NCBI GenBank assembly: GCA_003553225.1
Contig: PWDW01000059.1
Span: 1-64,000, forward strand
Source: Halanaerobiaceae bacterium
GTDB taxonomy: Bacteria > Bacillota > Halanaerobiia > Halanaerobiales > Halarsenatibacteraceae
DNA: 64,000 nt
Direction of reading: 5' to 3'
Below the pieces are notes generated by a model. That model saw only the letters and a list, made by a program, of their open reading frames with translations, searched no databases and was not told the DNA's origin. The translations under genes and the position numbers were made by a program. Below, piece by piece: positions 1 to 64,000 of the stretch (the stretch's first letter is position 1; each line of letters opens with the position of its first letter).

Positions 1-636
1 ATCAGTACTCTAAAAAAAGAAAAAGAAAGAATTTCTTCACCACAGGATATCACTGAGGCTCATCAAGAAATCAATGCCGCCCGAACAGAATTAAGAGATC
101 TGGCTGAAAGATTTGCTGTAAATAAAAGTGTGTCCTTTATTTTAAAAAAAGCTCAGGACCGTCTTTTGGACCGGGCTCGAAAAGAACTGCTTGCTCCGGC
201 AGGAGAAATCATGGAAGAGATAACCGGTGGGCAGTATGAAATGGTTGAGCCGGCAGAGAAACTGGGGGACCCGGATTTTCAGGTAATAAGAGATGATGGA
301 AAAAAAATTAACAGTACCTGGCATTTAAGCAGAGGGACCCGGGAACAGCTTTTTCTGGCCGTACGGATCAGCAGGATAAAAGATATAGAACCCGGCCTTC
401 CGGTAATACTTGATGATTCTCTGGTTAATTTTGACCACCGACATCTCAGGCAAACGGCTCATATTTTATCCCGGTTAAAAGAGACCCACCAGCTGTTTGT
501 TTTAACCTGTCATCCTCATCTTGTTGAACACATAAGGAGCAGTGATCCGGATGCCAGCTGCTGGCAGCTAGAACAGGGTAATTTTACACCAGTCTCTGGT
601 TCGGATCTGATAAATTATCTGCAGAATCAGGATTAA
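1..636 (+). CDS. SbcC/YhaN-like AAA ATPase, C-terminal part (5' end outside window)
   Basis: The frame is open from base 1 and ends at the TAA at 634-636, so only the last 211 residues are seen. They begin in charged, coiled-coil-like sequence (KKEKERISS, ARTELRDLAERF) and run into the second half of an ABC-type ATPase head: a signature-like LSRGTREQ followed by hydrophobic LPVILDDSLVNFD, which reads as Walker B plus D-loop, and then a switch His in FVLTCHP. This order is typical of Rad50/SbcC/YhaN-type DNA repair ATPases, whose nucleotide head is split by a long coiled coil. The Walker A half and any nuclease partner lie upstream and cannot be checked. The choice between SbcC and YhaN is uncertain. 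A hairpin terminator follows at 648-681. Confidence 0.75.
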   Translation: MSTLKKEKERISSPQDITEAHQEINAARTELRDLAERFAVNKSVSFILKKAQDRLLDRARKELLAPAGEIMEEITGGQYEMVEPAEKLGDPDFQVIRDDGKKINSTWHLSRGTREQLFLAVRISRIKDIEPGLPVILDDSLVNFDHRHLRQTAHILSRLKETHQLFVLTCHPHLVEHIRSSDPDASCWQLEQGNFTPVSGSDLINYLQNQD

Positions 637-647
637 GGTTTAGGAGC

Positions 648-681
648 AATAATGTGAAAGTTCACATTATTATCTCTTTTT
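648..681 (+). terminator. Rho-independent terminator after the ATPase gene
   Basis: AATAATGTG (648-656) pairs with CACATTATT (663-671) around a 6-nt loop. A pyrimidine run, ATCTCTTTTT, follows. The structure lies 12 bases after the stop codon of the upstream gene. Confidence 0.75.
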
Positions 682-708
682 GGATTTATGATTTAAGGAT
701 GATATAAT
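680..708 (+). promoter_or_regulatory. Sigma-70-type promoter for the radical SAM cluster
   Basis: TTGGAT (680-685) and TATAAT (703-708) are separated by 17 bases. The site sits directly after the terminator of the previous gene and about 90 bases before the TTG start at 796. Confidence 0.6.
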
Positions 709-795
709 TATTATACAGAAATATGCTCCAGAAAAGAATTTGCCCTAAAATACGGCTGGTAAATTTATATGTATTTTTAAGAGGGAGGTGGTTTT

Positions 796-1965
796 TTGAA
801 GCTGATCAGGAAAAAATGGATTATCATTTTATGTCTGGTGGGGGTGTCAGCTGTGGTTATATTCTATCATCTGGAGGGCAGTAGATCTCGACCACAAGAA
901 CTGGATAATATGCTAAGTGGTGCTACTCCTGCAGCAGAAGGAGATGTAGAATTGGTGGAGGCCATGTTTTATGAATCTTTATCCGATAATAGTGTTCAGT
1001 GCAGCTTGTGTTTTAGGAACTGTGTTATTCCGGAAGGAGAACGTGGTTTTTGTCGCAACCGGGAAAATAAAGAAGGTAAGCTCTATACCCTGGTTTATGG
1101 GCAGGCCTCTGCAGTACATTTGGACCCGGTAGAAAAGGAGCCGATACATCATTTTTTACCCGGTGAGTCTATGCTGTGCATAGGGACCGCGAGCTGTAAT
1201 TTCCGCTGTAAATTTTGTCACAACTGGCATATGTCCCAGCGGAGTATTGAGGAACTGAATATAAGAGAATATATGCCTCCCAAAAAAGTTGTGTCCCGGG
1301 CCCAAAACCATGGTTTACCTGCTATTTCCTTTACCTACAATGAACCAACTGTTTTTTATGAATATATGTATGATACGGCCCGGGAAGCTCAAAAGGAAGG
1401 GCTTAAGGTTATTTTTCACACAAATGGTTCCCTGAATCCTGAACCACTTAGAAAACTGCTTCCCTATATTGATGGTGTTACCGTTGATTTAAAGGGTTTT
1501 GAAGATAGTTATTATCGGGAGATGACCCAGGGAGAACTCGATACGGTGCTGGAAACTTTACAGATTATTGAGGAAAAAGACGTATGGCTGGAAATTGTAA
1601 ATCTGGTATTACCAGGTTTAAATGATGATCCGGAAACTGTGCGGGATATGAGCCGCTGGATTATTGACAATCTGGACAGCAAAACTCCCGTTCATTTCAG
1701 CAGGTTTTTCCCTTCCTATAAAATGCAGGATCTGTCACCTACACCGGTAGGCACCATTGAACAGCTGGCTCAAATTGCTAAAAATGAAGGCCTGAAATTT
1801 GTTTCAATTGGAAATGTACCCGGACACAGGCTTAATTCTACGTTTTGTGATAACTGTGGATCCCGAATTATAAATCGACACCATTTTACGGTCCGAAATT
1901 TAAAAATAGATGATGAGGGTAAATGTATGGACTGTGGACACGAGATACCGGGTGTTTGGCGTTGA
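796..1965 (+). CDS. Membrane-anchored AmmeMemoRadiSam-type radical SAM enzyme (PflA-like)
   Basis: The 389-residue protein starts at a TTG preceded by GGGAGGTGG. Residues 1-28 (basic RKK, then hydrophobic WIIILCLVGVSAVVIFY) look like a signal anchor, unusual for this otherwise cytosolic family. An N-terminal Cys-rich part has CSLCFRNC and GFCRNR. The radical SAM CX3CX2C motif is CNFRCKFC near residues 134-141. A C-terminal zinc-ribbon-like pair follows (CDNCG, CMDCG) and the end is EIPGVW, as in the family found with AMMECR1 and Memo genes. Neither partner is in view. The stop overlaps the TTG start of the next gene, implying translational coupling with the spermidine-synthase-like membrane protein. 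The family belongs to the pyruvate-formate-lyase-activating group, but the substrate is unknown. Family confidence is good; function is open. Confidence 0.85.
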   Translation: MKLIRKKWIIILCLVGVSAVVIFYHLEGSRSRPQELDNMLSGATPAAEGDVELVEAMFYESLSDNSVQCSLCFRNCVIPEGERGFCRNRENKEGKLYTLVYGQASAVHLDPVEKEPIHHFLPGESMLCIGTASCNFRCKFCHNWHMSQRSIEELNIREYMPPKKVVSRAQNHGLPAISFTYNEPTVFYEYMYDTAREAQKEGLKVIFHTNGSLNPEPLRKLLPYIDGVTVDLKGFEDSYYREMTQGELDTVLETLQIIEEKDVWLEIVNLVLPGLNDDPETVRDMSRWIIDNLDSKTPVHFSRFFPSYKMQDLSPTPVGTIEQLAQIAKNEGLKFVSIGNVPGHRLNSTFCDNCGSRIINRHHFTVRNLKIDDEGKCMDCGHEIPGVWR

Positions 1966-4277
1966 AAAAAAAGCAGGAAGTAAAGAATAAAGATTTTCAG
2001 AACAGGAGTTCTTATCACCGGGTTATAAAAAGTGTTATTTTCATTACCGGACTGGGAGGCATAGTTGGTCAGCTTATTCTGATAAGAGAGCTGATGATTA
2101 CTTTTTATGGTAATGAGCTAACCTGGGGTCTGGTTCTGGCCAGCTGGCTTGTATTTGAGGCAGCTGGATCTTTTACTGTTTCACATGTTAAATATTTTAA
2201 AAATAGCTCTTTATATATTATTTTTATAATTCTTTATGCACTATTTTTACCCCTGGCCCTTTATTTTAGCAGAAGTATTGATGTTTATCTTTTTCATATC
2301 CTTCCCGGAGAGACGGCTGGTCTGTTCCAGCTGTTTATATCCTCTCTGATCCTGGTTGGTCCGGTCAGCTTTGTCCACGGTTCCCTGTTTCCCCTGGCTG
2401 CAGAAGCTTTATCAGAAGTAAAAACTGAAAGTCTATCTTTCGGGATTGGCCCTGCTTATATCTGGGAGACTGCAGGGACCCTGACCGGGGGAGTTATGTT
2501 TACCCTGGTTCTGGCCCGGTTTTTTCATTCCTTTCAAATAGGAATGGGTATAATTCTGCTGCATTTAATTGGTGGTTTGATACTGCTGGGGATATATTAT
2601 CCGGATTACAAAAAACTGAAATTAATTTTTTTATCAATTTTTTGTATATTGTTTGTTTCCGGAATTTTTCTAACTAACATTATTCAGGACAAAACTCTGG
2701 AGCGTCAGTTTTCAGGTCAGAATGTAGTTTTTTATGAGAACACCGCCTATGGCAATATCGTGGTCACCCGGGAGCGGGAAGAACACACATTTTATTATGA
2801 TGGCCGCCCCCTGTTTACTGATCCGGCTTATGATCTGGGCGGAGTGGCTGATTTTGTACATCTCAGTCTGACCGCCCATCAAAAACCAAAAAATATTTTA
2901 GTTCTGGGAGGAGGTATAGGGGGTATTATTAATGAGGTGGTGGGTCATCAGCCAGAAAGTATAACATATGTGGAGCTTGATGGCAGATTACCTGAAATAA
3001 CTCAAAAATTACCTCTGAGTCTGGTGCCCCGGGAACTTGCTTTACCCCAGGTAAATGTTATACAGGCAGATGCTCGTTTTTATTTACGGCAGACAGAAAA
3101 AAAATATGATCTGGTAATTATTGGTTTTCTTGAACCGGAAACACTTCAGACCAACAGACTTTTTACCCGTGAATTTTTTTCACTGGCCGCAGACAGATTA
3201 AAGGAACAGGGATTAATGGCCTTCAGCCTGCCCGGTTCCCTGACCTATCTGGGGACAGAACTGGCTTCCTACAGCAGAACCATGCAGCTGACAGCTGAAG
3301 ATGTTTTTCAGCAGGTGAGTGTGATCCCGGGCGAGAGAAGTATATATCTGGCCTCAAATTCTTCTTTTGAGTTAAATCCACAGCTTTTGTGGAACCGAAT
3401 GGAAAACAGAGGACTGCAGGACAATTTTATGTCACCAGGATATCTGGAATACAGGTTAAGTCAGGAAAGACAGGAATGGTTTTTGGGGGAACTGCAGGAA
3501 GGGAGAGGAGAAATTAACAGTGATCTGAGGCCGGTAGGCTTTTTCCAGGCCCTTAATTACTGGGGACGGACCTTTGCTCCCCGGCTCCAGGAATACCTGT
3601 TCCGGTTACAGCAGTATTCTGAGGTAGAGTTTTTAGGTGGGCTGATAGTTTTATGTGTTCTGGTTATTATTTTAATCAGGTTGTTTTTCTTCAAAAAAAG
3701 CAGGGTGCTGATATATGCTGTAGGTACAACCGGTATGTGTGCCCTGGCATTTGATTTACTAATATTGTTTGTTTTTCAAACTCTGTTTGGTTTTATCTAC
3801 CAGATGATGGGACTGCTGCTGGCGGCTTATATGGGGGGGATGGCCGGTGGAGCTGCTCTGGAGCCATATTTTTCAAACAGGGTAAGTTCACCTGATAAAT
3901 TGTTTAAAAGTCTGGAAGCAGTTATAATTCTGCTGCTGGGTTTATTTTTTGGGCTGGTACTGATTATGCAGCAGCTGGCGGGAACCGGACAGACAGCTGT
4001 TTTAATTATGTCCTTTACGATTTTTGCTGTATTGAGTGGAGGTGTAACCGGAATGGAATTTCCGGCAGCCGCCCGGATCAGAGAGTCAACCGGCAGAAAG
4101 GAAGAGAGTACTAAAATTAGAGCAGGACTGCTTTATGGAGCAGATCTGCTGGGGGGCTGGCTGGCGGGAATATTAATTTCACTGCTGATGTTTCCCCTGC
4201 TGGGATTAAAGATGACCCTGCTCTTTTTGGCTTCTCTAAAAGTAATAAGTCTTCTTTTCCTGTTTATGGGAGAATAA
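1962..4277 (+). CDS. Membrane protein with a central spermidine-synthase-like domain
   Basis: About 771 residues from a TTG at 1962 that overlaps the previous stop (TTGA). An in-frame ATG at 1923 would add 13 residues but lies inside the upstream gene without a clear ribosome site. The N-terminal third has about seven hydrophobic helices (for example VIFITGLGGIVGQLILI). The middle, roughly residues 260-520, resembles polyamine aminopropyltransferase: FYYDGRPLF, the nucleotide-binding loop ILVLGGGIGGI, the acidic VELD and the DLVIIGF strand. The C-terminal part is again membrane helices (VEFLGGLIVLCVLVIILI and onward). Such fused transporter-like/spermidine-synthase-like proteins are common, but few are proven to make polyamines. 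Coupling to a radical SAM enzyme suggests SAM-dependent chemistry at the membrane. Substrate unknown. Confidence 0.8.
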   Translation: MKKKQEVKNKDFQNRSSYHRVIKSVIFITGLGGIVGQLILIRELMITFYGNELTWGLVLASWLVFEAAGSFTVSHVKYFKNSSLYIIFIILYALFLPLALYFSRSIDVYLFHILPGETAGLFQLFISSLILVGPVSFVHGSLFPLAAEALSEVKTESLSFGIGPAYIWETAGTLTGGVMFTLVLARFFHSFQIGMGIILLHLIGGLILLGIYYPDYKKLKLIFLSIFCILFVSGIFLTNIIQDKTLERQFSGQNVVFYENTAYGNIVVTREREEHTFYYDGRPLFTDPAYDLGGVADFVHLSLTAHQKPKNILVLGGGIGGIINEVVGHQPESITYVELDGRLPEITQKLPLSLVPRELALPQVNVIQADARFYLRQTEKKYDLVIIGFLEPETLQTNRLFTREFFSLAADRLKEQGLMAFSLPGSLTYLGTELASYSRTMQLTAEDVFQQVSVIPGERSIYLASNSSFELNPQLLWNRMENRGLQDNFMSPGYLEYRLSQERQEWFLGELQEGRGEINSDLRPVGFFQALNYWGRTFAPRLQEYLFRLQQYSEVEFLGGLIVLCVLVIILIRLFFFKKSRVLIYAVGTTGMCALAFDLLILFVFQTLFGFIYQMMGLLLAAYMGGMAGGAALEPYFSNRVSSPDKLFKSLEAVIILLLGLFFGLVLIMQQLAGTGQTAVLIMSFTIFAVLSGGVTGMEFPAAARIRESTGRKEESTKIRAGLLYGADLLGGWLAGILISLLMFPLLGLKMTLLFLASLKVISLLFLFMGE

Positions 4278-4415
4278 TTGTGTTTTTATCTTTTTATATG
4301 GAAGTGAGCAGGGATAACCCCGGGCCCCAGTTTAACATTTTTTGTACCCGGGCTAAAATGGTGAACAGGAGTGTAAAAGCAAAATAGCTGCCGGATTAAA
4401 AGGAGGACAAAAAAA

Positions 4416-5069
4416 GTGCCGGAGACAGGATATTTAAACATCTGGGGCTGGTTTATTCTCGGTCTTTCTATGGGAGTGGGCCCCTGTGTGGCCCATCATT
4501 TTTTTCTTGTTTTACCCTATATATCGCTAAACAAAAAAAACACCCGGGAAGGATGGCAGGTGGTAGTATATTTTTCTGTGGGCCGGATAATTTCTTTAAC
4601 CCTGCTGGGCTTTCTGTCCGGGCTGGTAGGAGGGGCTCTATATGCAAATTTTATGGACTCCGGGGTTAGAGACTGGTTTATAATCTTTTTGGGCTTATTT
4701 TTAGTTCTGATGGCAGCTGCAGTAATGTTTTTTGAGGAAAGTTTCTTCTGCAAAAAAATAAAATTTTTGTTTGATAAGATTCCCGGGGATATGATGCTGG
4801 CTACCGGGTTTTTGACTCCCCTGCTGCCGTGTCCGGTGATTCTGGGTTTTTTAGCCTATACTGCAGCAGGAGGACAGTATATTCAGGGGGCCCTGAGTGG
4901 TCTGGGCTTTGGTCTGGGAACTGCAGTGTCCCCAATTCTGATTGCCGGCCCCCTGCTGGGCTTTTTCAAGAAAAAAATCTCCGGTAAAATTCGCTCCGTA
5001 TTGATTAATCTGGGAGGGCTTATTTTGTTTGGCTATGGACTGCACCTAATTTTAAGTGTACTGTTGTAA
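4416..5069 (+). CDS. CcdA/DsbD-like (TauE/SafE-related) six-helix membrane protein
   Basis: The 217-residue protein starts at GTG 4416, ten bases after AGGAGG. About six membrane helices are visible. Conserved GPC (in VGPCVAHH) opens the first helix pair and PCP (in LLPCPVIL) the second, the arrangement of the CcdA/DsbD thiol-electron carrier fold in which two helix Cys shuttle reducing equivalents across the membrane. A glycine-rich GALSGLGFGLGTA stretch follows. The gene lies 138 bases after the spermidine-synthase-like gene on the same strand with no convincing terminator between, so it is probably in the same operon. It could supply electrons to an exported partner. A sulfite-exporter-like transporter is the alternative. 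Confidence 0.65.
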   Translation: MPETGYLNIWGWFILGLSMGVGPCVAHHFFLVLPYISLNKKNTREGWQVVVYFSVGRIISLTLLGFLSGLVGGALYANFMDSGVRDWFIIFLGLFLVLMAAAVMFFEESFFCKKIKFLFDKIPGDMMLATGFLTPLLPCPVILGFLAYTAAGGQYIQGALSGLGFGLGTAVSPILIAGPLLGFFKKKISGKIRSVLINLGGLILFGYGLHLILSVLL

Positions 5070-5157
5070 ATGTTGTCAACTCTGCTGCTGTGGCCTCCGA
5101 AGATGAATTTTATCTGGATTCATATTAAAAAAGTATCTGTATTGAAATTATAACTTT

Positions 5158-5619
5158 TTAAAAATGATAGGACAGGGTCACCAGAACCAGAGGTATAAAA
5201 TTGGATTTTATATTAAACAGACCCACAAAATCTCCGGCACTAATTCCCACCAGGCCCCCTGCACTCCAGAAAGAGCCGTCATCACGAAGTCTAAAACTAT
5301 ATTCACCACCCATTTTTAAATAGGGTGAGATAAGAGATACGGTGCCCCAGCCCCAGTAGGGATTAAATGATCTGTGCTGCAGGGGTTCAAAATAGCGTTT
5401 TTCACTGTAGCCCAGAAAAAGATTTACTCCTCTGTAACCTGTAATATGGCCCATTTCATCTTCAATAACCCATCCGATGCTCGGCATATTGAGTCCTGCG
5501 GTCATTTTTTCACCACCTGCTTCCAGGACAGTACCCGCCTGCAGGGAGCTGCCGGCAGACACCAGCAGAACCGCAACTAGCATAAAAATCACACAGAAAT
5601 TTTGATATTTAAAAGTCAT
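5158..5619 (-). CDS. Exported small beta-barrel-like protein, putative outer-membrane protein
   Basis: 153 residues from the ATG at 5619, chosen because GGGAGG lies just upstream. A longer frame from 5661 lacks such a site. Residues 1-28 form a Sec signal (TFKYQNFCVIFMLVAVLLVSAG) with likely cleavage after LQA. The mature part is rich in glycine and aromatics in alternating patterns (YRGVNLFLGYSEKRYF, WGWGTVSLI, GGEYSFRL) and ends LVTLSYHF. A final amphipathic strand closed by a C-terminal Phe is the classic signal for outer-membrane barrels. No named family is recognised. If correct, the cell has an outer membrane. It is followed at close range by the dehydratase gene on the same strand. Confidence 0.6.
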   Translation of the reverse strand: MTFKYQNFCVIFMLVAVLLVSAGSSLQAGTVLEAGGEKMTAGLNMPSIGWVIEDEMGHITGYRGVNLFLGYSEKRYFEPLQHRSFNPYWGWGTVSLISPYLKMGGEYSFRLRDDGSFWSAGGLVGISAGDFVGLFNIKSNFIPLVLVTLSYHF

Positions 5620-5665
5620 TTTTTTTCCTCCCTCTTTTAGATATTGAGATATATTGATCAAAAAA

Positions 5666-7393
5666 TTATTTCTCCAGATCCAGATAGGCCCCCTTCATCG
5701 GGGCTGCAGCTAATTTTTGAAACAGTCCCAGACTTCCGGTGTTTTCAATTTGGGGCAGAGGGCCCAGGTTGTTTTTCCTCTGCTGCAGCCTGCTGGTAAT
5801 GGATTCTTTCTTGAGTGATTGTCCATTGACACCGACAATATTTAGAGAACGGTCGGGAATATTAATTTCAATGAGATCATTATCCTTAACCAGAGCAATA
5901 GGTCCTCCGGCTGCTGCTTCAGGAGAAACATGTCCTACTGCCGGCCCCCGGGTGGCACCGGAGAAACGCCCATCGGTTACTAGAGCTGTGCTGGAGGCCA
6001 GTTCCGGATCAGAGGCCAGGGCCTCAGTGGTATAATACATTTCGGGCATTCCCGAACCACGGGGGCCTTCTCCGCGAATGATTATTACTTCACCGGGGTG
6101 GATATTTTTATTTAGTACAGCATCCAGAGCATCTTCTTCACAGGAGAAAACACGCGCTGATCCTGTAAAATGGAGCATCTCCCGGGGTAGAGCAGAGTGT
6201 TTGACCACAGCTCCTTCAGGTGCCAGATTACCTTTAAGGATGGCCACCGCCCCCCTTGAATTTAAAGGCTGTTCCGGGGAATGGATGACTTTCTCTGCCG
6301 GGGGTATGTTCTGGGGTTTATTTTTGATTCCTTCTTTATAGTAGGAAAAGTGTGATAATGTGTCTAGATTTTCTCCCAGGGTTCTGCCGGTAATGGTCAG
6401 GGTATCAAGGTGGAGATGTTTTTTTATATGCTCCATAACGGCCGGAACTCCTCCACTGTACCAGAAATACTGGGTGGGATATTCACCACTGGGAATCGTA
6501 TTGACCAGAAAGGGAACTCTGCTGTGTATTCTGTCAAATAGATCGGGCTCTAATTTTATTCCAAATTCCCGGGCCACAGCCGGAAGATGAAGCAGGGCAT
6601 TGGTAGAGCCTCCGATGGCTGCATGGACGGTGACCGCATTTTCCAGAGCTTTTTTGGTTATAATATCGGCAGCTGTAATGTTTTCTGCAATCATTTCCGG
6701 TATTTGGGCTGAGGCCTGAGCGGTCATTTTTTCAAGATAGCTGCTGTCAGCCGGTATAAGAGCTGCTCCCGGCAGGGTGAGCCCCAGGGCTTCGGCCATA
6801 ATCTGCATTGTGGAAGCAGTACCCATAAATTGACAGGCTCCACAGGAGGGACAGGCCTGGTTCTGACTTCGAATATAATCTTCTTCAGGGATCTCTCCCC
6901 GGCGAAAACGGGCATAATTACTGGCAGTTTGGTCAACAGTTGTTCCCTCAGCCCCGGGAGCCATTGAACCACCGGGGATAAATATGGTGGGCATTTTAAG
7001 CCGCCCGGCTGCCATCAGGTGAGCGGGGACTGACTTATCACAGGAAGAGATCAGGATCAGTCCATCATGAGGAGCTGCTCTGCCCTGAATTTCAACCATA
7101 GCGGCAATCATCTCCCGGGAGACCAGTGAATAATTCATCCCATCATGTCCCTGAGCAACTCCATCACACATATCACTGACAACAAAAGAGGCCCCTTTTG
7201 TATTGTTTTCCGATAGTGTTTTAAGTGCTGTGTCAACCAGACTGTCCAGATGAAAACTCCCCGGGTGACCATAACCATATGTACTGCTGACCATTATCTG
7301 AGGCAGTTCTAATTCATTTTTACTCCAGTCCATACCCAGTTTTAGGGCATCCATTTCCGGGGCTATTTTTCTAATCTGCTGACTGTATAACAT
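5666..7393 (-). CDS. IlvD/Edd-family Fe-S dehydratase, sugar-acid-like subgroup
   Basis: 575 residues with ATG after AAGGAG. IlvD/Edd enzymes dehydrate dihydroxy acids or sugar acids to 2-keto acids with an Fe-S cluster. Candidate ligands are Cys76 (MCDGVAQGHDGM), Cys118 (SSCDKS) and the group CPSCGACQ at 181-188. Other family blocks are VTVHAAIGGSTN, LAPEGAVVK, GPRGSGMPEM and TDGRFSGATRG. The N-terminus (LGMDWSKNELELPQIM), the VTVHAAIGGSTN and GGVPAVMEH blocks and the spacing look closer to what I remember of E. coli YjhG/YagF xylonate dehydratase than to biosynthetic IlvD, which usually opens with an RAPHRSL-type block. I infer a sugar-acid or related substrate. No other ilv gene is nearby. 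RNase Z lies just upstream on the same strand. Confidence 0.8.
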   Translation of the reverse strand: MLYSQQIRKIAPEMDALKLGMDWSKNELELPQIMVSSTYGYGHPGSFHLDSLVDTALKTLSENNTKGASFVVSDMCDGVAQGHDGMNYSLVSREMIAAMVEIQGRAAPHDGLILISSCDKSVPAHLMAAGRLKMPTIFIPGGSMAPGAEGTTVDQTASNYARFRRGEIPEEDYIRSQNQACPSCGACQFMGTASTMQIMAEALGLTLPGAALIPADSSYLEKMTAQASAQIPEMIAENITAADIITKKALENAVTVHAAIGGSTNALLHLPAVAREFGIKLEPDLFDRIHSRVPFLVNTIPSGEYPTQYFWYSGGVPAVMEHIKKHLHLDTLTITGRTLGENLDTLSHFSYYKEGIKNKPQNIPPAEKVIHSPEQPLNSRGAVAILKGNLAPEGAVVKHSALPREMLHFTGSARVFSCEEDALDAVLNKNIHPGEVIIIRGEGPRGSGMPEMYYTTEALASDPELASSTALVTDGRFSGATRGPAVGHVSPEAAAGGPIALVKDNDLIEINIPDRSLNIVGVNGQSLKKESITSRLQQRKNNLGPLPQIENTGSLGLFQKLAAAPMKGAYLDLEK

Positions 7394-7441
7394 TTTATCG
7401 TCTCCTTGTAAATTTTATTTGATCAGCAGCCATAATGGATC

Positions 7442-8362
7442 TCAGGTGCTGCCGGGAAGCGAAATTTCCTGTATATCCCGGGCTGCCGAAATAGTAAGAC
7501 CATCATATTTGTGGGCCAGAGTTTGTTCCATATTTTCGATATCCTGCTGATCATAGCGGCGTGAATAATGGGTTAAGATAAGTTTTTGCACCCCGGCCTT
7601 AAATGCGGTCAGGGCTGCTTCTTCAGCTGATGAATGCTGCTCACTGCTTTCCTTTAAAAAAGTGGCTTCGTGGATTAACAGGTGGGCTCCGGCTGCTATT
7701 TTTTCCACGGCCGGACAGGGAGCTGTGTCTCCGGAATAGACTATTTTTCTTCCGGGAGTTAAATGGGCGATATCGGAAATATTAATTTCTTTACCCTGAT
7801 AGTGGATACTTTCCTTTTGTTTTAATTTTTTCAGGAGAGGCCCGGCTTCAAGTCCCTGCCTGTGGGCCAGGCTAAGCTCAATGTTCCAGCGATTCTTCTC
7901 CTGTAGAGCATAGGCAGCTGCCGGTATTGAGTGTTTGACCGGTATGGCCGACACTATAAAATTCTCCTGCTGGAGAATTGTGCTTTCCTGGCTGTTTAAG
8001 TGGTCTATATTCTGGACTTCAATGTTAAAAGGAGTTTCTTTCCAAAAAATAGGCTGGAGCAGAGAAACATAATGGTGGGCTTCGGGCCCATATATAAAAA
8101 GTGGGCGGGATCGCTGTTCCAGTTTTAGGGTTTGAAGCAGACCGGGCAGACCGGCAAAATGGTCTGTATGCCAGTGAGTAATAAAGATATGGTCAATTTT
8201 AGTGGGAGTTAGTCCCGCCCTGCGTATCTGCTGCTGGGTACCTTCACCACAGTCCCAGAGAAGGACCTGCCCTCCGTGCCTGATCCAGATGGCCGCATGA
8301 TTTCTTTCGGCTGTTGGGATACTGCTGCCCGAACCGAGAATAATCACCTGAAGTGGTTCCAT
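7442..8362 (-). CDS. rnz: Ribonuclease Z (tRNA 3' processing endonuclease)
   Basis: 306 residues from the ATG at 8362, which has GAGGAG six bases before it. An in-frame ATG at 8377 has no such site. The protein is a metallo-beta-lactamase-fold nuclease that trims tRNA 3' ends. It shows the LGSGSS opening, WDCGEGTQQQIRRA, the zinc motif HWHTDH at residues 63-68, PVKHSIPA, the YSGDT Asp ligand and HEATF. The exosite arm is present between FIYGPEAH and the second half. Length is normal for bacterial RNase Z. All three tRNA genes in this window encode CCA, a setting in which RNase Z use differs among bacteria. Confidence 0.9.
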   Translation of the reverse strand: MEPLQVIILGSGSSIPTAERNHAAIWIRHGGQVLLWDCGEGTQQQIRRAGLTPTKIDHIFITHWHTDHFAGLPGLLQTLKLEQRSRPLFIYGPEAHHYVSLLQPIFWKETPFNIEVQNIDHLNSQESTILQQENFIVSAIPVKHSIPAAAYALQEKNRWNIELSLAHRQGLEAGPLLKKLKQKESIHYQGKEINISDIAHLTPGRKIVYSGDTAPCPAVEKIAAGAHLLIHEATFLKESSEQHSSAEEAALTAFKAGVQKLILTHYSRRYDQQDIENMEQTLAHKYDGLTISAARDIQEISLPGST

Positions 8363-8407
8363 TTTTGGACTCCTCATCTTTATAAATTTTTATAAATTGA
8401 TTTTGTA

Positions 8408-9763
8408 TTAGTCGTTAAGCTTCTTTTGAGCTACCATACCCAGAACTGCAGCCGGATCTTTAGGTGAAGAATATGGTGGTGCATAACCCAGATCCAGCTG
8501 ATATAAATCATCTGCTGTTAGTCCTGAGTAAAGAGCCGTACAGAGAACATCCAGCCTTTTGTCAACACCTTTTTTTCCAATAATTTCTGCACCCAGCAGA
8601 CGATGGCTGTCTTTATCAAAAAGGCCCTTAATATGAATTTTTTCAGTTCCGGGGTAATATCCGGCATGATCGGAGTCCTGAATTTTTACCGATATATAAT
8701 TATAATCCAGTTTTTCTGCTTCTGCTTCTGAAAGCCCCGTTCTGGCGGCTGTTAGTTCAAAAGTTTTGGTCAGAGCAGTTTTTAATATGCCCCGGTGTTT
8801 AAAAGCTCCTCCGGCTGCATTTCCCCCGGCAGTTCGGCCCTGTTTATTGGCTGTAGACCCCAGGGGTACCCAGGCCGGTGCTCCACTTATCAGATCCCTG
8901 CTTTCCGCACAGTCTCCGGCGGCATATATATTTTTAACAGAGGTCTCCATTTTTTCATTAATGGAAACAGCTCCCGTGGGCCCCAGTTTGATTCCGGCTT
9001 TTTCGGCCAGTTCAGTTCTGGGGCTGATACCTACAGAAACTAAAGCCAGATCAGCCCGGATTTTTGATCCGCCGGAGATCGGGATTTCAAGTTTGTTGTT
9101 TTTATTCTGGTGGAATCCGGCTGCTGTTTTTGCACATCTAACCCGGACTCCTTTTTGCTGCAGGTGGCTGGCAATAATATCGGCCATATCTTTGCTCAGC
9201 TGGGGGAAGACCTGCTGTTCTTTTTCAATAAGGGTCACTTCCAGACCACAGCTGCTGAAAGCTTCGGCCATTTCCAATCCTATATAACCGGCCCCAATAA
9301 TTGCTGTTTTATGGACTTTGTTTTTGCGCAAAAATTTTTTTATCTGCTCTCCATCATTTAGGGTTCGGAGAAATTTAACCTGGGGGTTATCAATCCCCGG
9401 GATTTCTGGTTTAACAGGCCGGGCTCCAGAGGCCAAAATTAATCTGTCATAATAGTGCTCTTTGCTTTTTTGGGTGCTCAAATTATTAACATTTATTTTG
9501 TTTTTCTGAGGGGAGATGGAGGTTACCCGGTGTTTGGTTTTAACATAAACCTTATATTTTTTCTCAAACTCCCGGGGAGTAAAAGAAATTAACTTCTCTC
9601 TGCTTTCAGCTGTACCCGATATGTAATAGGGGAGGCCACATCCGGCATAGGAGATATGGTTATCTTTTTCAAAAAGTACTATTTCTGCATCAGGATTCTC
9701 TCTCCGGGCTTTGGCTGCAGCACTGGTCCCGGCAGCCACCCCTCCAATAATGGCTATTTTCAT
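8408..9763 (-). CDS. CoA-disulfide reductase / NADH oxidase-like flavoprotein
   Basis: 451 residues with GGAGGTGATTAC before the ATG. An FAD dinucleotide-binding motif opens the protein (IIGGVAAGTSAAAKARR). The single active-site Cys42 in SYAGCGLPYY is the mark of the CoA-disulfide reductase, NADH oxidase and NADH peroxidase group. A second nucleotide-binding motif is AIIGAGYIGLEMAEAF, then YAAGDCAE for the FAD ribityl site, and YAPPYSSPKDP in the dimer domain, whose tyrosines fit CoA-disulfide reductases. In an anaerobe it would keep CoA or persulfides reduced or remove oxygen. Distinguishing these activities needs an alignment. It is separated by 150 bases from the glycosidase upstream on the same strand. 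Confidence 0.8.
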   Translation of the reverse strand: MKIAIIGGVAAGTSAAAKARRENPDAEIVLFEKDNHISYAGCGLPYYISGTAESREKLISFTPREFEKKYKVYVKTKHRVTSISPQKNKINVNNLSTQKSKEHYYDRLILASGARPVKPEIPGIDNPQVKFLRTLNDGEQIKKFLRKNKVHKTAIIGAGYIGLEMAEAFSSCGLEVTLIEKEQQVFPQLSKDMADIIASHLQQKGVRVRCAKTAAGFHQNKNNKLEIPISGGSKIRADLALVSVGISPRTELAEKAGIKLGPTGAVSINEKMETSVKNIYAAGDCAESRDLISGAPAWVPLGSTANKQGRTAGGNAAGGAFKHRGILKTALTKTFELTAARTGLSEAEAEKLDYNYISVKIQDSDHAGYYPGTEKIHIKGLFDKDSHRLLGAEIIGKKGVDKRLDVLCTALYSGLTADDLYQLDLGYAPPYSSPKDPAAVLGMVAQKKLND

Positions 9764-9912
9764 GTAATCACCTCCTGGATGTTCTGACAGTTTATATAAT
9801 ATTTTATCATTTATAATACCATATATCCAGTGTACGGGAAGGTTATCTCAGGCCGCTGTTTAAAGTAATGACAGAAAAAGAGCCCAGATTTTTAAAAAAA
9901 TAGCAAATAAGT

Positions 9913-12900
9913 TTAAATTATTTTCAAATAGATTTTTCCTAAAATACCGGCCGGCTTATTTTTGTGTTCAATAAAATTAAGCAGGGTATTGGTAATCCGA
10001 ATTGATATTTTATTAGGCCCTGCTACCACAAGTGGTGTAATATTTAAGACCAGAGGTTCCCAGATCAGCTGTCCGGCCGGTTTGTTATTTATCTCTATAT
10101 TTGCATATTCAGCTATTTTTTCAAATTCAAGTACTATAAATTTGGGTTTTTTCTCAAGGGTAAAACTGGTGCTGTATACTGCTGTTCCGGAAAAGAAAGG
10201 ATAGCCCTGATCAGTCCAGGAGCCAAGATCCAGAGTATTGTCCGGTTGATCAAGAGCAGTGTAAGTTCCATATTTTACAATCTTAAATTGGCCCAGTATT
10301 TTGGGCATTGTGGTCAGCAGGTGCGGCTGTCCGGACCAGGAATAATGAGTTATTGTTATTTCAAGCCTGTTTTTACCTTTAATAACAGCTTTTGTCAGAT
10401 CCCAGGTTTTAAATTTTCTATCAATATAGAACCCATCGGGACCTGAAATTAATTTATCATTTATTTTTACAGCAAGGTCCATGGTCCCCATAAAAGCTGT
10501 CCTGTACTCAATATCATCAAGGAGCAGTTTTAAAGGAAGGCCTTTTTTTTTCAACCTGAAATGGGCCCTATAGTAGTAGGTAGTACCCCATTTTTCGGTG
10601 TCCTGGGCTAAAGTTAGATTGGACAGGGGATAGATGTTGGGTGAAATCAGCCGAAAGCTCCATTTTTCAGAGGGTAAAACAACTTTTTTTTCATACTGGT
10701 CAAACTGAGTATTTTCTATCCTGTTTTGCTTTGATTTCATGGTATTTGGTATGGTGTTATACAGGTGTTTCTGTAAATTCTTGCTTTGGTCAAAGCTCTG
10801 AATTCCCACCAGTAGAGATGAAGCCGGGACAAAAGAATAATTAAATATTATTCTGTTGTCTGCAATCTGGTAATTTTTCAGGGGGCTGATAGCTCCCCAC
10901 TCACTGTCGTATATAAAAGGTTGTCCGCTTTGGTTTATGATAATATCGGCATTTATAGTATGAGAGGCATTATTTACAAAAAAATAAATATTTTCATAAG
11001 AGAGCTTTCTTTTTTGATAGTAAATAAAACTGTTATCCTGGCCCTTAATCCAGACATCCGGTGGGGCAGCTTCCGGGAGTGCTTTTTTTAGTAGAGAATT
11101 GACATTTTTTCTGTTTATAGAATTATGGGCAGCTGATTGATTAGAGCCGGAGGTGGTTTTTTTAGTATTATTTGAGAGAAGTTCAGAAAAGATGATTACC
11201 TGCCCCCCACAGTTTTTAAACAGCTTTATAACATTCTTAATTTTTGGTGATAGAGCTTTATGAACGGGAACAAGCAAAATTCTGAATTGTTCATCACCAA
11301 CCATCAGCCGCTTATTATGGATTTTTGCGGTAAGCAATTTTTCTTCAGCCAGAATATCATAATCATAATGTAGGCCCAAAAGTTCAGTACATAGCAGATC
11401 AAAAATATCACTTATAGTCTGACTTTGTTCAACATGCTTACCGGGAATAAAAGAAGCTTGAAAACTGTTTAAAGGATACAGTACTGCTATGGGAGCGGAA
11501 TGTAGGCCCTGAGATAAAACATAGGATAAGCGGGCGGTATAATCAGCAAAATAACGATAAAACTTCCAGTGTAAGTTATGGCGGTGACAGGGAGGGGCAT
11601 CTGTTTTCCTGAAACCCTCTATACTGTAAAACAGGGCATGAGGACAGAGTCTGTTAATACCCAGCACAAACTGCCAGTTGACGATTTTTTTCATATCCTG
11701 CAGAGTCATATCCCAGCCTCCAAGACCAAAGCTTTCGGTAAGAATTTCATTTTTGCCCTGATTGTGGGCGGCTCCAGCCACCGTTTTTTGGCCCTGGACA
11801 TTTGTTTTGTTCCGGGGCAGATGTTCAGCCTCTCCCACCATAAAACAAAGATCATTTTCTTCTGTGGTATTGGTGAGATGGTCAATTCCCGGTATATCGA
11901 AATGAAACAGGTTCTGCATAATATTTCCCTGAAATTGTGTATTAAAGTGCAGTCCTTCTTCCAGAAGAACATGACCGGTTAATTTCAGATTGTGTTTTTG
12001 GCACCACTGCTGATACTGAGTAAAAAAGTTTTTTTCATACAGCTCTGCAGTCACCTGCCAGAATTTTTTTCTCAGTTCTTGATCTTTAAACTCCGAATTG
12101 CCGTTATTATATTCATAAAAAACAGCCCTTAAAATATGATCCAGACTGCAGCCTGTCTGTTTTTTCAGTATCTGATAGATTTTTTCATCCCAGGCGACAA
12201 CTCTACCATCCTGGTGGGCCAGAAACCAGTTAATATCCTGATGCCAGGGCAGCAGTGAGGGTTCATCGGTGAAAACACCCTTAATTGTTTTTCCAAAAAA
12301 TTGCCCCAGATGGCGGGCATATTGTTCATGGGTTAGTTCAATAAATTCGGCCACGGCTCTGGGATTCATATAATTTATACCAAAAATCTTATTATCGGGA
12401 CTATCAGGAGATTTTTTCCAGAAGAGGGCAAACCGATATTTTCTAGAGGAGTTGTTTTCCGGACAGTGGATAATTGTTTTTTTACCTTCTGGACGCCATC
12501 TGCTGTAAGGAACCGGGCCCTCTTTTTTTATCAGCTGTACACTTTTCAAAACACCATCAGTACTGTTTATTAAATTGGCCCCCGGGGCCAGTTCTAGTTC
12601 TTCCACCTCAATATACTGATTTCTGTATTCGGGTTTGCTGCTGACTTTAAGCCCTCCGATACCGCTGGGGAAGGGGTTTTCATCATAAAGCCATACTTCC
12701 ATAGATAAGGCCCGGGCTTTTTGGACACACTCCTTTATAAGTTCAAACCATTTACGGGAAAGGTATTCTGTTTCCAGGCCAAAACGAGCATGAATAAAAA
12801 ATCCACCCAGTCCTTTTTTCTTCATATCAACTATCTGCCGCAGTAGTTCAGCTTCTTCCAGGTTGGAATTCCAGAACCAGAATGGTTTTATTCTATATTC

Positions 12901-12936
12901 AGGGTCAGGATTTAAAAATTGGTTTTTATCAATCAT
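9913..12936 (-). CDS. GH106-like glycosidase (putative alpha-L-rhamnosidase), cytoplasmic
   Basis: 1007 residues with AAGGAG before the ATG. No signal peptide, so it should act in the cytoplasm. The N-terminal barrel region carries KPFWFWNSNLEEAEL, GGFFIHARFGLETEYLS and VWLYDENPFPSG, typical of large GH106-type proteins. Family-like blocks VFTDEPSL, LTGHVLLEEG and HALFYSIEG follow. The last 300 residues are beta-rich carbohydrate-binding or jelly-roll modules. The start overlaps the end of the upstream glycosidase by 8 bases, so the three glycosidases are one translational unit. With GH78 next door, alpha-rhamnoside cleavage is the best guess, but GH106-like sequences also include untested relatives. 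It is the last gene of the sugar operon. Confidence 0.75.
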   Translation of the reverse strand: MIDKNQFLNPDPEYRIKPFWFWNSNLEEAELLRQIVDMKKKGLGGFFIHARFGLETEYLSRKWFELIKECVQKARALSMEVWLYDENPFPSGIGGLKVSSKPEYRNQYIEVEELELAPGANLINSTDGVLKSVQLIKKEGPVPYSRWRPEGKKTIIHCPENNSSRKYRFALFWKKSPDSPDNKIFGINYMNPRAVAEFIELTHEQYARHLGQFFGKTIKGVFTDEPSLLPWHQDINWFLAHQDGRVVAWDEKIYQILKKQTGCSLDHILRAVFYEYNNGNSEFKDQELRKKFWQVTAELYEKNFFTQYQQWCQKHNLKLTGHVLLEEGLHFNTQFQGNIMQNLFHFDIPGIDHLTNTTEENDLCFMVGEAEHLPRNKTNVQGQKTVAGAAHNQGKNEILTESFGLGGWDMTLQDMKKIVNWQFVLGINRLCPHALFYSIEGFRKTDAPPCHRHNLHWKFYRYFADYTARLSYVLSQGLHSAPIAVLYPLNSFQASFIPGKHVEQSQTISDIFDLLCTELLGLHYDYDILAEEKLLTAKIHNKRLMVGDEQFRILLVPVHKALSPKIKNVIKLFKNCGGQVIIFSELLSNNTKKTTSGSNQSAAHNSINRKNVNSLLKKALPEAAPPDVWIKGQDNSFIYYQKRKLSYENIYFFVNNASHTINADIIINQSGQPFIYDSEWGAISPLKNYQIADNRIIFNYSFVPASSLLVGIQSFDQSKNLQKHLYNTIPNTMKSKQNRIENTQFDQYEKKVVLPSEKWSFRLISPNIYPLSNLTLAQDTEKWGTTYYYRAHFRLKKKGLPLKLLLDDIEYRTAFMGTMDLAVKINDKLISGPDGFYIDRKFKTWDLTKAVIKGKNRLEITITHYSWSGQPHLLTTMPKILGQFKIVKYGTYTALDQPDNTLDLGSWTDQGYPFFSGTAVYSTSFTLEKKPKFIVLEFEKIAEYANIEINNKPAGQLIWEPLVLNITPLVVAGPNKISIRITNTLLNFIEHKNKPAGILGKIYLKII

Positions 12937-13966
12937 TTTTATCTTTAATCTCCTTTACACACTGCTGAAAGGTAAAAAAAGCCGGTCTTTTTTTTAATGA
13001 ATAGTCCACCAGCCCCATCTTAGCGACTGAATCCGGATTGGTCTCCTCAATACGCCAGTCATTAAGAGTATGGATGTGGGCAATGGTGATAAAAGGGGTT
13101 TTTTGGAGATAGGTCAAACATTCTTGAACAAATTCACCGTGCTGTTTTTCTGTTAGCTGATCAATATTCCAGCCGTATTCTGTCAGCCAGAGAGGTTTGT
13201 GTTCATCACCATGCTGGACCATGGTATTCCTTATCTCATCAATCCATTTATAATTCAAAGCACTGCCATTACCATAGGGATGTATGGAAAGTGCATCAAA
13301 GTAAGCAGCACCATTAAATTTATACATGTCCTCTAAAAAACTGGTGTGTGATTCGAGAGAACCTCCGGCTAATTGAAAATCGGGATTTTTATTTTTGATA
13401 ACTTCATAGGTTGCCTTAAGGTAGGCAGTGTATAGTTCAGGATTACCCCCATAGATTATATCTATCGGAGTACCCTGTTCATTTCTTTTAATAATCGGCC
13501 AGCCCATACCATCCGGTTCATTCCAGAATTCATAGTATTTGATGTACTTTCCATAATGGTCAAGAGCCTGGGTTAGATAGTGGCTGTATTCTGGAAGGGC
13601 TGTTTTTTTAGGCTGAACAACATTCATCAGGTTAGCCACTCCTTTTTTTCGAAATAAATCGCAATCTTTTTTCTCCAGTTCACTGGCCCACCGGGGTACT
13701 GAAGAGAGATTACCTACAATTTCAATGTTTTTTTGGTGCAGTAAAGAAATAATTTTGTCAGCTGTTGGTTCCCAGGAAATTTTGTTCGGACCGGGCTGGT
13801 TGCAGGCCCAGTTTAGGGGCACCCGGACGGTTGTAACTTTCAGTTCGGCAATTAGTTCCAGCAGATGGGGAACTTTTTTTTCAAAATCAGCCCCCAGATT
13901 GCTGCCATTTTTACCAAAGACAACCCGGGCTCCCAGCACAAGATGGGGATTATATTTATTTTTCAT
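12929..13966 (-). CDS. Clan GH-A glycosidase (GH39/GH5-like), cytoplasmic
   Basis: 345 residues from the ATG at 13966, one base after the GH78 stop, with AAGGAAG as ribosome site. A longer frame to 14053 would overlap GH78 and lacks such a site. A retaining TIM-barrel glycosidase is indicated by the acid/base Glu150 in EFWNEPDG and the nucleophile Glu263 in LTEYGW, with the substrate-side block SIHPYG. The layout resembles GH39 beta-xylosidases and related families, but the exact family is not certain. There is no signal peptide. In the operon it would act on oligosaccharides trimmed by the two rhamnosidases. Confidence 0.75.
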   Translation of the reverse strand: MKNKYNPHLVLGARVVFGKNGSNLGADFEKKVPHLLELIAELKVTTVRVPLNWACNQPGPNKISWEPTADKIISLLHQKNIEIVGNLSSVPRWASELEKKDCDLFRKKGVANLMNVVQPKKTALPEYSHYLTQALDHYGKYIKYYEFWNEPDGMGWPIIKRNEQGTPIDIIYGGNPELYTAYLKATYEVIKNKNPDFQLAGGSLESHTSFLEDMYKFNGAAYFDALSIHPYGNGSALNYKWIDEIRNTMVQHGDEHKPLWLTEYGWNIDQLTEKQHGEFVQECLTYLQKTPFITIAHIHTLNDWRIEETNPDSVAKMGLVDYSLKKRPAFFTFQQCVKEIKDKND

Positions 13967-13967
13967 T

Positions 13968-16727
13968 TTACAGCTTCCTTTCCGGATTATGAACCCTGAA
14001 TTTGTAATTACCTGAACCTGTATGATAGATATATTTATCTTTTTTTTGTTCACTTAAGTTAATATTTTTGATTTTTTCAAGAAGCTTTTTCCCTTCGTAT
14101 ATTCTTGAATGGGCTTTTATTGGAAGATATACCCTGGCCCTTGTATTAACGGGAATTAGAGCCGATAAAAGGAAATCATTTTTTTGTTTCTCCCAATTTA
14201 TTTTGATTGTACCATAACTTGATTTAAATACACCTTCGGCCTTTGTTATACCTGCTGATGGATGAGGATCGATGATAATATTTTTGAAGCCCCCACTGTG
14301 ATCGGCATTACGGAGCCCGCATAAATATTCATAAAACCAGCTGCCTACAGCTCCCAGGGCACAGTGATTAAAAGAGTTCATATCCGGGTTTTGAAAACCC
14401 CATTGTTCGGTAAAACCATCCCATCGTTCCCAGATTGTGGTAGCATTTTGTTCAATCATATAACCCCAGGAGGGATAGGATTTTTGTTTGAGAATCCTGC
14501 CGGCAAGATCACTGTATCCATTTTCCGATAAAACAGAAAGTAAAAAACCTGTTCCTACAATTCCGGTAGTTATATGCAATTTTTTTTGTTTTAATTTTTT
14601 TATGAGCTGGTCGAGGGCTAATTTTCTTTGTTTATTAGTTAGTAGATCAAATTTCAAGGCCAGTATATAGGCTGTTTGGGTATCATCCGTTATCCTGCCG
14701 TTATCAGCTACAAATGATTTATTAAAAGCGTTTTTAACTTTTAGATGAATATCCTGATAATAACTAACTTTTTTAGGTTCATTTAAAAATTTCGACATTC
14801 TGAACATCAGATGGGCGGTATAGGCCAAATAAGCAGTGTTAATAAGTGTTTTGGATGTTGAACCAGAGTAATTATCATTTTCAGGATTCGAAGTTCGGTT
14901 TTCATCATTTAAACTCAGCCAGTCCCCAAAACCATAATCCGGCCCTATATAATTTTTTGAATTTTCTACTTTGTATTCCATCCATCTGTTCATACCAGAA
15001 TAGTTTTTTTGGATAATGCTTTTGTCTCCATATATTTTATAAATTATCCAGGGAATAATTACAGCTGCATCTCCCCAGACCGGAACTCCAAAAGGAATCC
15101 CGGTAACCGGGGGCGCTGTGCTGCATAAAGCACCTTCCGGCTGCTGAGTGAGGGCAATATCAGCCAGCCATTTTTCGTATAAACAAACTGTATTCATATT
15201 AAAGGAAGCAGTTTTAGAAAAAATTTGACCATCACCAAGCCAGCCCAGTCTTTCATCCCGCTGGGGACAATCGGTGGGAACACTTAAGGAATTTCCTTTC
15301 TGGGTCCATAAAATATTTTCCTGTATTTTGTTTATTAGAGAAGAGGAAGTCTTTATATGGCCTGTTTTTTCCATCATAGAGTAAATCACACAGCCAGTTA
15401 TCTTATTCACAGTTAAGGAACCGGGATATCCTGTAATTTCAATATAGCGAAAACCGTGATAGGTGAAAAAGGGTGCAAAAAGCTCTTCACCATTACCGGC
15501 GATAATATAAAGGTCCTGCTGCTTAATAGATCGTAAGTTAGCGGTATACAGCTGTCCATTTTCATCCAGCCGTTCAGCATAATTAAGGGCAACCATCCGG
15601 CCCCGTTTCCCCCTGATTTTCAGTTTGATATTGCCAACCATATTTTGGCCCATGTCCACCAGGTAGGACCGGGAACTGATTTTTTTAATTGTTTTTGGTT
15701 TTAATAATTCTGCAGTACGAATAGGTGGTTCCTGTTGGGCAGTGAGTTGACCTGTAAACAGACCTGATTTTATGACAGCTTTGGGCCAGTAATTATCTTC
15801 AAAATTGGTTTCCAGCCAGTTTTTTATTTCCCGGCACGCATCATATGCCATACCCAGCAGTAAATCAGAATAAATTATCGGACCCGTAGTGACCCGCCAG
15901 GTATTATCGGATACAATAAAATCAGTTTGTTCATTCCTGTACTGTATAGATAATTGAACCAGCAGAGCGGGAGCTGTCCCATACTGGAAAGGTCCTACAT
16001 GGGCAATATTCCCTGCATACCAGCCATCACCGGCAATAATTCCCACTACATTTTTCCCGGGCTGTAAATAATTTGTCACATCATAGGTCTGATACTGTAA
16101 TTTGAAATTATAATCTGTCCACCCCGGGGTCAGCAGATTCCGGCTTATTTTTTGCCCATTGACATAAATCCGGTACAGCCCCAGAGCGGTTGAATAAATT
16201 CGGGCCCGGGTCAGACCTTCTTTTAGGGAAAAGGTTTTTCTAAAATAAAGGGCCGGTGTTTTTTGACTGATTTTCTTATTTAATGATTCGGAATTGGCAA
16301 AATTGTCCCTCAGAAAGTTAACAATACTTGCATTCGGCCCCTTTTCAGTTGTCCGCGCTCCGATCCAGGCAGCCTGCCAGTCATTTTTCTTAAGCAGTCC
16401 CATCTCCCACCAGCCCGTGCTGCTAAATTGTGAGGGAGAATTGTTTTTATCCCATACTTTAACTTTCCAGTAATATCTTTTTTGGGAAGATAGGCTTTTA
16501 CCCTGATAGGCAAAATTCACTGATTTATCCGTATTGATTTTTCCACTATCCCAGAAATCACCTTGATCGCAATTTATAATTTTTTTTTCTGAAGCCACCA
16601 GGATTCTGCAGGCCGTCTGATGCTGATTTCGGTCATCAGACTGGATCTGCCAGCTAAGACGGGGCCGTAAGTTATCAATTCCCAGAGGATTTTTTCTGTA
16701 TTCCACTTTTAGATTATTGATCTGCAT
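13968..16727 (-). CDS. GH78 alpha-L-rhamnosidase, cytoplasmic
   Basis: 919 residues with AAAGGACT before the ATG. The order is that of multidomain bacterial GH78 enzymes. The N-terminal beta module is seen in NPLGIDNLRPRLSWQI, and a carbohydrate-binding module follows (LYRIYVNGQKISRNLLTPGWTDY). The (alpha/alpha)6 barrel begins with the conserved VPTDCPQRDERLGWLGD block near residues 480-496, which holds the catalytic acid. Later blocks are GDWLSL, TTIWERWDGF and FNHCALGAVGSWFYEYL. No signal peptide, so it removes terminal L-rhamnose from imported oligosaccharides. It lies 110 bases downstream of the binding-protein gene, with a stable hairpin between. Confidence 0.9.
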   Translation of the reverse strand: MQINNLKVEYRKNPLGIDNLRPRLSWQIQSDDRNQHQTACRILVASEKKIINCDQGDFWDSGKINTDKSVNFAYQGKSLSSQKRYYWKVKVWDKNNSPSQFSSTGWWEMGLLKKNDWQAAWIGARTTEKGPNASIVNFLRDNFANSESLNKKISQKTPALYFRKTFSLKEGLTRARIYSTALGLYRIYVNGQKISRNLLTPGWTDYNFKLQYQTYDVTNYLQPGKNVVGIIAGDGWYAGNIAHVGPFQYGTAPALLVQLSIQYRNEQTDFIVSDNTWRVTTGPIIYSDLLLGMAYDACREIKNWLETNFEDNYWPKAVIKSGLFTGQLTAQQEPPIRTAELLKPKTIKKISSRSYLVDMGQNMVGNIKLKIRGKRGRMVALNYAERLDENGQLYTANLRSIKQQDLYIIAGNGEELFAPFFTYHGFRYIEITGYPGSLTVNKITGCVIYSMMEKTGHIKTSSSLINKIQENILWTQKGNSLSVPTDCPQRDERLGWLGDGQIFSKTASFNMNTVCLYEKWLADIALTQQPEGALCSTAPPVTGIPFGVPVWGDAAVIIPWIIYKIYGDKSIIQKNYSGMNRWMEYKVENSKNYIGPDYGFGDWLSLNDENRTSNPENDNYSGSTSKTLINTAYLAYTAHLMFRMSKFLNEPKKVSYYQDIHLKVKNAFNKSFVADNGRITDDTQTAYILALKFDLLTNKQRKLALDQLIKKLKQKKLHITTGIVGTGFLLSVLSENGYSDLAGRILKQKSYPSWGYMIEQNATTIWERWDGFTEQWGFQNPDMNSFNHCALGAVGSWFYEYLCGLRNADHSGGFKNIIIDPHPSAGITKAEGVFKSSYGTIKINWEKQKNDFLLSALIPVNTRARVYLPIKAHSRIYEGKKLLEKIKNINLSEQKKDKYIYHTGSGNYKFRVHNPERKL

Positions 16728-16765
16728 GTTTTCTCAGTCCTTTTTATTATAAACCGGGGTTATGT

Positions 16766-16797
16766 AGCAGCCCCTGTGAGTACTGACAGGGACTGCT
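16766..16797 (-). other. Intercistronic hairpin after the binding-protein gene
   Basis: AGCAGCCCCTGT (16766-16777) faces ACAGGGACTGCT (16786-16797) with one C/A mismatch and an 8-nt loop. No T-run follows on the minus strand, so it looks more like an mRNA end-protecting or partial-termination structure than a full terminator. Confidence 0.6.
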
Positions 16798-16836
16798 TGA
16801 GTGTAACTTCTTTATAACATTAAATTCGAATAGTGT

Positions 16837-18135
16837 TTAATTTAGAAAGAGGTCATCCAGCTTGGACTGGACAAGGGGCTTAATTTCATTCATGGCTGCA
16901 GCCGCGCTTTTTTCACCGGCAAATACTTCTTCCAGAGCAGTCCACAGGTCAACCCCAATTACCCCTTCCATCAGGAAATTGGTAACTCCGGCAAAGTTGT
17001 CATTAACATCTCTGAGAACTTCAGCTGTTTCCCTGTTGGTAACCCTTTCAGCCAGGTACTCTTCAAAAGGCAGGTCTTCCTGTCCCCGGAAGAGGTATTT
17101 ATCCAGGGCCAGCAGAGCTTCCGGATTACTGATATTGGAAGGGAAGACACGGGATTCGATAGCCTGGGCAGAAAACACATAATTATCTGCCTGGGGACCC
17201 CGGGGAATAGGGACAACAACGAATTTATCAGCCGCTTCTTCCAGACTTGTTTTAAAATCACCTTCTGCCAGACCATAGGGCATAATAACCTGCATGGCTA
17301 AATATCCATTTATCAGGGGATTATCGGGCAGATCTACACCCATGATTTCGTCTTCATTTACCCACTGATTTACCTGGTTTATAGCCTGTAAGGCTGCTTC
17401 CTGATCAAAGGTGAACATCCTTCTTCCGTTCTCCTCAACTGTTACTGATGCATTGTTACTGGCGGCCAGAATTGTGGTCAGCAGACCATTGTGATGGATG
17501 TTAAAACCAAATCTGTCGATCTGGCCATCACCATCAGTATCTGCGGTAGCTGCTCTGGCAATTTCAGTAAAGGCCTCCCAGGTCCATTCTCCCTGCTGGT
17601 AAAGTTCAAAAGGATCAGCAGTACCTATTCTTTCCAGCATACTCTGGTTATATATGACCAACCAGACGTGGTTTGCATAGGGAGCAGTATGCCCGAAGGC
17701 ATAGCGGTTGCCCCGGTGATCAAAGGCTTCAATTCTCTGGATCTCTACAGTGGTAAAATCATCATAGTAATCATCGGGCAGTATATGGCCCAGTGGATAT
17801 AAAGCACCCTGGGGCATTACATCAAAGAAACCCACCATATTCTGAACGGTCCAGATATCATAAGCTGATTCCCCGGTCAGCAGACGGGACATAATCCCTT
17901 CCCCATAGGGTTCGATCCAGGGATAGATATGATGCTGGGTGATTTCACAGTTAAATTCTTCTTCGGCGGAACTGATTCTTTCCTCACTTATACCGGCAAA
18001 CATGTTATACCACCCAACATACCTGACAGTTCTGCCTCCTAAATCAAAATGTTCCCGGGCGGAGATTGAAATAGAGACTGACATTAATAACCCCACAATT
18101 ACCAGCATAATTATAAAACTTCTTCTAAGGGTCAT
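16837..18135 (-). CDS. Periplasmic sugar-binding protein of an ABC transporter (family 1)
   Basis: 432 residues from the ATG at 18135, which follows AAAGGAGG. Residues 1-26 are a Sec signal (LRRSFIIMLVIVGLLMSVSISISA) with no lipobox Cys, so the protein should be free in a periplasm rather than a lipoprotein. The mature part begins with VRYVGWYNMF and has family 1 features: AYDIWTVQN, WTWEAFTEIARAA, the Asp-rich DTDGDGQIDRFGF calcium-loop-like segment common in oligosaccharide binders, and QAIESRVFPSN near the end. It sits between the two permease genes and three intracellular glycosidases, so rhamnosyl oligosaccharides are the inferred ligand. It has its own 337-base upstream gap and probably an extra promoter. 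Confidence 0.85.
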   Translation of the reverse strand: MTLRRSFIIMLVIVGLLMSVSISISAREHFDLGGRTVRYVGWYNMFAGISEERISSAEEEFNCEITQHHIYPWIEPYGEGIMSRLLTGESAYDIWTVQNMVGFFDVMPQGALYPLGHILPDDYYDDFTTVEIQRIEAFDHRGNRYAFGHTAPYANHVWLVIYNQSMLERIGTADPFELYQQGEWTWEAFTEIARAATADTDGDGQIDRFGFNIHHNGLLTTILAASNNASVTVEENGRRMFTFDQEAALQAINQVNQWVNEDEIMGVDLPDNPLINGYLAMQVIMPYGLAEGDFKTSLEEAADKFVVVPIPRGPQADNYVFSAQAIESRVFPSNISNPEALLALDKYLFRGQEDLPFEEYLAERVTNRETAEVLRDVNDNFAGVTNFLMEGVIGVDLWTALEEVFAGEKSAAAAMNEIKPLVQSKLDDLFLN

Positions 18136-18472
18136 TTTGGTTCCTCCTTTTAATTTGTTGATCTGTGTTACTTTGAAAACCTTCATCCCTGTCCAGCAAG
18201 CCAAATATGATTTAATATTCTGAATAATAATTATTGAGGCATTCCCCCTTTCTTATAATAACAAATTTACTGTTCCGGGAAGACTATTTATACAGTAAGC
18301 AAATACCGTTATTTTCATATAATATTTAATTGAACTATTTGGAGCCAGAATCAACAAACTCACGAATCACAATTCCCAATATAGAGGAGAATTTTAGCTG
18401 AAGAGTTATGGTGATTTTTTCTTCAGAACAATCATTTTAATTATATTAATATTATTTACCAGAAAAATCAGG
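18136..18472 (-). promoter_or_regulatory. 337-base leader of the binding-protein gene with operator-like inverted repeat
   Basis: No gene is seen here. TTACTGT (18267-18273) and ACAGTAA (18292-18298) form a perfect 7-bp inverted repeat with centres 25 bases apart. On the minus strand TATTATAA (18253-18260) is a -10-like element just downstream of it, but no good -35 is present, which would fit an activator-dependent promoter. A weak 6-bp hairpin lies at 18398-18426. No regulator gene for the locus is in the window. Confidence 0.35.
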
Positions 18473-19426
18473 TTAACCAACCAGACCGGTTCTATTAATA
18501 CTTTCTACAAAATATCTCTGTAATAAGGCATACAGCAAAAGCAGAGGGGCCACAAACATCAGACTGCCCGCATTTATAACAGCCGTGGTTTGAGGTCCTT
18601 CTATAATTCTGCGCAGACTGGCAAGGGTCATTGGTAGGACTGTATTACCGGACATAAATATATTAGTATAGAAATAATCATTCCACTGCCAGACAAAAGA
18701 GAACAGAAAAACAATTACCAGGGCCGGGATGGCTCCGGGCAGCATTACCCGTAAAAAGGCAGTAATTGGAGAAGCACCATCTATATAGGCTGCTTCTTCC
18801 AGCTGCCGGGGCATATTTCGGAAAAACTGCCTCATAATATAGATAAAAAGACCATTTTTCATACCCACTGCCGTAAGAGATGTGAACACAAAAGGCCAGA
18901 AACTGTTGAGCAGATTAATGCCTTCTCCCGGCAGCAGGCCAAAAAAGGTAAAATATCTAAAATTTAAATACAGGGGAATCATGATCATCTGGGGTGGAAT
19001 TACTAGGGTTAAAATAACAGCCGCAAAAATAATGCTCTGGCCCCGAAATTTAAATCTGGCCAGTCCATAACCTACAACAGTACAGGATATCATCTGCAGA
19101 AAACCTACCAGTGAAGCCAAAAGTAAAGAATTCACAAAAGCCACCGGATATTCCATATCACGGAAAGCCCGGGTGAAATTGTTTAAATTTGGGTTGCGTG
19201 GTATCCACATCACGGTTTGATCATAGAAATCAGTTAGTGACATAAGTGCAGAAGATAATTTAACCAGGAGGGGAAAGATAATAATATAGCAAATTCCGAT
19301 TATTAATACCGCCCTGATAATGACATAAAGATAATTTTTCAGCCTATCAGGTCTGATGCTCAAAGGATAAAATTTGTGAATATTTTTGAACTCTTTATTT
19401 ACTGAATTAATCGATTTTTTATTCAT
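18473..19426 (-). CDS. Carbohydrate ABC transporter permease (MalG type)
   Basis: 317 residues. An N-terminal cytoplasmic tail precedes six membrane helices (first AVLIIGICYIIIFPLLVKL). The EAA loop that docks the ATPase is EEAAYIDGASPITAFLRVMLPGAIPA, the typical form for sugar importers of the MalG/LacG group. Other family signs are LARFKFRG and WNDYFYTNIFM. It follows the MalF-type permease by 26 bases on the same strand. No ATP-binding subunit is encoded in the locus, so it probably uses a shared MsmK-type ATPase encoded elsewhere. Confidence 0.88.
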   Translation of the reverse strand: MNKKSINSVNKEFKNIHKFYPLSIRPDRLKNYLYVIIRAVLIIGICYIIIFPLLVKLSSALMSLTDFYDQTVMWIPRNPNLNNFTRAFRDMEYPVAFVNSLLLASLVGFLQMISCTVVGYGLARFKFRGQSIIFAAVILTLVIPPQMIMIPLYLNFRYFTFFGLLPGEGINLLNSFWPFVFTSLTAVGMKNGLFIYIMRQFFRNMPRQLEEAAYIDGASPITAFLRVMLPGAIPALVIVFLFSFVWQWNDYFYTNIFMSGNTVLPMTLASLRRIIEGPQTTAVINAGSLMFVAPLLLLYALLQRYFVESINRTGLVG

Positions 19427-19452
19427 TTCAATTCACCCTTTTTCCCCTTCAC

Positions 19453-20364
19453 TTAATCCTGATAAAAGACTGTTCTTGAAATCAGAGAGATCACAATAAT
19501 TAGGATTAAAGATACAGTAATAAAATATATAAAAGACATAGCTGTGCTGACCCCATAGCCAGCTCCTCCAAAAGCCTCACGTCTTATTAACTGGACCAGC
19601 TGATTTTCCGGTGAGGTAAAAAAATCGACTACAGTATAAACAACATTGGTCAAAATCAGGGGGCTTAACAGAGGGAAGGTAATCTTCCAGAAAGACTCCC
19701 AGCCTGTGGCTCCCTCGACCCGGGCTGCTTCATATAGAGATGGGGGGATGGACTGCAAACCGGCAAGAAAGATCAATATTTGAATAGCAGAACGGTTTAT
19801 TATTCTGGTTATATTAAACAGAATATCAATAACATAAACCAGCATTCCCTGGGGCAGTCTGATCTGCATCAGCAGACCGGCCAGAATATCTCTACTAAAA
19901 ATTCCGGAAGCTGCCTGACTTTCACGAAGAAGCTGCATACTGTAATTACCCTGCTCCATCATCAGCACCACACCTGACCCCATAATCACCGGTAGAAAAA
20001 AAATAGCCCGGGCCAGCATGCGTCCCCGAAATTGCTGATTAAGAAGTACTGCTGCAAATAAGCTGAAGATAGTAATAGCCACCACATTATTAATCATTCC
20101 CCCTACGGTTTCCCCCAGAGTGCGTATATATTCAGGATTTATAAAGAGAGCAAAATTATAATTCTGCCAGGCTATAAACTCCAGTCTATATCCTTCCCGG
20201 GTAATAATTAACCTGCTGAAACTAAACACAATGGACTGAATAACCGGATATAAAAAGAAAAAAATAAAACCGATAATAAAAGGCAGGGTAAACAGATAGC
20301 CATATATATTGATTTTTTGCTTTAAAGTAAATTTGAATATCCCGGGTCTTTTCATATTAATCAT
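19453..20364 (-). CDS. Carbohydrate ABC transporter permease (MalF type)
   Basis: 303 residues, with the start overlapping the end of the DUF5696-like gene by 8 bases and GAGGGGAG before the ATG. Six helices begin with GYLFTLPFIIGFIFFFLYPVIQSI, the standard opening of MalF/UgpA-type sugar permeases. The EAA loop is YEAARVEGATGWESFWKITFPLLSP. The segment between helices 3 and 4 (residues about 135-180) is longer than in many family members. It pairs with the MalG-type permease to form the membrane channel. Confidence 0.87.
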   Translation of the reverse strand: MINMKRPGIFKFTLKQKINIYGYLFTLPFIIGFIFFFLYPVIQSIVFSFSRLIITREGYRLEFIAWQNYNFALFINPEYIRTLGETVGGMINNVVAITIFSLFAAVLLNQQFRGRMLARAIFFLPVIMGSGVVLMMEQGNYSMQLLRESQAASGIFSRDILAGLLMQIRLPQGMLVYVIDILFNITRIINRSAIQILIFLAGLQSIPPSLYEAARVEGATGWESFWKITFPLLSPLILTNVVYTVVDFFTSPENQLVQLIRREAFGGAGYGVSTAMSFIYFITVSLILIIVISLISRTVFYQD

Positions 20365-23203
20365 TCTCCCCTCTGATAAAATCTCTTCCGGGGATGATTA
20401 TATTTTCATACTCAAAAGGTTCCTGATTGTAATTCACGAGGATATAAGCACCTTTTTCATATATTGTCTTATAAACTCCGGGGACCAGTTCCTCGTGTCC
20501 AATTATTATCTGGGATTCCAGGCCAGACTTCACTTTTTGATATCTGTTATAAAACTCAACTGCTTCCTCAAGCCAGATCTCATAGTTAGCTGAATAAAGG
20601 TCATTATGACGGGTGTTTTTGACAATTGAACTGGGGCTGTACATCCATTTGTAATAGGGAGCGGCCCCGGTTTCAACCAGCTTTAAAAGATAATTTTTAT
20701 AATCCTGGGCAAAATTTATTGGAGTTCCGGAATAATTAATATATCCGTGTATCACAATCTGGTAAAAAGGTATTTGCCGGTCAATAATATTAAAATGAGT
20801 GGCATAGAGTGGTAAATTCAAAATATTATCCACATAAGAAAGCATAAAAGCATTACCATATTCAATAGTAATCTCTGCTGTATTTTGAGCAATTTCTACT
20901 GTTAGTTCTTCTATAAATTTTTGGGCCTGAGTTCTGTCGATCAATCTGTCTGGATTTTCCCTAAAGTCTGAATTGATTTGTGAACCACTGTGGGTTAGTG
21001 ATAGGCCCTGAATATTGTAATTTGCCAGCTGACCGGCAAAAGTTCGTCCCACCTCCAGAGCATATTTTGGTGAGACTATATACCGGTAATGATTTTCCCG
21101 GAATTTGAAAGTAACCGGGTCATATTCGTGAATCTTTGCGATTTTTCTGTTTAAGAGCCGGGCAGCATGATTTTTACTGTTAAAACCATCAAAAAAAGTA
21201 TCCCGGTAGACATTTAGAAAACTGACATCAGGAAAAAAACTAATATCTTTTTCCTGTAAAAAATCAATAAATTCAATAAGCTCCTTTCCAGAACCTATTT
21301 TTTCTTCCGGTTTTATTTCCAGAGGCAGGCTGTAATTTAAACCACCCTTCAGCCAGCCCAGATATCTGACCACAATATTTTCAATTTGACCCAGCTCTAA
21401 GGTTGACAGGATTTCCCGGGCCTGGGTATAGGTGGTAAGGGGTTCTACTATCCGCCGCGGGGCACCCATTACCGGTTTTTCAATATCAACAGCCCCAATA
21501 AAATCAATAAAAAAGGGCAGTGACTGTTCAGGGGAAAGTCTTTCTAAGTTATATTTATTAACTAAATACTTTTGATAGGAGAGAGCCATATCCACATAAT
21601 CAGGAGTCTCCTGTTCTACAAAGATATATCTGAGCTGTATATCTTCAGCCATTAATCGAGATTGATAGATATTAATAGAGCCCATAGCAATTTCATCGGT
21701 TGTTGTCTGCAGACTGGTTGCTGCCATTGGGATTAGAGTAAATTCAGCAAAAACTTTGTTATAATTATTTATTCTGCCGGCAATATCAGCTCTGATATGG
21801 GCTAATGCTGTCCCTCCTTCTATAACAGCTATAAAAGCACTGTTTTCAGTTTTAAGCCCATAAACCGGGAGAGGGGCCGGATAATCGGAAAATAATTTTT
21901 GTTCTGCAATTCTCAATGATCTATCAGTACCATAAACCTGCTGTGAATAAGAAGAATACTGAAGTTTTTGATTGTTTAACTTAATTAAGGCACCTGAACC
22001 ATTGGGAACCAGCATATATCCCTCTGCATCACTACCGGCGGCACCAAAAAGAGGAAGGAGTTCTATTGAATGAAGAGGTAAAGTTGTTGTCTGGCCCCGT
22101 TCATTTTTAAGAGGTACTCCCCGCTCATCGGTTATATAACCCGATCTGTCCTGCATAAAAGTTATGGGAATATCTTTGGGATAAACAATGTCATCCCGTG
22201 GGATACGAACCACGAGATTATTGTCCTCCAGAATATATTCCACAGCTATCTGAAAAACCTCATTTGTGGATCTGGGGGGAGGAATATTATTTTTAATATT
22301 GTCAATTTGTTTTTCTACAGGAGAATAGGATGTGTTTTTGATGATTTCAATCATAGCATCCCGGTCCCAGGTAAAAATATGCTCTTTGAGAATATATGTT
22401 GTGATCTCCTGCAGCTGACTGACATCATCAGAAGTAATGTCCTGATAATCAATTATATCATCACGGTATCTTTTGAGGGTATTGCCCAGCAGTTCAATTA
22501 AATTTCTTCTTTGTTCTTTACCCACCATTTCTCCGGGAACCGTAAGGGCATAAGCGCCAAAGACCTTCTCAATATCAATGCTGAGCATCTGGAGTCTATC
22601 GAAATCAGCATCAATTCTTTGCAGGGTTACCGGCTGGTATTTATCTTTTAAAAATCTAATATCAGTTTCATTGGTAAGTTCATTCAGAATCAGGTTTTCA
22701 AATCGACTTTCTGATATAATAATGGGCAGATAATCCACATTCCGCCATTCCTGTCCCAGAGTATAAGAGATTCTAACTCCCTTATCCAGATACTCTAACG
22801 TGAATTGTTCATGCAGGATACTATCACTGTAATTATTTTTATATCTTTTTATACCTTCAGGTGTATAATAGCTGAGAGCAAATTGTTCATTTAATTTTTC
22901 TTTATTGGTACCCCGGGCAATGGGGTCCTGAGCTCTATAGTAAGGATTGGAAAACCAGATTATTGAAGTCTGTAGATCTTCAACCGCAAATTCAGTTGTA
23001 TTTTCATTAAAATAAAGATTTGCTCGATTATTAGATGCAATAACTGCAAATTCATCCAGGTTATAATTGTTACTGGCTGCAGCAGCTGGAACTAAAAACA
23101 ATAATCCGGTTAAAAAACCTATAATCAGGATGTTATTTGCTATTTTTTGCAGCAAAATAAAAAATATATTTTTAGCTGAAACAAAATTATTGGAGTAGTT
23201 CAT
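20357..23203 (-). CDS. Large exported DUF5696-like protein of the sugar locus
   Basis: 948 residues. A hydrophobic N-terminal segment ending VPAAAASNN looks like a long signal peptide or anchor, so the bulk should be periplasmic. I recall proteins of this kind (DUF5696) beside sugar ABC permeases in Paenibacillus-type genomes, and I assign it from that memory and from blocks such as GYMLVPNGSGALIKLNN, LPVYGLKTENSAFIAVIEGG and VVRYLGWLKGGLNYSLPL. The second half alternates strands and helices like a TIM barrel: ISFFPDVSFLNVY, IQGLSLTHSGSQINSD, ITIEYGNAFMLSYVDNILNLPLY. A glycoside-hydrolase-like role is an inference; catalytic residues are not established. It is coupled to the MalF gene by overlap and lies 18 bases after the NHL gene. 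Confidence 0.6.
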   Translation of the reverse strand: MNYSNNFVSAKNIFFILLQKIANNILIIGFLTGLLFLVPAAAASNNYNLDEFAVIASNNRANLYFNENTTEFAVEDLQTSIIWFSNPYYRAQDPIARGTNKEKLNEQFALSYYTPEGIKRYKNNYSDSILHEQFTLEYLDKGVRISYTLGQEWRNVDYLPIIISESRFENLILNELTNETDIRFLKDKYQPVTLQRIDADFDRLQMLSIDIEKVFGAYALTVPGEMVGKEQRRNLIELLGNTLKRYRDDIIDYQDITSDDVSQLQEITTYILKEHIFTWDRDAMIEIIKNTSYSPVEKQIDNIKNNIPPPRSTNEVFQIAVEYILEDNNLVVRIPRDDIVYPKDIPITFMQDRSGYITDERGVPLKNERGQTTTLPLHSIELLPLFGAAGSDAEGYMLVPNGSGALIKLNNQKLQYSSYSQQVYGTDRSLRIAEQKLFSDYPAPLPVYGLKTENSAFIAVIEGGTALAHIRADIAGRINNYNKVFAEFTLIPMAATSLQTTTDEIAMGSINIYQSRLMAEDIQLRYIFVEQETPDYVDMALSYQKYLVNKYNLERLSPEQSLPFFIDFIGAVDIEKPVMGAPRRIVEPLTTYTQAREILSTLELGQIENIVVRYLGWLKGGLNYSLPLEIKPEEKIGSGKELIEFIDFLQEKDISFFPDVSFLNVYRDTFFDGFNSKNHAARLLNRKIAKIHEYDPVTFKFRENHYRYIVSPKYALEVGRTFAGQLANYNIQGLSLTHSGSQINSDFRENPDRLIDRTQAQKFIEELTVEIAQNTAEITIEYGNAFMLSYVDNILNLPLYATHFNIIDRQIPFYQIVIHGYINYSGTPINFAQDYKNYLLKLVETGAAPYYKWMYSPSSIVKNTRHNDLYSANYEIWLEEAVEFYNRYQKVKSGLESQIIIGHEELVPGVYKTIYEKGAYILVNYNQEPFEYENIIIPGRDFIRGEND

Positions 23204-23221
23204 GATGGCCGGGCCCCCTTG

Positions 23222-25414
23222 TTAAAGTCGGAAAGTAATCTCATAGTATATACTGCTGATAAAAGCACTGACCTGACCGATAACGACAAAAAATAACAAA
23301 ATGATAACCATGGTGGCGCCCATACCGATGACAGTTAGAGAAGAGGTGAGCAGATTTTTATTAAGATCAAATTCGTGTATTGTCATCATGCCCGAAAATA
23401 ATAATAACAGGGACCAGACCAGGGCTAATCCGATAAAGAAATAATAAAATGATCCTTCTTCCAGGAGCATAAAATTGCTAATTATTGCAAGTGGAAAGTT
23501 AATTAACGGCAGTGGAACCAGGGCATAGGAGGTGGTGATCACAATTTCTCTAAAGGAGCCCTTACCGTCCATCAGGGTGGTCAGAGCCCAGTTGGAGGTA
23601 CACCACAGTAAAAAAGGTATTAGAACTACCGCAAACTCTTTATAAATATTTAACTTTTGTGCTTCCCAGGGATTGAAAATAAAACCGGTATACTGCCTCA
23701 TGAAAACATAGGATAGACATAATCCCACAATAATTATCACTGCTGAAAAAAGAGTTCCGATCCGGTCATGTTTCAGATCCCAGAAACCGGAAAAAGGGTG
23801 AAATATCACCTTCAGGGCATAAATGGTACTTAGTGCTGTTTGTTTAATTTTATTTAAAGAACCGGATTGCTGACGATATCTGTCCATAGTAGTGGAAAAA
23901 AATATTTCCGGATCATCAATCTGAGTTTTAAAAATTCTTTTTCGGATAATTTCTGCTGTATTTATTTTAAATAAAATAAGGAATAACAAAATTAAACCTC
24001 CTAAATACATGATAAATTTTCCGAAATTATCTTTAATAATCAGCTCCCGGTAGAATCTAAAAGCCCGGGAATAATCTTTTCTATTATTTCCCAGCCGGAA
24101 ATGAAACATTGCTTTTTCAAATTCATTCTGACTCAGATAAATTCTACCTATTCCACTGTAGGCCAGATCATAGTTTGTATTAAGTTTTAAAACTTCCTCC
24201 CACATTGTTTCGGTTTTATCAGACCGGCCCTGTTCGTAATACCACAGGGCAGCATGAATATATCCGGTATAAGTGGTGGGAGCAAAAAAAGTAAGACGGC
24301 CATTTTCTTTATCCAGTATCACCAGCTGTCCGGCATTCGGACCTTTTTCTTCCAGAACATCAAGAGCCACCGGATTTCGGAAAAGCCCCCTGAGATGTCC
24401 GGGGCCACCAAATATATACAGAAGATTACCACTGCGGTCATAGGTGAATATTCGCCCCCGGCGGCGGTCAAGAACACTGTATATACCATTGGTTCGAGAA
24501 ATTATATCCACAAAAAAGGAAGGTCTGGTTTGCGGATCATCGAGAGTATAGCCGGCCCGATCTATAATATCTCCCTGCGGAGGATGAAAACCGGTGGTTC
24601 GCAATTTATCACTTCCCCCATCCGGGGTCAGCATTTTTATATCATCATTTTCGGTTACCAAAATAAAACCCTCAGGTGTGATATCAACAGCACGATATTC
24701 GGTGGGTAAAAATAATGCCATTCGGGCCCTCTGCTCCCGGGTACCAAATCTTTTCCAGAAAATATCTTCCACCCCCGGTGTCACCCGGGGTGCTCCTATA
24801 AAACCCCTGAAATCGCCCATTTGATCAAATAACATTATCCCATCATATATATTACGCCCCAGCACCAGGATCTCTCCTTTGGGATTGACTGCTATTTTAA
24901 GAGGATTGAAAATAAAATTTTCCGGTAAAATATCACTGTACTCCGGACCGGGGGCCTTTATTTGCCTCAGGAAATCACCGTTTACATCCAAGATTACAAT
25001 TCTCCTGTTTTCTGTATCAGCAATATAAATTTTGTTATTTCTTATATAAATCCCCTGTGGTCTGTTAAACTGCTCTCTGATGTCCATAATATAAAAGTGA
25101 TCAAAAACCAGGTGTTCAAAACCCGGCAAAGAAAACTTAACAATGCGGTTATTTCCGGTATCAACCACATAGATCTGGCCATTATCTGTAATAAAAAGGT
25201 CTTCCGGATTATTGAAATTCTGCAGGCCCAGATCAAGACCTTCAATAATCTTAACCGGAAGATAAGCCTGGGGTGCGGGTACCGGGTTCCCCCAGAAATC
25301 AAAAGTATAGTTATGATAGGGAGCGGGCAGAGCAGCCGACACAGCCAGCTGATATGCAAAAATTATGAAAAAAATAAAAATTATTAAAATAAAGGAGTTC
25401 ATTTTATATTTCAT
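23222..25414 (-). CDS. Exported NHL-repeat/TPR protein with C-terminal Yip1-like membrane domain
   Basis: 730 residues. A signal segment (NSFILIIFIFFIIFAYQLAVSAA) is followed by NHL beta-propeller repeats, with clear repeats at FNNPEDLFITDNGQIYVVDTGN and FNRPQGIYIRNNKIYIADTEN, to about residue 370. TPR-like helices come next (ALWYYEQGRSDKTETMWEEVLKL; LAYSGIGRIYLSQNEFEKA), then a membrane helix (FIMYLGGLILLFLILF). The last 190 residues have five or so helices starting HPFSGFWDLKHDRIG, the Yip1 opening. It is first in the sugar operon and precedes the DUF5696-like gene by 18 bases. The architecture suggests a periplasmic scaffold or sensor tied to the transporter; no enzymatic site is seen. Confidence 0.75.
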   Translation of the reverse strand: MKYKMNSFILIIFIFFIIFAYQLAVSAALPAPYHNYTFDFWGNPVPAPQAYLPVKIIEGLDLGLQNFNNPEDLFITDNGQIYVVDTGNNRIVKFSLPGFEHLVFDHFYIMDIREQFNRPQGIYIRNNKIYIADTENRRIVILDVNGDFLRQIKAPGPEYSDILPENFIFNPLKIAVNPKGEILVLGRNIYDGIMLFDQMGDFRGFIGAPRVTPGVEDIFWKRFGTREQRARMALFLPTEYRAVDITPEGFILVTENDDIKMLTPDGGSDKLRTTGFHPPQGDIIDRAGYTLDDPQTRPSFFVDIISRTNGIYSVLDRRRGRIFTYDRSGNLLYIFGGPGHLRGLFRNPVALDVLEEKGPNAGQLVILDKENGRLTFFAPTTYTGYIHAALWYYEQGRSDKTETMWEEVLKLNTNYDLAYSGIGRIYLSQNEFEKAMFHFRLGNNRKDYSRAFRFYRELIIKDNFGKFIMYLGGLILLFLILFKINTAEIIRKRIFKTQIDDPEIFFSTTMDRYRQQSGSLNKIKQTALSTIYALKVIFHPFSGFWDLKHDRIGTLFSAVIIIVGLCLSYVFMRQYTGFIFNPWEAQKLNIYKEFAVVLIPFLLWCTSNWALTTLMDGKGSFREIVITTSYALVPLPLINFPLAIISNFMLLEEGSFYYFFIGLALVWSLLLLFSGMMTIHEFDLNKNLLTSSLTVIGMGATMVIILLFFVVIGQVSAFISSIYYEITFRL

Positions 25415-25541
25415 GTTTCATACGCCCCCGATAATATGATATTATAAAATGCATAACTATTATTAAAACATTTATAAATAGAATAAAATATATAAAAAGT
25501 CCATTAAAACTTTGATAAAATATAATAAAAATAAATAAAAA

Positions 25542-25619
25542 GGACATTGGCAGTATATCTGCAATTAATAAATTAAGAGCATTTATTTATCACAAACATG
25601 GAGTAAAAGGCCAATGTCC
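25542..25619 (-). terminator. Large-loop hairpin with U-run after the BON gene
   Basis: GGACATTGGC (25542-25551) and GCCAATGTCC (25610-25619) are perfect 10-bp inverted arms with 58 bases between. On the minus strand the second arm is followed at once by TTTTTATTTATTTTT. It can end BON transcripts, or act as a leader attenuator for the NHL-led sugar operon 128 bases downstream. The 58-base interior is much larger than in a plain terminator. Confidence 0.55.
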
Positions 25620-25661
25620 CTCAAAACTGTTTTTGAATTATAATTTATAAAAGATTATTTT

Positions 25662-25940
25662 TTATTCACTTTCGACCCTGCTGCCGGCAATCTCCAGCTG
25701 GTTATCAATCCGGTCATAATTGATATTGGACTGTTCTATTCTGTCCCTGATTGCTTTTTCGATACGATGTTTTATCTGTTCAGATTTAACCTGACCGGAT
25801 AATTTTATTACTCCCTGATGACAGTCAATTGAGAAATTTTTATTATTTTTAAGCATGGGGTGTTCATTGACAGCACCGGTGGCCTGGTACAGTATTTTCT
25901 CATCTTTGTAACCTCTTTTAAAAAAGTTAAAAATAGTCAT
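25662..25940 (-). CDS. BON-domain protein
   Basis: 92 residues with AAGGAGAGG before the ATG. Nearly the whole protein is one BON domain: a helix-rich start, then CHQGVIKLSGQVKSEQIKHRIEKAIRD, matching the pattern of a strand with conserved G and L-x-G-x-V followed by a helix. BON domains bind membrane lipid or support osmotic-shock and secretin proteins. No signal peptide is visible, so it is cytoplasmic or peripheral. It is transcribed alone between two unrelated units. Exact role unknown. Confidence 0.75.
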   Translation of the reverse strand: MTIFNFFKRGYKDEKILYQATGAVNEHPMLKNNKNFSIDCHQGVIKLSGQVKSEQIKHRIEKAIRDRIEQSNINYDRIDNQLEIAGSRVESE

Positions 25941-26023
25941 GATTTTCCTCTCCTTATGTTTTGCCCAGGGTATATTTTTACACTTATTATATCATTAATT
26001 AATAAATATAGCAACTTCTGGAG

Positions 26024-28660
26024 GTGAGTCAGATAAATATTTTTTATCTGGATTTTGATAAAGATATTTTCCAGCAGGTGGTTACAGAACAGCCGGCTCT
26101 GTATGTTGTGGATGATGAACAAACAGCCAATATTAAGCATATCCGCAGCGCATATGAGCAACAAAAGAAACCACTGCAGCCGGGCAGTGATTTTATGACC
26201 CTGAGTCAGCTCAAAGAAGTTCTCTTTCCCGCTGATGAAATTATCCTCAGGGAAGAAAAGCTCTCGGTGGTTCTTTATGAACTGCTCAATGAAAAGGAAA
26301 AAGCCCGGCTGGAAATTGATAGTTATAATGACATAATTGATTTTTCAGCCCGTTTTCAGCGATTTTATAAAGAACTTAATGAGTATAAAATTACCAGTCT
26401 GCCTGACCTGAAAGGCTGGCAAAAAAAGAGGTATGAACTTTTTTCTGAGATAAGAAAAAAGTACAGAACATACCTGGCTGAAAGAGGATATATCGATAAA
26501 AATCTCCTGATTACAGAAGAAAATTTTTCTCCTGATTTTCTCAAGAAATATTCCCACCTGGTGCTGTTCAATATATTTCATTTTACGCCCCGGGAAAAGG
26601 ATATATTAAACCATCTAAAAGAGCATATTGAGGTTGACCTTTATCTGCAGCTGCCGGAAGAGGATTTCCGGGAACAGGATTTAAAGTTTACCGGGTTAAG
26701 TCTCCCCTCAGAACCGGCAGCAGAGATCGGGCTTTATACATCTAAGGATGAGATTGGTCAGCTGGTATCTGGACTGCATATGGCTTCCGGGGGGCCGGCC
26801 GCAATTTTATCTCCCCGGCTTGCGGAGACCGGCTATCAGCATCTTCTCTCAGCGGATATGGTAGAGATGTCCCGGGAGGAAAAATTTACCCACAGTCCTC
26901 TGTATAAGTTCATTGAAAATTTATTTTCACTTCTAAAAAGTGCTCCCCCTTCGAAACGGGTTATTGGTATATCAGAAACCCTTTGTGCTCTGGATTATAG
27001 ATGTTTTCGGGAGTATTTTAAAATCAGCAGCAGCAGCCGCCGGCAGTTATGTGAACTGGCCCGACAAAATTTTCTTTATCTGGATGAAGATTTAATAAAG
27101 AAAAAAGTTCCGGATCTGCAGGTGATTTTAAAGGAGGTAAAAAAACTGCAGAGCATTTCTTCTATGTCGGAGCTGATAGATTACGTGGATTCCCTGCGGC
27201 TGAGCAGACTGGCGTCTGATTATTATGAAAATGATGCAGAACAGTTTTATGATGCTCTGCTGGAGCTTTCGGCCCTGGAGGATATGAAGCTGGTCAGTTC
27301 CTGGAGCAGTTATTACAGCAGAACAGCTGTCGGGCTAATGGAGCGTCTGCTGCAGTATCTTGAGTTCAAAAAGATAAAACCAGGTAGTGGGGAGTATAAG
27401 CCTCAGCTCAGGATGGAGGATTTAAACTCTGCTCCCTATCTCAATCGGGACCGGCTGGTGATAATTAATGCCCGACAGGGCTGGCTTTTCAACCCGGGTG
27501 AGGACAGTTTTCTCTTAACTGAACTTCAGAGGCAGCAGCTGGGGCTGCCTGCTTCAGGTGAACTAAGAGCACAGAAAAGGTATTATTTTTTCCGGCATCT
27601 ACTGGCCTCAAGGAAAGCTGATGTCCTGGCCCTGGAAAATGTTGAAGAAAATCAAAGCCCCGGTTCTTTTGTGGAAGAGCTCAAACTTAAATATAATCTG
27701 GATTATCAGCCGGCTCCTGTGGGCCGCCGTTATTATCCGCAATTTTTTAAAAACATATTTGACAGAGCAGAAAATCAGCAGAGTGAAGAGCAGGCTTATC
27801 CCCTGCTGTTAGGACACCGAAATCAAATTGAAAATGAAAAAGAACTGCCCCTGGAAAAAAATGATTTTTCACCCGGCAGTTTTAATATGAGCTATTATAA
27901 GTATAGAAATCTAACCACCTGTTATTTTAGATTTTTCTGTGAAAATTTGATTAAGCTGCCGGAGGTTCTGGGTGCTATAGAACAGCGAATGAAGCCCCTG
28001 ACTTTTGGCAGCATAGTTCACACCATGGCTGAAAAAATTATGAATGAAGTTGAACCTGATGAACTAAAGATGAACCGAACCCGGATGGTAGAACTGTTCA
28101 CAGAAACAGCAGCAGAATTTGAACTAAAAATTGATCACCGTTTTAAGGCTTATTACAATCAGGTCATCAAAGAAGAGCTTGTAAGCTCTATGGAGGATTT
28201 TTTCTCGGGGCTGAAATCCATTTTTGCTCATCTTTCTTTTATACCTCACAGCCTGGAAGTGGAGTATACTCCTCAAAATGAGAAATCAAAGCCCTTTTAC
28301 AGTTCGGAAGTGGTTGATTTTTATCTGGGGGGCAGAATAGACCTGCTTTTTGCGGGACAAAACAGCAGCCTGCTGGTTGATTTTAAAAGCGGGGGCCTGA
28401 ATGAAGACCAGCTTAATCTTTATGCTCTCCTGGTGGCACAGACCTCTGAGAAGACAGAGAAAATATACAAATATATGTATCAGGTTCTGAACCGCAGATT
28501 TCCCTCTGTCCCCCCGGGCCAGGAAAAAACATTCGCAAAAACACTCTCCGGAGAACTAGAAGATTTTCTGGATGAAGGAGCATTTACCCGAAGTTATAAA
28601 GCATACATCTGTAAAAAATGCCCCTATAAACATATATGCAGGGTGGTGAAAGATATATGA
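26024..28660 (+). CDS. AddB-like PD-(D/E)XK nuclease subunit of a double-strand-break repair complex
   Basis: About 878 residues. The C-terminal nuclease has SYYKYRNLTTCYFRFFC, LTFGSIVHTMAEKI, the catalytic GGRIDLLF then LLVDFKSGG, and CKKCPYKHIC, so four Cys can hold the Fe-S cluster known from AddB. The N-terminal part has only helicase-like folds: the usual GxGKT Walker A is absent (the region reads ALYVVDDEQTA), and the protein is about 250 residues shorter than Bacillus AddB. The start is unclear. GTG 26024 lies inside the perfect GGAGGTGA ribosome site (26020-26027); ATA 26033 or ATT 26039 would be better spaced. Its end overlaps the AddA-like gene (ATGA), so the two subunits are made together. 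Confidence 0.75.
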   Translation: MSQINIFYLDFDKDIFQQVVTEQPALYVVDDEQTANIKHIRSAYEQQKKPLQPGSDFMTLSQLKEVLFPADEIILREEKLSVVLYELLNEKEKARLEIDSYNDIIDFSARFQRFYKELNEYKITSLPDLKGWQKKRYELFSEIRKKYRTYLAERGYIDKNLLITEENFSPDFLKKYSHLVLFNIFHFTPREKDILNHLKEHIEVDLYLQLPEEDFREQDLKFTGLSLPSEPAAEIGLYTSKDEIGQLVSGLHMASGGPAAILSPRLAETGYQHLLSADMVEMSREEKFTHSPLYKFIENLFSLLKSAPPSKRVIGISETLCALDYRCFREYFKISSSSRRQLCELARQNFLYLDEDLIKKKVPDLQVILKEVKKLQSISSMSELIDYVDSLRLSRLASDYYENDAEQFYDALLELSALEDMKLVSSWSSYYSRTAVGLMERLLQYLEFKKIKPGSGEYKPQLRMEDLNSAPYLNRDRLVIINARQGWLFNPGEDSFLLTELQRQQLGLPASGELRAQKRYYFFRHLLASRKADVLALENVEENQSPGSFVEELKLKYNLDYQPAPVGRRYYPQFFKNIFDRAENQQSEEQAYPLLLGHRNQIENEKELPLEKNDFSPGSFNMSYYKYRNLTTCYFRFFCENLIKLPEVLGAIEQRMKPLTFGSIVHTMAEKIMNEVEPDELKMNRTRMVELFTETAAEFELKIDHRFKAYYNQVIKEELVSSMEDFFSGLKSIFAHLSFIPHSLEVEYTPQNEKSKPFYSSEVVDFYLGGRIDLLFAGQNSSLLVDFKSGGLNEDQLNLYALLVAQTSEKTEKIYKYMYQVLNRRFPSVPPGQEKTFAKTLSGELEDFLDEGAFTRSYKAYICKKCPYKHICRVVKDI

Positions 28661-31600
28661 AAAAAGTGCTGAAAGCAAGTGCCGGTACCGGCAAAACCTA
28701 CCGTCTTTCCCTTGAATTTCTGGCAGCTTTACTCTCCGGACAGAATTTTAAAGAGATCTGTATTCTGACTTTTACCCGTAAGGCAACCGCTGAGGCCCGC
28801 CAACGGGTACTGGATCATCTTCAGGAACTGGCCGCAGAGGGCCCTGAATCAGAGGTATGGTCCAGCCTGCAGGAGATTCATCCCGATCTCAGTTATTCAG
28901 AACAGGAAATTCATTCCTGCCGGAAACAGATACTGATGGAAAAAGACGCCCTGCAGATTTATACTATTGACAGTTTTGTAAATCATATTTTCAGGGCGGC
29001 GGTGGCCCCTTATATGGGAGTTTATGATTATTCAATAATTGAAACAGAACAGAATGAAGAGGTATATGAAGAAATTTTTCGTCGGCTTCTGGGCAATAAA
29101 GAATATTTTTTACTGCTGGAGGAGATATTTGAATATCAGGTCCAGAGGGATTTTAACAGTATATTAAATTATATCGAAGACATGCTCGCTGAGCGCTGGA
29201 AGTATCTTTTAATTGAAAAAACAGGCCATAACTCTTCTGACAGCCAGAAATTTATCACCCATCTGGAAGATTGCCTTGGTCTTTTGGAGCGGGCGGCAAA
29301 AATCAGAGGAGAAAAATTAAATAGAGACTGGTTTGTGGCTGATTATAAGGATATTTTGGCCGGTTACCTGCGGCTGAGAGAACAGGAAAGCCAGACGCAA
29401 AAACTGAGAGAACTGGTTAAGAGAAATAAAAAGCAGTTCCTCAAAGAATCCTCATCTTTTTGGAATGGCAATAAACTCAGGGGCAAAAAATATGCCGACA
29501 TTAAGGACAGCCTGGAGGACAGTTATTTCTTTTTTCAAAAAAATCTGGCCCACAATGTATACAGCAGTGAGGTTATTCCTCTTGAGAATAAATTATTTAA
29601 GCTGGCGGATATTGTTTTTGCGGAGTATGATCAGATAAAAAAACAGCAGAGAACTTTTACCCACAGTGATATAAGTAATTATGTTTATAATCATGTTGTT
29701 CGTGGTGATCTGGATCTGCCCGGGGGTGACCTGGATCAATTTCTTCTGGAGATAACCGGTTCCGAGATTAAAACTCTTTTTATTGATGAATTTCAGGATA
29801 CCAGTGTGCTTCAGTGGAAAATACTGGAAAAAATCGCCGGTGGATGGCGGGATTTTATTGCGGTTGGAGATGCCAAACAGTCGATTTATCAATGGCGGGG
29901 TGGGGAAAAAGAGCTTTTTGTAAAACTTCCCCGGCTGATTGACTGCCGGGAAGAAACGATGTCCACCTGTTATCGCAGTGATAAACAGATTCTGGAATTT
30001 GTGAACAAATTTTTTACTAATATAGAAAAAGACTGGAAATATGAACACATATGCCCCCGCCCGGAGGCCGAGCAGGGATATGTGAAAACAATAATGGGTG
30101 GTCAGAGGGGGCATATAAATGAATCAACAAACAGATTTTCCCGTTATGGAAAAGAAAAACAGGAAAAAATCAGACAGCAGAACCGGGATCTTATCTCCGA
30201 TCTGCCCCGGGAGATAGCCCGACAGCTGGAGGAAAGTTTTGACAGCTATCAGGGAACAGCGGTTCTGGCCCGGAAAAACAAAGATCTAAAAGAAATTGCT
30301 AAATACTTAAACCGGAAAAATATTCCCTTTATACTTCATCAGGAGGGTGATCTGCTGGATGGGAAGGCAATACAGCCCCTTTATGAGCTGCTGTCTTTTT
30401 TAGAGCGGGGTGAATATCATGCTCTTTTGAATTTTTTACGCAGTGATCCCCTGCAGCTGCCCCTGGTTGATTTAAAATTCATGCTTAATAATCAGAAATC
30501 TATAGAGCAGCTTTTAGAAGGGGCCTGTCGGGGGGAGATTTCACTCACCGATCAGAATTTATTTTCCGGAAGACAGAAGCTTACAGAAGTTCTGGACTGG
30601 GTGGCCGATCTGGCCTGTTCTGATTTTGATGTACTGGCTCACAGACTTATTGCGGAGAGTGGAGTGCTGGATGTCATTGATGGTGATCAAAGAGAGCTGA
30701 AAAACATTTATAGGTTTTTTTCAGTACTCCGGGAACATGATTCTCTGGCTGATTTTATGGAATTCTGCCGGGAAAACCAGGAATCAGAAAAACTCAGGGA
30801 AGCTTCAGTACAGGGAACAGAGGCAGTTGATCTGCTGACAGTACACAAAGCTAAAGGGCTCTCCTTTCATACCGTTTTGTTTTACTGGACTCCTTCCTCG
30901 CTTAAGGGGGGCGGAAGAGAAGAAAATCTGAAATTCAATATTCTGTTTAGTGATGATTATGAGCACATTGAACAGTATTTACTCTATCCTTCCCGGTATG
31001 ACAGTTTAATGTCCTGGCTGGATTTTCCTTTCTCCCGTAAAGAAGAACAGCAAAAATTATCCGAGGAGATTAACAATGTTTATGTAGCTCTGACCCGGGC
31101 TGTCCATAACCTGCTGGTCTTTATTGAAACTCCGGTTCAGATCAATCCCGGAGAGAAGCAGGCCTGGGAGGGAAAAGAAAGTTATGGTTTTTATGAACCG
31201 GCTCTAATTAAGGCCTGGGATATTGAAAGTTTAACCGAGCTTTACCGCGGTCTGGAGTCCGGGACATTGATTACTCCTGAGAGCAAAACAGAGGCTGAAG
31301 TGCCTGCCACAGAGGATCTGGCATCCTATTTCCAGCCGGCGGCTGACCATAAACAGGATTTTACGGCCCGGCAGAAAAAAGAACAGGAACTTGATCTGGA
31401 CACTGAAGTGGACCGGGTATGGGGCCTGGCCGCCCATTATTTTCTGGAACATATTGAATATGCGTCCGAACGGGAGCTGAAACATGCTTCTCGTTTAACA
31501 GCCGGAAGATTTGGCAATATACTGGGGCCCAAAAGGCTGGCGGAGATTGAACAGAGTATCAGAGATTTTGTTCAGAAACACAGCACCTATTTTGCCGAAC

Positions 31601-31827
31601 ACTGGCGGGTTTTCACCGAATATGAAATAAGGTCCCAAACAGAAGAAACAGAGGACCGGATCCGGATTGATCGTCTGCTGGTAGATGAAGATAACCGGGA
31701 GATTCTTATTCTGGACTTTAAAACAGGGTATACCCAAAAAGAAGAACAGCTGACCAGGTATAAACAGCTGGTACAGCAGGAGGCCGGTCCGGAGTATGAA
31801 GTCAGAACGGAAATATTCCATATTTGA
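28657..31827 (+). CDS. AddA-like UvrD-family helicase/nuclease
   Basis: 1056 residues from the ATG at 28657, which overlaps the upstream stop, with GGTGG before it. Superfamily 1 helicase motifs are in order: Walker A ASAGTGKT (residues 7-14), motif Ia CILTFTRKATAEARQR, Walker B TLFIDEFQDTSVLQW, motif III AVGDAKQSIYQWRGG, motif IV STCYRSD, motif V LLTVHKAKGLSFHTV and motif VI NNVYVALTRAVHNL. The C-terminus carries a RecB-type nuclease with RIDRLLV and ILDFKTGY. With the AddB-like partner it should form an end-resecting helicase-nuclease (AddAB/RecBCD type). It is shorter than Bacillus AddA (about 1230 residues). Confidence 0.88.
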   Translation: MKKVLKASAGTGKTYRLSLEFLAALLSGQNFKEICILTFTRKATAEARQRVLDHLQELAAEGPESEVWSSLQEIHPDLSYSEQEIHSCRKQILMEKDALQIYTIDSFVNHIFRAAVAPYMGVYDYSIIETEQNEEVYEEIFRRLLGNKEYFLLLEEIFEYQVQRDFNSILNYIEDMLAERWKYLLIEKTGHNSSDSQKFITHLEDCLGLLERAAKIRGEKLNRDWFVADYKDILAGYLRLREQESQTQKLRELVKRNKKQFLKESSSFWNGNKLRGKKYADIKDSLEDSYFFFQKNLAHNVYSSEVIPLENKLFKLADIVFAEYDQIKKQQRTFTHSDISNYVYNHVVRGDLDLPGGDLDQFLLEITGSEIKTLFIDEFQDTSVLQWKILEKIAGGWRDFIAVGDAKQSIYQWRGGEKELFVKLPRLIDCREETMSTCYRSDKQILEFVNKFFTNIEKDWKYEHICPRPEAEQGYVKTIMGGQRGHINESTNRFSRYGKEKQEKIRQQNRDLISDLPREIARQLEESFDSYQGTAVLARKNKDLKEIAKYLNRKNIPFILHQEGDLLDGKAIQPLYELLSFLERGEYHALLNFLRSDPLQLPLVDLKFMLNNQKSIEQLLEGACRGEISLTDQNLFSGRQKLTEVLDWVADLACSDFDVLAHRLIAESGVLDVIDGDQRELKNIYRFFSVLREHDSLADFMEFCRENQESEKLREASVQGTEAVDLLTVHKAKGLSFHTVLFYWTPSSLKGGGREENLKFNILFSDDYEHIEQYLLYPSRYDSLMSWLDFPFSRKEEQQKLSEEINNVYVALTRAVHNLLVFIETPVQINPGEKQAWEGKESYGFYEPALIKAWDIESLTELYRGLESGTLITPESKTEAEVPATEDLASYFQPAADHKQDFTARQKKEQELDLDTEVDRVWGLAAHYFLEHIEYASERELKHASRLTAGRFGNILGPKRLAEIEQSIRDFVQKHSTYFAEHWRVFTEYEIRSQTEETEDRIRIDRLLVDEDNREILILDFKTGYTQKEEQLTRYKQLVQQEAGPEYEVRTEIFHI

Positions 31828-32004
31828 TTATGACTCCTGTTTATTTTTAAATATGATTGTTTTAATTAATATGCACCCTGTTTAAGGGAAATAATTTAAT
31901 TTTGAAGCAAAAAGTAATGATGGTTAGCAGCTTAGTCTTAAAAAAGTTGAGTTTTGTTTTTGCCGACAGCAGAATATATCAGGCCGAAAGAGAGGATGAT
32001 GAAA

Positions 32005-32892
32005 ATGGCAGATTACAGACCACCACAGAGTGACAGCCAGGAAAACACAAATCAGACTCCCTCAGAAATAGGGAATATAACCGGCCAACCGGAGGCTTAT
32101 CCCCACTTTCTGCAGGGGGTGCTGATAATTGTTTTATATTTTGTGCTGACCATTTTGCTGGAGCTATTACTGGAAGGACTGACTGCCCTGATTGGTCTTG
32201 AAAATGGTATTACCAACAATTTTATAGTCCAGTTTATCGTTTTCCCGGTGGTTGTTTATTATAGCCTGTTTCGGTATATTGGTTTAAAATCACAGAGAAC
32301 GATTGAACGGGCGGTGGCCAGAATTAAAAATGTAAGGCTGGCTGTTTATTTAAAAGGAGGGCTTTTAATTATCGGAGCCGGAATCCTCTCCTCTGAACTT
32401 GCCTATTTTGTGGATACTTTTCTGGAAACAGATTTGGGGGAGATGTATTTTGAACTAACAGAGCAAATTATGACCGCTCCTTTTTATATAGTAATACTGG
32501 CGGTAGTGGTGTTACCTTCATTTTTTGAAGAAATATTATACCGGGGTATTATCCTGGAAGGTTTTGCTCACAATTATCGACCTTCAACCGCCGTATTTCT
32601 ATCAGCTCTGCTGTTTGGTCTGGTGCATATATTTTTAATCCAGGTTATCAGTGCCTTTATAATCGGGCTCTTTTTGGGCTGGCTTTATTTGAAGTCCGGT
32701 TCTCTGCTGCTGGTCATGTTTGTTCATGGACTCAATAACCTGCTGGCTGTCCTGCAGTATTATTATCTCGATACCACCGGGGAGATAACGGAAATGTTTT
32801 TTTCCCCCTGGTATTTGCTGGCCGGGCTGCTGTTTCTGGGAGTCGGCTGGTACAGTCTGTCGGGTTCCTTTTTTAAGGACAGCAGGGTTTAA
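32005..32892 (+). CDS. CPBP-family intramembrane metalloprotease-like protein
   Basis: About 295 residues from the ATG at 32005, nine bases after AGAGAGG; ATG codons at 31996 and 31999 are alternatives. A polar Gln/Pro-rich N-terminus is followed by about seven membrane helices. Motif 1 is FEEILYRG (Glu-Glu-x3-Arg) near residue 174, motif 2 is FGLVHIF and motif 3 is VMFVHGLNN, the three sites of CPBP/CAAX-type proteases (Rce1 fold). Bacterial members serve in bacteriocin immunity or protein maturation; no substrate is evident here. It stands alone between the AddA-like gene and the DUF2953 gene. Confidence 0.85.
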   Translation: MADYRPPQSDSQENTNQTPSEIGNITGQPEAYPHFLQGVLIIVLYFVLTILLELLLEGLTALIGLENGITNNFIVQFIVFPVVVYYSLFRYIGLKSQRTIERAVARIKNVRLAVYLKGGLLIIGAGILSSELAYFVDTFLETDLGEMYFELTEQIMTAPFYIVILAVVVLPSFFEEILYRGIILEGFAHNYRPSTAVFLSALLFGLVHIFLIQVISAFIIGLFLGWLYLKSGSLLLVMFVHGLNNLLAVLQYYYLDTTGEITEMFFSPWYLLAGLLFLGVGWYSLSGSFFKDSRV

Positions 32893-33026
32893 AAAATTTT
32901 TGGAACAAAAGTAAAACAAAAAGAGGTATTTTTAATTATAAAAAGAATATTATTAAATGAACACTTTTTAAATAGCTATTTTTATATTTTAAAATAATAT
33001 TTAAAGTGGGCTGGAGTGGACTGCCT

Positions 33027-33827
33027 ATGCTGTTTTTTTTGAAAATTATATTTTCATTAATTCTGATTTTGATATTATCGTTTTTGTTCTGGCCGGTGGT
33101 ATATAAAGCTGAGTTCTCACGGGAACAGCACCTAAAATATTCATTTTATATAAACTGGTTGCTTTTCTCAGTCCACATTGTTAAAACAGAGAACTCCCGG
33201 GCTTCTGAATTAAAAATACTGGGCCTTAAAACAGGTGGCTGGCCTAAAAAGAACAAAAAAAAGAGGGAGCTTAAGGTTTTAGAAAATGCTGAATCCCGGA
33301 TTGAAGATTCTAAAACAGTTCAAAAATCAGCAGAAGCTGAGGATAATAAAGAGGTGGATCACGAAGAGACCACAAAAAAGGAAGATGAAAAAACTGATTC
33401 TGACCGTCAAAAGGTGGGGACAGTGGATTCAATAAAAAATATAAAAGCCAAAATAAAGAGGTATCACCGGCTTTTTTCCCGGGCCAATATTGAACATCTG
33501 GCCCGATTTGGGGGCAGGCTTCTTTATTTATTAAAACCTGACTTTATAGAGCTAAATTTTTTGCTGGGCTGTTCTGACCCTTATTATAATGGTCTGCTGC
33601 TGGCAGTCTATTACAGTATTAAAAACAGCTGGAGCACTTTTCCCCTAAATCTTTGTATTAACTGGGAACAGGAGGTGATGGTCGGTTCAGGAAAGATTAA
33701 AGGCAAAATAATACCGGTACAGGTGGTCCGGGTACTGCTGAGTTTTGTCTTCAGCTGCAGGAGTTACCACCTTTTCAAACAGCTTTACCAGTGGAAAAGA
33801 AAGACCAAAAAAGAAGGAGGAGATTGA
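33027..33827 (+). CDS. DUF2953 protein (YtfI-like), membrane-anchored
   Basis: 266 residues from the ATG at 33027 (GGAGTGG upstream); a GTG at 33006 would add seven residues. The N-terminus is one hydrophobic anchor (FFLKIIFSLILILILSFLFW). A long charged linker follows (KKNKKKRELKV, EDNKEVDHEE), and the C-terminal domain has the block LGCSDPYYNGLLLAVYYS typical of DUF2953. In Bacillus the equivalent gene ytfI precedes ytfJ, and here the stop is one base before the gerW/ytfJ start, so the pair is conserved. Function is not established; linkage to a spore protein suggests a role in sporulation or germination. Confidence 0.75.
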   Translation: MLFFLKIIFSLILILILSFLFWPVVYKAEFSREQHLKYSFYINWLLFSVHIVKTENSRASELKILGLKTGGWPKKNKKKRELKVLENAESRIEDSKTVQKSAEAEDNKEVDHEETTKKEDEKTDSDRQKVGTVDSIKNIKAKIKRYHRLFSRANIEHLARFGGRLLYLLKPDFIELNFLLGCSDPYYNGLLLAVYYSIKNSWSTFPLNLCINWEQEVMVGSGKIKGKIIPVQVVRVLLSFVFSCRSYHLFKQLYQWKRKTKKEGGD

Positions 33828-33828
33828 G

Positions 33829-34242
33829 ATGAGTGATGCCCAGAGTTTTATGGAAAACATGTACAGCAAGCTGGATAATTTTTTGAAAACCGAGACGGTG
33901 ATTGGAGAGCCCATTGAAGCCGGGCCGGTAACTTTAATACCCATTATTTCGGCTTCTTTTGGTCTGGGTGGTGGTCTGGGCAGTTCTTCCCAGGCAGATG
34001 AAGGTTCTGGTGGTGGGGTGGGCTGCCGGATTACTCCCACCGCAGTACTGGTTGTCAGAGAGGATGACGTAAAACTGGTTCGATTGACCGGTAAAGGGTC
34101 TCTGGAGACCCTGCTGGAAAATGTACCCGAACTCCTGGAAAAAATACAGGGTCTAAAACAGGGCTCTTCGGGTGAAACCCCGGAAGAAAAAGAACACACT
34201 GAACAGGAATCAGAACAGGAGGAAAAAAAGGAAGAGAAGTAA
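33829..34242 (+). CDS. GerW/YtfJ-family spore protein
   Basis: 137 residues from the ATG at 33829 with AAGGAGG just before it. The family block reads VIGEPIEAGPVTLIPIISASFGLGGG, then a glycine/serine-rich SSSQADEGSGGGVGCR, then ITPTAVLVV. YtfJ/GerW is a spore-core protein needed for normal germination in Bacillus. The C-terminus is extended with a Glu/Lys-rich tail. Its presence implies the organism or a recent ancestor forms spores, though ytfJ homologues also persist in some asporogenic lineages. It ends before a strong terminator at 34328. Confidence 0.88.
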   Translation: MSDAQSFMENMYSKLDNFLKTETVIGEPIEAGPVTLIPIISASFGLGGGLGSSSQADEGSGGGVGCRITPTAVLVVREDDVKLVRLTGKGSLETLLENVPELLEKIQGLKQGSSGETPEEKEHTEQESEQEEKKEEK

Positions 34243-34327
34243 GAATATCGGAATAAAAAACCTGAAACAATCTTTTGTTTAAAAAAATTCAGGCTTATCT
34301 TTTGCTCTGCAATTCCCGTAAGAGCTG

Positions 34328-34360
34328 ACTTCCCGGTTTATTTTTGCCGGGAAGTTTTTA
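34328..34360 (+). terminator. Rho-independent terminator after gerW
   Basis: ACTTCCCGG (34328-34336) pairs with CCGGGAAGT (34347-34355) and is followed by TTTTTA. A weaker hairpin (CCTGAA 34261-34266 with TTCAGG 34288-34293) precedes it. Confidence 0.85.
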
Positions 34361-34361
34361 T

Positions 34362-34390
34362 TTGTCATCAACTACATAAAATGTTATACT
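34362..34390 (+). promoter_or_regulatory. Strong promoter for the glutamate-cysteine ligase operon
   Basis: TTGTCA (34362-34367), a 17-base spacer and TATACT (34385-34390). It leaves a leader of nearly 200 bases before the start at 34588, with no gene in it. A short near-palindrome CTCAAATTGAG lies at 34421-34431 in the leader. Confidence 0.65.
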
Positions 34391-34507
34391 GCAGAAAATA
34401 TATATGATAACTTTCCCCTGCTCAAATTGAGAGAAAAATTTCGGAAAAATAGAGCATGAAATTTATTCCCTGCTGGATTTAGATAAAGAGTCTCTTTTTA
34501 TTTTAAA

Positions 34508-34536
34508 TTTATATTGGCTGTAAAATATGTTACACT
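34508..34536 (+). promoter_or_regulatory. Possible second promoter close to the ligase gene
   Basis: TTTATA (34508-34513), a 17-base spacer and TACACT (34531-34536). If used, transcription begins near 34543, which excludes the ATG at 34537 and supports the start at 34588. Confidence 0.4.
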
Positions 34537-34587
34537 ATGGATATACACGATATACTAAATATTACACAGGAAGGAAAATTTGACATT

Positions 34588-35898
34588 ATGTATGAAAAAC
34601 AAATAGAGGTTTTGATTAATTATTTTAGGAATGAGGAAAAAAAACCCGAGGATTATCTGCTGGGTATCGAGATTGAACATTTTTTGATCCATCAGCATAA
34701 CCTGACCGCTGTATCCTATTTTGAAGACAGGGGTATTGAAAATATTCTGGAAGCTCTGCAGCAGAAAGGCTGGACTGCAGAAAAAGAAGAGGGGCATATT
34801 CTGAGTCTGCATAAAAAAGAAATGGATATTACTCTGGAGCCCGGTGGTCAGCTGGAAATTAGTATTGCCCCCCAAAAAAAAGTCTCCCGGGTCGACAATA
34901 TTTATCAATCTTTTCTAAAAGATTTACTGCCTCTGCTGGAAGAAAGGGAGATATATCTTGTCAATCTGGGATACCAGCCGGTTAGTTTGATCGAAGAGAT
35001 CCCCCTGCTTCCCAAAAAAAGATATGATTTTATGTATGACTATTTTAAAAAACAGGGCAAATATGCCCATAATATGATGAAGGGCACCGCGGCAGTACAT
35101 GTCTGTTATGATTTTTCTTCTGAAAGGGATTTTATCAAAAAAAGCAGGGTGGCCAGCTTTCTGGTTCCGATTATATATGCGGTTCTGGATAATACCCCCT
35201 TTTTTGAAGGTGAAATAAATACCACTCCGGCAATCAGGGCTCTGGTCTGGTCTAATTGTGATGATTCGCGCAGTGGTTTACTGCCCGATGTTTTTAAGGA
35301 CAGCTATAGTTATCGGAGATATGCAGAATACATATTAAATACCTCACCTGTGGTCTGGAAACAAAGCGGAGAGCTGAAGTATATTAGTGACCGGCCGATC
35401 CGGGATTTGATGGATCCCGAAAAAATCACCCGGGAAGAGTTAGAATATATACTGACCATGGTGTTCCCGGAGATCAGAATTAAAAATTGTGTGGAGATCA
35501 GGGCGGCTGATTCCCTGCCTTATCCTTATAATATCGGTTATCTGGCCCTGCTGCAGGGTCTGGTTTATGATTCTGAAAATCTGGACAGACTTTATGATAC
35601 TGTCCTGCAGTACGACCCCCGGGAAGTACTGCAGCTGAGGGAGAGTATACTGAAGCAGGGCCTGGCGGCCAGAATAGCTGGACAAAATATCAGAGATTAT
35701 TTTCTCCAGCTGGTCGATTATGCTCTGCACAGTGTGCCCCGGGACAGCCGGGATTATGTACAAAAGCTGAAGAAGATGTTTACCGGAGGGGCCAACCCCC
35801 GGCAGCGGACTTTGAGTAATTTAAATGAGAACCGAAAAAAAGCTCTGGACTGGTGTTTGGTCAATGGAGAACAGGGGAGGGCTCAATTTGACTTCTGA
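34588..35898 (+). CDS. Glutamate-cysteine ligase-like enzyme (GCS2 family)
   Basis: 436 residues from the ATG at 34588; an in-frame ATG at 34537 is possible but sits on a promoter-like sequence. GCS2-type enzymes join glutamate and cysteine with ATP, the first step of glutathione synthesis. Seen blocks are LGIEIEHFLI (the metal/ATP Glu residues), EPGGQLEIS, MMKGTAAVHVCYD, ALVWSNCDDSRSG and IEIRAAD-like CVEIRAADSLP. Amide-forming relatives (EgtA, YbdK-like) are alternatives. The next gene, an ATP-grasp ligase, overlaps it by 11 bases, so the two should work in sequence on a gamma-glutamyl product. No classical bifunctional GshF or GshB is present. Confidence 0.8.
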   Translation: MYEKQIEVLINYFRNEEKKPEDYLLGIEIEHFLIHQHNLTAVSYFEDRGIENILEALQQKGWTAEKEEGHILSLHKKEMDITLEPGGQLEISIAPQKKVSRVDNIYQSFLKDLLPLLEEREIYLVNLGYQPVSLIEEIPLLPKKRYDFMYDYFKKQGKYAHNMMKGTAAVHVCYDFSSERDFIKKSRVASFLVPIIYAVLDNTPFFEGEINTTPAIRALVWSNCDDSRSGLLPDVFKDSYSYRRYAEYILNTSPVVWKQSGELKYISDRPIRDLMDPEKITREELEYILTMVFPEIRIKNCVEIRAADSLPYPYNIGYLALLQGLVYDSENLDRLYDTVLQYDPREVLQLRESILKQGLAARIAGQNIRDYFLQLVDYALHSVPRDSRDYVQKLKKMFTGGANPRQRTLSNLNENRKKALDWCLVNGEQGRAQFDF

Positions 35899-37225
35899 TC
35901 AGCTTTTTTCTCATTACAAAAATTTAATCCAGCAGGAACCGCAAAAATACATAGAGGATTATAAAGAGATAAAAAAAACAGTGGATAACTCCAGTGCTAT
36001 TTATGATGGGGAACCGGTTCAGTTTCTCTATCAGCCGGTTTTTTATACTGAAAAAGAGGTCAGTTTTTTAAAAAAGGTAACAGCCCGGCTGTCTGCCATT
36101 CTAAAGCAGGTGATAGAACACTATCTGAATGATGCTGAATTTAGATCCTATTTTCCTTTTCCCCGTTTAATGGAGGAGCTGATACTTGTTGACCCCGGAT
36201 ATGAACAGAGTTTTCCTATGGCCAGATTTGATATTTTTTATGGGCCGGAGACTTTGAAGTTCTGTGAACTTAACACTGATGGCACCTCCGGGATGAATGA
36301 GGCCCGGGTTATTCAAAATTGTTTTCAAAAATCGCAAATAATAAATGATCTTTCTGATGAATATTCTTTTAGGACCTATGAACTCTTTTACAGCTGGATA
36401 GAAGCCCTGACCGAAAATTATCGAGCCTATGGGGGCTGTCCTGAGGATAATCCCGGGCTGGCTATTGTAGATTTTGCCGGTGAGGGTGTGGAGAGTGAAT
36501 TTGAGGAATTTCAAAAAAGATTTCAAAAACAGGGCTATCGGGTCTGGATATGTGATCCCCGGGAGCTGGAATACCGAAAAAAAGCCTTATATTATAAAAA
36601 TCAGCAGGTGGATGTTATCTACCGGCGGGCCACCACCTCCCGCCTGCTTGAAGAAGCCGGGGATATTGAAGATTTGCTTAAAGCCTATCGTCAGGGTGAT
36701 GTGTGTATGGTGGGTGGTTTTGTCTCCCAGATTATCCATAATAAAGTTATTTTTTCCATACTGCATGATGAGAACAAAGTTGATTTTTTGGATTCTGAAG
36801 ATAGAGAATTTATTGCTGATCATATTCCCTATACCGCCCTTTTTGACTATGGAGACCGGGCCCAGCGCCGGGAAGTTCTGAATAATAAGGACCATTATAT
36901 TATTAAACCCTGTGACTGGTTTGCCTGTCATGGTGTTCATGTGGGGGCTGATTATACGGCAGATGAGTGGGCTGATATTATTGAGGGGATTAAAGATGAG
37001 GATTATATTGTCCAGGAGTTCTGCCCCCCACCCCGGAGGGAGATGCTGACCATAAATCCGGAAGGTGACTGGTTTTTTGAAGAATATAATATTTTGACCG
37101 GGATCTACCTTTATAACAATACCTTTCAGGGTATCTACAACCGGGCGGGCCGGGAGAATATTATTGGTTCGGTTGTCGAGTCTTTTACATTACCAGCTTT
37201 TATTAAAGACCAAAAGGAGGGTTAG
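35888..37225 (+). CDS. ATP-grasp ligase, glutathionylspermidine-synthase/eukaryotic-GSH-synthetase-like
   Basis: 445 residues from a TTG at 35888 with GGGAGGG ideally placed before it; a longer frame from 35825 runs inside the ligase gene. The N-terminal block FPMARFDIFYGPETLKFCELNTDGTSG resembles the substrate-binding part of glutathionylspermidine synthases. ATP-grasp lysine and acidic residues appear in DHYIIKPCDWFACHGVHVG and EDYIVQEFCPPPRREML. Nothing points to the usual bacterial GshB. Translational overlap with the glutamate-cysteine ligase gene suggests it adds a further amine or amino acid to gamma-Glu-Cys, giving glutathione or another thiol. The product is not predictable from sequence alone. 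Confidence 0.6.
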   Translation: MTSDQLFSHYKNLIQQEPQKYIEDYKEIKKTVDNSSAIYDGEPVQFLYQPVFYTEKEVSFLKKVTARLSAILKQVIEHYLNDAEFRSYFPFPRLMEELILVDPGYEQSFPMARFDIFYGPETLKFCELNTDGTSGMNEARVIQNCFQKSQIINDLSDEYSFRTYELFYSWIEALTENYRAYGGCPEDNPGLAIVDFAGEGVESEFEEFQKRFQKQGYRVWICDPRELEYRKKALYYKNQQVDVIYRRATTSRLLEEAGDIEDLLKAYRQGDVCMVGGFVSQIIHNKVIFSILHDENKVDFLDSEDREFIADHIPYTALFDYGDRAQRREVLNNKDHYIIKPCDWFACHGVHVGADYTADEWADIIEGIKDEDYIVQEFCPPPRREMLTINPEGDWFFEEYNILTGIYLYNNTFQGIYNRAGRENIIGSVVESFTLPAFIKDQKEG

Positions 37226-37227
37226 CT

Positions 37228-37518
37228 GTGACTGAAAATCAAAAACCCGTCAGAAAACACCTTTATATTTCCGGCAGAGTTCAGGGAGTTGGTTTTAGAG
37301 CCTATACCCGAAGGAAAGCCTCCCAGGAGGGGGTTACCGGCTGGGTGAGAAATCTTGCTGACGGCCGGGTGGAGGTAGTACTGTCCGGAGCCCGGGAAAA
37401 TGTGGGTCTGGTGATTAACAGTCTGCGCTCCGGCCCTTCACTGGCCAGAGTGGAGGATATAAAGATTGAAGATGAAGAATATCAGGGTGATTTTACACAT
37501 TTCAGTGTAAAATACTAG
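37228..37518 (+). CDS. acyP: Acylphosphatase
   Basis: 96 residues from GTG 37228, two bases after the ATP-grasp stop, with AAGGAGGG as ribosome site inside that gene's end. The active-site loop is GRVQGVGFRAYTRR, with the catalytic Arg in GVGFR, and the partner Asn lies in GWVRNLADGRVEVV. The domain pattern and length are normal. Acylphosphatases hydrolyse carboxyl phosphates such as 1,3-bisphosphoglycerate; in an operon with two ATP ligases that pass through acyl-phosphate intermediates the link may be functional or merely positional. Confidence 0.92.
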   Translation: MTENQKPVRKHLYISGRVQGVGFRAYTRRKASQEGVTGWVRNLADGRVEVVLSGARENVGLVINSLRSGPSLARVEDIKIEDEEYQGDFTHFSVKY

Positions 37519-37572
37519 GTGCAAAATATCAGGTGCAAAATACCAGGTATAAAATATTAGGTGCAAAATAAT
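37517..37572 (+). repeat. Four tandem 14-bp repeats starting in the acyP stop codon
   Basis: Units AGGTGCAAAATATC, AGGTGCAAAATACC, AGGTATAAAATATT and AGGTGCAAAATAAT run from 37517 to 37572 with no gap. The last 14 bases before them (37503-37516, CAGTGTAAAATACT) are a diverged copy, so the gene end itself seems to have been duplicated. Confidence 0.85.
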
Positions 37573-37592
37573 AGGTTAAGGAGTAGATATTT

Positions 37593-38744
37593 TTGGAGGA
37601 GCTTACACTAATAGCAACTACCACTTTTGGCATGGAATCTGTGGTCAAAAGGGAAGTTAAAGAACTGGGTTATGAGATTACCCGGGTCCAAAATGGTAGA
37701 GTTGAATTTAAAGGTGACCGGGCGGCGGTCTGTCGGGCCAATCTGTGGCTCAGGGGTGCGGAGCGGGTCCGGCTTAAGGTTGGTGAGTTTGAGGCCTATG
37801 ACTTTGATCAGCTATATGAGCAAACCCGTCAGCTGCCCTGGGCGGACTTAATGCCTGAGAATGCGGAGTTTCCGGTTGATGGAAAATCTGTAGATTCTCA
37901 GCTGCATAATGTCCCCTCCTGTCAGTCTATTGTTAAAAAGGCGGTGGTGGACAGTATGAAAGAAAATTATTACCGAAAATGGTTTCCCGAAAATGGGCCC
38001 CGCTTTAACATTGAGGTGGCCCTGCATAAGGATAAGGCCCTGCTGACCATAGATACCAGTGGGACCGGTCTGCATAAAAGGGGTTATCGTAAACTTTCCA
38101 CTCCGGCTCCCTTACAGGAGACAATAGCCGCGGGTATGATCAGACTCAGCAAATGGGAACCAGACCGGATCCTGATTGATCCGTTCTGTGGTTCAGGTAC
38201 TATTTTGATTGAGGCGGCGATGATGGCCCACAGAATTGCTCCCGGTTTACTGCGCAGTTTTGATGCGGAAGACTGGCCTCTGATCCCGGATCAGCTCTGG
38301 GAAGAAGAGCGGGACCGGGCCCGAAAAAAAAGAGTCAGTGAGCCCGGGCTTCGTCTGCTGATGGGGCTGGATATTGATGAAGAGATGATCAGTATTGCCC
38401 GTTTTCATGCCCGGGAGGCGGGGGTCCTGGATGATATTCACTTTCAGGATAAACCTTTTTCCGATTTTAGCACCGGGCGTAAATATGGTTATGTGATAAC
38501 CAATCCCCCTTATGGGGAAAGAATGGATGACCAAAAGACAGCAGAAAAACTTTACGGTCTGATGGGTGAGAAGCTGCGGCCCCTGGATACGTGGTCCTAT
38601 TATATTTTAACCTCTCATTCGGATTTTGAAGATCATTTTGGAAAAAAAGCGAGCAAAAGGCGCAAATTATATAATGGAGGTATAGAATGTCAGTATTACC
38701 AGTACTATGGACCATGGCCGCCCTCGAATGGAGGATCTTCATAA
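37593..38744 (+). CDS. THUMP-domain 23S rRNA guanine-N2 methyltransferase (YpsC/RlmL-N type)
   Basis: 383 residues from TTG 37593 with TAAGGAG nine bases before it. The N-terminal THUMP/ferredoxin-like part (TLIATTTFGMESVVKREVKELG; SCQSIVKKAVVDSM) binds RNA, and LHKRGYRKLSTPAPLQETIAAG links to the SAM domain. The catalytic half shows DPFCGSGTILIEAAMMA and the N6/N2-methylase motif NPPYGERM. Length agrees with YpsC, the free-standing counterpart of the N-terminal half of E. coli RlmL, which makes m2G in 23S rRNA. It is the last gene of the ligase operon. Confidence 0.9.
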   Translation: MEELTLIATTTFGMESVVKREVKELGYEITRVQNGRVEFKGDRAAVCRANLWLRGAERVRLKVGEFEAYDFDQLYEQTRQLPWADLMPENAEFPVDGKSVDSQLHNVPSCQSIVKKAVVDSMKENYYRKWFPENGPRFNIEVALHKDKALLTIDTSGTGLHKRGYRKLSTPAPLQETIAAGMIRLSKWEPDRILIDPFCGSGTILIEAAMMAHRIAPGLLRSFDAEDWPLIPDQLWEEERDRARKKRVSEPGLRLLMGLDIDEEMISIARFHAREAGVLDDIHFQDKPFSDFSTGRKYGYVITNPPYGERMDDQKTAEKLYGLMGEKLRPLDTWSYYILTSHSDFEDHFGKKASKRRKLYNGGIECQYYQYYGPWPPSNGGSS

Positions 38745-38849
38745 TAGCAGCAAAAATAATTCAGAATTGAAAAAGGTGGAAATGATTTTACAAATAATTT
38801 CTCAACTTGCTGAGCTGAATAACATAAAATATTTTTGGGAGTGAGTACA

Positions 38850-39683
38850 GTGACCAGAAAAATTCTAATCAGTGGTGCCTGTGGGCGTATGGGTCAGGAG
38901 GTTGTAAGGACTATAGTTGAGGACACAGACAGTATTCCGGTGGCTGCCTTTGATAAGAAGATGGTGGGTGAAGATATAGTAGACTACCTGGGCCTGGAAG
39001 GTCCGGAATGTATTGTTTATGACGACCTGGAGAAGGCCTTGATTGAGAGCAAGCCCCAGGTGGTAATTGACTTTACGGCTCCTCAGGTGGTAATGGATAA
39101 TATCGAAAAAAGTTTGCGGCAGGGGGCCCACATGATTGTGGGTACTACCGGTATTTCTGATACAGATATGGAAAAAATCGAAGACTGGGCCAGCCGGTAT
39201 CAGAAAAATATATTAATTGCCCCCAATTTTGCCCTGGGAGCCGTACTGCTGATGGAATTTGCGGCCCGGGCCGGAAAATATTTTGATGATGTGGAAATAA
39301 TTGAGATGCATCATGAGGGTAAACTCGATGCCCCTTCCGGAACAGCCCTGAAAACGGCTGAACTCATTAATGAAAACAGGAATAAAAACCGATCGGAGCT
39401 TAATGAAGAAAACAAATCAGCTTCAGCAGCTGAGAATGGTGAATTTATGGAAAGCCTAAAAGGAGCCCGGGGTGGTAAAAAAGAAGGAATCAGTATTCAC
39501 AGTGTAAGACTTCCGGGTCTTGTCGCCCATCAGGAGGTAATTTTTGGTGGTGAAGGACAGACTTTGACTCTGCGGCATGATTCCATTGACCGTAAATCAT
39601 TTATGCCCGGGGTCCGCAGGGCTCTGGATAAAATTGAAAAACTGGATGGTCTGGTATATGGACTGGAAAAAATACTGGACTAG
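38850..39683 (+). CDS. dapB: 4-hydroxy-tetrahydrodipicolinate reductase
   Basis: 277 residues from GTG 38850, after GGAGTGA; in-frame TTG/GTG codons at 38835 and 38841 are less well placed. It reduces the DapA product in the lysine and diaminopimelate pathway. The NAD(P)-binding loop is ISGACGRMGQEV, then VVIDFTAP, GTTGISD, the catalytic block IIEMHHEGKLDAPSGTALK, and VRLPGLVAHQEVIFGG. An insertion of about 25 charged residues (NENRNKNRSELNEENK and following) sits after the catalytic helix. Promoterless start close to the methyltransferase gene; asd and dapA follow. Confidence 0.93.
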   Translation: MTRKILISGACGRMGQEVVRTIVEDTDSIPVAAFDKKMVGEDIVDYLGLEGPECIVYDDLEKALIESKPQVVIDFTAPQVVMDNIEKSLRQGAHMIVGTTGISDTDMEKIEDWASRYQKNILIAPNFALGAVLLMEFAARAGKYFDDVEIIEMHHEGKLDAPSGTALKTAELINENRNKNRSELNEENKSASAAENGEFMESLKGARGGKKEGISIHSVRLPGLVAHQEVIFGGEGQTLTLRHDSIDRKSFMPGVRRALDKIEKLDGLVYGLEKILD

Positions 39684-39709
39684 ATGGGCTTTCCGGAGAC
39701 CGGTTTGTG

Positions 39710-39738
39710 TTTACATGTATAACTGAATGTGGTAAAAT
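39710..39738 (+). promoter_or_regulatory. Promoter upstream of asd
   Basis: TTTACA (39710-39715), 17-base spacer, TAAAAT (39733-39738). A small GGATT/AATCC hairpin lies in the leader near 39755. No lysine riboswitch was recognised. Confidence 0.6.
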
Positions 39739-39858
39739 ATATATTAGTTTTTTAGGATTAACAGAGAATCCAGCATAATTTGTTTTTATAGTCTAACAGG
39801 ATAAAAAATCTGGTAAAATTAATTTTATTCCAAATGTTATTTCACGGGAGGATTGAAA

Positions 39859-40857
39859 ATGGACAATGTAAATACTGCGGTTGTGGGAGCAACAGGTGAA
39901 GTTGGCCGGGAGATGGTTAAAATTCTTGCCGAAAGAGATTTTCCGGCCGGAAAGCTTAAATTGTTTGCCACAGAAAAATCCAAAGGACAGGAGTTTTCTT
40001 TTAAAGGTGAATCCTATTATGTTGATACAATAAAGGAGGGCAGTTTTAAGGATATTGATATTGCCCTGTTTAGTATCGGCAGCTCTCCCAGTAAAGAAAT
40101 AGTTCCTCAGGCTGTAAAAGAGGGTGCGGTTGCCATAGATAACAGTAATGCATTTCGTATGGATGAAAATGTGCCTCTGGTGGTGCCGGAGATAAATCCC
40201 CGGATGATTGCCGAACACGAGGGGATTATTGCCAATCCCAACTGTTCTACCATTCAGATGGTGATGGCCCTGAAACCAATATATGATCGGGCCGGTATTG
40301 AAAAAATACTGGTCAGCACCTACCAGGCGGTTTCGGGAACCGGGAAAAAAGCTGTTGATGAGCTTAAACAGCAGGTAAAAGATTTTGCTGCCGGCCAGGA
40401 GATGAAAAGTGAAGTTTATCCCCATCAAATAGCCTTCAATGCTCTGCCCCATATTGATGTTTTTTTTGAAAATGGTTATACCAAAGAAGAAATGAAGCTG
40501 GTTCGGGAGACCAGGAAAATACTGGCTGATTCCTCACTGGCAATTTCAGCCACAGCTGTTCGGATACCGGTTTTTTACGGTCATGCGGAAGCGGTAAATG
40601 TTGAAACTTCAGAAAAAATCAGCATCGAAGAGCTGACCCGTATTCTGGCTGAAACAGATGGTATAGATGTTGTTGACAACCCGGAGGAGAATCAATATCC
40701 TCTGCCCACTGACTCGGAGACCAATGATAATGTTATGGTGGGTCGGATTAGAGAAGACCTGGCTAACAATAAGGCATTTAATATGTGGATTGTGGCCAAC
40801 AATCTGCGCAAAGGTGCTGCTCTTAACGCTGTACAAATCGCTGAAAAAATGCTGTAA
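39859..40857 (+). CDS. asd: Aspartate-semialdehyde dehydrogenase
   Basis: 332 residues from the ATG at 39859, seven bases after GGGAGG. It reduces aspartyl phosphate to the semialdehyde shared by the lysine, threonine and methionine pathways. Seen are the NADP loop VVGATGEVGREM, DNSNAFRMDENVPLVVPEIN, the catalytic Cys in NPNCSTIQM, QAVSGTGKKAVDEL, and the substrate His in VPVFYGHAEAVN-like IPVFYGHAEAVN. The TTG at 39853 is an alternative start two codons upstream. It has its own promoter and is followed by dapA. Confidence 0.95.
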   Translation: MDNVNTAVVGATGEVGREMVKILAERDFPAGKLKLFATEKSKGQEFSFKGESYYVDTIKEGSFKDIDIALFSIGSSPSKEIVPQAVKEGAVAIDNSNAFRMDENVPLVVPEINPRMIAEHEGIIANPNCSTIQMVMALKPIYDRAGIEKILVSTYQAVSGTGKKAVDELKQQVKDFAAGQEMKSEVYPHQIAFNALPHIDVFFENGYTKEEMKLVRETRKILADSSLAISATAVRIPVFYGHAEAVNVETSEKISIEELTRILAETDGIDVVDNPEENQYPLPTDSETNDNVMVGRIREDLANNKAFNMWIVANNLRKGAALNAVQIAEKML

Positions 40858-40892
40858 CAAAGTTTACTATTTTTTAAAAAGGAGGCCGAAGA

Positions 40893-41777
40893 ATGACTGC
40901 ACATTTTGGGGAATTATTGACCGCAATGGTAACCCCTTTTAGAGAAGACCGGGAGGTAAATTATGAGCAGGTCCGCAAGATGGCCCGGTATTTAGTTGAC
41001 AATGGTTCTGATGGGCTGGTGGTACTGGGAACTACCGGAGAGGTGCCCACTCTGGACCGAAAAGAAAAATTAAAAATTTTACAGACTGCTGTTGATGAGG
41101 TGGGGGAGAGTGCTAAAATAGTAGCTGGAACCGGTTCTTATAACACGGCTGCCAGTATTGAACTTACCGAAGAAGCAGAAAAAATCGGAGTAGACGGTAT
41201 AATGCTGGTTACCCCCTATTATAATAAACCACCTCAGGAAGGTCTTTACCGTCATTTTTCAATGATCGCCGAACATACTTCTCTGCCGGTGATGGTATAT
41301 AATGTGCCGGGTCGAACTTCCCGCAATATAGAGGTTAAAACTCTAAAACGGCTCTCGAAAGTGGAAAATATAAGGGCTGTAAAAGAAGCCAGTGGAGATA
41401 TTAATCAGATTTCTGAAATATGCCGGGTTGTGGGTGATGATTTCTATGTCTACAGTGGTGATGACAAGGTGCCCCTGCCCCTGCTGGCAGTGGGGGGCCA
41501 CGGAGTGGTAAGTGTAGCCGCTCATCTGGTGGGTAATAAAATTAAAAAAATGATTCAGACCTATAAACAGGGTGATGTGAACCGGGCTGCCGAGCTTAAT
41601 CAAAAGCTGCTGCCTGTTTTTTCGGGTATGTTTCTGACCACCAATCCCATCCCTGTTAAAACAGCCCTGAATATGCAGGGGAAAAATGTGGGTCCGGTCC
41701 GTCCCCCGCTTATTAACATGAATGAATCGGAGCGGGAAGTACTGGAAGATATACTGACAAAACAGAAGCTTTTATAG
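40893..41777 (+). CDS. dapA: 4-hydroxy-tetrahydrodipicolinate synthase
   Basis: 294 residues with AAGGAGG before the ATG. It condenses pyruvate with aspartate semialdehyde. The barrel shows VTPFREDREV, GTTGEVPTLDRKEK, the Tyr of the catalytic triad in TPYYNKPPQEGLYRHF, VYNVPGRTS and the Schiff-base Lys in VKEASGD. Normal length. The run dapB, asd, dapA, rnj, ftsK resembles the asd-dapG-dapA-rnjB-spoIIIE region of Bacillus subtilis, without dapG and the dipicolinate synthase genes. Confidence 0.95.
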   Translation: MTAHFGELLTAMVTPFREDREVNYEQVRKMARYLVDNGSDGLVVLGTTGEVPTLDRKEKLKILQTAVDEVGESAKIVAGTGSYNTAASIELTEEAEKIGVDGIMLVTPYYNKPPQEGLYRHFSMIAEHTSLPVMVYNVPGRTSRNIEVKTLKRLSKVENIRAVKEASGDINQISEICRVVGDDFYVYSGDDKVPLPLLAVGGHGVVSVAAHLVGNKIKKMIQTYKQGDVNRAAELNQKLLPVFSGMFLTTNPIPVKTALNMQGKNVGPVRPPLINMNESEREVLEDILTKQKLL

Positions 41778-41796
41778 GCTCCAAAGACCGGGCAGC

Positions 41797-41825
41797 TTGT
41801 TTTTTTATGAAAAACAATATATAAT
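41797..41825 (+). promoter_or_regulatory. Promoter of the RNase J gene
   Basis: TTGTTT (41797-41802), 17-base spacer, perfect TATAAT (41820-41825). The leader to the gene is about 80 bases. Confidence 0.7.
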
Positions 41826-41910
41826 AAAGACAACTTATACAGGACGGGTGAACAAATATTTACCTGTTTCATTTTAAATATATAACTATGGAGGTGCATT
41901 TATTAATTTT

Positions 41911-43584
41911 ATGTCACACAATCAAATATCGGAAGTTTCTTTGATTCCCCTGGGGGGAGTTGGGGAAATAGGAAAGAACATGATGCTTGTTGAAATTGGA
42001 GAAGATATTTTAATTATCGACTCCGGAGTTCTATTTCCAGAAGATGACCTTCTGGGGATTGATCTTGTCATACCTGATTTTACCTATGTTAAGGAGAATA
42101 AAGACCGGATCAGGGGTATTGTTTTAACTCACGGTCATATGGATCACATAGGGGCTTTACCCTATCTGCTGAAAGAAATTGATGTACCGGTTTATGGAAC
42201 CAGATTGACCCTGGGTTTTCTGGAAGGAAACCTTAAGGAACACAACCTGCTGAAGGACAGGAGACTGAAGGTGGTTAATCCCGGTAATACAATTGATGTC
42301 GGTCCTTTTACGGTCGACTTTATAAGGGTTAATCACAGTATTGCTGATACCTGTGCTCTGGCAGTTCATACCCCACTGGGTCCTATTGTTTATGCTTCGG
42401 ATTTTAAATTTGACCAGACACCTATTGATGGAGAAGTGGCGGATTTTCACAAACTGGCCGAACTGGGGGATACTGACCCCGGAGTTCTGCTTTTGGTTTC
42501 TGACAGCACAAATGTCGAACGGGAGGGTTATACCCTGTCCGAGAAAGTGGTAGGGGGTACAATTGATGATATTTTCCGGAAAGCACACCGGAGGATAATT
42601 GTGGCCACCTTTGCCTCGAATATTCATCGGGTTAAACAGGTGGTGGATGCTGCCCGGAATTATGATCGGAAAATAGCCTTTACCGGACGCAGTATGATTA
42701 ATAATGTCAATATTGCCCGGGATCTGGGATATTTAGATATTCCGGAGGATATGATAGTTGATATTAGAGATTATCCGGATATTTCGGATAGTGAACTTGT
42801 GCTGCTGACTACCGGAAGTCAGGGGGAGCCGATGGCCGCTCTGACCAGAATGGCCCGGGGGGATCATTATCATATCAATATAACTGAGGGAGATACGGTC
42901 GTTATTTCAGCCTCAGCAATACCCGGAAATGAGAAATTAATCGGTCAGACCATAAACCAGCTTTTTAAAAGAGGAGCAGAAGTAATCTATGAAGATGTTT
43001 CCGGGGTTCATGTTTCAGGACATGCCAGTCAGGAAGAGCTTAAATTAATGCTCAATCTGACCAAGCCTAAATACTTTGTCCCCTCTCATGGGGAATACAG
43101 GCACCTGCATCAGCATGCTCATCTGGCGGAGAAAGTTAATGTGGCCCCTGATAATATCTATATTGCTGAAATTGGAGACCGGATCAAATTTACAGAGGAT
43201 AAGGTCTTTAAAGATGGTGATGTATCCTCCGGCAATGTACTGGTTGATGGTCTGGGAGTTGGTGATGTGGGCAATATAGTTCTCAGAGACAGAAGGCTGC
43301 TCTCTGAAGACGGAATCCTGGTTGTGGTAGTTACCATTGACAGTAAGGGAAATATTCTCTCCGGACCTGATATTCTGACCCGGGGTTTTGTGTATATTAG
43401 AGAATCGGAAGAATTAATTGCCGAAGCGACCAGCCGGGTTGAAGAGGCCCTGCAGGAATGTGAACAGCAGGGGATTACCGAATGGTCGGTTCTGAAAAGC
43501 AAGATAAAAGATGCCCTGAATGACTATATATACAACAAAATACAGAGAAATCCCATGATCCTGCCGATAATAATGGAAGTATAA
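41911..43584 (+). CDS. rnj: Ribonuclease J
   Basis: 557 residues, a beta-CASP metallo-beta-lactamase nuclease that degrades and matures RNA with 5' exonuclease and endonuclease activity. Blocks are LGGVGEIGKNMM, the zinc motif THGHMDHIGALPYL, DFKFDQTPIDG, SDSTNVEREGYT and PSHGEYRHLHQHAHLA, with the C-terminal domain intact. Position before ftsK matches Bacillus rnjB, but with one copy visible RNase J1 or J2 cannot be told apart. The ribosome site GGAGGTG (41890-41896) is 14 bases from the ATG; an in-frame ATT at 41902 is better spaced and would add three residues. Confidence 0.92.
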   Translation: MSHNQISEVSLIPLGGVGEIGKNMMLVEIGEDILIIDSGVLFPEDDLLGIDLVIPDFTYVKENKDRIRGIVLTHGHMDHIGALPYLLKEIDVPVYGTRLTLGFLEGNLKEHNLLKDRRLKVVNPGNTIDVGPFTVDFIRVNHSIADTCALAVHTPLGPIVYASDFKFDQTPIDGEVADFHKLAELGDTDPGVLLLVSDSTNVEREGYTLSEKVVGGTIDDIFRKAHRRIIVATFASNIHRVKQVVDAARNYDRKIAFTGRSMINNVNIARDLGYLDIPEDMIVDIRDYPDISDSELVLLTTGSQGEPMAALTRMARGDHYHINITEGDTVVISASAIPGNEKLIGQTINQLFKRGAEVIYEDVSGVHVSGHASQEELKLMLNLTKPKYFVPSHGEYRHLHQHAHLAEKVNVAPDNIYIAEIGDRIKFTEDKVFKDGDVSSGNVLVDGLGVGDVGNIVLRDRRLLSEDGILVVVVTIDSKGNILSGPDILTRGFVYIRESEELIAEATSRVEEALQECEQQGITEWSVLKSKIKDALNDYIYNKIQRNPMILPIIMEV

Positions 43585-43628
43585 AGGAAATTCAAGGAAG
43601 TTTAAAGGGAATATAAAGGAAGTATAAA
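43575..43628 (+). repeat. Five tandem 10-11-bp repeats across the rnj stop codon
   Basis: GGAAGTATAAA (43575-43585, containing the last two codons and the stop), GGAAATTCAA, GGAAGTTTAAA, GGGAATATAAA and GGAAGTATAAA (43618-43628) follow without gaps. The first and last units are identical. Confidence 0.8.
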
Positions 43629-43957
43629 TGTTTGTCAATTAGTAATAATGGACGACAAAAACTCTGTTAAACAGGAAAATATAAATAATATCTGTATATT
43701 TGATATGTATATTGAGCAGGATTTATTGAGTAAACCCGGTTTGTATATCAAATAAGAACATCAAATCAGGTTGGCCCAAATTTAGTTTAATAAAAGAAAA
43801 ATCTAACCGCAGGAATACTGTCGGGGGGCAGTTTTTCTGCGGTTAATTTAGTTAAAAAACAGTTTTTGGCAGCCGGCCGGCAGATAAGCTTATTTAGCCT
43901 GTGAAGGGCAGGAAATTGTGAGTTTTTATAGAATATAAATATAGAGGTGATGTTTTA
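43629..43957 (+). other. Gene-free region before ftsK with two inverted repeats
   Basis: TATTTGATAT (43697-43706) and ATATCAAATA (43745-43754) are perfect arms 38 bases apart. TAACCGCAG (43804-43812) pairs with CTGCGGTTA (43837-43845), with an inner ACTG/CAGT pair, forming a long hairpin followed by ATTTAGTT. The second may be a weak terminator for rnj. No coding frame with a ribosome site was seen. The ftsK ribosome site AGAGGTGA lies at the end. Confidence 0.5.
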
Positions 43958-46525
43958 ATGTCCGCCAATTCTGGTGGTGAGTTTACTGAAAAAAGAAAAA
44001 ATGAAATAATTGGTCTCCTGTTAATAGCCTTTGGCCTGTTTAGTGTAATAGCTTTATTTTCAGACCGGGCGGGGATGGTAGGGGAGAGGCTGTCAGAATT
44101 CTTTTTGCTTTTCTCCGGACTGGGAGCCTATATGATCCCCCTTATAATTATAGCAGCAGGGGTATTTTTTATTCGCTCTCAGAAATTCAACAGCCCTCTG
44201 CGGATCACCGGTTTTCTGCTGGCTTTTGTATCCGTACTGTCCCTTATACATATTTATCTGTATCCGGCCGGTAATGTTATCTCGGCTCTGGATACCACTG
44301 ATCCCGGAGGTGGTATACTGGGCTGGAGTGTGACCTGGGTGCTTTTGACACTATTCGGCCATGTGGGAAGCTACATTGGGCTGATTACTTTTTTTATTAT
44401 CGGGATTCTTCTGGGACTGGATATATTTTTAAACTCTGCCCTGCGTGATTTACATAAAACCGGGAGAAATATGTTTACCAGAAGCTTCAATATGGTCAAA
44501 AACACTTTTAAAAAAGTAATTTTAGGCTTCAAAAAATTTGGAGCATTTCTTTTTCGCAGAAAAGAAAGTGAGTCCGATAATGAAGACAGTGAACAGCAGG
44601 AACCGGAAATAATAGAAAAAGAATTTATTCCCGAACGGGATGCAGAGTATTATTTAAAAAAGATAGAACAAAAAAAAGCACAAAAATCAGGTCAAAAAAA
44701 AGCTTCTGAAATCTCACGGCAGAGAAAAAACAAACAGTCACCGACAGCCGGGAAGTCTTCAGCTGATAAAACAAATAAAGCAGAAAGAACTCATAAAAAA
44801 AGTAAGGATCATAAAACTAAAAGCCAGAATGGCCCGGGAAAAAGGCAGAAAGAACAAAAGGATGATTCAGGTCAACCATCTCAGGCCGGAAACTCTTCGG
44901 CAGCAGAGAAGTCGGCTGCCGAAAATCAGCAGGAGTACCGGCTGCCACCACTGGATCTTTTGCAGGAGTCTTCACCCCGGGAGATTAAAAACAGTGGTAG
45001 TGCCGAGCTGCTGGAAGAAACACTGGCCAGCTTTGGAGTCCAGGCCCGGGTGACCGGGATTTCTCAGGGGCCAACCATTACCCGTTATGAAGTTCAGCCC
45101 GAAAGTGGGGTCAAAGTCAGTAAAATTGTAAATCTGTCCAATGATATAGCTCTGGCCCTGGCGGCACCTGATGTCAGGATTGAAGCCCCTATTCCGGGCA
45201 GAGGGGCGGTGGGTATTGAAGTTCCCCATCAGGAAGATATGCTGGTGGGTTTAAGAGAAATTCTATCATCAGAAGAGTTTAAAGAACAGGAGAGTAGACT
45301 GGGACTGGCTTTAGGTAAAGGGATTGAAGGCAAGTCTATGGTGGCTGATCTGGCCTCTATGCCGCATCTGCTGGTGGCCGGAGCCACGGGCTCAGGTAAA
45401 AGTGTATGTTTAAACAGCTTTATTACCAGTATCCTATATAAGGCTGCTCCTGATGAGGTAAAATTAATTTTAATTGATCCCAAAAAAGTGGAGCTCAGCA
45501 ATTATAAAGGACTGCCCCATCTGTTTACTCCGGTGGTTACCGATCCCCAAAAGGCGGCCAATGTGCTGAAACTGGTGGTTGAGGAAATGGAAGAACGCTA
45601 TGAAAAATTTTCTGATACCAGCACCCGGGGGATTGAAAGCTATAATAGAAAGGTGGATTCAGAGGATAAGCTCCCCTATCTGGTGGTCATCATAGATGAG
45701 TTATCTGATTTAATGATGGTGGCGGCCAGTAAAGTTGAGGACAGTATCTGTCGTCTGGCCCAGATGTCAAGAGCGGCCGGTATTCACCTGGTTATTGCCA
45801 CCCAGCGTCCTTCGGTGGATGTAATAACCGGTCTGATTAAAGCCAATATTCCCAGCCGAATTTCATTTGCCGTCTCCTCACAGACGGATTCCCGCACTAT
45901 ACTGGATATGGGAGGGGCCGAAAAGCTTCTGGGTAATGGTGATATGCTGTATGCTCCGGTGGACAGACAAAAACCACTGCGAATTCAGGGTTCCTATATA
46001 AGAAATGAGGAGATAAACAGGGTGGTGGAGTATGTTAAAAAGCAGACTGATCCCGAATATGAAGTTGAATTAGAGGAGATTAAGGAAATAGAAGTTTCTA
46101 CAGAACATACAAAAGATGAACTTTATGATAAAGCTGTAAAGCTGGTGGTCCAGTATCGGGCTTCGATCTCCATGCTGCAGAGAAAACTACATATAGGTCA
46201 TTCCCGGGCCGCACGTATGATTGATATGATGGAAGAAGAAGGTATTGTAGGCCCTCATGCCGGCAGCAAACCACGGGAGGTGCTGATTTCAGAAGAGGAG
46301 CTTGAGGATTATCTTGATGAATATGAAGCGAAAAGCAGCCCTGAGTCTGAAGACAGTCAGGTTACCGAACAGGAGGATTCCGGGCCCGGGGAAACCCAAA
46401 ATGGATCGGGTCCCAAAACACAGATAGAGGGAAAAAAGAATGATCCGGATTTTGAAAAAGAAGGAGCTGCCGCCGAACAGCACAATGGGGAGATAGGATC
46501 TGAAACATCAGCTGATGATTCTTAA
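43958..46525 (+). CDS. ftsK: FtsK/SpoIIIE-family DNA translocase
   Basis: 855 residues with AGAGGTGA before the ATG. Four N-terminal membrane helices (from [18 protein letters not shown]) are followed by a Lys/Glu/Gln-rich linker, residues about 200-330. The motor has [17 protein letters not shown], Walker A GATGSGKS near residue 476, [25 protein letters not shown] and [22 protein letters not shown]. The C-terminal gamma domain is winged-helix ([31 protein letters not shown]), which reads KOPS/SRS sites. A further acidic tail of about 75 residues is unusual. It moves chromosomes through the division or sporulation septum. Confidence 0.93.
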
Positions 46526-46661
46526 AACAGGTAAAAAAGTCAGGTGCAAGTTATATTTTTTGGATCATCTCCACTTCCGTTGGTGAAAAATATTGATATA
46601 TGTTGCTATTGCTTCATTCACGAAAAGGACTAATTCACATCTACAGCTTAAGCAAAAAAAT

Positions 46662-46685
46662 AAGAACACCGGGTCTGGTGTTCTT
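46662..46685 (-). terminator. Terminator of the tRNA operon, bidirectional
   Basis: AAGAACACC (46662-46670) and GGTGTTCTT (46677-46685) with a 6-base loop. On the minus strand ATTTTTTT follows, ending the tRNA transcript; on the plus strand ATTTTG follows, so it may also end ftsK. Confidence 0.85.
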
Positions 46686-46707
46686 ATTTTGATGGTTATT
46701 TAATTTT

Positions 46708-46794
46708 TGGTGGAGGGGAAAGGATTTGAACCTTTGTAGGCATCGCCGGCAGATTTACAGTCTGCTCCCTTTAACCAGACTCGGGCACCCCTCC
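46708..46794 (-). tRNA. tRNA-Tyr (GTA)
   Basis: 87 bases including an encoded CCA. The acceptor stem GGAGGGG pairs with CCCCTCC, the anticodon loop CTGTAAA gives GTA (plus-strand 46756-46758), and a long class II variable arm and GGTTCAAATCC T-loop are present. Confidence 0.95.
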
Positions 46795-46835
46795 ACATTG
46801 GAGATTGGAGATAGAAAGTTGGATATAAAAAATTG

Positions 46836-46911
46836 TGGCACCCTCAAGGGGATTCGAACCCCTGTCGCCAGGATGAAAACCTGGTATCCTAGACCCCTAG
46901 ACGATGAGGGC
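46836..46911 (-). tRNA. tRNA-Glu (TTC)
   Basis: 76 bases including encoded CCA. The acceptor GCCCTCA pairs with TGAGGGT (first pair G-U). The anticodon arm CCAGG-TTTTCAT-CCTGG gives TTC. The T-arm GGGGTTCGAATCCCC is complete. Confidence 0.95.
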
Positions 46912-46929
46912 ACAGGTGAAATATTACAG

Positions 46930-47006
46930 TGGTCGGGCTGCCCGGATTTGAACCGGGGACCCCCTGCTCCCAAAGCAGGTGCGCTGCCAAACTGCGCCAC
47001 AGCCCG
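46930..47006 (-). tRNA. tRNA-Pro (TGG)
   Basis: 77 bases including encoded CCA. The acceptor CGGGCTG pairs with CAGCCCG, the anticodon arm CCTGC-TTTGGGA-GCAGG gives TGG, and GGTTCAAATCC is the T-loop region. It is the first tRNA of the three-gene unit, 12 bases after the promoter's -10. Confidence 0.95.
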
Positions 47007-47018
47007 CAGCCGAGTTAT

Positions 47019-47047
47019 AGTATATCTTAAAGCCGAGAAGAGGTCAA
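47019..47047 (-). promoter_or_regulatory. Promoter of the tRNA-Pro-Glu-Tyr unit
   Basis: Read on the minus strand: TTGACC (47047-47042), 17-base spacer, TATACT (47024-47019), the best sigma-70-type match in the window, as expected for stable RNA. Confidence 0.85.
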
Positions 47048-47151
47048 TTAACTTATACATCTTAAGCCTTTATTAGAGTTAATTAAATAATGTTTGTTAC
47101 TATATATTGCTTTTTACTCTAAAATACTTATTACTTTACTGAGGTGAGCCT

Positions 47152-47916
47152 ATGAAGATTTTACTGACCAATGATGATGGAATTTATGCTCCCGGAATCA
47201 GATACCTGGCCCGGGCCCTGAAAAATAAGGGCCACCGGCTGGCAGTTGTTTCTCCAGATCGGCAGCGGAGTGCTTCCGCACATTCAATCTCCTTACATCA
47301 ACCTCTTCGGGCCCGAAAAGTTGAGCTTGAAAGCATGCCGGAGATTAATTGCTTCCGGGTTAGTGGAACCCCGGTGGATTGTGTGAAACTGGGTTTGAAT
47401 CAGCTGATTGACTTTACTCCAGATTTAATCATCTCCGGGATTAATGATGTCCCCAACCTGGGTTATGATGTACTTTATTCGGGAACTGTTTCGGCTGCAG
47501 TTGAGGGCTGGCTTCTGGGTTTTGATTCTCTGGCTGTATCTCTGTTTTCAGAAAAAAATCAGGAACCAGATTACAGACCGGCAGCTGAGTATATGGCCCT
47601 TTTTCTGGAAGACGAATTATTTGATCTACAGCGGGGAAAAAGATATTTATTTAATATCAATATACCTCAGAAAAAGAATGCAGATCGGCTTAAAAAGAAA
47701 ATCACCACTCTGAATAAGTGTTTTTATAATGATTACTATGAAACCAGGATCGATCCTCTGGGTGATAAATATTATCTTCTGGGTGGTGAGCTGGAAGGTG
47801 ATTATGAACAGGGCTCTGATCTCTGGGCCTTAAAAAACGGCTATGTGTCCCTTACACCTCTTAGAATAGAGTATACGGATCACGATTTTATCAATAAATT
47901 TAAAAACCGAAAATAA
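47152..47916 (+). CDS. surE: 5'/3'-nucleotidase SurE
   Basis: 254 residues with GAGGTGAG before the ATG. The survival-protein phosphatase acts on nucleoside monophosphates. The metal-binding TNDDGIYAPGI opens the protein, then VVSPDRQRSASAHSI, SGTPVDCVKLGLNQ and SGINDVPNLGYDVLYSGTVSAAVEG, all diagnostic. In the metal-site block the usual SGIN-x-GxN reads SGINDVPNLG, a small variation. Expressed alone between the tRNA unit and the dehydratase-activase gene. Confidence 0.95.
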   Translation: MKILLTNDDGIYAPGIRYLARALKNKGHRLAVVSPDRQRSASAHSISLHQPLRARKVELESMPEINCFRVSGTPVDCVKLGLNQLIDFTPDLIISGINDVPNLGYDVLYSGTVSAAVEGWLLGFDSLAVSLFSEKNQEPDYRPAAEYMALFLEDELFDLQRGKRYLFNINIPQKKNADRLKKKITTLNKCFYNDYYETRIDPLGDKYYLLGGELEGDYEQGSDLWALKNGYVSLTPLRIEYTDHDFINKFKNRK

Positions 47917-47961
47917 CCAGCAGCTTCAGCAAGGGATAAAATTACTATCAGTAAATTTGTC

Positions 47962-48044
47962 CTCCCCTGTTCAATTCTATACTCTTTGTATTTAATATAA
48001 GGGGAGTACAAATGTAATGATTGCAAATGTGGACTATTTGTACT
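47962..48044 (+). other. Two adjoining inverted repeats in the surE downstream gap
   Basis: CTCCCCT (47962-47968) pairs with AGGGGAG (48000-48006). AGTACAAAT (48005-48013) pairs with ATTTGTACT (48036-48044). The arms overlap by two bases, so the two stems compete or stack. The rest of the 409-base gap (47917-48325) is AT-rich and holds no gene. Confidence 0.55.
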
Positions 48045-48210
48045 GTTAAATAACGGATAAATGTTCTATTTAATTTTATGTATTATATAAATATCTTGTA
48101 ATTAAAGCTGTTGCAGGTGGTTATATTAAGGACAGCTGTATACAGGCCTATTCTTAAATGAACAAACTTTAGCTAATATATCAAAAAAATAGGTTTTTTT
48201 GATAAAAGAT

Positions 48211-48240
48211 TTTACAAACAGGTATTTAATATATTATAAT
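48211..48240 (+). promoter_or_regulatory. Promoter of the activase/dehydratase gene
   Basis: TTTACA (48211-48216), 18-base spacer, TATAAT (48235-48240), about 85 bases before the start. AATAGGAGG precedes the ATG. Confidence 0.65.
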
Positions 48241-48325
48241 AGTTTAAGATTATCCTTTAAATTTAAAATAATGCCGTAATAAAATAGACTTATGAATTTG
48301 TTTCTAAATAGGAGGTCAAAAACAT

Positions 48326-51300
48326 ATGAGTTCAATTGGTATTTGTATGGGAGCGGCAAGTATTACAGCTGTCGAAATTTCGAAGGGCAGAATAAATGAT
48401 TTTTATCGGATCACCCATGAGGGTGATGTCCGCAGATCACTTCAGAAGTTAATGCAGGATAATGGACTGCTTAATGAAGATTACTATGCGGTGACCGGCC
48501 GCAAATTTAAGTCTATGGTTGATCTGCCCTCTATTGCCGAGGCAGAAGCTGTTGAACTGGCTTATGGACATGTTGCCGAAAAAAATGGAGCTGTTGATGC
48601 AGTGGTTAGTGCCGGGGCCGAGACTTTCCTGGCCTATGAGTTAAATGAGAGAGGTAAAATAAAGAATGTTTATACCGGTAATAAATGTGCTTCCGGGACC
48701 GGTGAATTTTTCCTGCAGCAGATTAAGAGAATGAATCTGGACCTTGAGGAAGCGATGGATCTGGCCCGGACCGATGATCCTTATCTTGTTTCCGGCCGCT
48801 GTTCTGTGTTCTGCAAAAGTGACTGCACTCATGCCCTTAATAAGGGAGAAGACAAGGGCAGAATAACGGGTGGTCTGTGCCGGATGATGGCCGAAAAAAT
48901 TCTTGAACTTTTGAATAACTGTCAGGCACGCAAAATAATGCTGGTCGGAGGGACCAGCCAGAACAATATCATGGTTGAATATTTACAAAAACAGCTTGAT
49001 GAAGTTATTATTCCCGATGAAGCCTGTTATTTTGAGTCTCTGGGTACAGCCCTGTGGGCATCTGAAAATGGGGCCCCGGCCCAAAAGGATCAGCTGCTGG
49101 TTAAAGAACAGGATTCATTTGATTCTCTACCTCAGCTGTCTGATTATCGGGATCAGGTTAAATTTTATGATATGGAAAAAGGGGAGATAACTCAGGAGGG
49201 GGAAAGATGTATCCTGGGCCTGGATGTCGGTTCAACTACCACCAAAGCAGTGCTGATCAAAGAAGAGGATAACAGCCTTATCGATTCTGTTTATCTGCGG
49301 ACCAGTGGGGATCCGGTAGATGCCTCCCGCCGCTGTTACCGGGAGCTGCACAGCAGGCTCAAAGACAAAAATTTTCATATTGTGGGTCTGGGAGTGACCG
49401 GCTCCGGAAGAAAGATTGCCGGGCTGCATGCCCTCACAGATTCCGTGATAAATGAAATAATTGCCCATGCTGAGGGTGCTGTATATTTTGATGAAGACGT
49501 GGATACCATATTTGAGATCGGAGGCCAGGATGCCAAATACACTTATCTGGTGAACAAGGTGCCCACAGATTATGCCATGAATGAAGCCTGTTCGGCCGGA
49601 ACAGGCTCTTTTCTGGAGGAATCGGCTGAAGAATCACTCAATATTGCGATGGAGGATATTGCCGATATTGCCCTCCAGGGTGGTAATCCTCCCAACTTCA
49701 GTGACCAGTGTGCAGCCTTTATCAGCAGTGACATTAAAAATGCAATTCAGGAAGGATATGAAATAGAGGATATCTGTGCCGGACTGGTTTATTCTATCTG
49801 TATGAACTATAAAAATCGGGTTAAAGGAAGCCGGCCGATAGGTGAAAAAGTTTTTATGCAGGGTGGGGTCTGTTATAACCGGGCGGTCCCCATGGCCATG
49901 GCCGCTCTGACCGGAAAAGAAATAATAGTGCCCCCGGAACCGGGTCTGATGGGTGCTTTTGGTGTGGCCCTGGTGGTCAAAGAGCACCTGAAACTGGGAT
50001 TAGTTGATGAGGCTGAGTTTGACCTAAAGGAACTGGCCGACCGTGAGGTGAAAAGAGAAAATTCGTTTGTATGTGCTGGTGGAGATGAAGGCTGTGACCG
50101 GAAGTGTAAAATAAATGTACTGAATATTGAAGGAGAGAAATATCCTTTTGGTGGAATCTGTAATAAATATGCCAATATAAATCGCGATGTTGAGTATGAT
50201 ATTCAAAAACTGGATCTGGTGCGCAGAAGACAGAAAATGCTGTATGAAGATTATTTTTACCATCCTGAGAGCCATGAACAAATAAAAGGACAGGTGGGAA
50301 TCAACCGGTCTTTGATGACCAACCAGCTTTTACCCCTGTATTCCAGATTTTTTGCGGAGCTGGGCTATGAAGTTGTTCTACCGGAAGAAATTAGTGAAAA
50401 GGGAGTCCAGAAACTTTCTTCTGCTTTCTGTTATCCCGTAGAAATAAGTCATGGTTATATGGATAATTTAATCAAAGAGGATCCTGATTATATATTTTTA
50501 CCCCATATTAAAGGGCTGTATGTTGAGAACAGTCCGGATACCAGTATTTTGTGCCCCATGGCCCAGAGTGAACCCTATTATCTGCAGGCCACCTGGGATG
50601 AGCTGCAAAAGGATCATGTCTTTACACCTGTGCTTGATTTTCAGAAGGGGTATTCAGAGGTAAAGGAGGATTTTATAAAAACCGCGGTTCAGATGGGCAG
50701 CAGTCGGAATGCTGCTGAAGCTGCGTTTCAGAAAGCCCTTAAGGCACAAAAAGAATTCAAAAAAGCCCTTGAGAACAAGGGACAGGAGGTCCTGGCCGAA
50801 CTGGAAAAAGATCCCGAAAGCAAAGCAGTAGTTGCCTTTGGTCGCCCCTATAATGCTTTTGCCGATGAGGCCAATATGGGTATCCCCCATAAATTTTCTT
50901 CTCAGGGAGAAATGATTATTCCCTTTGATATGCTGCCTCTGGATGATAAGAAAAAATATAATAAAATGTACTGGTCTATGGGTCAGATCCTGCTGCGGGC
51001 GGCAGATTTTGTCAGTGAACATCCTCAGCTTTTTGGGCTGTTCATAACCAATTTCAGCTGTGGACCGGATTCTTTTCTGGTCAGTTATTTCCGCCGCAAA
51101 AACGGACGCAAACCAACCCTGACTTTGCAGCTGGACAGTCATACCGCCGATGCAGGACTTAATACCCGCATTGAAGCTTTTCTGGATGTGGTAGACAGCT
51201 ACCGGGAATTGATCCGGGAGGGTTATGACATAGAACCAGATTCAGAGTTTCAGCCCCTGCGAGTAGAAGATGAAGAGGCTCCTCTAAAAATTATTGATGA

Positions 51301-52618
51301 GAATAACCGTGAATATGATCTGACAGATGATCGGGTGCAGATTTTAATTCCGTCGATGGGCAGCAGTCTAACTTCAGCCCTGCAGGCTGCACTTGAATAT
51401 GAGGGGATCAATGTTAAAACCTGTCCCCGACCCGGTGAAAAAGAACTAAATCTGGGCCGCTCCAATGCAACCGGAAAAGAATGTCTGCCTCTGCTGTTAA
51501 CTCTGGGCAGCCTGCTGAGATATATTGAAGAAGAAAAAGAGGATGACAGTCTGCTGGTTTATTTTATGCCGGAAGCATCCGGTCCCTGCCGTTTTGGTCA
51601 GTATAATGTACTAATGAAAAATTTGATCGAGGATAAAGAAATTAAAAATGTGGGTATAATGAGTTTAACCTCAACCAATGGCTATGCAGGACTGAGCATG
51701 AGCTGCCGGCGGCGGGCCTGGCGGTCGCTGATAATGGCCGATATATTTAATGAAATTCACAGTTCTGTTCTTGCCCTCAGTAAAAACCCCCGGCAGGCAG
51801 AAGAAATTTATGATGATGTTCGGGCCGAAGTGTTTAACTCCTTAAAACAGGATTCACCGCGCCGGGTCCAGGAGGTTATGAAACAGCAGGCAGCCCGGTT
51901 AACCGACATTGAAGTTGAGACCCCATTAGAGAAGGCTCCCAAAGTTGGCCTCACCGGTGAGGTTTATGTCAGAAATGATGAATTTTCCCGCCAGTTTTTG
52001 GTTGAAAAACTGGCTGAAAAAGGAATTATAACCAGGGTATCACCCTTTAATGAGTGGCTGCATTATATTGATTATCTGCTGAAAAGTAAAATGCTGGACC
52101 CCCAGCCTTCTTTTATGCAGCGGATAAAGGTTCAGCTGGAAAGCACCTACAAGAAAAAAGTGGAGCGTGATGTGAAAAAGATCTGGGCTGAAACCGATCT
52201 TTATGAATACCGGGTAACAGATGTAGAAGAGATCATTGCTGCCGCCGATGATTTAATGTCAGAAGAGCTAACAGGAGAGACTGTGCTGACGATTGGAGCT
52301 TCTGTGGAGGAGATAATTGAAGAAGTTCACGGCATGATTGCCATCGGCCCCTTTGGCTGTATGCCCAATCGGGTTTCGGAATCAATTATAACTGATACTC
52401 TGGAAGAACAGAAAAGAAAAATTTCTGATGATGAGCTCACCAGCCAGGTGCTGGATGAATTTTCTTCTCTTCCGTTTCTGGCCATCGAAACAGACGGTAA
52501 TCCCTTCCCTCAGGTTATTGAAGCCCGGCTGGAGGCCTTCTGTCTGCAGGTCCAGCGAATCAGTGATTATATAAACTCTCTGGAGGAAGAAAAACAGACT
52601 GCCGGTGACAGGATATGA
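48326..52618 (+). CDS. Giant acyl-CoA dehydratase activase/dehydratase-type Fe-S protein
   Basis: 1430 residues with GGAGG before the ATG. Two actin-like ATPase (BcrA/BadF/HgdC) domains are in tandem. The first (residues 1-250) has GNKCASGTGEFF and SGRCSVFCKSDC. The second begins near 294 with LGLDVGSTTTKAVL and has NEACSAGTGSFLE and DQCAAFISSD; the Cys in each would hold the activator [4Fe-4S] cluster. A DUF2229-type region starts near 655 (GINRSLMTNQLLPL), with RPYNAFADEANMGIP near 841. A HgdB-like dehydratase part runs to the end (ILIPSMGSS near 1003). Such proteins are widespread in anaerobes, but substrates are unknown. The stop overlaps mnmM. Confidence 0.85.
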   Translation: MSSIGICMGAASITAVEISKGRINDFYRITHEGDVRRSLQKLMQDNGLLNEDYYAVTGRKFKSMVDLPSIAEAEAVELAYGHVAEKNGAVDAVVSAGAETFLAYELNERGKIKNVYTGNKCASGTGEFFLQQIKRMNLDLEEAMDLARTDDPYLVSGRCSVFCKSDCTHALNKGEDKGRITGGLCRMMAEKILELLNNCQARKIMLVGGTSQNNIMVEYLQKQLDEVIIPDEACYFESLGTALWASENGAPAQKDQLLVKEQDSFDSLPQLSDYRDQVKFYDMEKGEITQEGERCILGLDVGSTTTKAVLIKEEDNSLIDSVYLRTSGDPVDASRRCYRELHSRLKDKNFHIVGLGVTGSGRKIAGLHALTDSVINEIIAHAEGAVYFDEDVDTIFEIGGQDAKYTYLVNKVPTDYAMNEACSAGTGSFLEESAEESLNIAMEDIADIALQGGNPPNFSDQCAAFISSDIKNAIQEGYEIEDICAGLVYSICMNYKNRVKGSRPIGEKVFMQGGVCYNRAVPMAMAALTGKEIIVPPEPGLMGAFGVALVVKEHLKLGLVDEAEFDLKELADREVKRENSFVCAGGDEGCDRKCKINVLNIEGEKYPFGGICNKYANINRDVEYDIQKLDLVRRRQKMLYEDYFYHPESHEQIKGQVGINRSLMTNQLLPLYSRFFAELGYEVVLPEEISEKGVQKLSSAFCYPVEISHGYMDNLIKEDPDYIFLPHIKGLYVENSPDTSILCPMAQSEPYYLQATWDELQKDHVFTPVLDFQKGYSEVKEDFIKTAVQMGSSRNAAEAAFQKALKAQKEFKKALENKGQEVLAELEKDPESKAVVAFGRPYNAFADEANMGIPHKFSSQGEMIIPFDMLPLDDKKKYNKMYWSMGQILLRAADFVSEHPQLFGLFITNFSCGPDSFLVSYFRRKNGRKPTLTLQLDSHTADAGLNTRIEAFLDVVDSYRELIREGYDIEPDSEFQPLRVEDEEAPLKIIDENNREYDLTDDRVQILIPSMGSSLTSALQAALEYEGINVKTCPRPGEKELNLGRSNATGKECLPLLLTLGSLLRYIEEEKEDDSLLVYFMPEASGPCRFGQYNVLMKNLIEDKEIKNVGIMSLTSTNGYAGLSMSCRRRAWRSLIMADIFNEIHSSVLALSKNPRQAEEIYDDVRAEVFNSLKQDSPRRVQEVMKQQAARLTDIEVETPLEKAPKVGLTGEVYVRNDEFSRQFLVEKLAEKGIITRVSPFNEWLHYIDYLLKSKMLDPQPSFMQRIKVQLESTYKKKVERDVKKIWAETDLYEYRVTDVEEIIAAADDLMSEELTGETVLTIGASVEEIIEEVHGMIAIGPFGCMPNRVSESIITDTLEEQKRKISDDELTSQVLDEFSSLPFLAIETDGNPFPQVIEARLEAFCLQVQRISDYINSLEEEKQTAGDRI

Positions 52619-53187
52619 GCTCCGGATTTCAGCAGGGAGTAGAGTTTTCTCATTTTCTCTTCAGCAGACATCTGGATCAGGGAGACCGGGTCGTGGACGC
52701 CACGGTTGGTAATGGCCATGATACGGTTTTTCTGGCCCGGCTGGTGGGTGAGAGTGGTCTGGTGTGGGGTTTTGATGTTCAGAAAACTGCCCTAAAGAAA
52801 ACCCGCCATAAGCTGCAGCAGAAAAATCTTACCGAACGGGTAAAGCTAATTCATGATGGGCATGAAGAGATGGGCTCCTATATTGAGAATGAGGTGGGGG
52901 GTGTGCTTTTTAATCTGGGTTATCTGCCCGGCTCAAACAAAGAAGTGATTACCACACCCCAAACCACAATTGCCGCCCTGAAAGCAGGGTTGAGACTTCT
53001 GAAAAACGGGGGGCTTATTGTACTGGTTGTATATACCGCTCACCAGGGAGGTGCCAAAGAGAAAAACCGGCTTTATGATTTCTGTTCTCAGCTGGATGAC
53101 AGTGCCTACAATGTTCTGCACTATCACTTTATAAATCAGAAATCGGAACCTCCTCAGGTGCTGGGGATACAGAAAAGACCGCTCTAA
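52615..53187 (+). CDS. mnmM: tRNA mnm5s2U34 methyltransferase (YtqB/MnmM)
   Basis: 190 residues; its ATG overlaps the preceding stop (ATGA). A small class I SAM methyltransferase with DATVGNGHDTVFLA for SAM binding, GFDVQ, FNLGYLPGSNKEVITTP and LIVLVVYTAHQGG, all matching YtqB. In Bacillus the enzyme adds the last methyl in 5-methylaminomethyl-2-thiouridine at the tRNA wobble position. The next gene is the YtqA-type radical SAM gene that partners it there, which supports the call. Three of the tRNAs in this window include tRNA-Glu (UUC), a substrate type for this modification. Confidence 0.88.
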   Translation: MSSGFQQGVEFSHFLFSRHLDQGDRVVDATVGNGHDTVFLARLVGESGLVWGFDVQKTALKKTRHKLQQKNLTERVKLIHDGHEEMGSYIENEVGGVLFNLGYLPGSNKEVITTPQTTIAALKAGLRLLKNGGLIVLVVYTAHQGGAKEKNRLYDFCSQLDDSAYNVLHYHFINQKSEPPQVLGIQKRPL

Positions 53188-53212
53188 ATTTTATCAGGAG
53201 AGGGAGGCCTAA

Positions 53213-54157
53213 ATGAGCCGCTATTACCGTTATTCAGATTTTTTAAAAGACAAATATGGTGCAAAAACCTATAAGCTTCCGGTAAATCTGGATTACACCT
53301 GTCCCAACCGGGATGGTAATCTGGGCACCGGGGGCTGTCATTTTTGTGGTGCCGATGGAGCCGCCTTTGAAGATAGTGGTTCAAAATCTGTACGAGAACA
53401 GCTTCTGGGATTGAAGGATTTTATTGGGCAAAAATATGGGGCCCACAGGTTTATAGCATATTATCAAAATTTTACAAATACCTATCTGCCTTTAGAGGAG
53501 CTAAAAGAAAATATTGCCCCGGCTCTGGAAATTGAAGATATAGTGGAGGTCGCCCTCTCCACCCGGCCGGACTGTGTAAGTGACAGATATCTGGGTGAGA
53601 TAAAAGAAATGGTTGAGCGAAAGGATTGTGAACTGACCGTTGAACTGGGCTTACAGACTGCAAACTATCATACACTGCTGTCCTGTAATCGGGGTCATAC
53701 CCTGGCCGAATTTATTGATGCCGTGCTAACAGCCCGCAAATATGATATAGAGGTGGGAGTCCACCTGATTTTGAATTTGCCCGGTGAAACCCTGAATGAT
53801 GTAATTGAAAATGCTAAAATCATGTCGGCTCTGAACGTCAATACGGTAAAACTGCACAATCTTTATATTGAAAAAAACACCACCTATGCCCGGCTGTATA
53901 AAAAGGGAGAAATAGAAATTACTGCTGCAGATGAATATGTGAACCGGGTGGTTACTTTTCTTGCTTATCTGGCCCCCGATATTGCCATCCAGAGGCTTGT
54001 AGGCCGGGCTCCCCGGGAGAAAACACTTTTTATGAACTGGGATTATAATAAACAGGAGATTGAGAATATGATTAAGGAACACCTGACCCAGGAGGATATA
54101 AATCAGGGTGACCGGTGTGATTATCTGGGCGGAAAAGCTTTACACAAATTTTATTAG
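53213..54157 (+). CDS. TIGR01212-type radical SAM protein (YtqA/MnmL-like)
   Basis: 314 residues with GGGAGG before the ATG. The N-terminal Fe-S motif is spread out, as usual in this family: YTCPNRDGNLG then GGCHFCGADG, with three Cys. Later blocks are FIAYYQNFTNTYLPLEEL, STRPDCVSD, VELGLQTANYHTL, NRGHTLAEF and LPGETLNDVIENAK, all family markers. It is 25 bases after mnmM and recent Bacillus work links ytqA with ytqB in mnm5s2U synthesis, in which this enzyme would convert an earlier intermediate. The family elsewhere includes YhcC of E. coli. Confidence 0.87.
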   Translation: MSRYYRYSDFLKDKYGAKTYKLPVNLDYTCPNRDGNLGTGGCHFCGADGAAFEDSGSKSVREQLLGLKDFIGQKYGAHRFIAYYQNFTNTYLPLEELKENIAPALEIEDIVEVALSTRPDCVSDRYLGEIKEMVERKDCELTVELGLQTANYHTLLSCNRGHTLAEFIDAVLTARKYDIEVGVHLILNLPGETLNDVIENAKIMSALNVNTVKLHNLYIEKNTTYARLYKKGEIEITAADEYVNRVVTFLAYLAPDIAIQRLVGRAPREKTLFMNWDYNKQEIENMIKEHLTQEDINQGDRCDYLGGKALHKFY

Positions 54158-54244
54158 TTTTTTAAAATAGCAGCTCCAAAATGATTATCAGAGCAGTAAC
54201 AGCACTCTAATCCAATATGATATTCAACGAATGGAGGTTATCAA

Positions 54245-56824
54245 ATGAGCAAACAGCAGCAGAATAATAATCCCGAGCGAAAAATCAAAAAAAGGTTGAT
54301 TTCATTTTTAGAGGATTACCGGGACCGGGCCCAGGAAAGGAAAAAAGAATATGATCTACCCCCCCGCCCCCTTGGGGAAGAGGAAGTAAAAACTATCTTT
54401 GCCGCTTTGTCCCTGCCGGATCTGGAAGAAGAAACATTTAAGGTCTTCAGGGAAGTATATGTTGATGATCTGCTTATACGATTGTTAAGTGAAGAAGTGA
54501 GGAGGGGAACTTTTCCTGCCTCTCAGGCCAAGGCTGAAGGTCTGGCCGAAATCATCTATGGAGAGCGAGAAAATAAATATCTGGCCCCCAAAAAAGCTTT
54601 AGAACTCCTGGCGGACATGAAAGGTGGGGCGGCCACCAATCATTTGTTAGATGTAATGGCTGATGATTTTTATACTGATGAGATTGCTGCTATTTTAAAA
54701 AAGACTGTTTTAATAAATAAACAGGAATTCCAGAAATTGGCCGAACTGGCCCCGAAAAAAAAGCAGGCCCGGGAGGTAATTTTAAGCTGGGCTGAAAGAG
54801 AATTTGCCCGGGAGTGGTCACTGCCCGATGAGTACCGGGGTCATACCATGAAGGTTGGGGATAATATAACAACCGGACATCTCAGTCCTTCCAAACATGC
54901 CGATTCCCGAACTGATCAGCCCCGACATGCTCTGCATATAATGGAAGGTCGTGAGGATGAAGAAGATTTTCTGGAACGGCTGGAAGAGCTGAAAAAGAAA
55001 TCCGGAGCTGTCTTTTTAACTGCCGGTCAGGCCCTGGGTGAGGGTTCTTCCCGTAAATCGGCCACCTATACAGTGCTTCAGGTTCTGGGAGAGCCGGTTC
55101 CCGGAGAACCGGAGATTAAAAAGGGAGGAGCTGTCATTGCTGAGAGTATTGCTCCTATATTTAAAAAATCACTAATTGCCTCCGGAGTTCTGCCTTTAAC
55201 TGCTGATACCGGACAGATCCGGGAAGGGGATGAGCTGTTAATTGACCTAAAAAAAGAGCAGATTACAGTTAATGATGATTTTACAGTTTCGGTCGAGCTG
55301 CCCGAAGATTTTGCCCTGGAAAAAATTGCCGCCGGGGGTATGAAATATTTTGATGCTGGAAATGAACTGCAGAAATGGGCGGTTGATTTCTGCCGAAAAG
55401 AAGGGTTTTCTTTCAATGAGGACCGGATACCTGATTTTTTTTCTCCTCCTGCTGTTTCCAGAGAGGTACCCCAGACTCTGGCTCAGAAGATTGCCGGGTG
55501 GAACCGGCTTGATGGGAAAGACACCATTCAGCCCGGAGAGACCGCAGAGATAAGGGTCAGAGGTGTTTTTACCCAGGATACCACCGGCCCGATGACCAAT
55601 AATGAATATCAGGCCATGGCCGGAGGTGATTTTGGAGCTGAGTTTGTAATACAGTCTCTGTGTCATACCGGGGAGTGTCCTTCCAGTGAAGATCGGGATT
55701 TACATCGGGAGCTGAGTGAGTTTGTCACCACCCGCGGTGGGGTCTGTCTGGAACCGGGAGAAGGTATTATCCATACTATCGGTAATCGTTTTGTACTGCC
55801 CACTGATGTTATAGTGGGTGGTGATTCCCATACCCGAACCCCGCGGGGAGTTTCTTTTCCCGCTGCTTCAGATATTGTGGCCGGAGCCATGAAATATGGC
55901 AAACAGTCCCTGACCATGGATCAGTCAGTCAAGGTGGTTTTTAGGGGACGGCCTCCAGAGGGAATTACCGCCCGTGATTTAGTTTCCACCCTGGTGATAT
56001 ATGCCGAACAGACCTGTGGTAAAGAGGTATATAATGGCCGAATTATTGAGATGGAGGGTCTGGAGTTTCTGTCAGGAACTGATCGTTATATCCTGACCAA
56101 TGCTGTGGCCGAAAGAAGTGCTTCGGCCGGTACAATACCTCCTGATGAAACAACCCTGGAACAGATTGAGAAAAATTTAGAGTATTTAAAGTCACGTCCT
56201 GATGCCGGGACTTCTCCTTCAGTAATTAATACCATAAAATCTATAACCGAGTATCTGGAGGATCCGGTGTTACCCCAGGCTGATCCGGGAGCAGAATATG
56301 AAGCGGTAGTGGAAATACCTCTTCAGGAAGTTAGCCAGCCTCTGGTCGCTAAGCCGCACCATCCGGATAATGTAGCCTATCTATCGGAGGTCAGTGGCAC
56401 TGAACTTGATGAAATATATATCGGCAGCTGTGTGGGAGGAGATTTGAACAGTATTCAAAAAGCAGCCCGGATTTTAAAGGGAGAAAAGGTACCCCAGAGT
56501 GTTAATTTTGTGGTCTGTCCCGCCTCCCGTGATATTTATCAGAAGCTGGCCGAAGATGGCAGCCTGGGCGCTCTTTCGGCAGCAGGTGCAACTATAATTA
56601 TGCCCGGCTGTGGTCTGTGTATGGGTAACAAACGCAGGATCGGCTCCGGAGCCGTGGCTCTGACCACCACCACCCGTAACTACCGGTCACGTATAGGACC
56701 GGCTGATTCTCGAACATATCTGGGCAGTGCCCAGGTCGCTGCGGCTGCTGCCGTCAGCGGTAAGTTCCCCACAGCTGATGAATACTTTAGCCTGTATAAA
56801 AAAACAAAACAGGATCTATTTTAA
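54245..56824 (+). CDS. acnB: AcnB-type aconitate hydratase
   Basis: 859 residues with GGAGG before the ATG. The order is that of AcnB: an N-terminal HEAT-like helical domain (to about 160), a swivel domain (VGDNITTGHLSPSKHADS; GQALGEGSSRKSAT) and then the Fe-S catalytic domains (MTNNEYQAMAG; GGDSHTRTPRGVSFPA; AERSASAGTIPPDE). Cluster Cys are in IGSCVGGDL and MPGCGLCMGN. Substitutions relative to E. coli AcnB are many, so citrate/isocitrate use is likely but 2-methylisocitrate is also possible. Expressed alone, ending before a nested terminator; no other citrate-cycle gene is present. Confidence 0.88.
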   Translation: MSKQQQNNNPERKIKKRLISFLEDYRDRAQERKKEYDLPPRPLGEEEVKTIFAALSLPDLEEETFKVFREVYVDDLLIRLLSEEVRRGTFPASQAKAEGLAEIIYGERENKYLAPKKALELLADMKGGAATNHLLDVMADDFYTDEIAAILKKTVLINKQEFQKLAELAPKKKQAREVILSWAEREFAREWSLPDEYRGHTMKVGDNITTGHLSPSKHADSRTDQPRHALHIMEGREDEEDFLERLEELKKKSGAVFLTAGQALGEGSSRKSATYTVLQVLGEPVPGEPEIKKGGAVIAESIAPIFKKSLIASGVLPLTADTGQIREGDELLIDLKKEQITVNDDFTVSVELPEDFALEKIAAGGMKYFDAGNELQKWAVDFCRKEGFSFNEDRIPDFFSPPAVSREVPQTLAQKIAGWNRLDGKDTIQPGETAEIRVRGVFTQDTTGPMTNNEYQAMAGGDFGAEFVIQSLCHTGECPSSEDRDLHRELSEFVTTRGGVCLEPGEGIIHTIGNRFVLPTDVIVGGDSHTRTPRGVSFPAASDIVAGAMKYGKQSLTMDQSVKVVFRGRPPEGITARDLVSTLVIYAEQTCGKEVYNGRIIEMEGLEFLSGTDRYILTNAVAERSASAGTIPPDETTLEQIEKNLEYLKSRPDAGTSPSVINTIKSITEYLEDPVLPQADPGAEYEAVVEIPLQEVSQPLVAKPHHPDNVAYLSEVSGTELDEIYIGSCVGGDLNSIQKAARILKGEKVPQSVNFVVCPASRDIYQKLAEDGSLGALSAAGATIIMPGCGLCMGNKRRIGSGAVALTTTTRNYRSRIGPADSRTYLGSAQVAAAAAVSGKFPTADEYFSLYKKTKQDLF

Positions 56825-56991
56825 TTTTCTTGAGGGTTTGTTGTGATCAGCTGAGGTCAAGTGAATCTCCACTTAAATCAAAAATATAGATGGAGTTTTC
56901 TTTGTCCAAATCAGATAAAATAACAAAAATGTTATTCTAAGTATAAGATGGCTGTTAACAGAATCTTAACAGCTGTGAAAAAACTGCAGGA

Positions 56992-57036
56992 CCCGGCAAT
57001 TTTTACCTCCCGGCACCGGGAGGTTTTTTTGCCGGG
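56992..57036 (+). terminator. Nested terminator after acnB
   Basis: The inner stem CCTCCCG (57006-57012) and CGGGAGG (57017-57023) is followed by seven T (57024-57030). Outer arms CCCGGC (56992-56997) and GCCGGG (57031-57036) enclose it, so the hairpin can act on both strands. Confidence 0.85.
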
Positions 57037-57279
57037 AATTATATTAACATAATGTTTTGCGTTTTAATAAATTGTTGATAGATCAAATGAAATATTGGAC
57101 AATATATTTAAAATTTTAATAAATTATTTCAAAGATTGATTTTAAAGTATGAAGAAGTATAAATAAGATAGAGAGAGTATATTATGTTTTATCTACAATA
57201 AAGTGATAAATTGTATTTGCATGAAAGAATTTAAAGTGATAAATTAAAATTATCAAAATAAAAAATTTTTTATAATTAA

Positions 57280-57293
57280 TGTAAGCGCTTACG
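57280..57293 (+). promoter_or_regulatory. Palindromic LacI/CcpA-type operator
   Basis: GTAAGCGCTTAC (57281-57292) is a perfect 12-bp palindrome. With flanks it reads TGTAAGCGCTTACG, one base off the catabolite-response consensus TGWAANCGNTNWCA. It lies about 105 bases before the kinase start and just after a TATAAT box at 57271-57276, where a repressor would block transcription. Confidence 0.75.
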
Positions 57294-57396
57294 ATTTTAA
57301 AACTTTTATATTTTCATTATATTATTATAATAGTTATAGGGAAACATCTTTATGTTGAAAATATATTAAATTTATTTGAAAAAGGAGAGAATACAT

Positions 57397-58287
57397 ATGA
57401 GTATTGCTGTGGTAGGTAGTTTAAATATGGATTTAGTTACATATACCGAAAAGTTTCCCGAGCCTGGAGAAACAGTAATTGGAAATGATTTTTCTCAGAT
57501 ACCGGGTGGTAAGGGGGCCAATCAGGCTTTAAATATAGCCTGTTTAGAACAAGAAGTTTTATTTATAGGAGCCTGTGGGAAAGATCATTATGGTAAAATC
57601 TTAAAACACAATCTTGAAAAAAATGGGGTTAATATTGAATGTTTATATGAGGTTGAAACCAGTACTGGTATTGCTAGTATAAATGTTGATAATAAGGGGG
57701 AAAATAAAATTATTGTGGTTCCGGGAGCCAATTATGAATTGACAGCAGAAAAGATTGAAAATCTGGAAGAAATTATAAAAGATAAAGACATAATCTTACT
57801 GCAGATGGAAATACCGGAAGAGACTATAATAAAAACTATTGAAATTGCTGAGAATTCAACTATTATTCTGGATCCCGCTCCCCCAAAAAAACTGCCGCAA
57901 GGAATATACGGTAAAATTGATTATATCTTACCCAACCAAAATGAACTGCATAAATTGTGTAAAGATTGTGTTACTGTCCAGGAAAAAATGAAGACTCTTC
58001 TGAATTGGGGGGTGAAATCAGTAATATATACTAGGGGGGCAGAAGGAGTTGAATTTATTTCACAAAAGGAGAGAAAAAAATATGAGGCTTATGATGTAGA
58101 AAATGTTGTGGATAGAACAGGTGCGGGAGATGCTTTAGCCGGTGCTTTTGCTTATGCCCTTAATCAGGGCTGGGAGATTGAGCGAGCAATTTCTTTTGCC
58201 AATAAAGTTGCCGGTATTTCGGTCTGTAAACCGGGAGCTCAAAATTCATTCAGTGATAAAGAGCTGGAAATAATTCACAAAAATTAA
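57397..58287 (+). CDS. Ribokinase-family sugar kinase (PfkB)
   Basis: 296 residues from the ATG at 57397, after AAGGAG; the TTG at 57376 is unlikely. The PfkB family marks are VVGSLNMDLVTYTEKFPEPGET, IPGGKGANQALNIACL, IIVVPGAN, DPAPPKKLP and the ATP/base block VVDRTGAGDALAGAFAYAL. This is closest to ribokinase (GGKGANQA, GAGDALAGA) and to related nucleoside kinases. It phosphorylates ribose or a ribosyl compound in the cytoplasm. The base composition is noticeably more AT-rich than in the genes before acnB. An ADP-ribosylglycohydrolase-family gene at the end of the operon supports ribose as the product. Confidence 0.85.
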   Translation: MSIAVVGSLNMDLVTYTEKFPEPGETVIGNDFSQIPGGKGANQALNIACLEQEVLFIGACGKDHYGKILKHNLEKNGVNIECLYEVETSTGIASINVDNKGENKIIVVPGANYELTAEKIENLEEIIKDKDIILLQMEIPEETIIKTIEIAENSTIILDPAPPKKLPQGIYGKIDYILPNQNELHKLCKDCVTVQEKMKTLLNWGVKSVIYTRGAEGVEFISQKERKKYEAYDVENVVDRTGAGDALAGAFAYALNQGWEIERAISFANKVAGISVCKPGAQNSFSDKELEIIHKN

Positions 58288-58352
58288 AATGAAATTTTTT
58301 TCACAAAAATTTGATAATTTGGATATTAAAATTTCAAGGTGGAGGTTAAACT

Positions 58353-59336
58353 ATGACGGCATTTTTAGTTAGAAGAAGTTTTTATATGATTTTTACTTTG
58401 ATTGTAGTTTCTATACTTGGTTTTATCATAATTAATCTGCCTCCCGGGACCTATTTAGATGTATATATTGCTGAACTTCAATCTATGGGGACAGCAACCG
58501 CAATGGAACAAAGACAGGCTATTGTACAAAGATTTGGTTTAGACCAGCCGCTGTATTACCAGTACTGGAACTGGATTAGTGGTTTTATTCGTGGTGACTT
58601 TGGAATATCCTTTATGTATGAACGACCGGTTTCAGATCTTATCTGGTCAAGACTGGGTTATACTGTAATTCTTTCCACCTCGACTTTAATTTTTACCTGG
58701 TTGGTGGCTCTCCCAATTGGTATATATTCAGCGGTAAATAAATATAGTATTGGAGATAATATATTTACCTTTTTTGGATTTTTGGGACTTTCCATTCCTA
58801 ACTTCCTTTTGGCGCTGGTCTTTATGGTTATATCAGCAAGAGTCCTGGGTCATACAGTAGGTGGTTTATTTTCTATGGAGTATCGTGATGCGGTTTGGAG
58901 TATCGGTAAATTTATTGATTTACTAAAACATCTTTGGATTCCGGTAATTGTTGTGGGCACCGCGGGAACAGCCACCTTAATCAGAATAATGAGAGGGAAT
59001 TTATTGGATATATTAAACCAGCAGTATATTCAGACTGCCCGTGCCAAAGGCCTAAAGGAAAATATTGTCATTTATAAACATGCTGTTAGAAACGCAATTC
59101 ATCCCTTAATTATGCAGCTGGGGATGACTTTTCCGCAAATTATATCCGGGGGCATGATTGTAGCAATAGTTTTGAGTTTGCCCACAGTGGGCCCTATGTA
59201 TTTTGAAGCTTTAGCCCAGCAGGATATGTATTTAGCGGGTACCTTTTTGATGATGGTTTCATTTTTACTGATTTTCGGAAATTTAGTTGCAGATTTTTTA
59301 CTTGCCCTGGTTGATCCACGAATTAGATACGAATAG
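58353..59336 (+). CDS. Opp/Dpp-type ABC transporter permease (DppB-like)
   Basis: 327 residues with GGTGGAGG before the ATG. About six membrane helices; the opening FLVRRSFYMIFTLIVVSILGFIIINLPPG and FGLDQPLYYQYWNWISGFIRGDFG are typical of OppB/DppB. The EAA loop is ARAKGLKENIVIYKHAVRNAIHPLI. It forms the channel with the following DppC-like protein. No ATPase genes of this transporter are in view; they may lie beyond the window. Next to a ribokinase and a ribosyl-hydrolase-like gene, a glycoside or nucleoside-like ligand is more likely than a peptide (inference). Confidence 0.88.
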   Translation: MTAFLVRRSFYMIFTLIVVSILGFIIINLPPGTYLDVYIAELQSMGTATAMEQRQAIVQRFGLDQPLYYQYWNWISGFIRGDFGISFMYERPVSDLIWSRLGYTVILSTSTLIFTWLVALPIGIYSAVNKYSIGDNIFTFFGFLGLSIPNFLLALVFMVISARVLGHTVGGLFSMEYRDAVWSIGKFIDLLKHLWIPVIVVGTAGTATLIRIMRGNLLDILNQQYIQTARAKGLKENIVIYKHAVRNAIHPLIMQLGMTFPQIISGGMIVAIVLSLPTVGPMYFEALAQQDMYLAGTFLMMVSFLLIFGNLVADFLLALVDPRIRYE

Positions 59337-59351
59337 AGGAGGAAAGAAGTT

Positions 59352-60518
59352 ATGTCAAATTCAGAAATCAGAGAACCAGCTGTCAGTCCGGAAGGGCAAA
59401 AAGAGGTAAATATAGATCCAGATATACAGCAAATTAAATCATTAAGTCGTTTTCAGCTGATGAAAAGAGCTTTTTTCAAAAACAAGCTTGCTATTGCAGC
59501 CGGTTTTGTCCTTATAATTTTGTATATTACTATGGTATTTTTCCCTAATCTTTTTTCTACCCATCCTCCTTTTCAGCAGGATAGAAACAACATGTATGCC
59601 CCTCCACAGAGAATCAGATTTTTTGATGTCGATGGAAATTTTAATTTAAGACCTTTTGTTTACCCCTATGATATGGAACTTGATTTTGAAACTTTTCAAT
59701 ATGAATACACTCCCAATTATGACGAAAAAAAGTTTATTTATTTTTTCAATCGGGGTTTTTCATATAAATTGGGAGGTTTCTGGGATACTGATATACATTT
59801 TATGGGTTTAGAATCAGAGGAAGATATGTTTTTTATTTTTGGCAGTGATCGTATGGGCAGGGATATTTTTTCGAGAATAGTTCATGCAGGACGAGTCTCT
59901 CTTACAGTTGGTCTGGTCGGTGTTGCTTTAACCATCATTTTAGGTTCTTTTTTCGGGACTTTATCTGGTTATATGGGGGGTATAATAGATCAAATTATAC
60001 AGCGTATTATTGAGATACTTCTGTCTTTCCCCACAATTCCTTTATGGGCTGCCCTTGCAGCGGCTTTACCTCAGGACTGGAGTTCTATAAGAATATTTTT
60101 TGGTATTTCAATTATTATTGCTTTGAGAAACTGGGCTGGTTTGGGCAGACAGGTACGGGGAAAAGTTATGAGTTTTCGTGAATCCGAATATACTATCGCT
60201 GCTAGAATTGGTGGTGCTTCACATTTATATATTATTCTGCATCATATGATTCCCAATGCCTTCAGTCATATCATTGTTATCGGAACTCTTTCCATTCCCG
60301 CAATGATCATAGCAGAAACTGCTCTTAGTTTCTTGGGGTTAGGAATTCAGCCACCTATGGTAAGCTGGGGAACTTTACTGGAAGCATCACAGCGGGTTAA
60401 TGTGGTAATAAATTATCCCTGGATCATGATCCCCGGTTTGTTTGTAGTAATTGCAGTACTTGCCTTTAACTTTCTGGGAGATGGATTTAGAGATGCTGCA
60501 GATCCATTTTCTTCTTAA
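59352..60518 (+). CDS. Opp/Dpp-type ABC transporter permease (DppC-like) with enlarged loop
   Basis: 388 residues with GAGGAGG before the ATG, 15 bases after the DppB-like gene. The N-terminus is cytoplasmic, then helix 1 (AIAAGFVLIILYITMVFFPNLF). An unusually long external loop, roughly residues 75-165, separates it from GSDRMGRDIFSRIVHAGRVSL. Longer loops of this kind occur in sugar-linked Opp-type importers such as those of Thermotoga. The EAA loop is ARIGGASHLYIILHHMIPNAFSHII. It should pair with the DppB-like protein. Confidence 0.87.
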   Translation: MSNSEIREPAVSPEGQKEVNIDPDIQQIKSLSRFQLMKRAFFKNKLAIAAGFVLIILYITMVFFPNLFSTHPPFQQDRNNMYAPPQRIRFFDVDGNFNLRPFVYPYDMELDFETFQYEYTPNYDEKKFIYFFNRGFSYKLGGFWDTDIHFMGLESEEDMFFIFGSDRMGRDIFSRIVHAGRVSLTVGLVGVALTIILGSFFGTLSGYMGGIIDQIIQRIIEILLSFPTIPLWAALAAALPQDWSSIRIFFGISIIIALRNWAGLGRQVRGKVMSFRESEYTIAARIGGASHLYIILHHMIPNAFSHIIVIGTLSIPAMIIAETALSFLGLGIQPPMVSWGTLLEASQRVNVVINYPWIMIPGLFVVIAVLAFNFLGDGFRDAADPFSS

Positions 60519-60583
60519 AAATATTGATTATCTGTTTTAAGAGAAATGTTTGAAATACAATGAATCATTACTTATTTACAGAA

Positions 60584-60620
60584 ATTAAAAATAGAATTAT
60601 GTTAAAATTCTATTTTTAAT
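60584..60620 (+). repeat. 14-bp inverted repeat before the binding-protein gene
   Basis: ATTAAAAATAGAAT (60584-60597) and ATTCTATTTTTAAT (60607-60620) are perfect arms with a 9-base loop. It lies in the 179-base gap between the second permease and the binding-protein gene; it may cut transcription partially or bind a regulator. AAAGGAGG follows before the next start. Confidence 0.75.
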
Positions 60621-60697
60621 ATATACAAACTGAATTTATTAGAAAGGGGGTTAGCAGTTTAACCAAAAATAATAGTATAAATTAAAGGAGGAAAAAA

Positions 60698-62725
60698 ATG
60701 TTATCAAGAAAAGAAGTGATTTCTCTGCTTGTAACTATGTCTCTTCTGGTATTGTTGTCATCTGCTGCCCTAGCTGTAAAAGGAGAAGCTCTGGATACTG
60801 TTATTGATGAGTATAATCAGGCTCCCATGCTGCAGGAGATGGTGGATGCCGGAGAAATTTCTGATGTTGAAGACAGATTACCTAAAAACCCTATGGTTAT
60901 TGAACCCTGGCACGAAATAGGAGAATATGGTGGTACCTGGCACCGTTTCAGTACATCCCAGGACTGGATTTTCTGGGCAAATTATCTTTATGATTGGTCC
61001 TTAGTGCGCTGGACCAAAGATAGTACTGAAATTGCTCCCAATATAGTTGTGGAGTGGGATAGTAATGAAGAAAAAACCTCCTGGACCTTTCATTTGCGTG
61101 AAGGTGCAAAATGGTCTGATGGGGAAGCAATTACCACTGAAGACATCAGATTCTGGTGGGAAGATATGGCTCAGGATCCAGGTCATGCAGAATCAATACC
61201 GGAATGGGGCCGGGCTCCTAATGGGGAGCGCATGGAGTTAAATATAGTTGATGATTATACCTTTCAGATGAATTTTGCCGTATCATCTCCTTTATTGCTA
61301 GAAAGATTAGCAATCTGGTGTGATGGACAGCTGAGGTCTTATACAATTGCCCCCAGTCATTATCTGAAACAGTTTCATCCCCGATATTCAGATGAATATG
61401 ATGATTATGTTACAGTACAAGAAAAAGACAACTTTCTGTTAAATCCTGAGGTACCTGTTTTATCAGCCTGGATGCTGGTGGAAGAAGAAGTTGGGGAAAG
61501 AGTGAGGTGGGAACGTAATCCCTATTACTGGGTGGTAGATACTGCAGGAAACCAGCTGCCCTATATAGATGAAGTTGATATGAGATATGTAGCTGATGCC
61601 GAAGTTATGAAGCTGAGAGTGATGGAGGGTCAGGCTGATTTGTTAACTCCTGCCCGACCGGATATCTTTTCTGTAAGAGAACTGCCTCTGGTCTTACAAT
61701 CAGAAGAGCGTGGTAATTATAGAACAATTCGCTGGGGTGGTGGCTCTGGTGCCGTTTTCACCTATTATCCTAATCGTGAACATCAGGATCCGGACAAAAA
61801 AGAGCTTTATAATACCCCGGAATTTAACAGAGCACTTTCCCATGCTCTAAACAGACAGGAAATGATTGACACCCTTTATTTCGGAGAAGGTTACCCGACA
61901 ACCGGTACCTATCATCCGGCAGCTATTGAGTACAGAAGAACTGAAGAAGGCCGAGAAATGTTTGAAAAATGGCGTGATTCTTATGTTGAATATGATCCGG
62001 AAAAAGCCGGTTCACTGCTGGATGAGATTGGTGTTGTTGATCAGACCGGTGATGGCTGGAGAGATTTACCAAATGGTGAAAGTTTAGTATTAAGAATAGA
62101 CATGTCTTCTGGTGCTCGAGATGAGTATTTCGATATCAATGAGATGACACAGGAATTCTGGCAGGATGTAGGATTGAATACGGAGATTAATACTGTAGCT
62201 GGAGCTCAGCTTGGTATTATGGATTCCGAACAGACTTATGATATTCTGGGTAATAGAGGGAATGAAGAAGGACATGATAATATTACTTTTCCGGTATGGC
62301 TGGCTCCCTTCTGGGGTGAATACTGGGAAGGTCTAAAAGGTCAGTATTTTGCTCTTAGACATGATCCGGACCTTATTGAAGCTCAATTGGACAGAGATCC
62401 CAGGGACAGAGAACCACCCTTTATGGTTCCCGAACCTGGTAGTGCAGTGGATAGGTTACAGAAGTTAATGGCTCAGGCTATGGAGGAACCTGATTCCTAT
62501 GCCCGAGATCAGCTTGTTTTTGATATGATTGATATTCACATTGAGGAGGGGCCTTTCTGGATTGGTACTGTGGGTACACCACCGGCTTCTCCGGGAATTG
62601 TGAAAAACAATTTCCATAATGTCCCCTATGCTGAGGAATTAGAGTGGGGCGGCAGAGTCTATCCCTGGACCCAATCATATCCAGGACAGGTACTTCCGGC
62701 TCAGTATTTTATGACTGAAGAATAG
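60698..62725 (+). CDS. Periplasmic solute-binding protein, family 5 (Opp/Dpp type)
   Basis: 675 residues with AAAGGAGG before the ATG. The Sec signal (VISLLVTMSLLVLLSSAALA) has no lipobox Cys, so the protein is free in a periplasm. Family 5 features are ATP-independent ligand cradle blocks: IAPNIVVEWDSNEEKTSWTF, LREGAKWSDGEAITTEDIRFWWED, FNRALSHALNRQEMIDTLYFGEG and DPEKAGSLLDEIG. At 675 residues it is longer than peptide binders (about 540) and close to the long family 5 proteins linked to sugars or antibiotics in anaerobes. It belongs to the operon of the kinase and permeases. Confidence 0.87.
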   Translation: MLSRKEVISLLVTMSLLVLLSSAALAVKGEALDTVIDEYNQAPMLQEMVDAGEISDVEDRLPKNPMVIEPWHEIGEYGGTWHRFSTSQDWIFWANYLYDWSLVRWTKDSTEIAPNIVVEWDSNEEKTSWTFHLREGAKWSDGEAITTEDIRFWWEDMAQDPGHAESIPEWGRAPNGERMELNIVDDYTFQMNFAVSSPLLLERLAIWCDGQLRSYTIAPSHYLKQFHPRYSDEYDDYVTVQEKDNFLLNPEVPVLSAWMLVEEEVGERVRWERNPYYWVVDTAGNQLPYIDEVDMRYVADAEVMKLRVMEGQADLLTPARPDIFSVRELPLVLQSEERGNYRTIRWGGGSGAVFTYYPNREHQDPDKKELYNTPEFNRALSHALNRQEMIDTLYFGEGYPTTGTYHPAAIEYRRTEEGREMFEKWRDSYVEYDPEKAGSLLDEIGVVDQTGDGWRDLPNGESLVLRIDMSSGARDEYFDINEMTQEFWQDVGLNTEINTVAGAQLGIMDSEQTYDILGNRGNEEGHDNITFPVWLAPFWGEYWEGLKGQYFALRHDPDLIEAQLDRDPRDREPPFMVPEPGSAVDRLQKLMAQAMEEPDSYARDQLVFDMIDIHIEEGPFWIGTVGTPPASPGIVKNNFHNVPYAEELEWGGRVYPWTQSYPGQVLPAQYFMTEE

Positions 62726-62755
62726 GTTTTATTTGTCCTAAGTCTTGTTAGTAAA

Positions 62756-62783
62756 AGCGCGGGGTTTAAGTTTTCCCCGCGCT
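62756..62783 (+). other. GC-rich hairpin after the binding-protein gene
   Basis: AGCGCGGGG (62756-62764) and CCCCGCGCT (62775-62783), a perfect 9-bp stem with a 10-base loop. No T-run follows, and the next gene starts 30 bases later, so an mRNA stabiliser or partial terminator is likelier than a full stop. Confidence 0.7.
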
Positions 62784-62812
62784 ATTAATTAATAATCTAG
62801 GGAGGAATTAAA

Positions 62813-64000
62813 GTGAATAAGGAATATCCTGACATACCCAATTTTACAGCAGGTTTTGCTGATAGTCCCGATTATTCAATAGACAAAGGGGTTCTTTTGC
62901 AGTGCTATGCCGAACTAAAACATGAATATGGTTCTGAAAATATACAGGAAATTCTTAATATAATAGATGACAGTATTTCTTCGGGTATAGAGCAGTTAAA
63001 AAACATCTCTCCTGATGAAAAATTAAAACAAAAAGAGCCGGATGTACTGGACAAAATAAAAAAACTGCGTCCTGAGGGTCCGAGAAAAATGGTAGATAGC
63101 ATTCCCCAGGATAAATATAAAAGTAAACTTGCAGGTGCTCTTAACGGCAGATTTGCCGGCTGTACCCTGGGAGCCCCTGTTGAATTTTGGTCTATTGATA
63201 AAATGAAAAGGCTGGCCCGGGAAAATGGGATAGATTATCCCCCTCGTGATTACTGGGCTTATGTGCCTGACCCCTATCAAAAAAGATACCGAGTAAGCAA
63301 ACGAGAAGAATATACAAAGAACAAACTCAACCTGGTCCCTGTAGATGATGATATTACTTATACGATTTTGGGTCTTTTAATTGCTGAAGATTATGGTCTG
63401 GATTTTTCCATAAAGGACGTAGGTGTCGGCTGGTTAAAGTATTTACCCTATGCAGAAACGGCAGAAAAAATTGCTTTAAGAAATTTAAAAGATGGAGTTG
63501 CTCCTTCAGAATCGGGCAAAAAAGATAATCCTTTTTGTGAATGGATCGGAGCATATATTCGGTCTGATCCCTGGGGATATTTAGCGCCGGGCAATCCGGA
63601 AAAAGCCGCTGAAATGGCGTATAAAGATGCTTTTATTAGCCACCGCAGACAGGGCATATATGGAGAAATGTTTTTTTCGGCTGTTATCGCAGCTTCTTTT
63701 GTTGTTGATAATGCTGTTGAGGCCATAGAAATTGGTTTAACAGAGATACCAGAAGAATGTGCCCTGGCCCGGGAAATAAAATGGGCTCTTGATTTAGCTC
63801 CGGAAATAAATAATTACCGTACAGCACGGGATGCAGTGGAAGAAAGATTTAAAGGTATGAATCCGGTGCATACAATAAATAATGCCTGTTTGACTGTATG
63901 GGGATTAACTATTGGGGAGCGGGATTTCACAGATGTGATAGGACAAACTGTGGCCATGGGTTTAGATAATGATTGCACGGCCGCGACAGCGGGCAGTATT
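62813..64000 (+). CDS. ADP-ribosylglycohydrolase-family protein, N-terminal part (runs off the window)
   Basis: The frame opens at GTG 62813, after GGGAGGAA, and is still open at 64000 (396 codons). After about 100 charged helical residues the hydrolase fold starts with KLAGALNGRFAGCTLGAPVEFW. VPVDDDITYTILGL is the metal-binding block, and the second half has GIYGEMFFSAVIAASF and, at the end of the window, GLDNDCTAATAGSI, the second metal-ligand region. Members of this superfamily (DraG, ARH) remove ribosyl groups from proteins, nucleosides or small compounds. Here, with a ribokinase and a transporter, hydrolysis of an imported ribosyl compound is the inferred role. The C-terminus is outside. 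Confidence 0.85.
   Translation, partial: MNKEYPDIPNFTAGFADSPDYSIDKGVLLQCYAELKHEYGSENIQEILNIIDDSISSGIEQLKNISPDEKLKQKEPDVLDKIKKLRPEGPRKMVDSIPQDKYKSKLAGALNGRFAGCTLGAPVEFWSIDKMKRLARENGIDYPPRDYWAYVPDPYQKRYRVSKREEYTKNKLNLVPVDDDITYTILGLLIAEDYGLDFSIKDVGVGWLKYLPYAETAEKIALRNLKDGVAPSESGKKDNPFCEWIGAYIRSDPWGYLAPGNPEKAAEMAYKDAFISHRRQGIYGEMFFSAVIAASFVVDNAVEAIEIGLTEIPEECALAREIKWALDLAPEINNYRTARDAVEERFKGMNPVHTINNACLTVWGLTIGERDFTDVIGQTVAMGLDNDCTAATAGSI

Follow-up and report, generated by a model that had tools for sequence, protein, structure and literature searches.

ABC importers of the CUT1 type (the MalFGK, UgpAE, and MsmEFGK kind) have a solute-binding protein (SBP), two permeases with EAA loops, and cytoplasmic glycosidases, all of which are shared by the locus described here, and a MalK/MsmX-type ATPase that is supplied in trans, as it would be for this locus as well. 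SusD-like proteins of Bacteroidota capture glycans for an outer-membrane TonB channel. In Bacillus, the Yip1 protein YknW modulates the assembly of the YknXYZ ABC complex (PMC4887032). The DagB enzyme of Zobellia is active though only one of the two catalytic residues of NagBb is kept in it (PMC5698469), and in Paenibacillus a yet-unidentified mechanism couples surface xylan hydrolysis to rapid oligosaccharide uptake (PMC4765114).

The present locus is fairly likely, taking the explanation as a whole, to be one of ten copies in its host genome of a cargo-agnostic importer core, made up of an NHL-TPR-Yip1 protein, a DUF5696 protein, permease A, permease B, and an SBP.

Organization of the locus

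All eight open reading frames of the first-pass annotation were found where it had placed them, on the minus strand of the window (the whole 64,000-nt stretch of DNA that was analyzed), and the Pfam matches agree with its account of an operon of two head genes, two permeases, an SBP, and GH78, GH-A, and GH106-like glycosidases. The first head gene (23222..25414) encodes the 730 aa NHL-TPR-Yip1 membrane protein, and the second (20357..23203) the 948 aa DUF5696 protein, which is exported or anchored. The tight spacing reported for these genes is exact, with an 18-base gap between them (23204-23221) and an 8-base overlap (20357-20364) between the second and permease A (19453..20364).

Permease A is on the MalF/UgpA side, with a BPD_transp_1 match and an EAA loop seen in its translation as YEAARVEGA, and permease B (18473..19426) is on the MalG/UgpE side, with BPD_transp_1 at E=3e-15 and the EAA loop motif EEAAYIDGA. 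By sequence these EAA-loop permeases form a distinct subfamily, which for permease A is specific to the module. The scores for permease A are bimodal, and all 94 of the 94 in the high-score group are directly downstream of DUF5696. The SBP (16837..18204; SBP_bac_1 E=6e-11) probably has an annotated TTG start that is too early, with Met24 opening a normal signal peptide. Two of the features by which a CUT1 importer is recognized, the MalF/MalG-type pair of EAA permeases and an exported SBP, are present. The locus had been called complete, which is slightly off, as there is no ATPase gene within it; the one MalK-type (OB_MalK) ATPase of the genome is on another contig.

The remaining genes are cargo. 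The GH78 alpha-L-rhamnosidase (13968..16727) is cytoplasmic and has five rhamnosidase domains, with matches down to E=1e-113. The clan GH-A glycosidase (12929..14053; Glyco_hydro_cc E=1.4e-7, motifs WNEPD and TEYGW) probably has its true start at an internal Met, some 30 codons downstream of the annotated one. The GH106-like rhamnosidase (9913..12936) has a rhamnoside_JR domain and a Glyco_hydro_106 match at E=1e-15 that spans about half of the profile. As first proposed, there is no N-terminal signal in any of the three.

Linkage of the head genes to the permeases

The host genome has ten genes for each of the two head proteins, DUF5696 and NHL-TPR-Yip1, and all are present as adjacent pairs (10/10). 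Permeases A and B adjoin nine of these pairs, and the contig ends at the tenth. Among the testable GTDB loci the linkage is seen upstream in 74/75 and downstream in 72/73. Three independent searches of 300 Bacillota genomes, for DUF5696, for NHL-Yip1, and for the permease type, converged on one set of 26 genomes. Where there are three or fewer copies in a genome, the NHL partner is upstream of DUF5696 in 24/24 cases and the permease downstream in 23/24, the exception being at a contig end. Homologues of either head gene standing apart from permeases were sought in the host genome, the GTDB loci, and the 300 Bacillota genomes, and did not come to light. The suggestion of a fixed, transporter-linked pair is thus strongly supported, and the ten copies in one genome together with the 26/26 genomes rule out a chance neighborhood.

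Several weaker candidates were set aside. Of the 101 genomes matching the NHL-Yip1 profile, all but 27 have generic NHL-repeat proteins scoring below 60 bits, and the 27th (G244, 206 bits) has a truncated remnant located where a contig stops. Weak PF18952 matches elsewhere, including in Thermotoga and Lactococcus, are below the cut-off and cover part of the barrel only, so were not counted; the proteins at those loci that were inspected resemble the alpha-amylase type.

The five core genes are linked and, judged by sequence, co-diverging. Their pairwise protein distances correlate across 28 loci (r 0.69–0.86), which is partly due to a few close pairs and to joint inheritance. The SBP is the most variable of the core proteins, with a mean identity of 30%, followed by DUF5696 at 36%. 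NHL-TPR and Yip1, fused here, are separate neighboring genes in Paenibacillus, Gracilibacillus, Lederbergia, and Butyrivibrio, and this alternation of fusion and fission is a sign of joint function.

The enzymes that accompany the core differ among copies and include rhamnosidases, a xylanase, a sulfatase, and sialidase-like, GH130, and apiosidase-like proteins, so the core is not specific to any single sugar. A rhamnose-specific device was rejected because the core accompanies so many different cargo enzymes, and it is for this copy that GH78 and GH106 suggest rhamnose-rich oligosaccharides as the import.

The two head proteins

The NHL-TPR-Yip1 protein matches NHL (1e-18) and Yip1 (PF04893, E=8e-12; E=1.3e-17 in locus L037) in Pfam. 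Its AlphaFold2 model (pLDDT 90.1) has an N-terminal helix, a propeller to about residue 380, for which Foldseek matches NHL propellers, and TPR helices at 381–445, followed by a long TM helix and the Yip1 helices at 531–729. From the model and a TM scan, the Yip1 part is predicted to be embedded in the membrane, with the NHL-TPR part extracytoplasmic.

The DUF5696 protein matches PF18952 at E=9e-187, and its AlphaFold2 model is of high confidence (pLDDT 93.6, pTM 0.89). The comparison with TIM-barrel glycosidases that had been proposed for it was positive: the best Foldseek match is 5opq (E=1.1e-30, TM 0.68 by target), which is also matched by profile HMM (E=1e-11), and hhalign relates it to GH101-like proteins at E ~4e-6. 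By profile and model, DUF5696 is a remote relative of the GH129/GH101 alpha-glycosidases, and its N-terminus is, as predicted from sequence, an export signal or anchor. The barrel in the window is matched by PF18952 alone and not by PF11308 or PF12905, neither of which has a match across the host genome.

Catalytic sites were mapped through predicted strands and hhalign. GH129 members were sought in the Bacillota genomes with PF11308, which was silent in every genome searched, and two GH101-like proteins from one genome (G082) stood in for them in the mapping. A barrel-only profile run against PDB sequences gave an alignment that fell short of beta4. By this mapping, acids are present at the ends of both beta4 (Asp) and beta5 (the acid/base Glu) in only 26 of 76 DUF5696 members.

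Proposed function of the module and relation to known systems

The pair probably serve a CUT1 ABC importer as accessory subunits on the extracytoplasmic side. The Yip1 and TM helices would lie packed alongside the two permeases, and at the outer surface of the cytoplasmic membrane the propeller and TPR would form a dock. On this dock DUF5696, which may derive from a GH129-type glycosidase and mostly lacks the canonical catalytic pair, would be seated as a glycan-holding subunit, handing oligosaccharides to the SBP and permeases. Import would be powered by a shared MsmX/MalK-type ATPase, and the sugar may then be cut by the cytoplasmic glycosidases.

That DUF5696 is a non-catalytic receptor is put forward tentatively. 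It is possible, though rather doubtful, that it is instead catalytically active outside the cytoplasm, as an alpha-glycosidase belonging to a new GH family and trimming oligosaccharides at the importer, with NHL-TPR-Yip1 merely an anchor. The fold and the remote homology to GH129 and GH101 would agree with this, as would the activity of DagB, its closest structural match, with one of the two NagBb residues (PMC5698469), and the 36% identity among members is enough for differing specificities. However, the beta4-end position, the catalytic Asp and canonical nucleophile in GH129/GH101, is T737/H738 here. It has no acid in 28/76 members, among them the present protein and five of the nine aligned host-genome copies, and exo-enzymes are not usually linked so firmly to one permease type amid unrelated cargo. 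Four other acids, D427, D746, D808, and E844, are nearly invariant and could, from their conservation, supply a catalytic pair at another position. A common ligand site on the open face of the barrel was considered, and dropped when the open and closed faces scored equally (2.16 vs 2.16 bits); conservation therefore indicates no ligand site.

This equal conservation would suit an assembly or quality-control factor for the permease subfamily without sugar contact, as YknW is for YknXYZ, and the linkage follows the permease subfamily rather than the cargo; but a 900-residue glycosidase fold is odd for such a factor, and DUF5696 diverges faster than the permeases, as expected of a substrate-facing protein, so this reading is unlikely. 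Propeller and TPR are interaction domains, and LacI/GntR regulators flank some copies, so the pair might sense extracellular sugar and signal to the cell or gate transcription. However, an effector domain on the cytoplasmic side is lacking, the linker there being short and of low conservation (0.88 bits), and the regulators are ordinary soluble proteins that vary between copies, making a sensor improbable. The module is patchy, present in one of eight genomes sampled in the host's family (the host genome itself), and plasmid-borne copies exist, as would be seen if the genes shared a transfer unit but no function. Yet across a highly diverse sample, with protein identities as low as 27%, separation is essentially never seen, and the linkage persists even with rearranged order (L021) or split genes, so neutral hitchhiking is most improbable.

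No mention or description of DUF5696 or the module was found in the open-access papers that were searched, and NCBI annotation of its genes is piecemeal only. If the accessory-subunit reading is correct, a common sugar-importer class of plant-polymer-degrading Bacillota has two large unstudied parts, and PF18952 and the bacterial NHL-Yip1 proteins gain a function. The module would then be a candidate for the coupling mechanism sought in Paenibacillus (PMC4765114), assuming its presence in that strain. Its presence further identifies a gene cluster as an uptake locus irrespective of the enzymes encoded there, which is an aid to annotation.

Compared with CUT1 importers, the module has two extra, seemingly obligate extracytoplasmic or membrane proteins and its own permease subfamily, to which Paenibacillus, Caldicoprobacter, and Butyrivibrio add a second permease pair and a 970 aa SBP. 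YknW, like NHL-TPR-Yip1, is a Yip1 membrane protein encoded with an ABC transporter, but YknWXYZ is an exporter with an adaptor protein and a MacB-type permease, and no propeller or TPR is reported in YknW. DUF5696 shares a beta-sandwich, TIM barrel, and C-terminal beta-domain, and the GW and YxxSP motifs, with GH129 (NagBb, 5WZN), the GH129-like DagB (5OPQ, 8RZK), and GH101, at Foldseek E-values of 1e-30 to 1e-24. It differs from them in its ~10–12% identity, extra helical insert, lack of a PF11308 match, unconserved catalytic positions, anchored N-terminus, and link to a transporter.

It may be, more tentatively still, that this is a distinct class of Bacillota carbohydrate ABC importer with an obligate five-protein core, in which a GH129-type glycosidase turned glycan receptor, on an NHL-TPR-Yip1 dock, couples polysaccharide breakdown to uptake as a SusD counterpart on an ABC transporter. 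The folds of DUF5696 and SusD are unrelated, and the transporter is an inner-membrane ABC system rather than an outer-membrane TonB channel. The analogy is one of function, SusD-like proteins being a glycan-holding partner fixed to the transporter across cargo sets, as DUF5696 would be.

Linkage of the head genes to the importer

All eight genes named by the first-pass annotation on the minus strand between 9913 and 25414 of the window were found, with each assignment backed by Pfam. The spacing is exactly that described, with 18 bases between NHL-TPR-Yip1 and DUF5696 and an 8 base overlap between DUF5696 and permease A, and the glycosidases indeed lack signal peptides. The true start of the solute-binding protein (SBP) is probably Met24, where its signal peptide begins. 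The locus had been described as complete, but no ATPase gene was found within it. Permeases A and B both carry the EAA loops for an ATPase, and the single OB_MalK-type ATPase found in the genome, a draft of 269 contigs (96% complete), is encoded elsewhere, on contig C248, which would suggest that an MsmX-like ATPase is shared. Upstream of the operon, an ORF of approximately 90 codons (25663–25940, minus strand) has an ATG start preceded by a GGAGAGG-like ribosome site, and visual inspection suggests that its product may resemble a BON domain protein.

Genome searches identified ten genes each for DUF5696 and NHL-TPR-Yip1 in the genome of the window (one of the DUF5696 genes appears as two separate matches), and in the gene maps NHL-TPR-Yip1 directly precedes DUF5696 in every case. 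An SBP is found with all ten copies and both permeases adjoin DUF5696 in nine, the tenth contig, C45, stopping inside DUF5696. The C169 copy is rearranged (SBP, permease B, NHL-Yip1, DUF5696, permease A), keeping the same five genes. The neighbouring enzymes are GH78/GH106 in the window, GH10 on C269, a sulfatase and a GH42-type enzyme on C128, a BNR sialidase-like protein on C247, and, on C82, GH130 with DUF1861 at the first copy and an apiosidase-like protein at the second. Because this cargo varies, the importer core is reusable rather than rhamnose-specific.

Three profile searches were compared over one set of 300 phylum-wide Bacillota genomes. PF18952, the DUF5696 family, is above its cut-off in 26, exactly those found with the module-type permease A profile (E<1e-40), and strong matches to NHL-TPR-Yip1 are in the same 26 plus one other. 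In that genome (G244), which is without DUF5696 or the module permease, only a truncated NHL gene is present, at a contig end with no other core gene in view (L164:1276-2130, G244:C103); this is probably the remnant of a decayed module. In the fully listed genomes with small copy number, the NHL partner is upstream of DUF5696 in 24/24 hits and a permease downstream in 23/24, the exception reaching the end of a 4.7 kb contig. Among 80 GTDB loci, picked by similarity, the partner lies upstream for 74 of the 75 DUF5696 ORFs where this could be tested, and a permease downstream for 72 of 73. Of the two misses, one is a fragment with a broken frame; the second seems to stem from the way ORFs were picked in a GC-rich locus. 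The scores of permease A homologues in these loci are bimodal, and each of the 94 high-scoring ones immediately follows DUF5696. The core proteins have co-diverged, inter-locus distances correlating for all ten protein pairs (r 0.69–0.86; 0/2000 permutations), though close pairs and shared inheritance account for part of this. The proposal of a fixed transporter-linked pair is borne out by the copies within the genome, the agreement across the 26 genomes, and the GTDB loci, the pair being apparently an obligate part of a widespread importer.

Two forms of the module and its origin

The five-gene form is found in Halanaerobiales and many MAGs. A larger form, in Paenibacillus, Gracilibacillus, Lederbergia, Caldicoprobacter, and Lachnospiraceae, has the order SBP, 960–1000 aa protein, first permease pair, NHL-TPR, Yip1, DUF5696, and module permease pair. 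The 960–1000 aa protein combines an SBP with a long N-terminal region, which has a weak CBM35/golvesin-like match, and where it and its own permease pair adjoin the module (L051:2985-5897, L105:2869-5802, L092:2925-5855, L037:14722-17733) these are double-transporter loci. NHL-TPR and Yip1 are neighbouring genes in most larger-form loci, as in Bacilli and Butyrivibrio (L105:7684-9144 and 9128-9754; L092:7665-9185 and 9178-9804; L180:6753-8848), and NCBI annotates them separately as "NHL repeat-containing protein" and "YIP1 family protein", beside "DUF5696 domain-containing protein". On the Butyrivibrio plasmid pNP243 the separately named genes adjoin GH43. A Paenibacillus cellulosilyticus plasmid copy (L181:4490-18260) has three LLM-class flavin oxidoreductases and a UgpC ATPase in place of glycosidases, and may therefore import something other than a plain sugar. 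Just downstream of two other module copies are exported proteins of 570–585 aa with no Pfam match (L025:10102-11859, L026:11072-12781), possibly an unrecognised glycan-handling family.

The nearest named relative of the DUF5696 is from Halanaerobiales (L030, 40% identity). In the gene tree the copies in the genome of the window need at least four label changes, and this is the only one of eight sampled genomes of its family with PF18952, which points either to multiple donor sources or to old duplications followed by losses.

Predicted structures of the head proteins

Comparison of the predicted fold of the DUF5696 C-terminal half with TIM-barrel glycosidases had been proposed. The AlphaFold2 model (pLDDT 93.6, pTM 0.89; 76-sequence alignment) best matches the 3,6-anhydro-D-galactosidase DagB in Foldseek against the PDB (5opq, E=1.1e-30; 8rzk), followed by NagBb of GH129 (5wzn, 8e-25), GH101, and GH36. 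Sequence profiles agree (5opq, E=1e-11; 5wzn, 4e-6), and hhalign aligned the whole barrel to two GH101-like proteins (E about 4e-6), so that DUF5696 is a remote member of the GH129/GH101 alpha-glycosidase superfamily. These two proteins, both from the Bacillota genome G082 (L168:1417-2733, L169:61-2691) and one only 438 aa long, retain the Asp that ends beta4 and the Glu at beta5.

Active DagB homologues conserve only one of the two NagBb catalytic residues, Asp435 (Asp486 in DagB) (PMC5698469). This corresponds to position 737/738 at the beta4 end of DUF5696, T and H in the window copy. Asp occupies position 738 in 41/76 members, and 28/76 have an acid at neither 737 nor 738. Roughly half have an acidic residue at the acid/base position, near 781, and only 26/76 combine it with an acid at the beta4 end. 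The LHLDGW motif of NagBb reads Y-x-GW in DUF5696. D427, D746, D808, E844, and R757, on the other hand, are nearly invariant. From this pattern, the family as a whole does not appear to retain the GH129/GH101 catalytic residues, although an altered catalytic site is possible. An N-terminal hydrophobic helix is present in 74/76 members, with a lipobox-like motif in at least 17, and a C-terminal TM segment in none of the 76, which would make DUF5696 an outward-facing, often anchored protein.

The NHL-TPR-Yip1 model (pLDDT 90.1) runs from an export helix through an NHL propeller, TPR, one TM helix, and a linker to the Yip1 helices, the topology being taken from hydrophobicity. The linker is poorly conserved (0.88 bits) and the Yip1 helices are the best conserved part (2.62 bits). 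Omp85-family proteins are encoded in the genome, with a BamA-like gene at G000:C248:48061-48897, which makes it likely that the organism is a diderm among the Bacillota; "outside" would then mean the periplasm, as against the cell surface in Paenibacillus.

Role of the pair and comparison with known importers

Most probably, the two proteins act as accessory subunits of the importer, with the membrane part packed against the permeases and with DUF5696 handing glycans to the SBP and permeases. We infer the contact with the permeases, the holding of glycans, and the substrate. DUF5696 might instead be an active trimming enzyme. The pair might also be an assembly factor; the published tie between Yip1 and an ABC transporter is YknW, which influences how the YknXYZ complex is put together (PMC4887032). 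As accessory subunits, two uncharacterised protein families would turn out to be apparently obligate to a widespread importer.

No description of the module was found in the open-access literature searched. The module would be a variant of the CUT1 importers and a testable candidate for the coupling of hydrolysis to uptake noted in Paenibacillus (PMC4765114).
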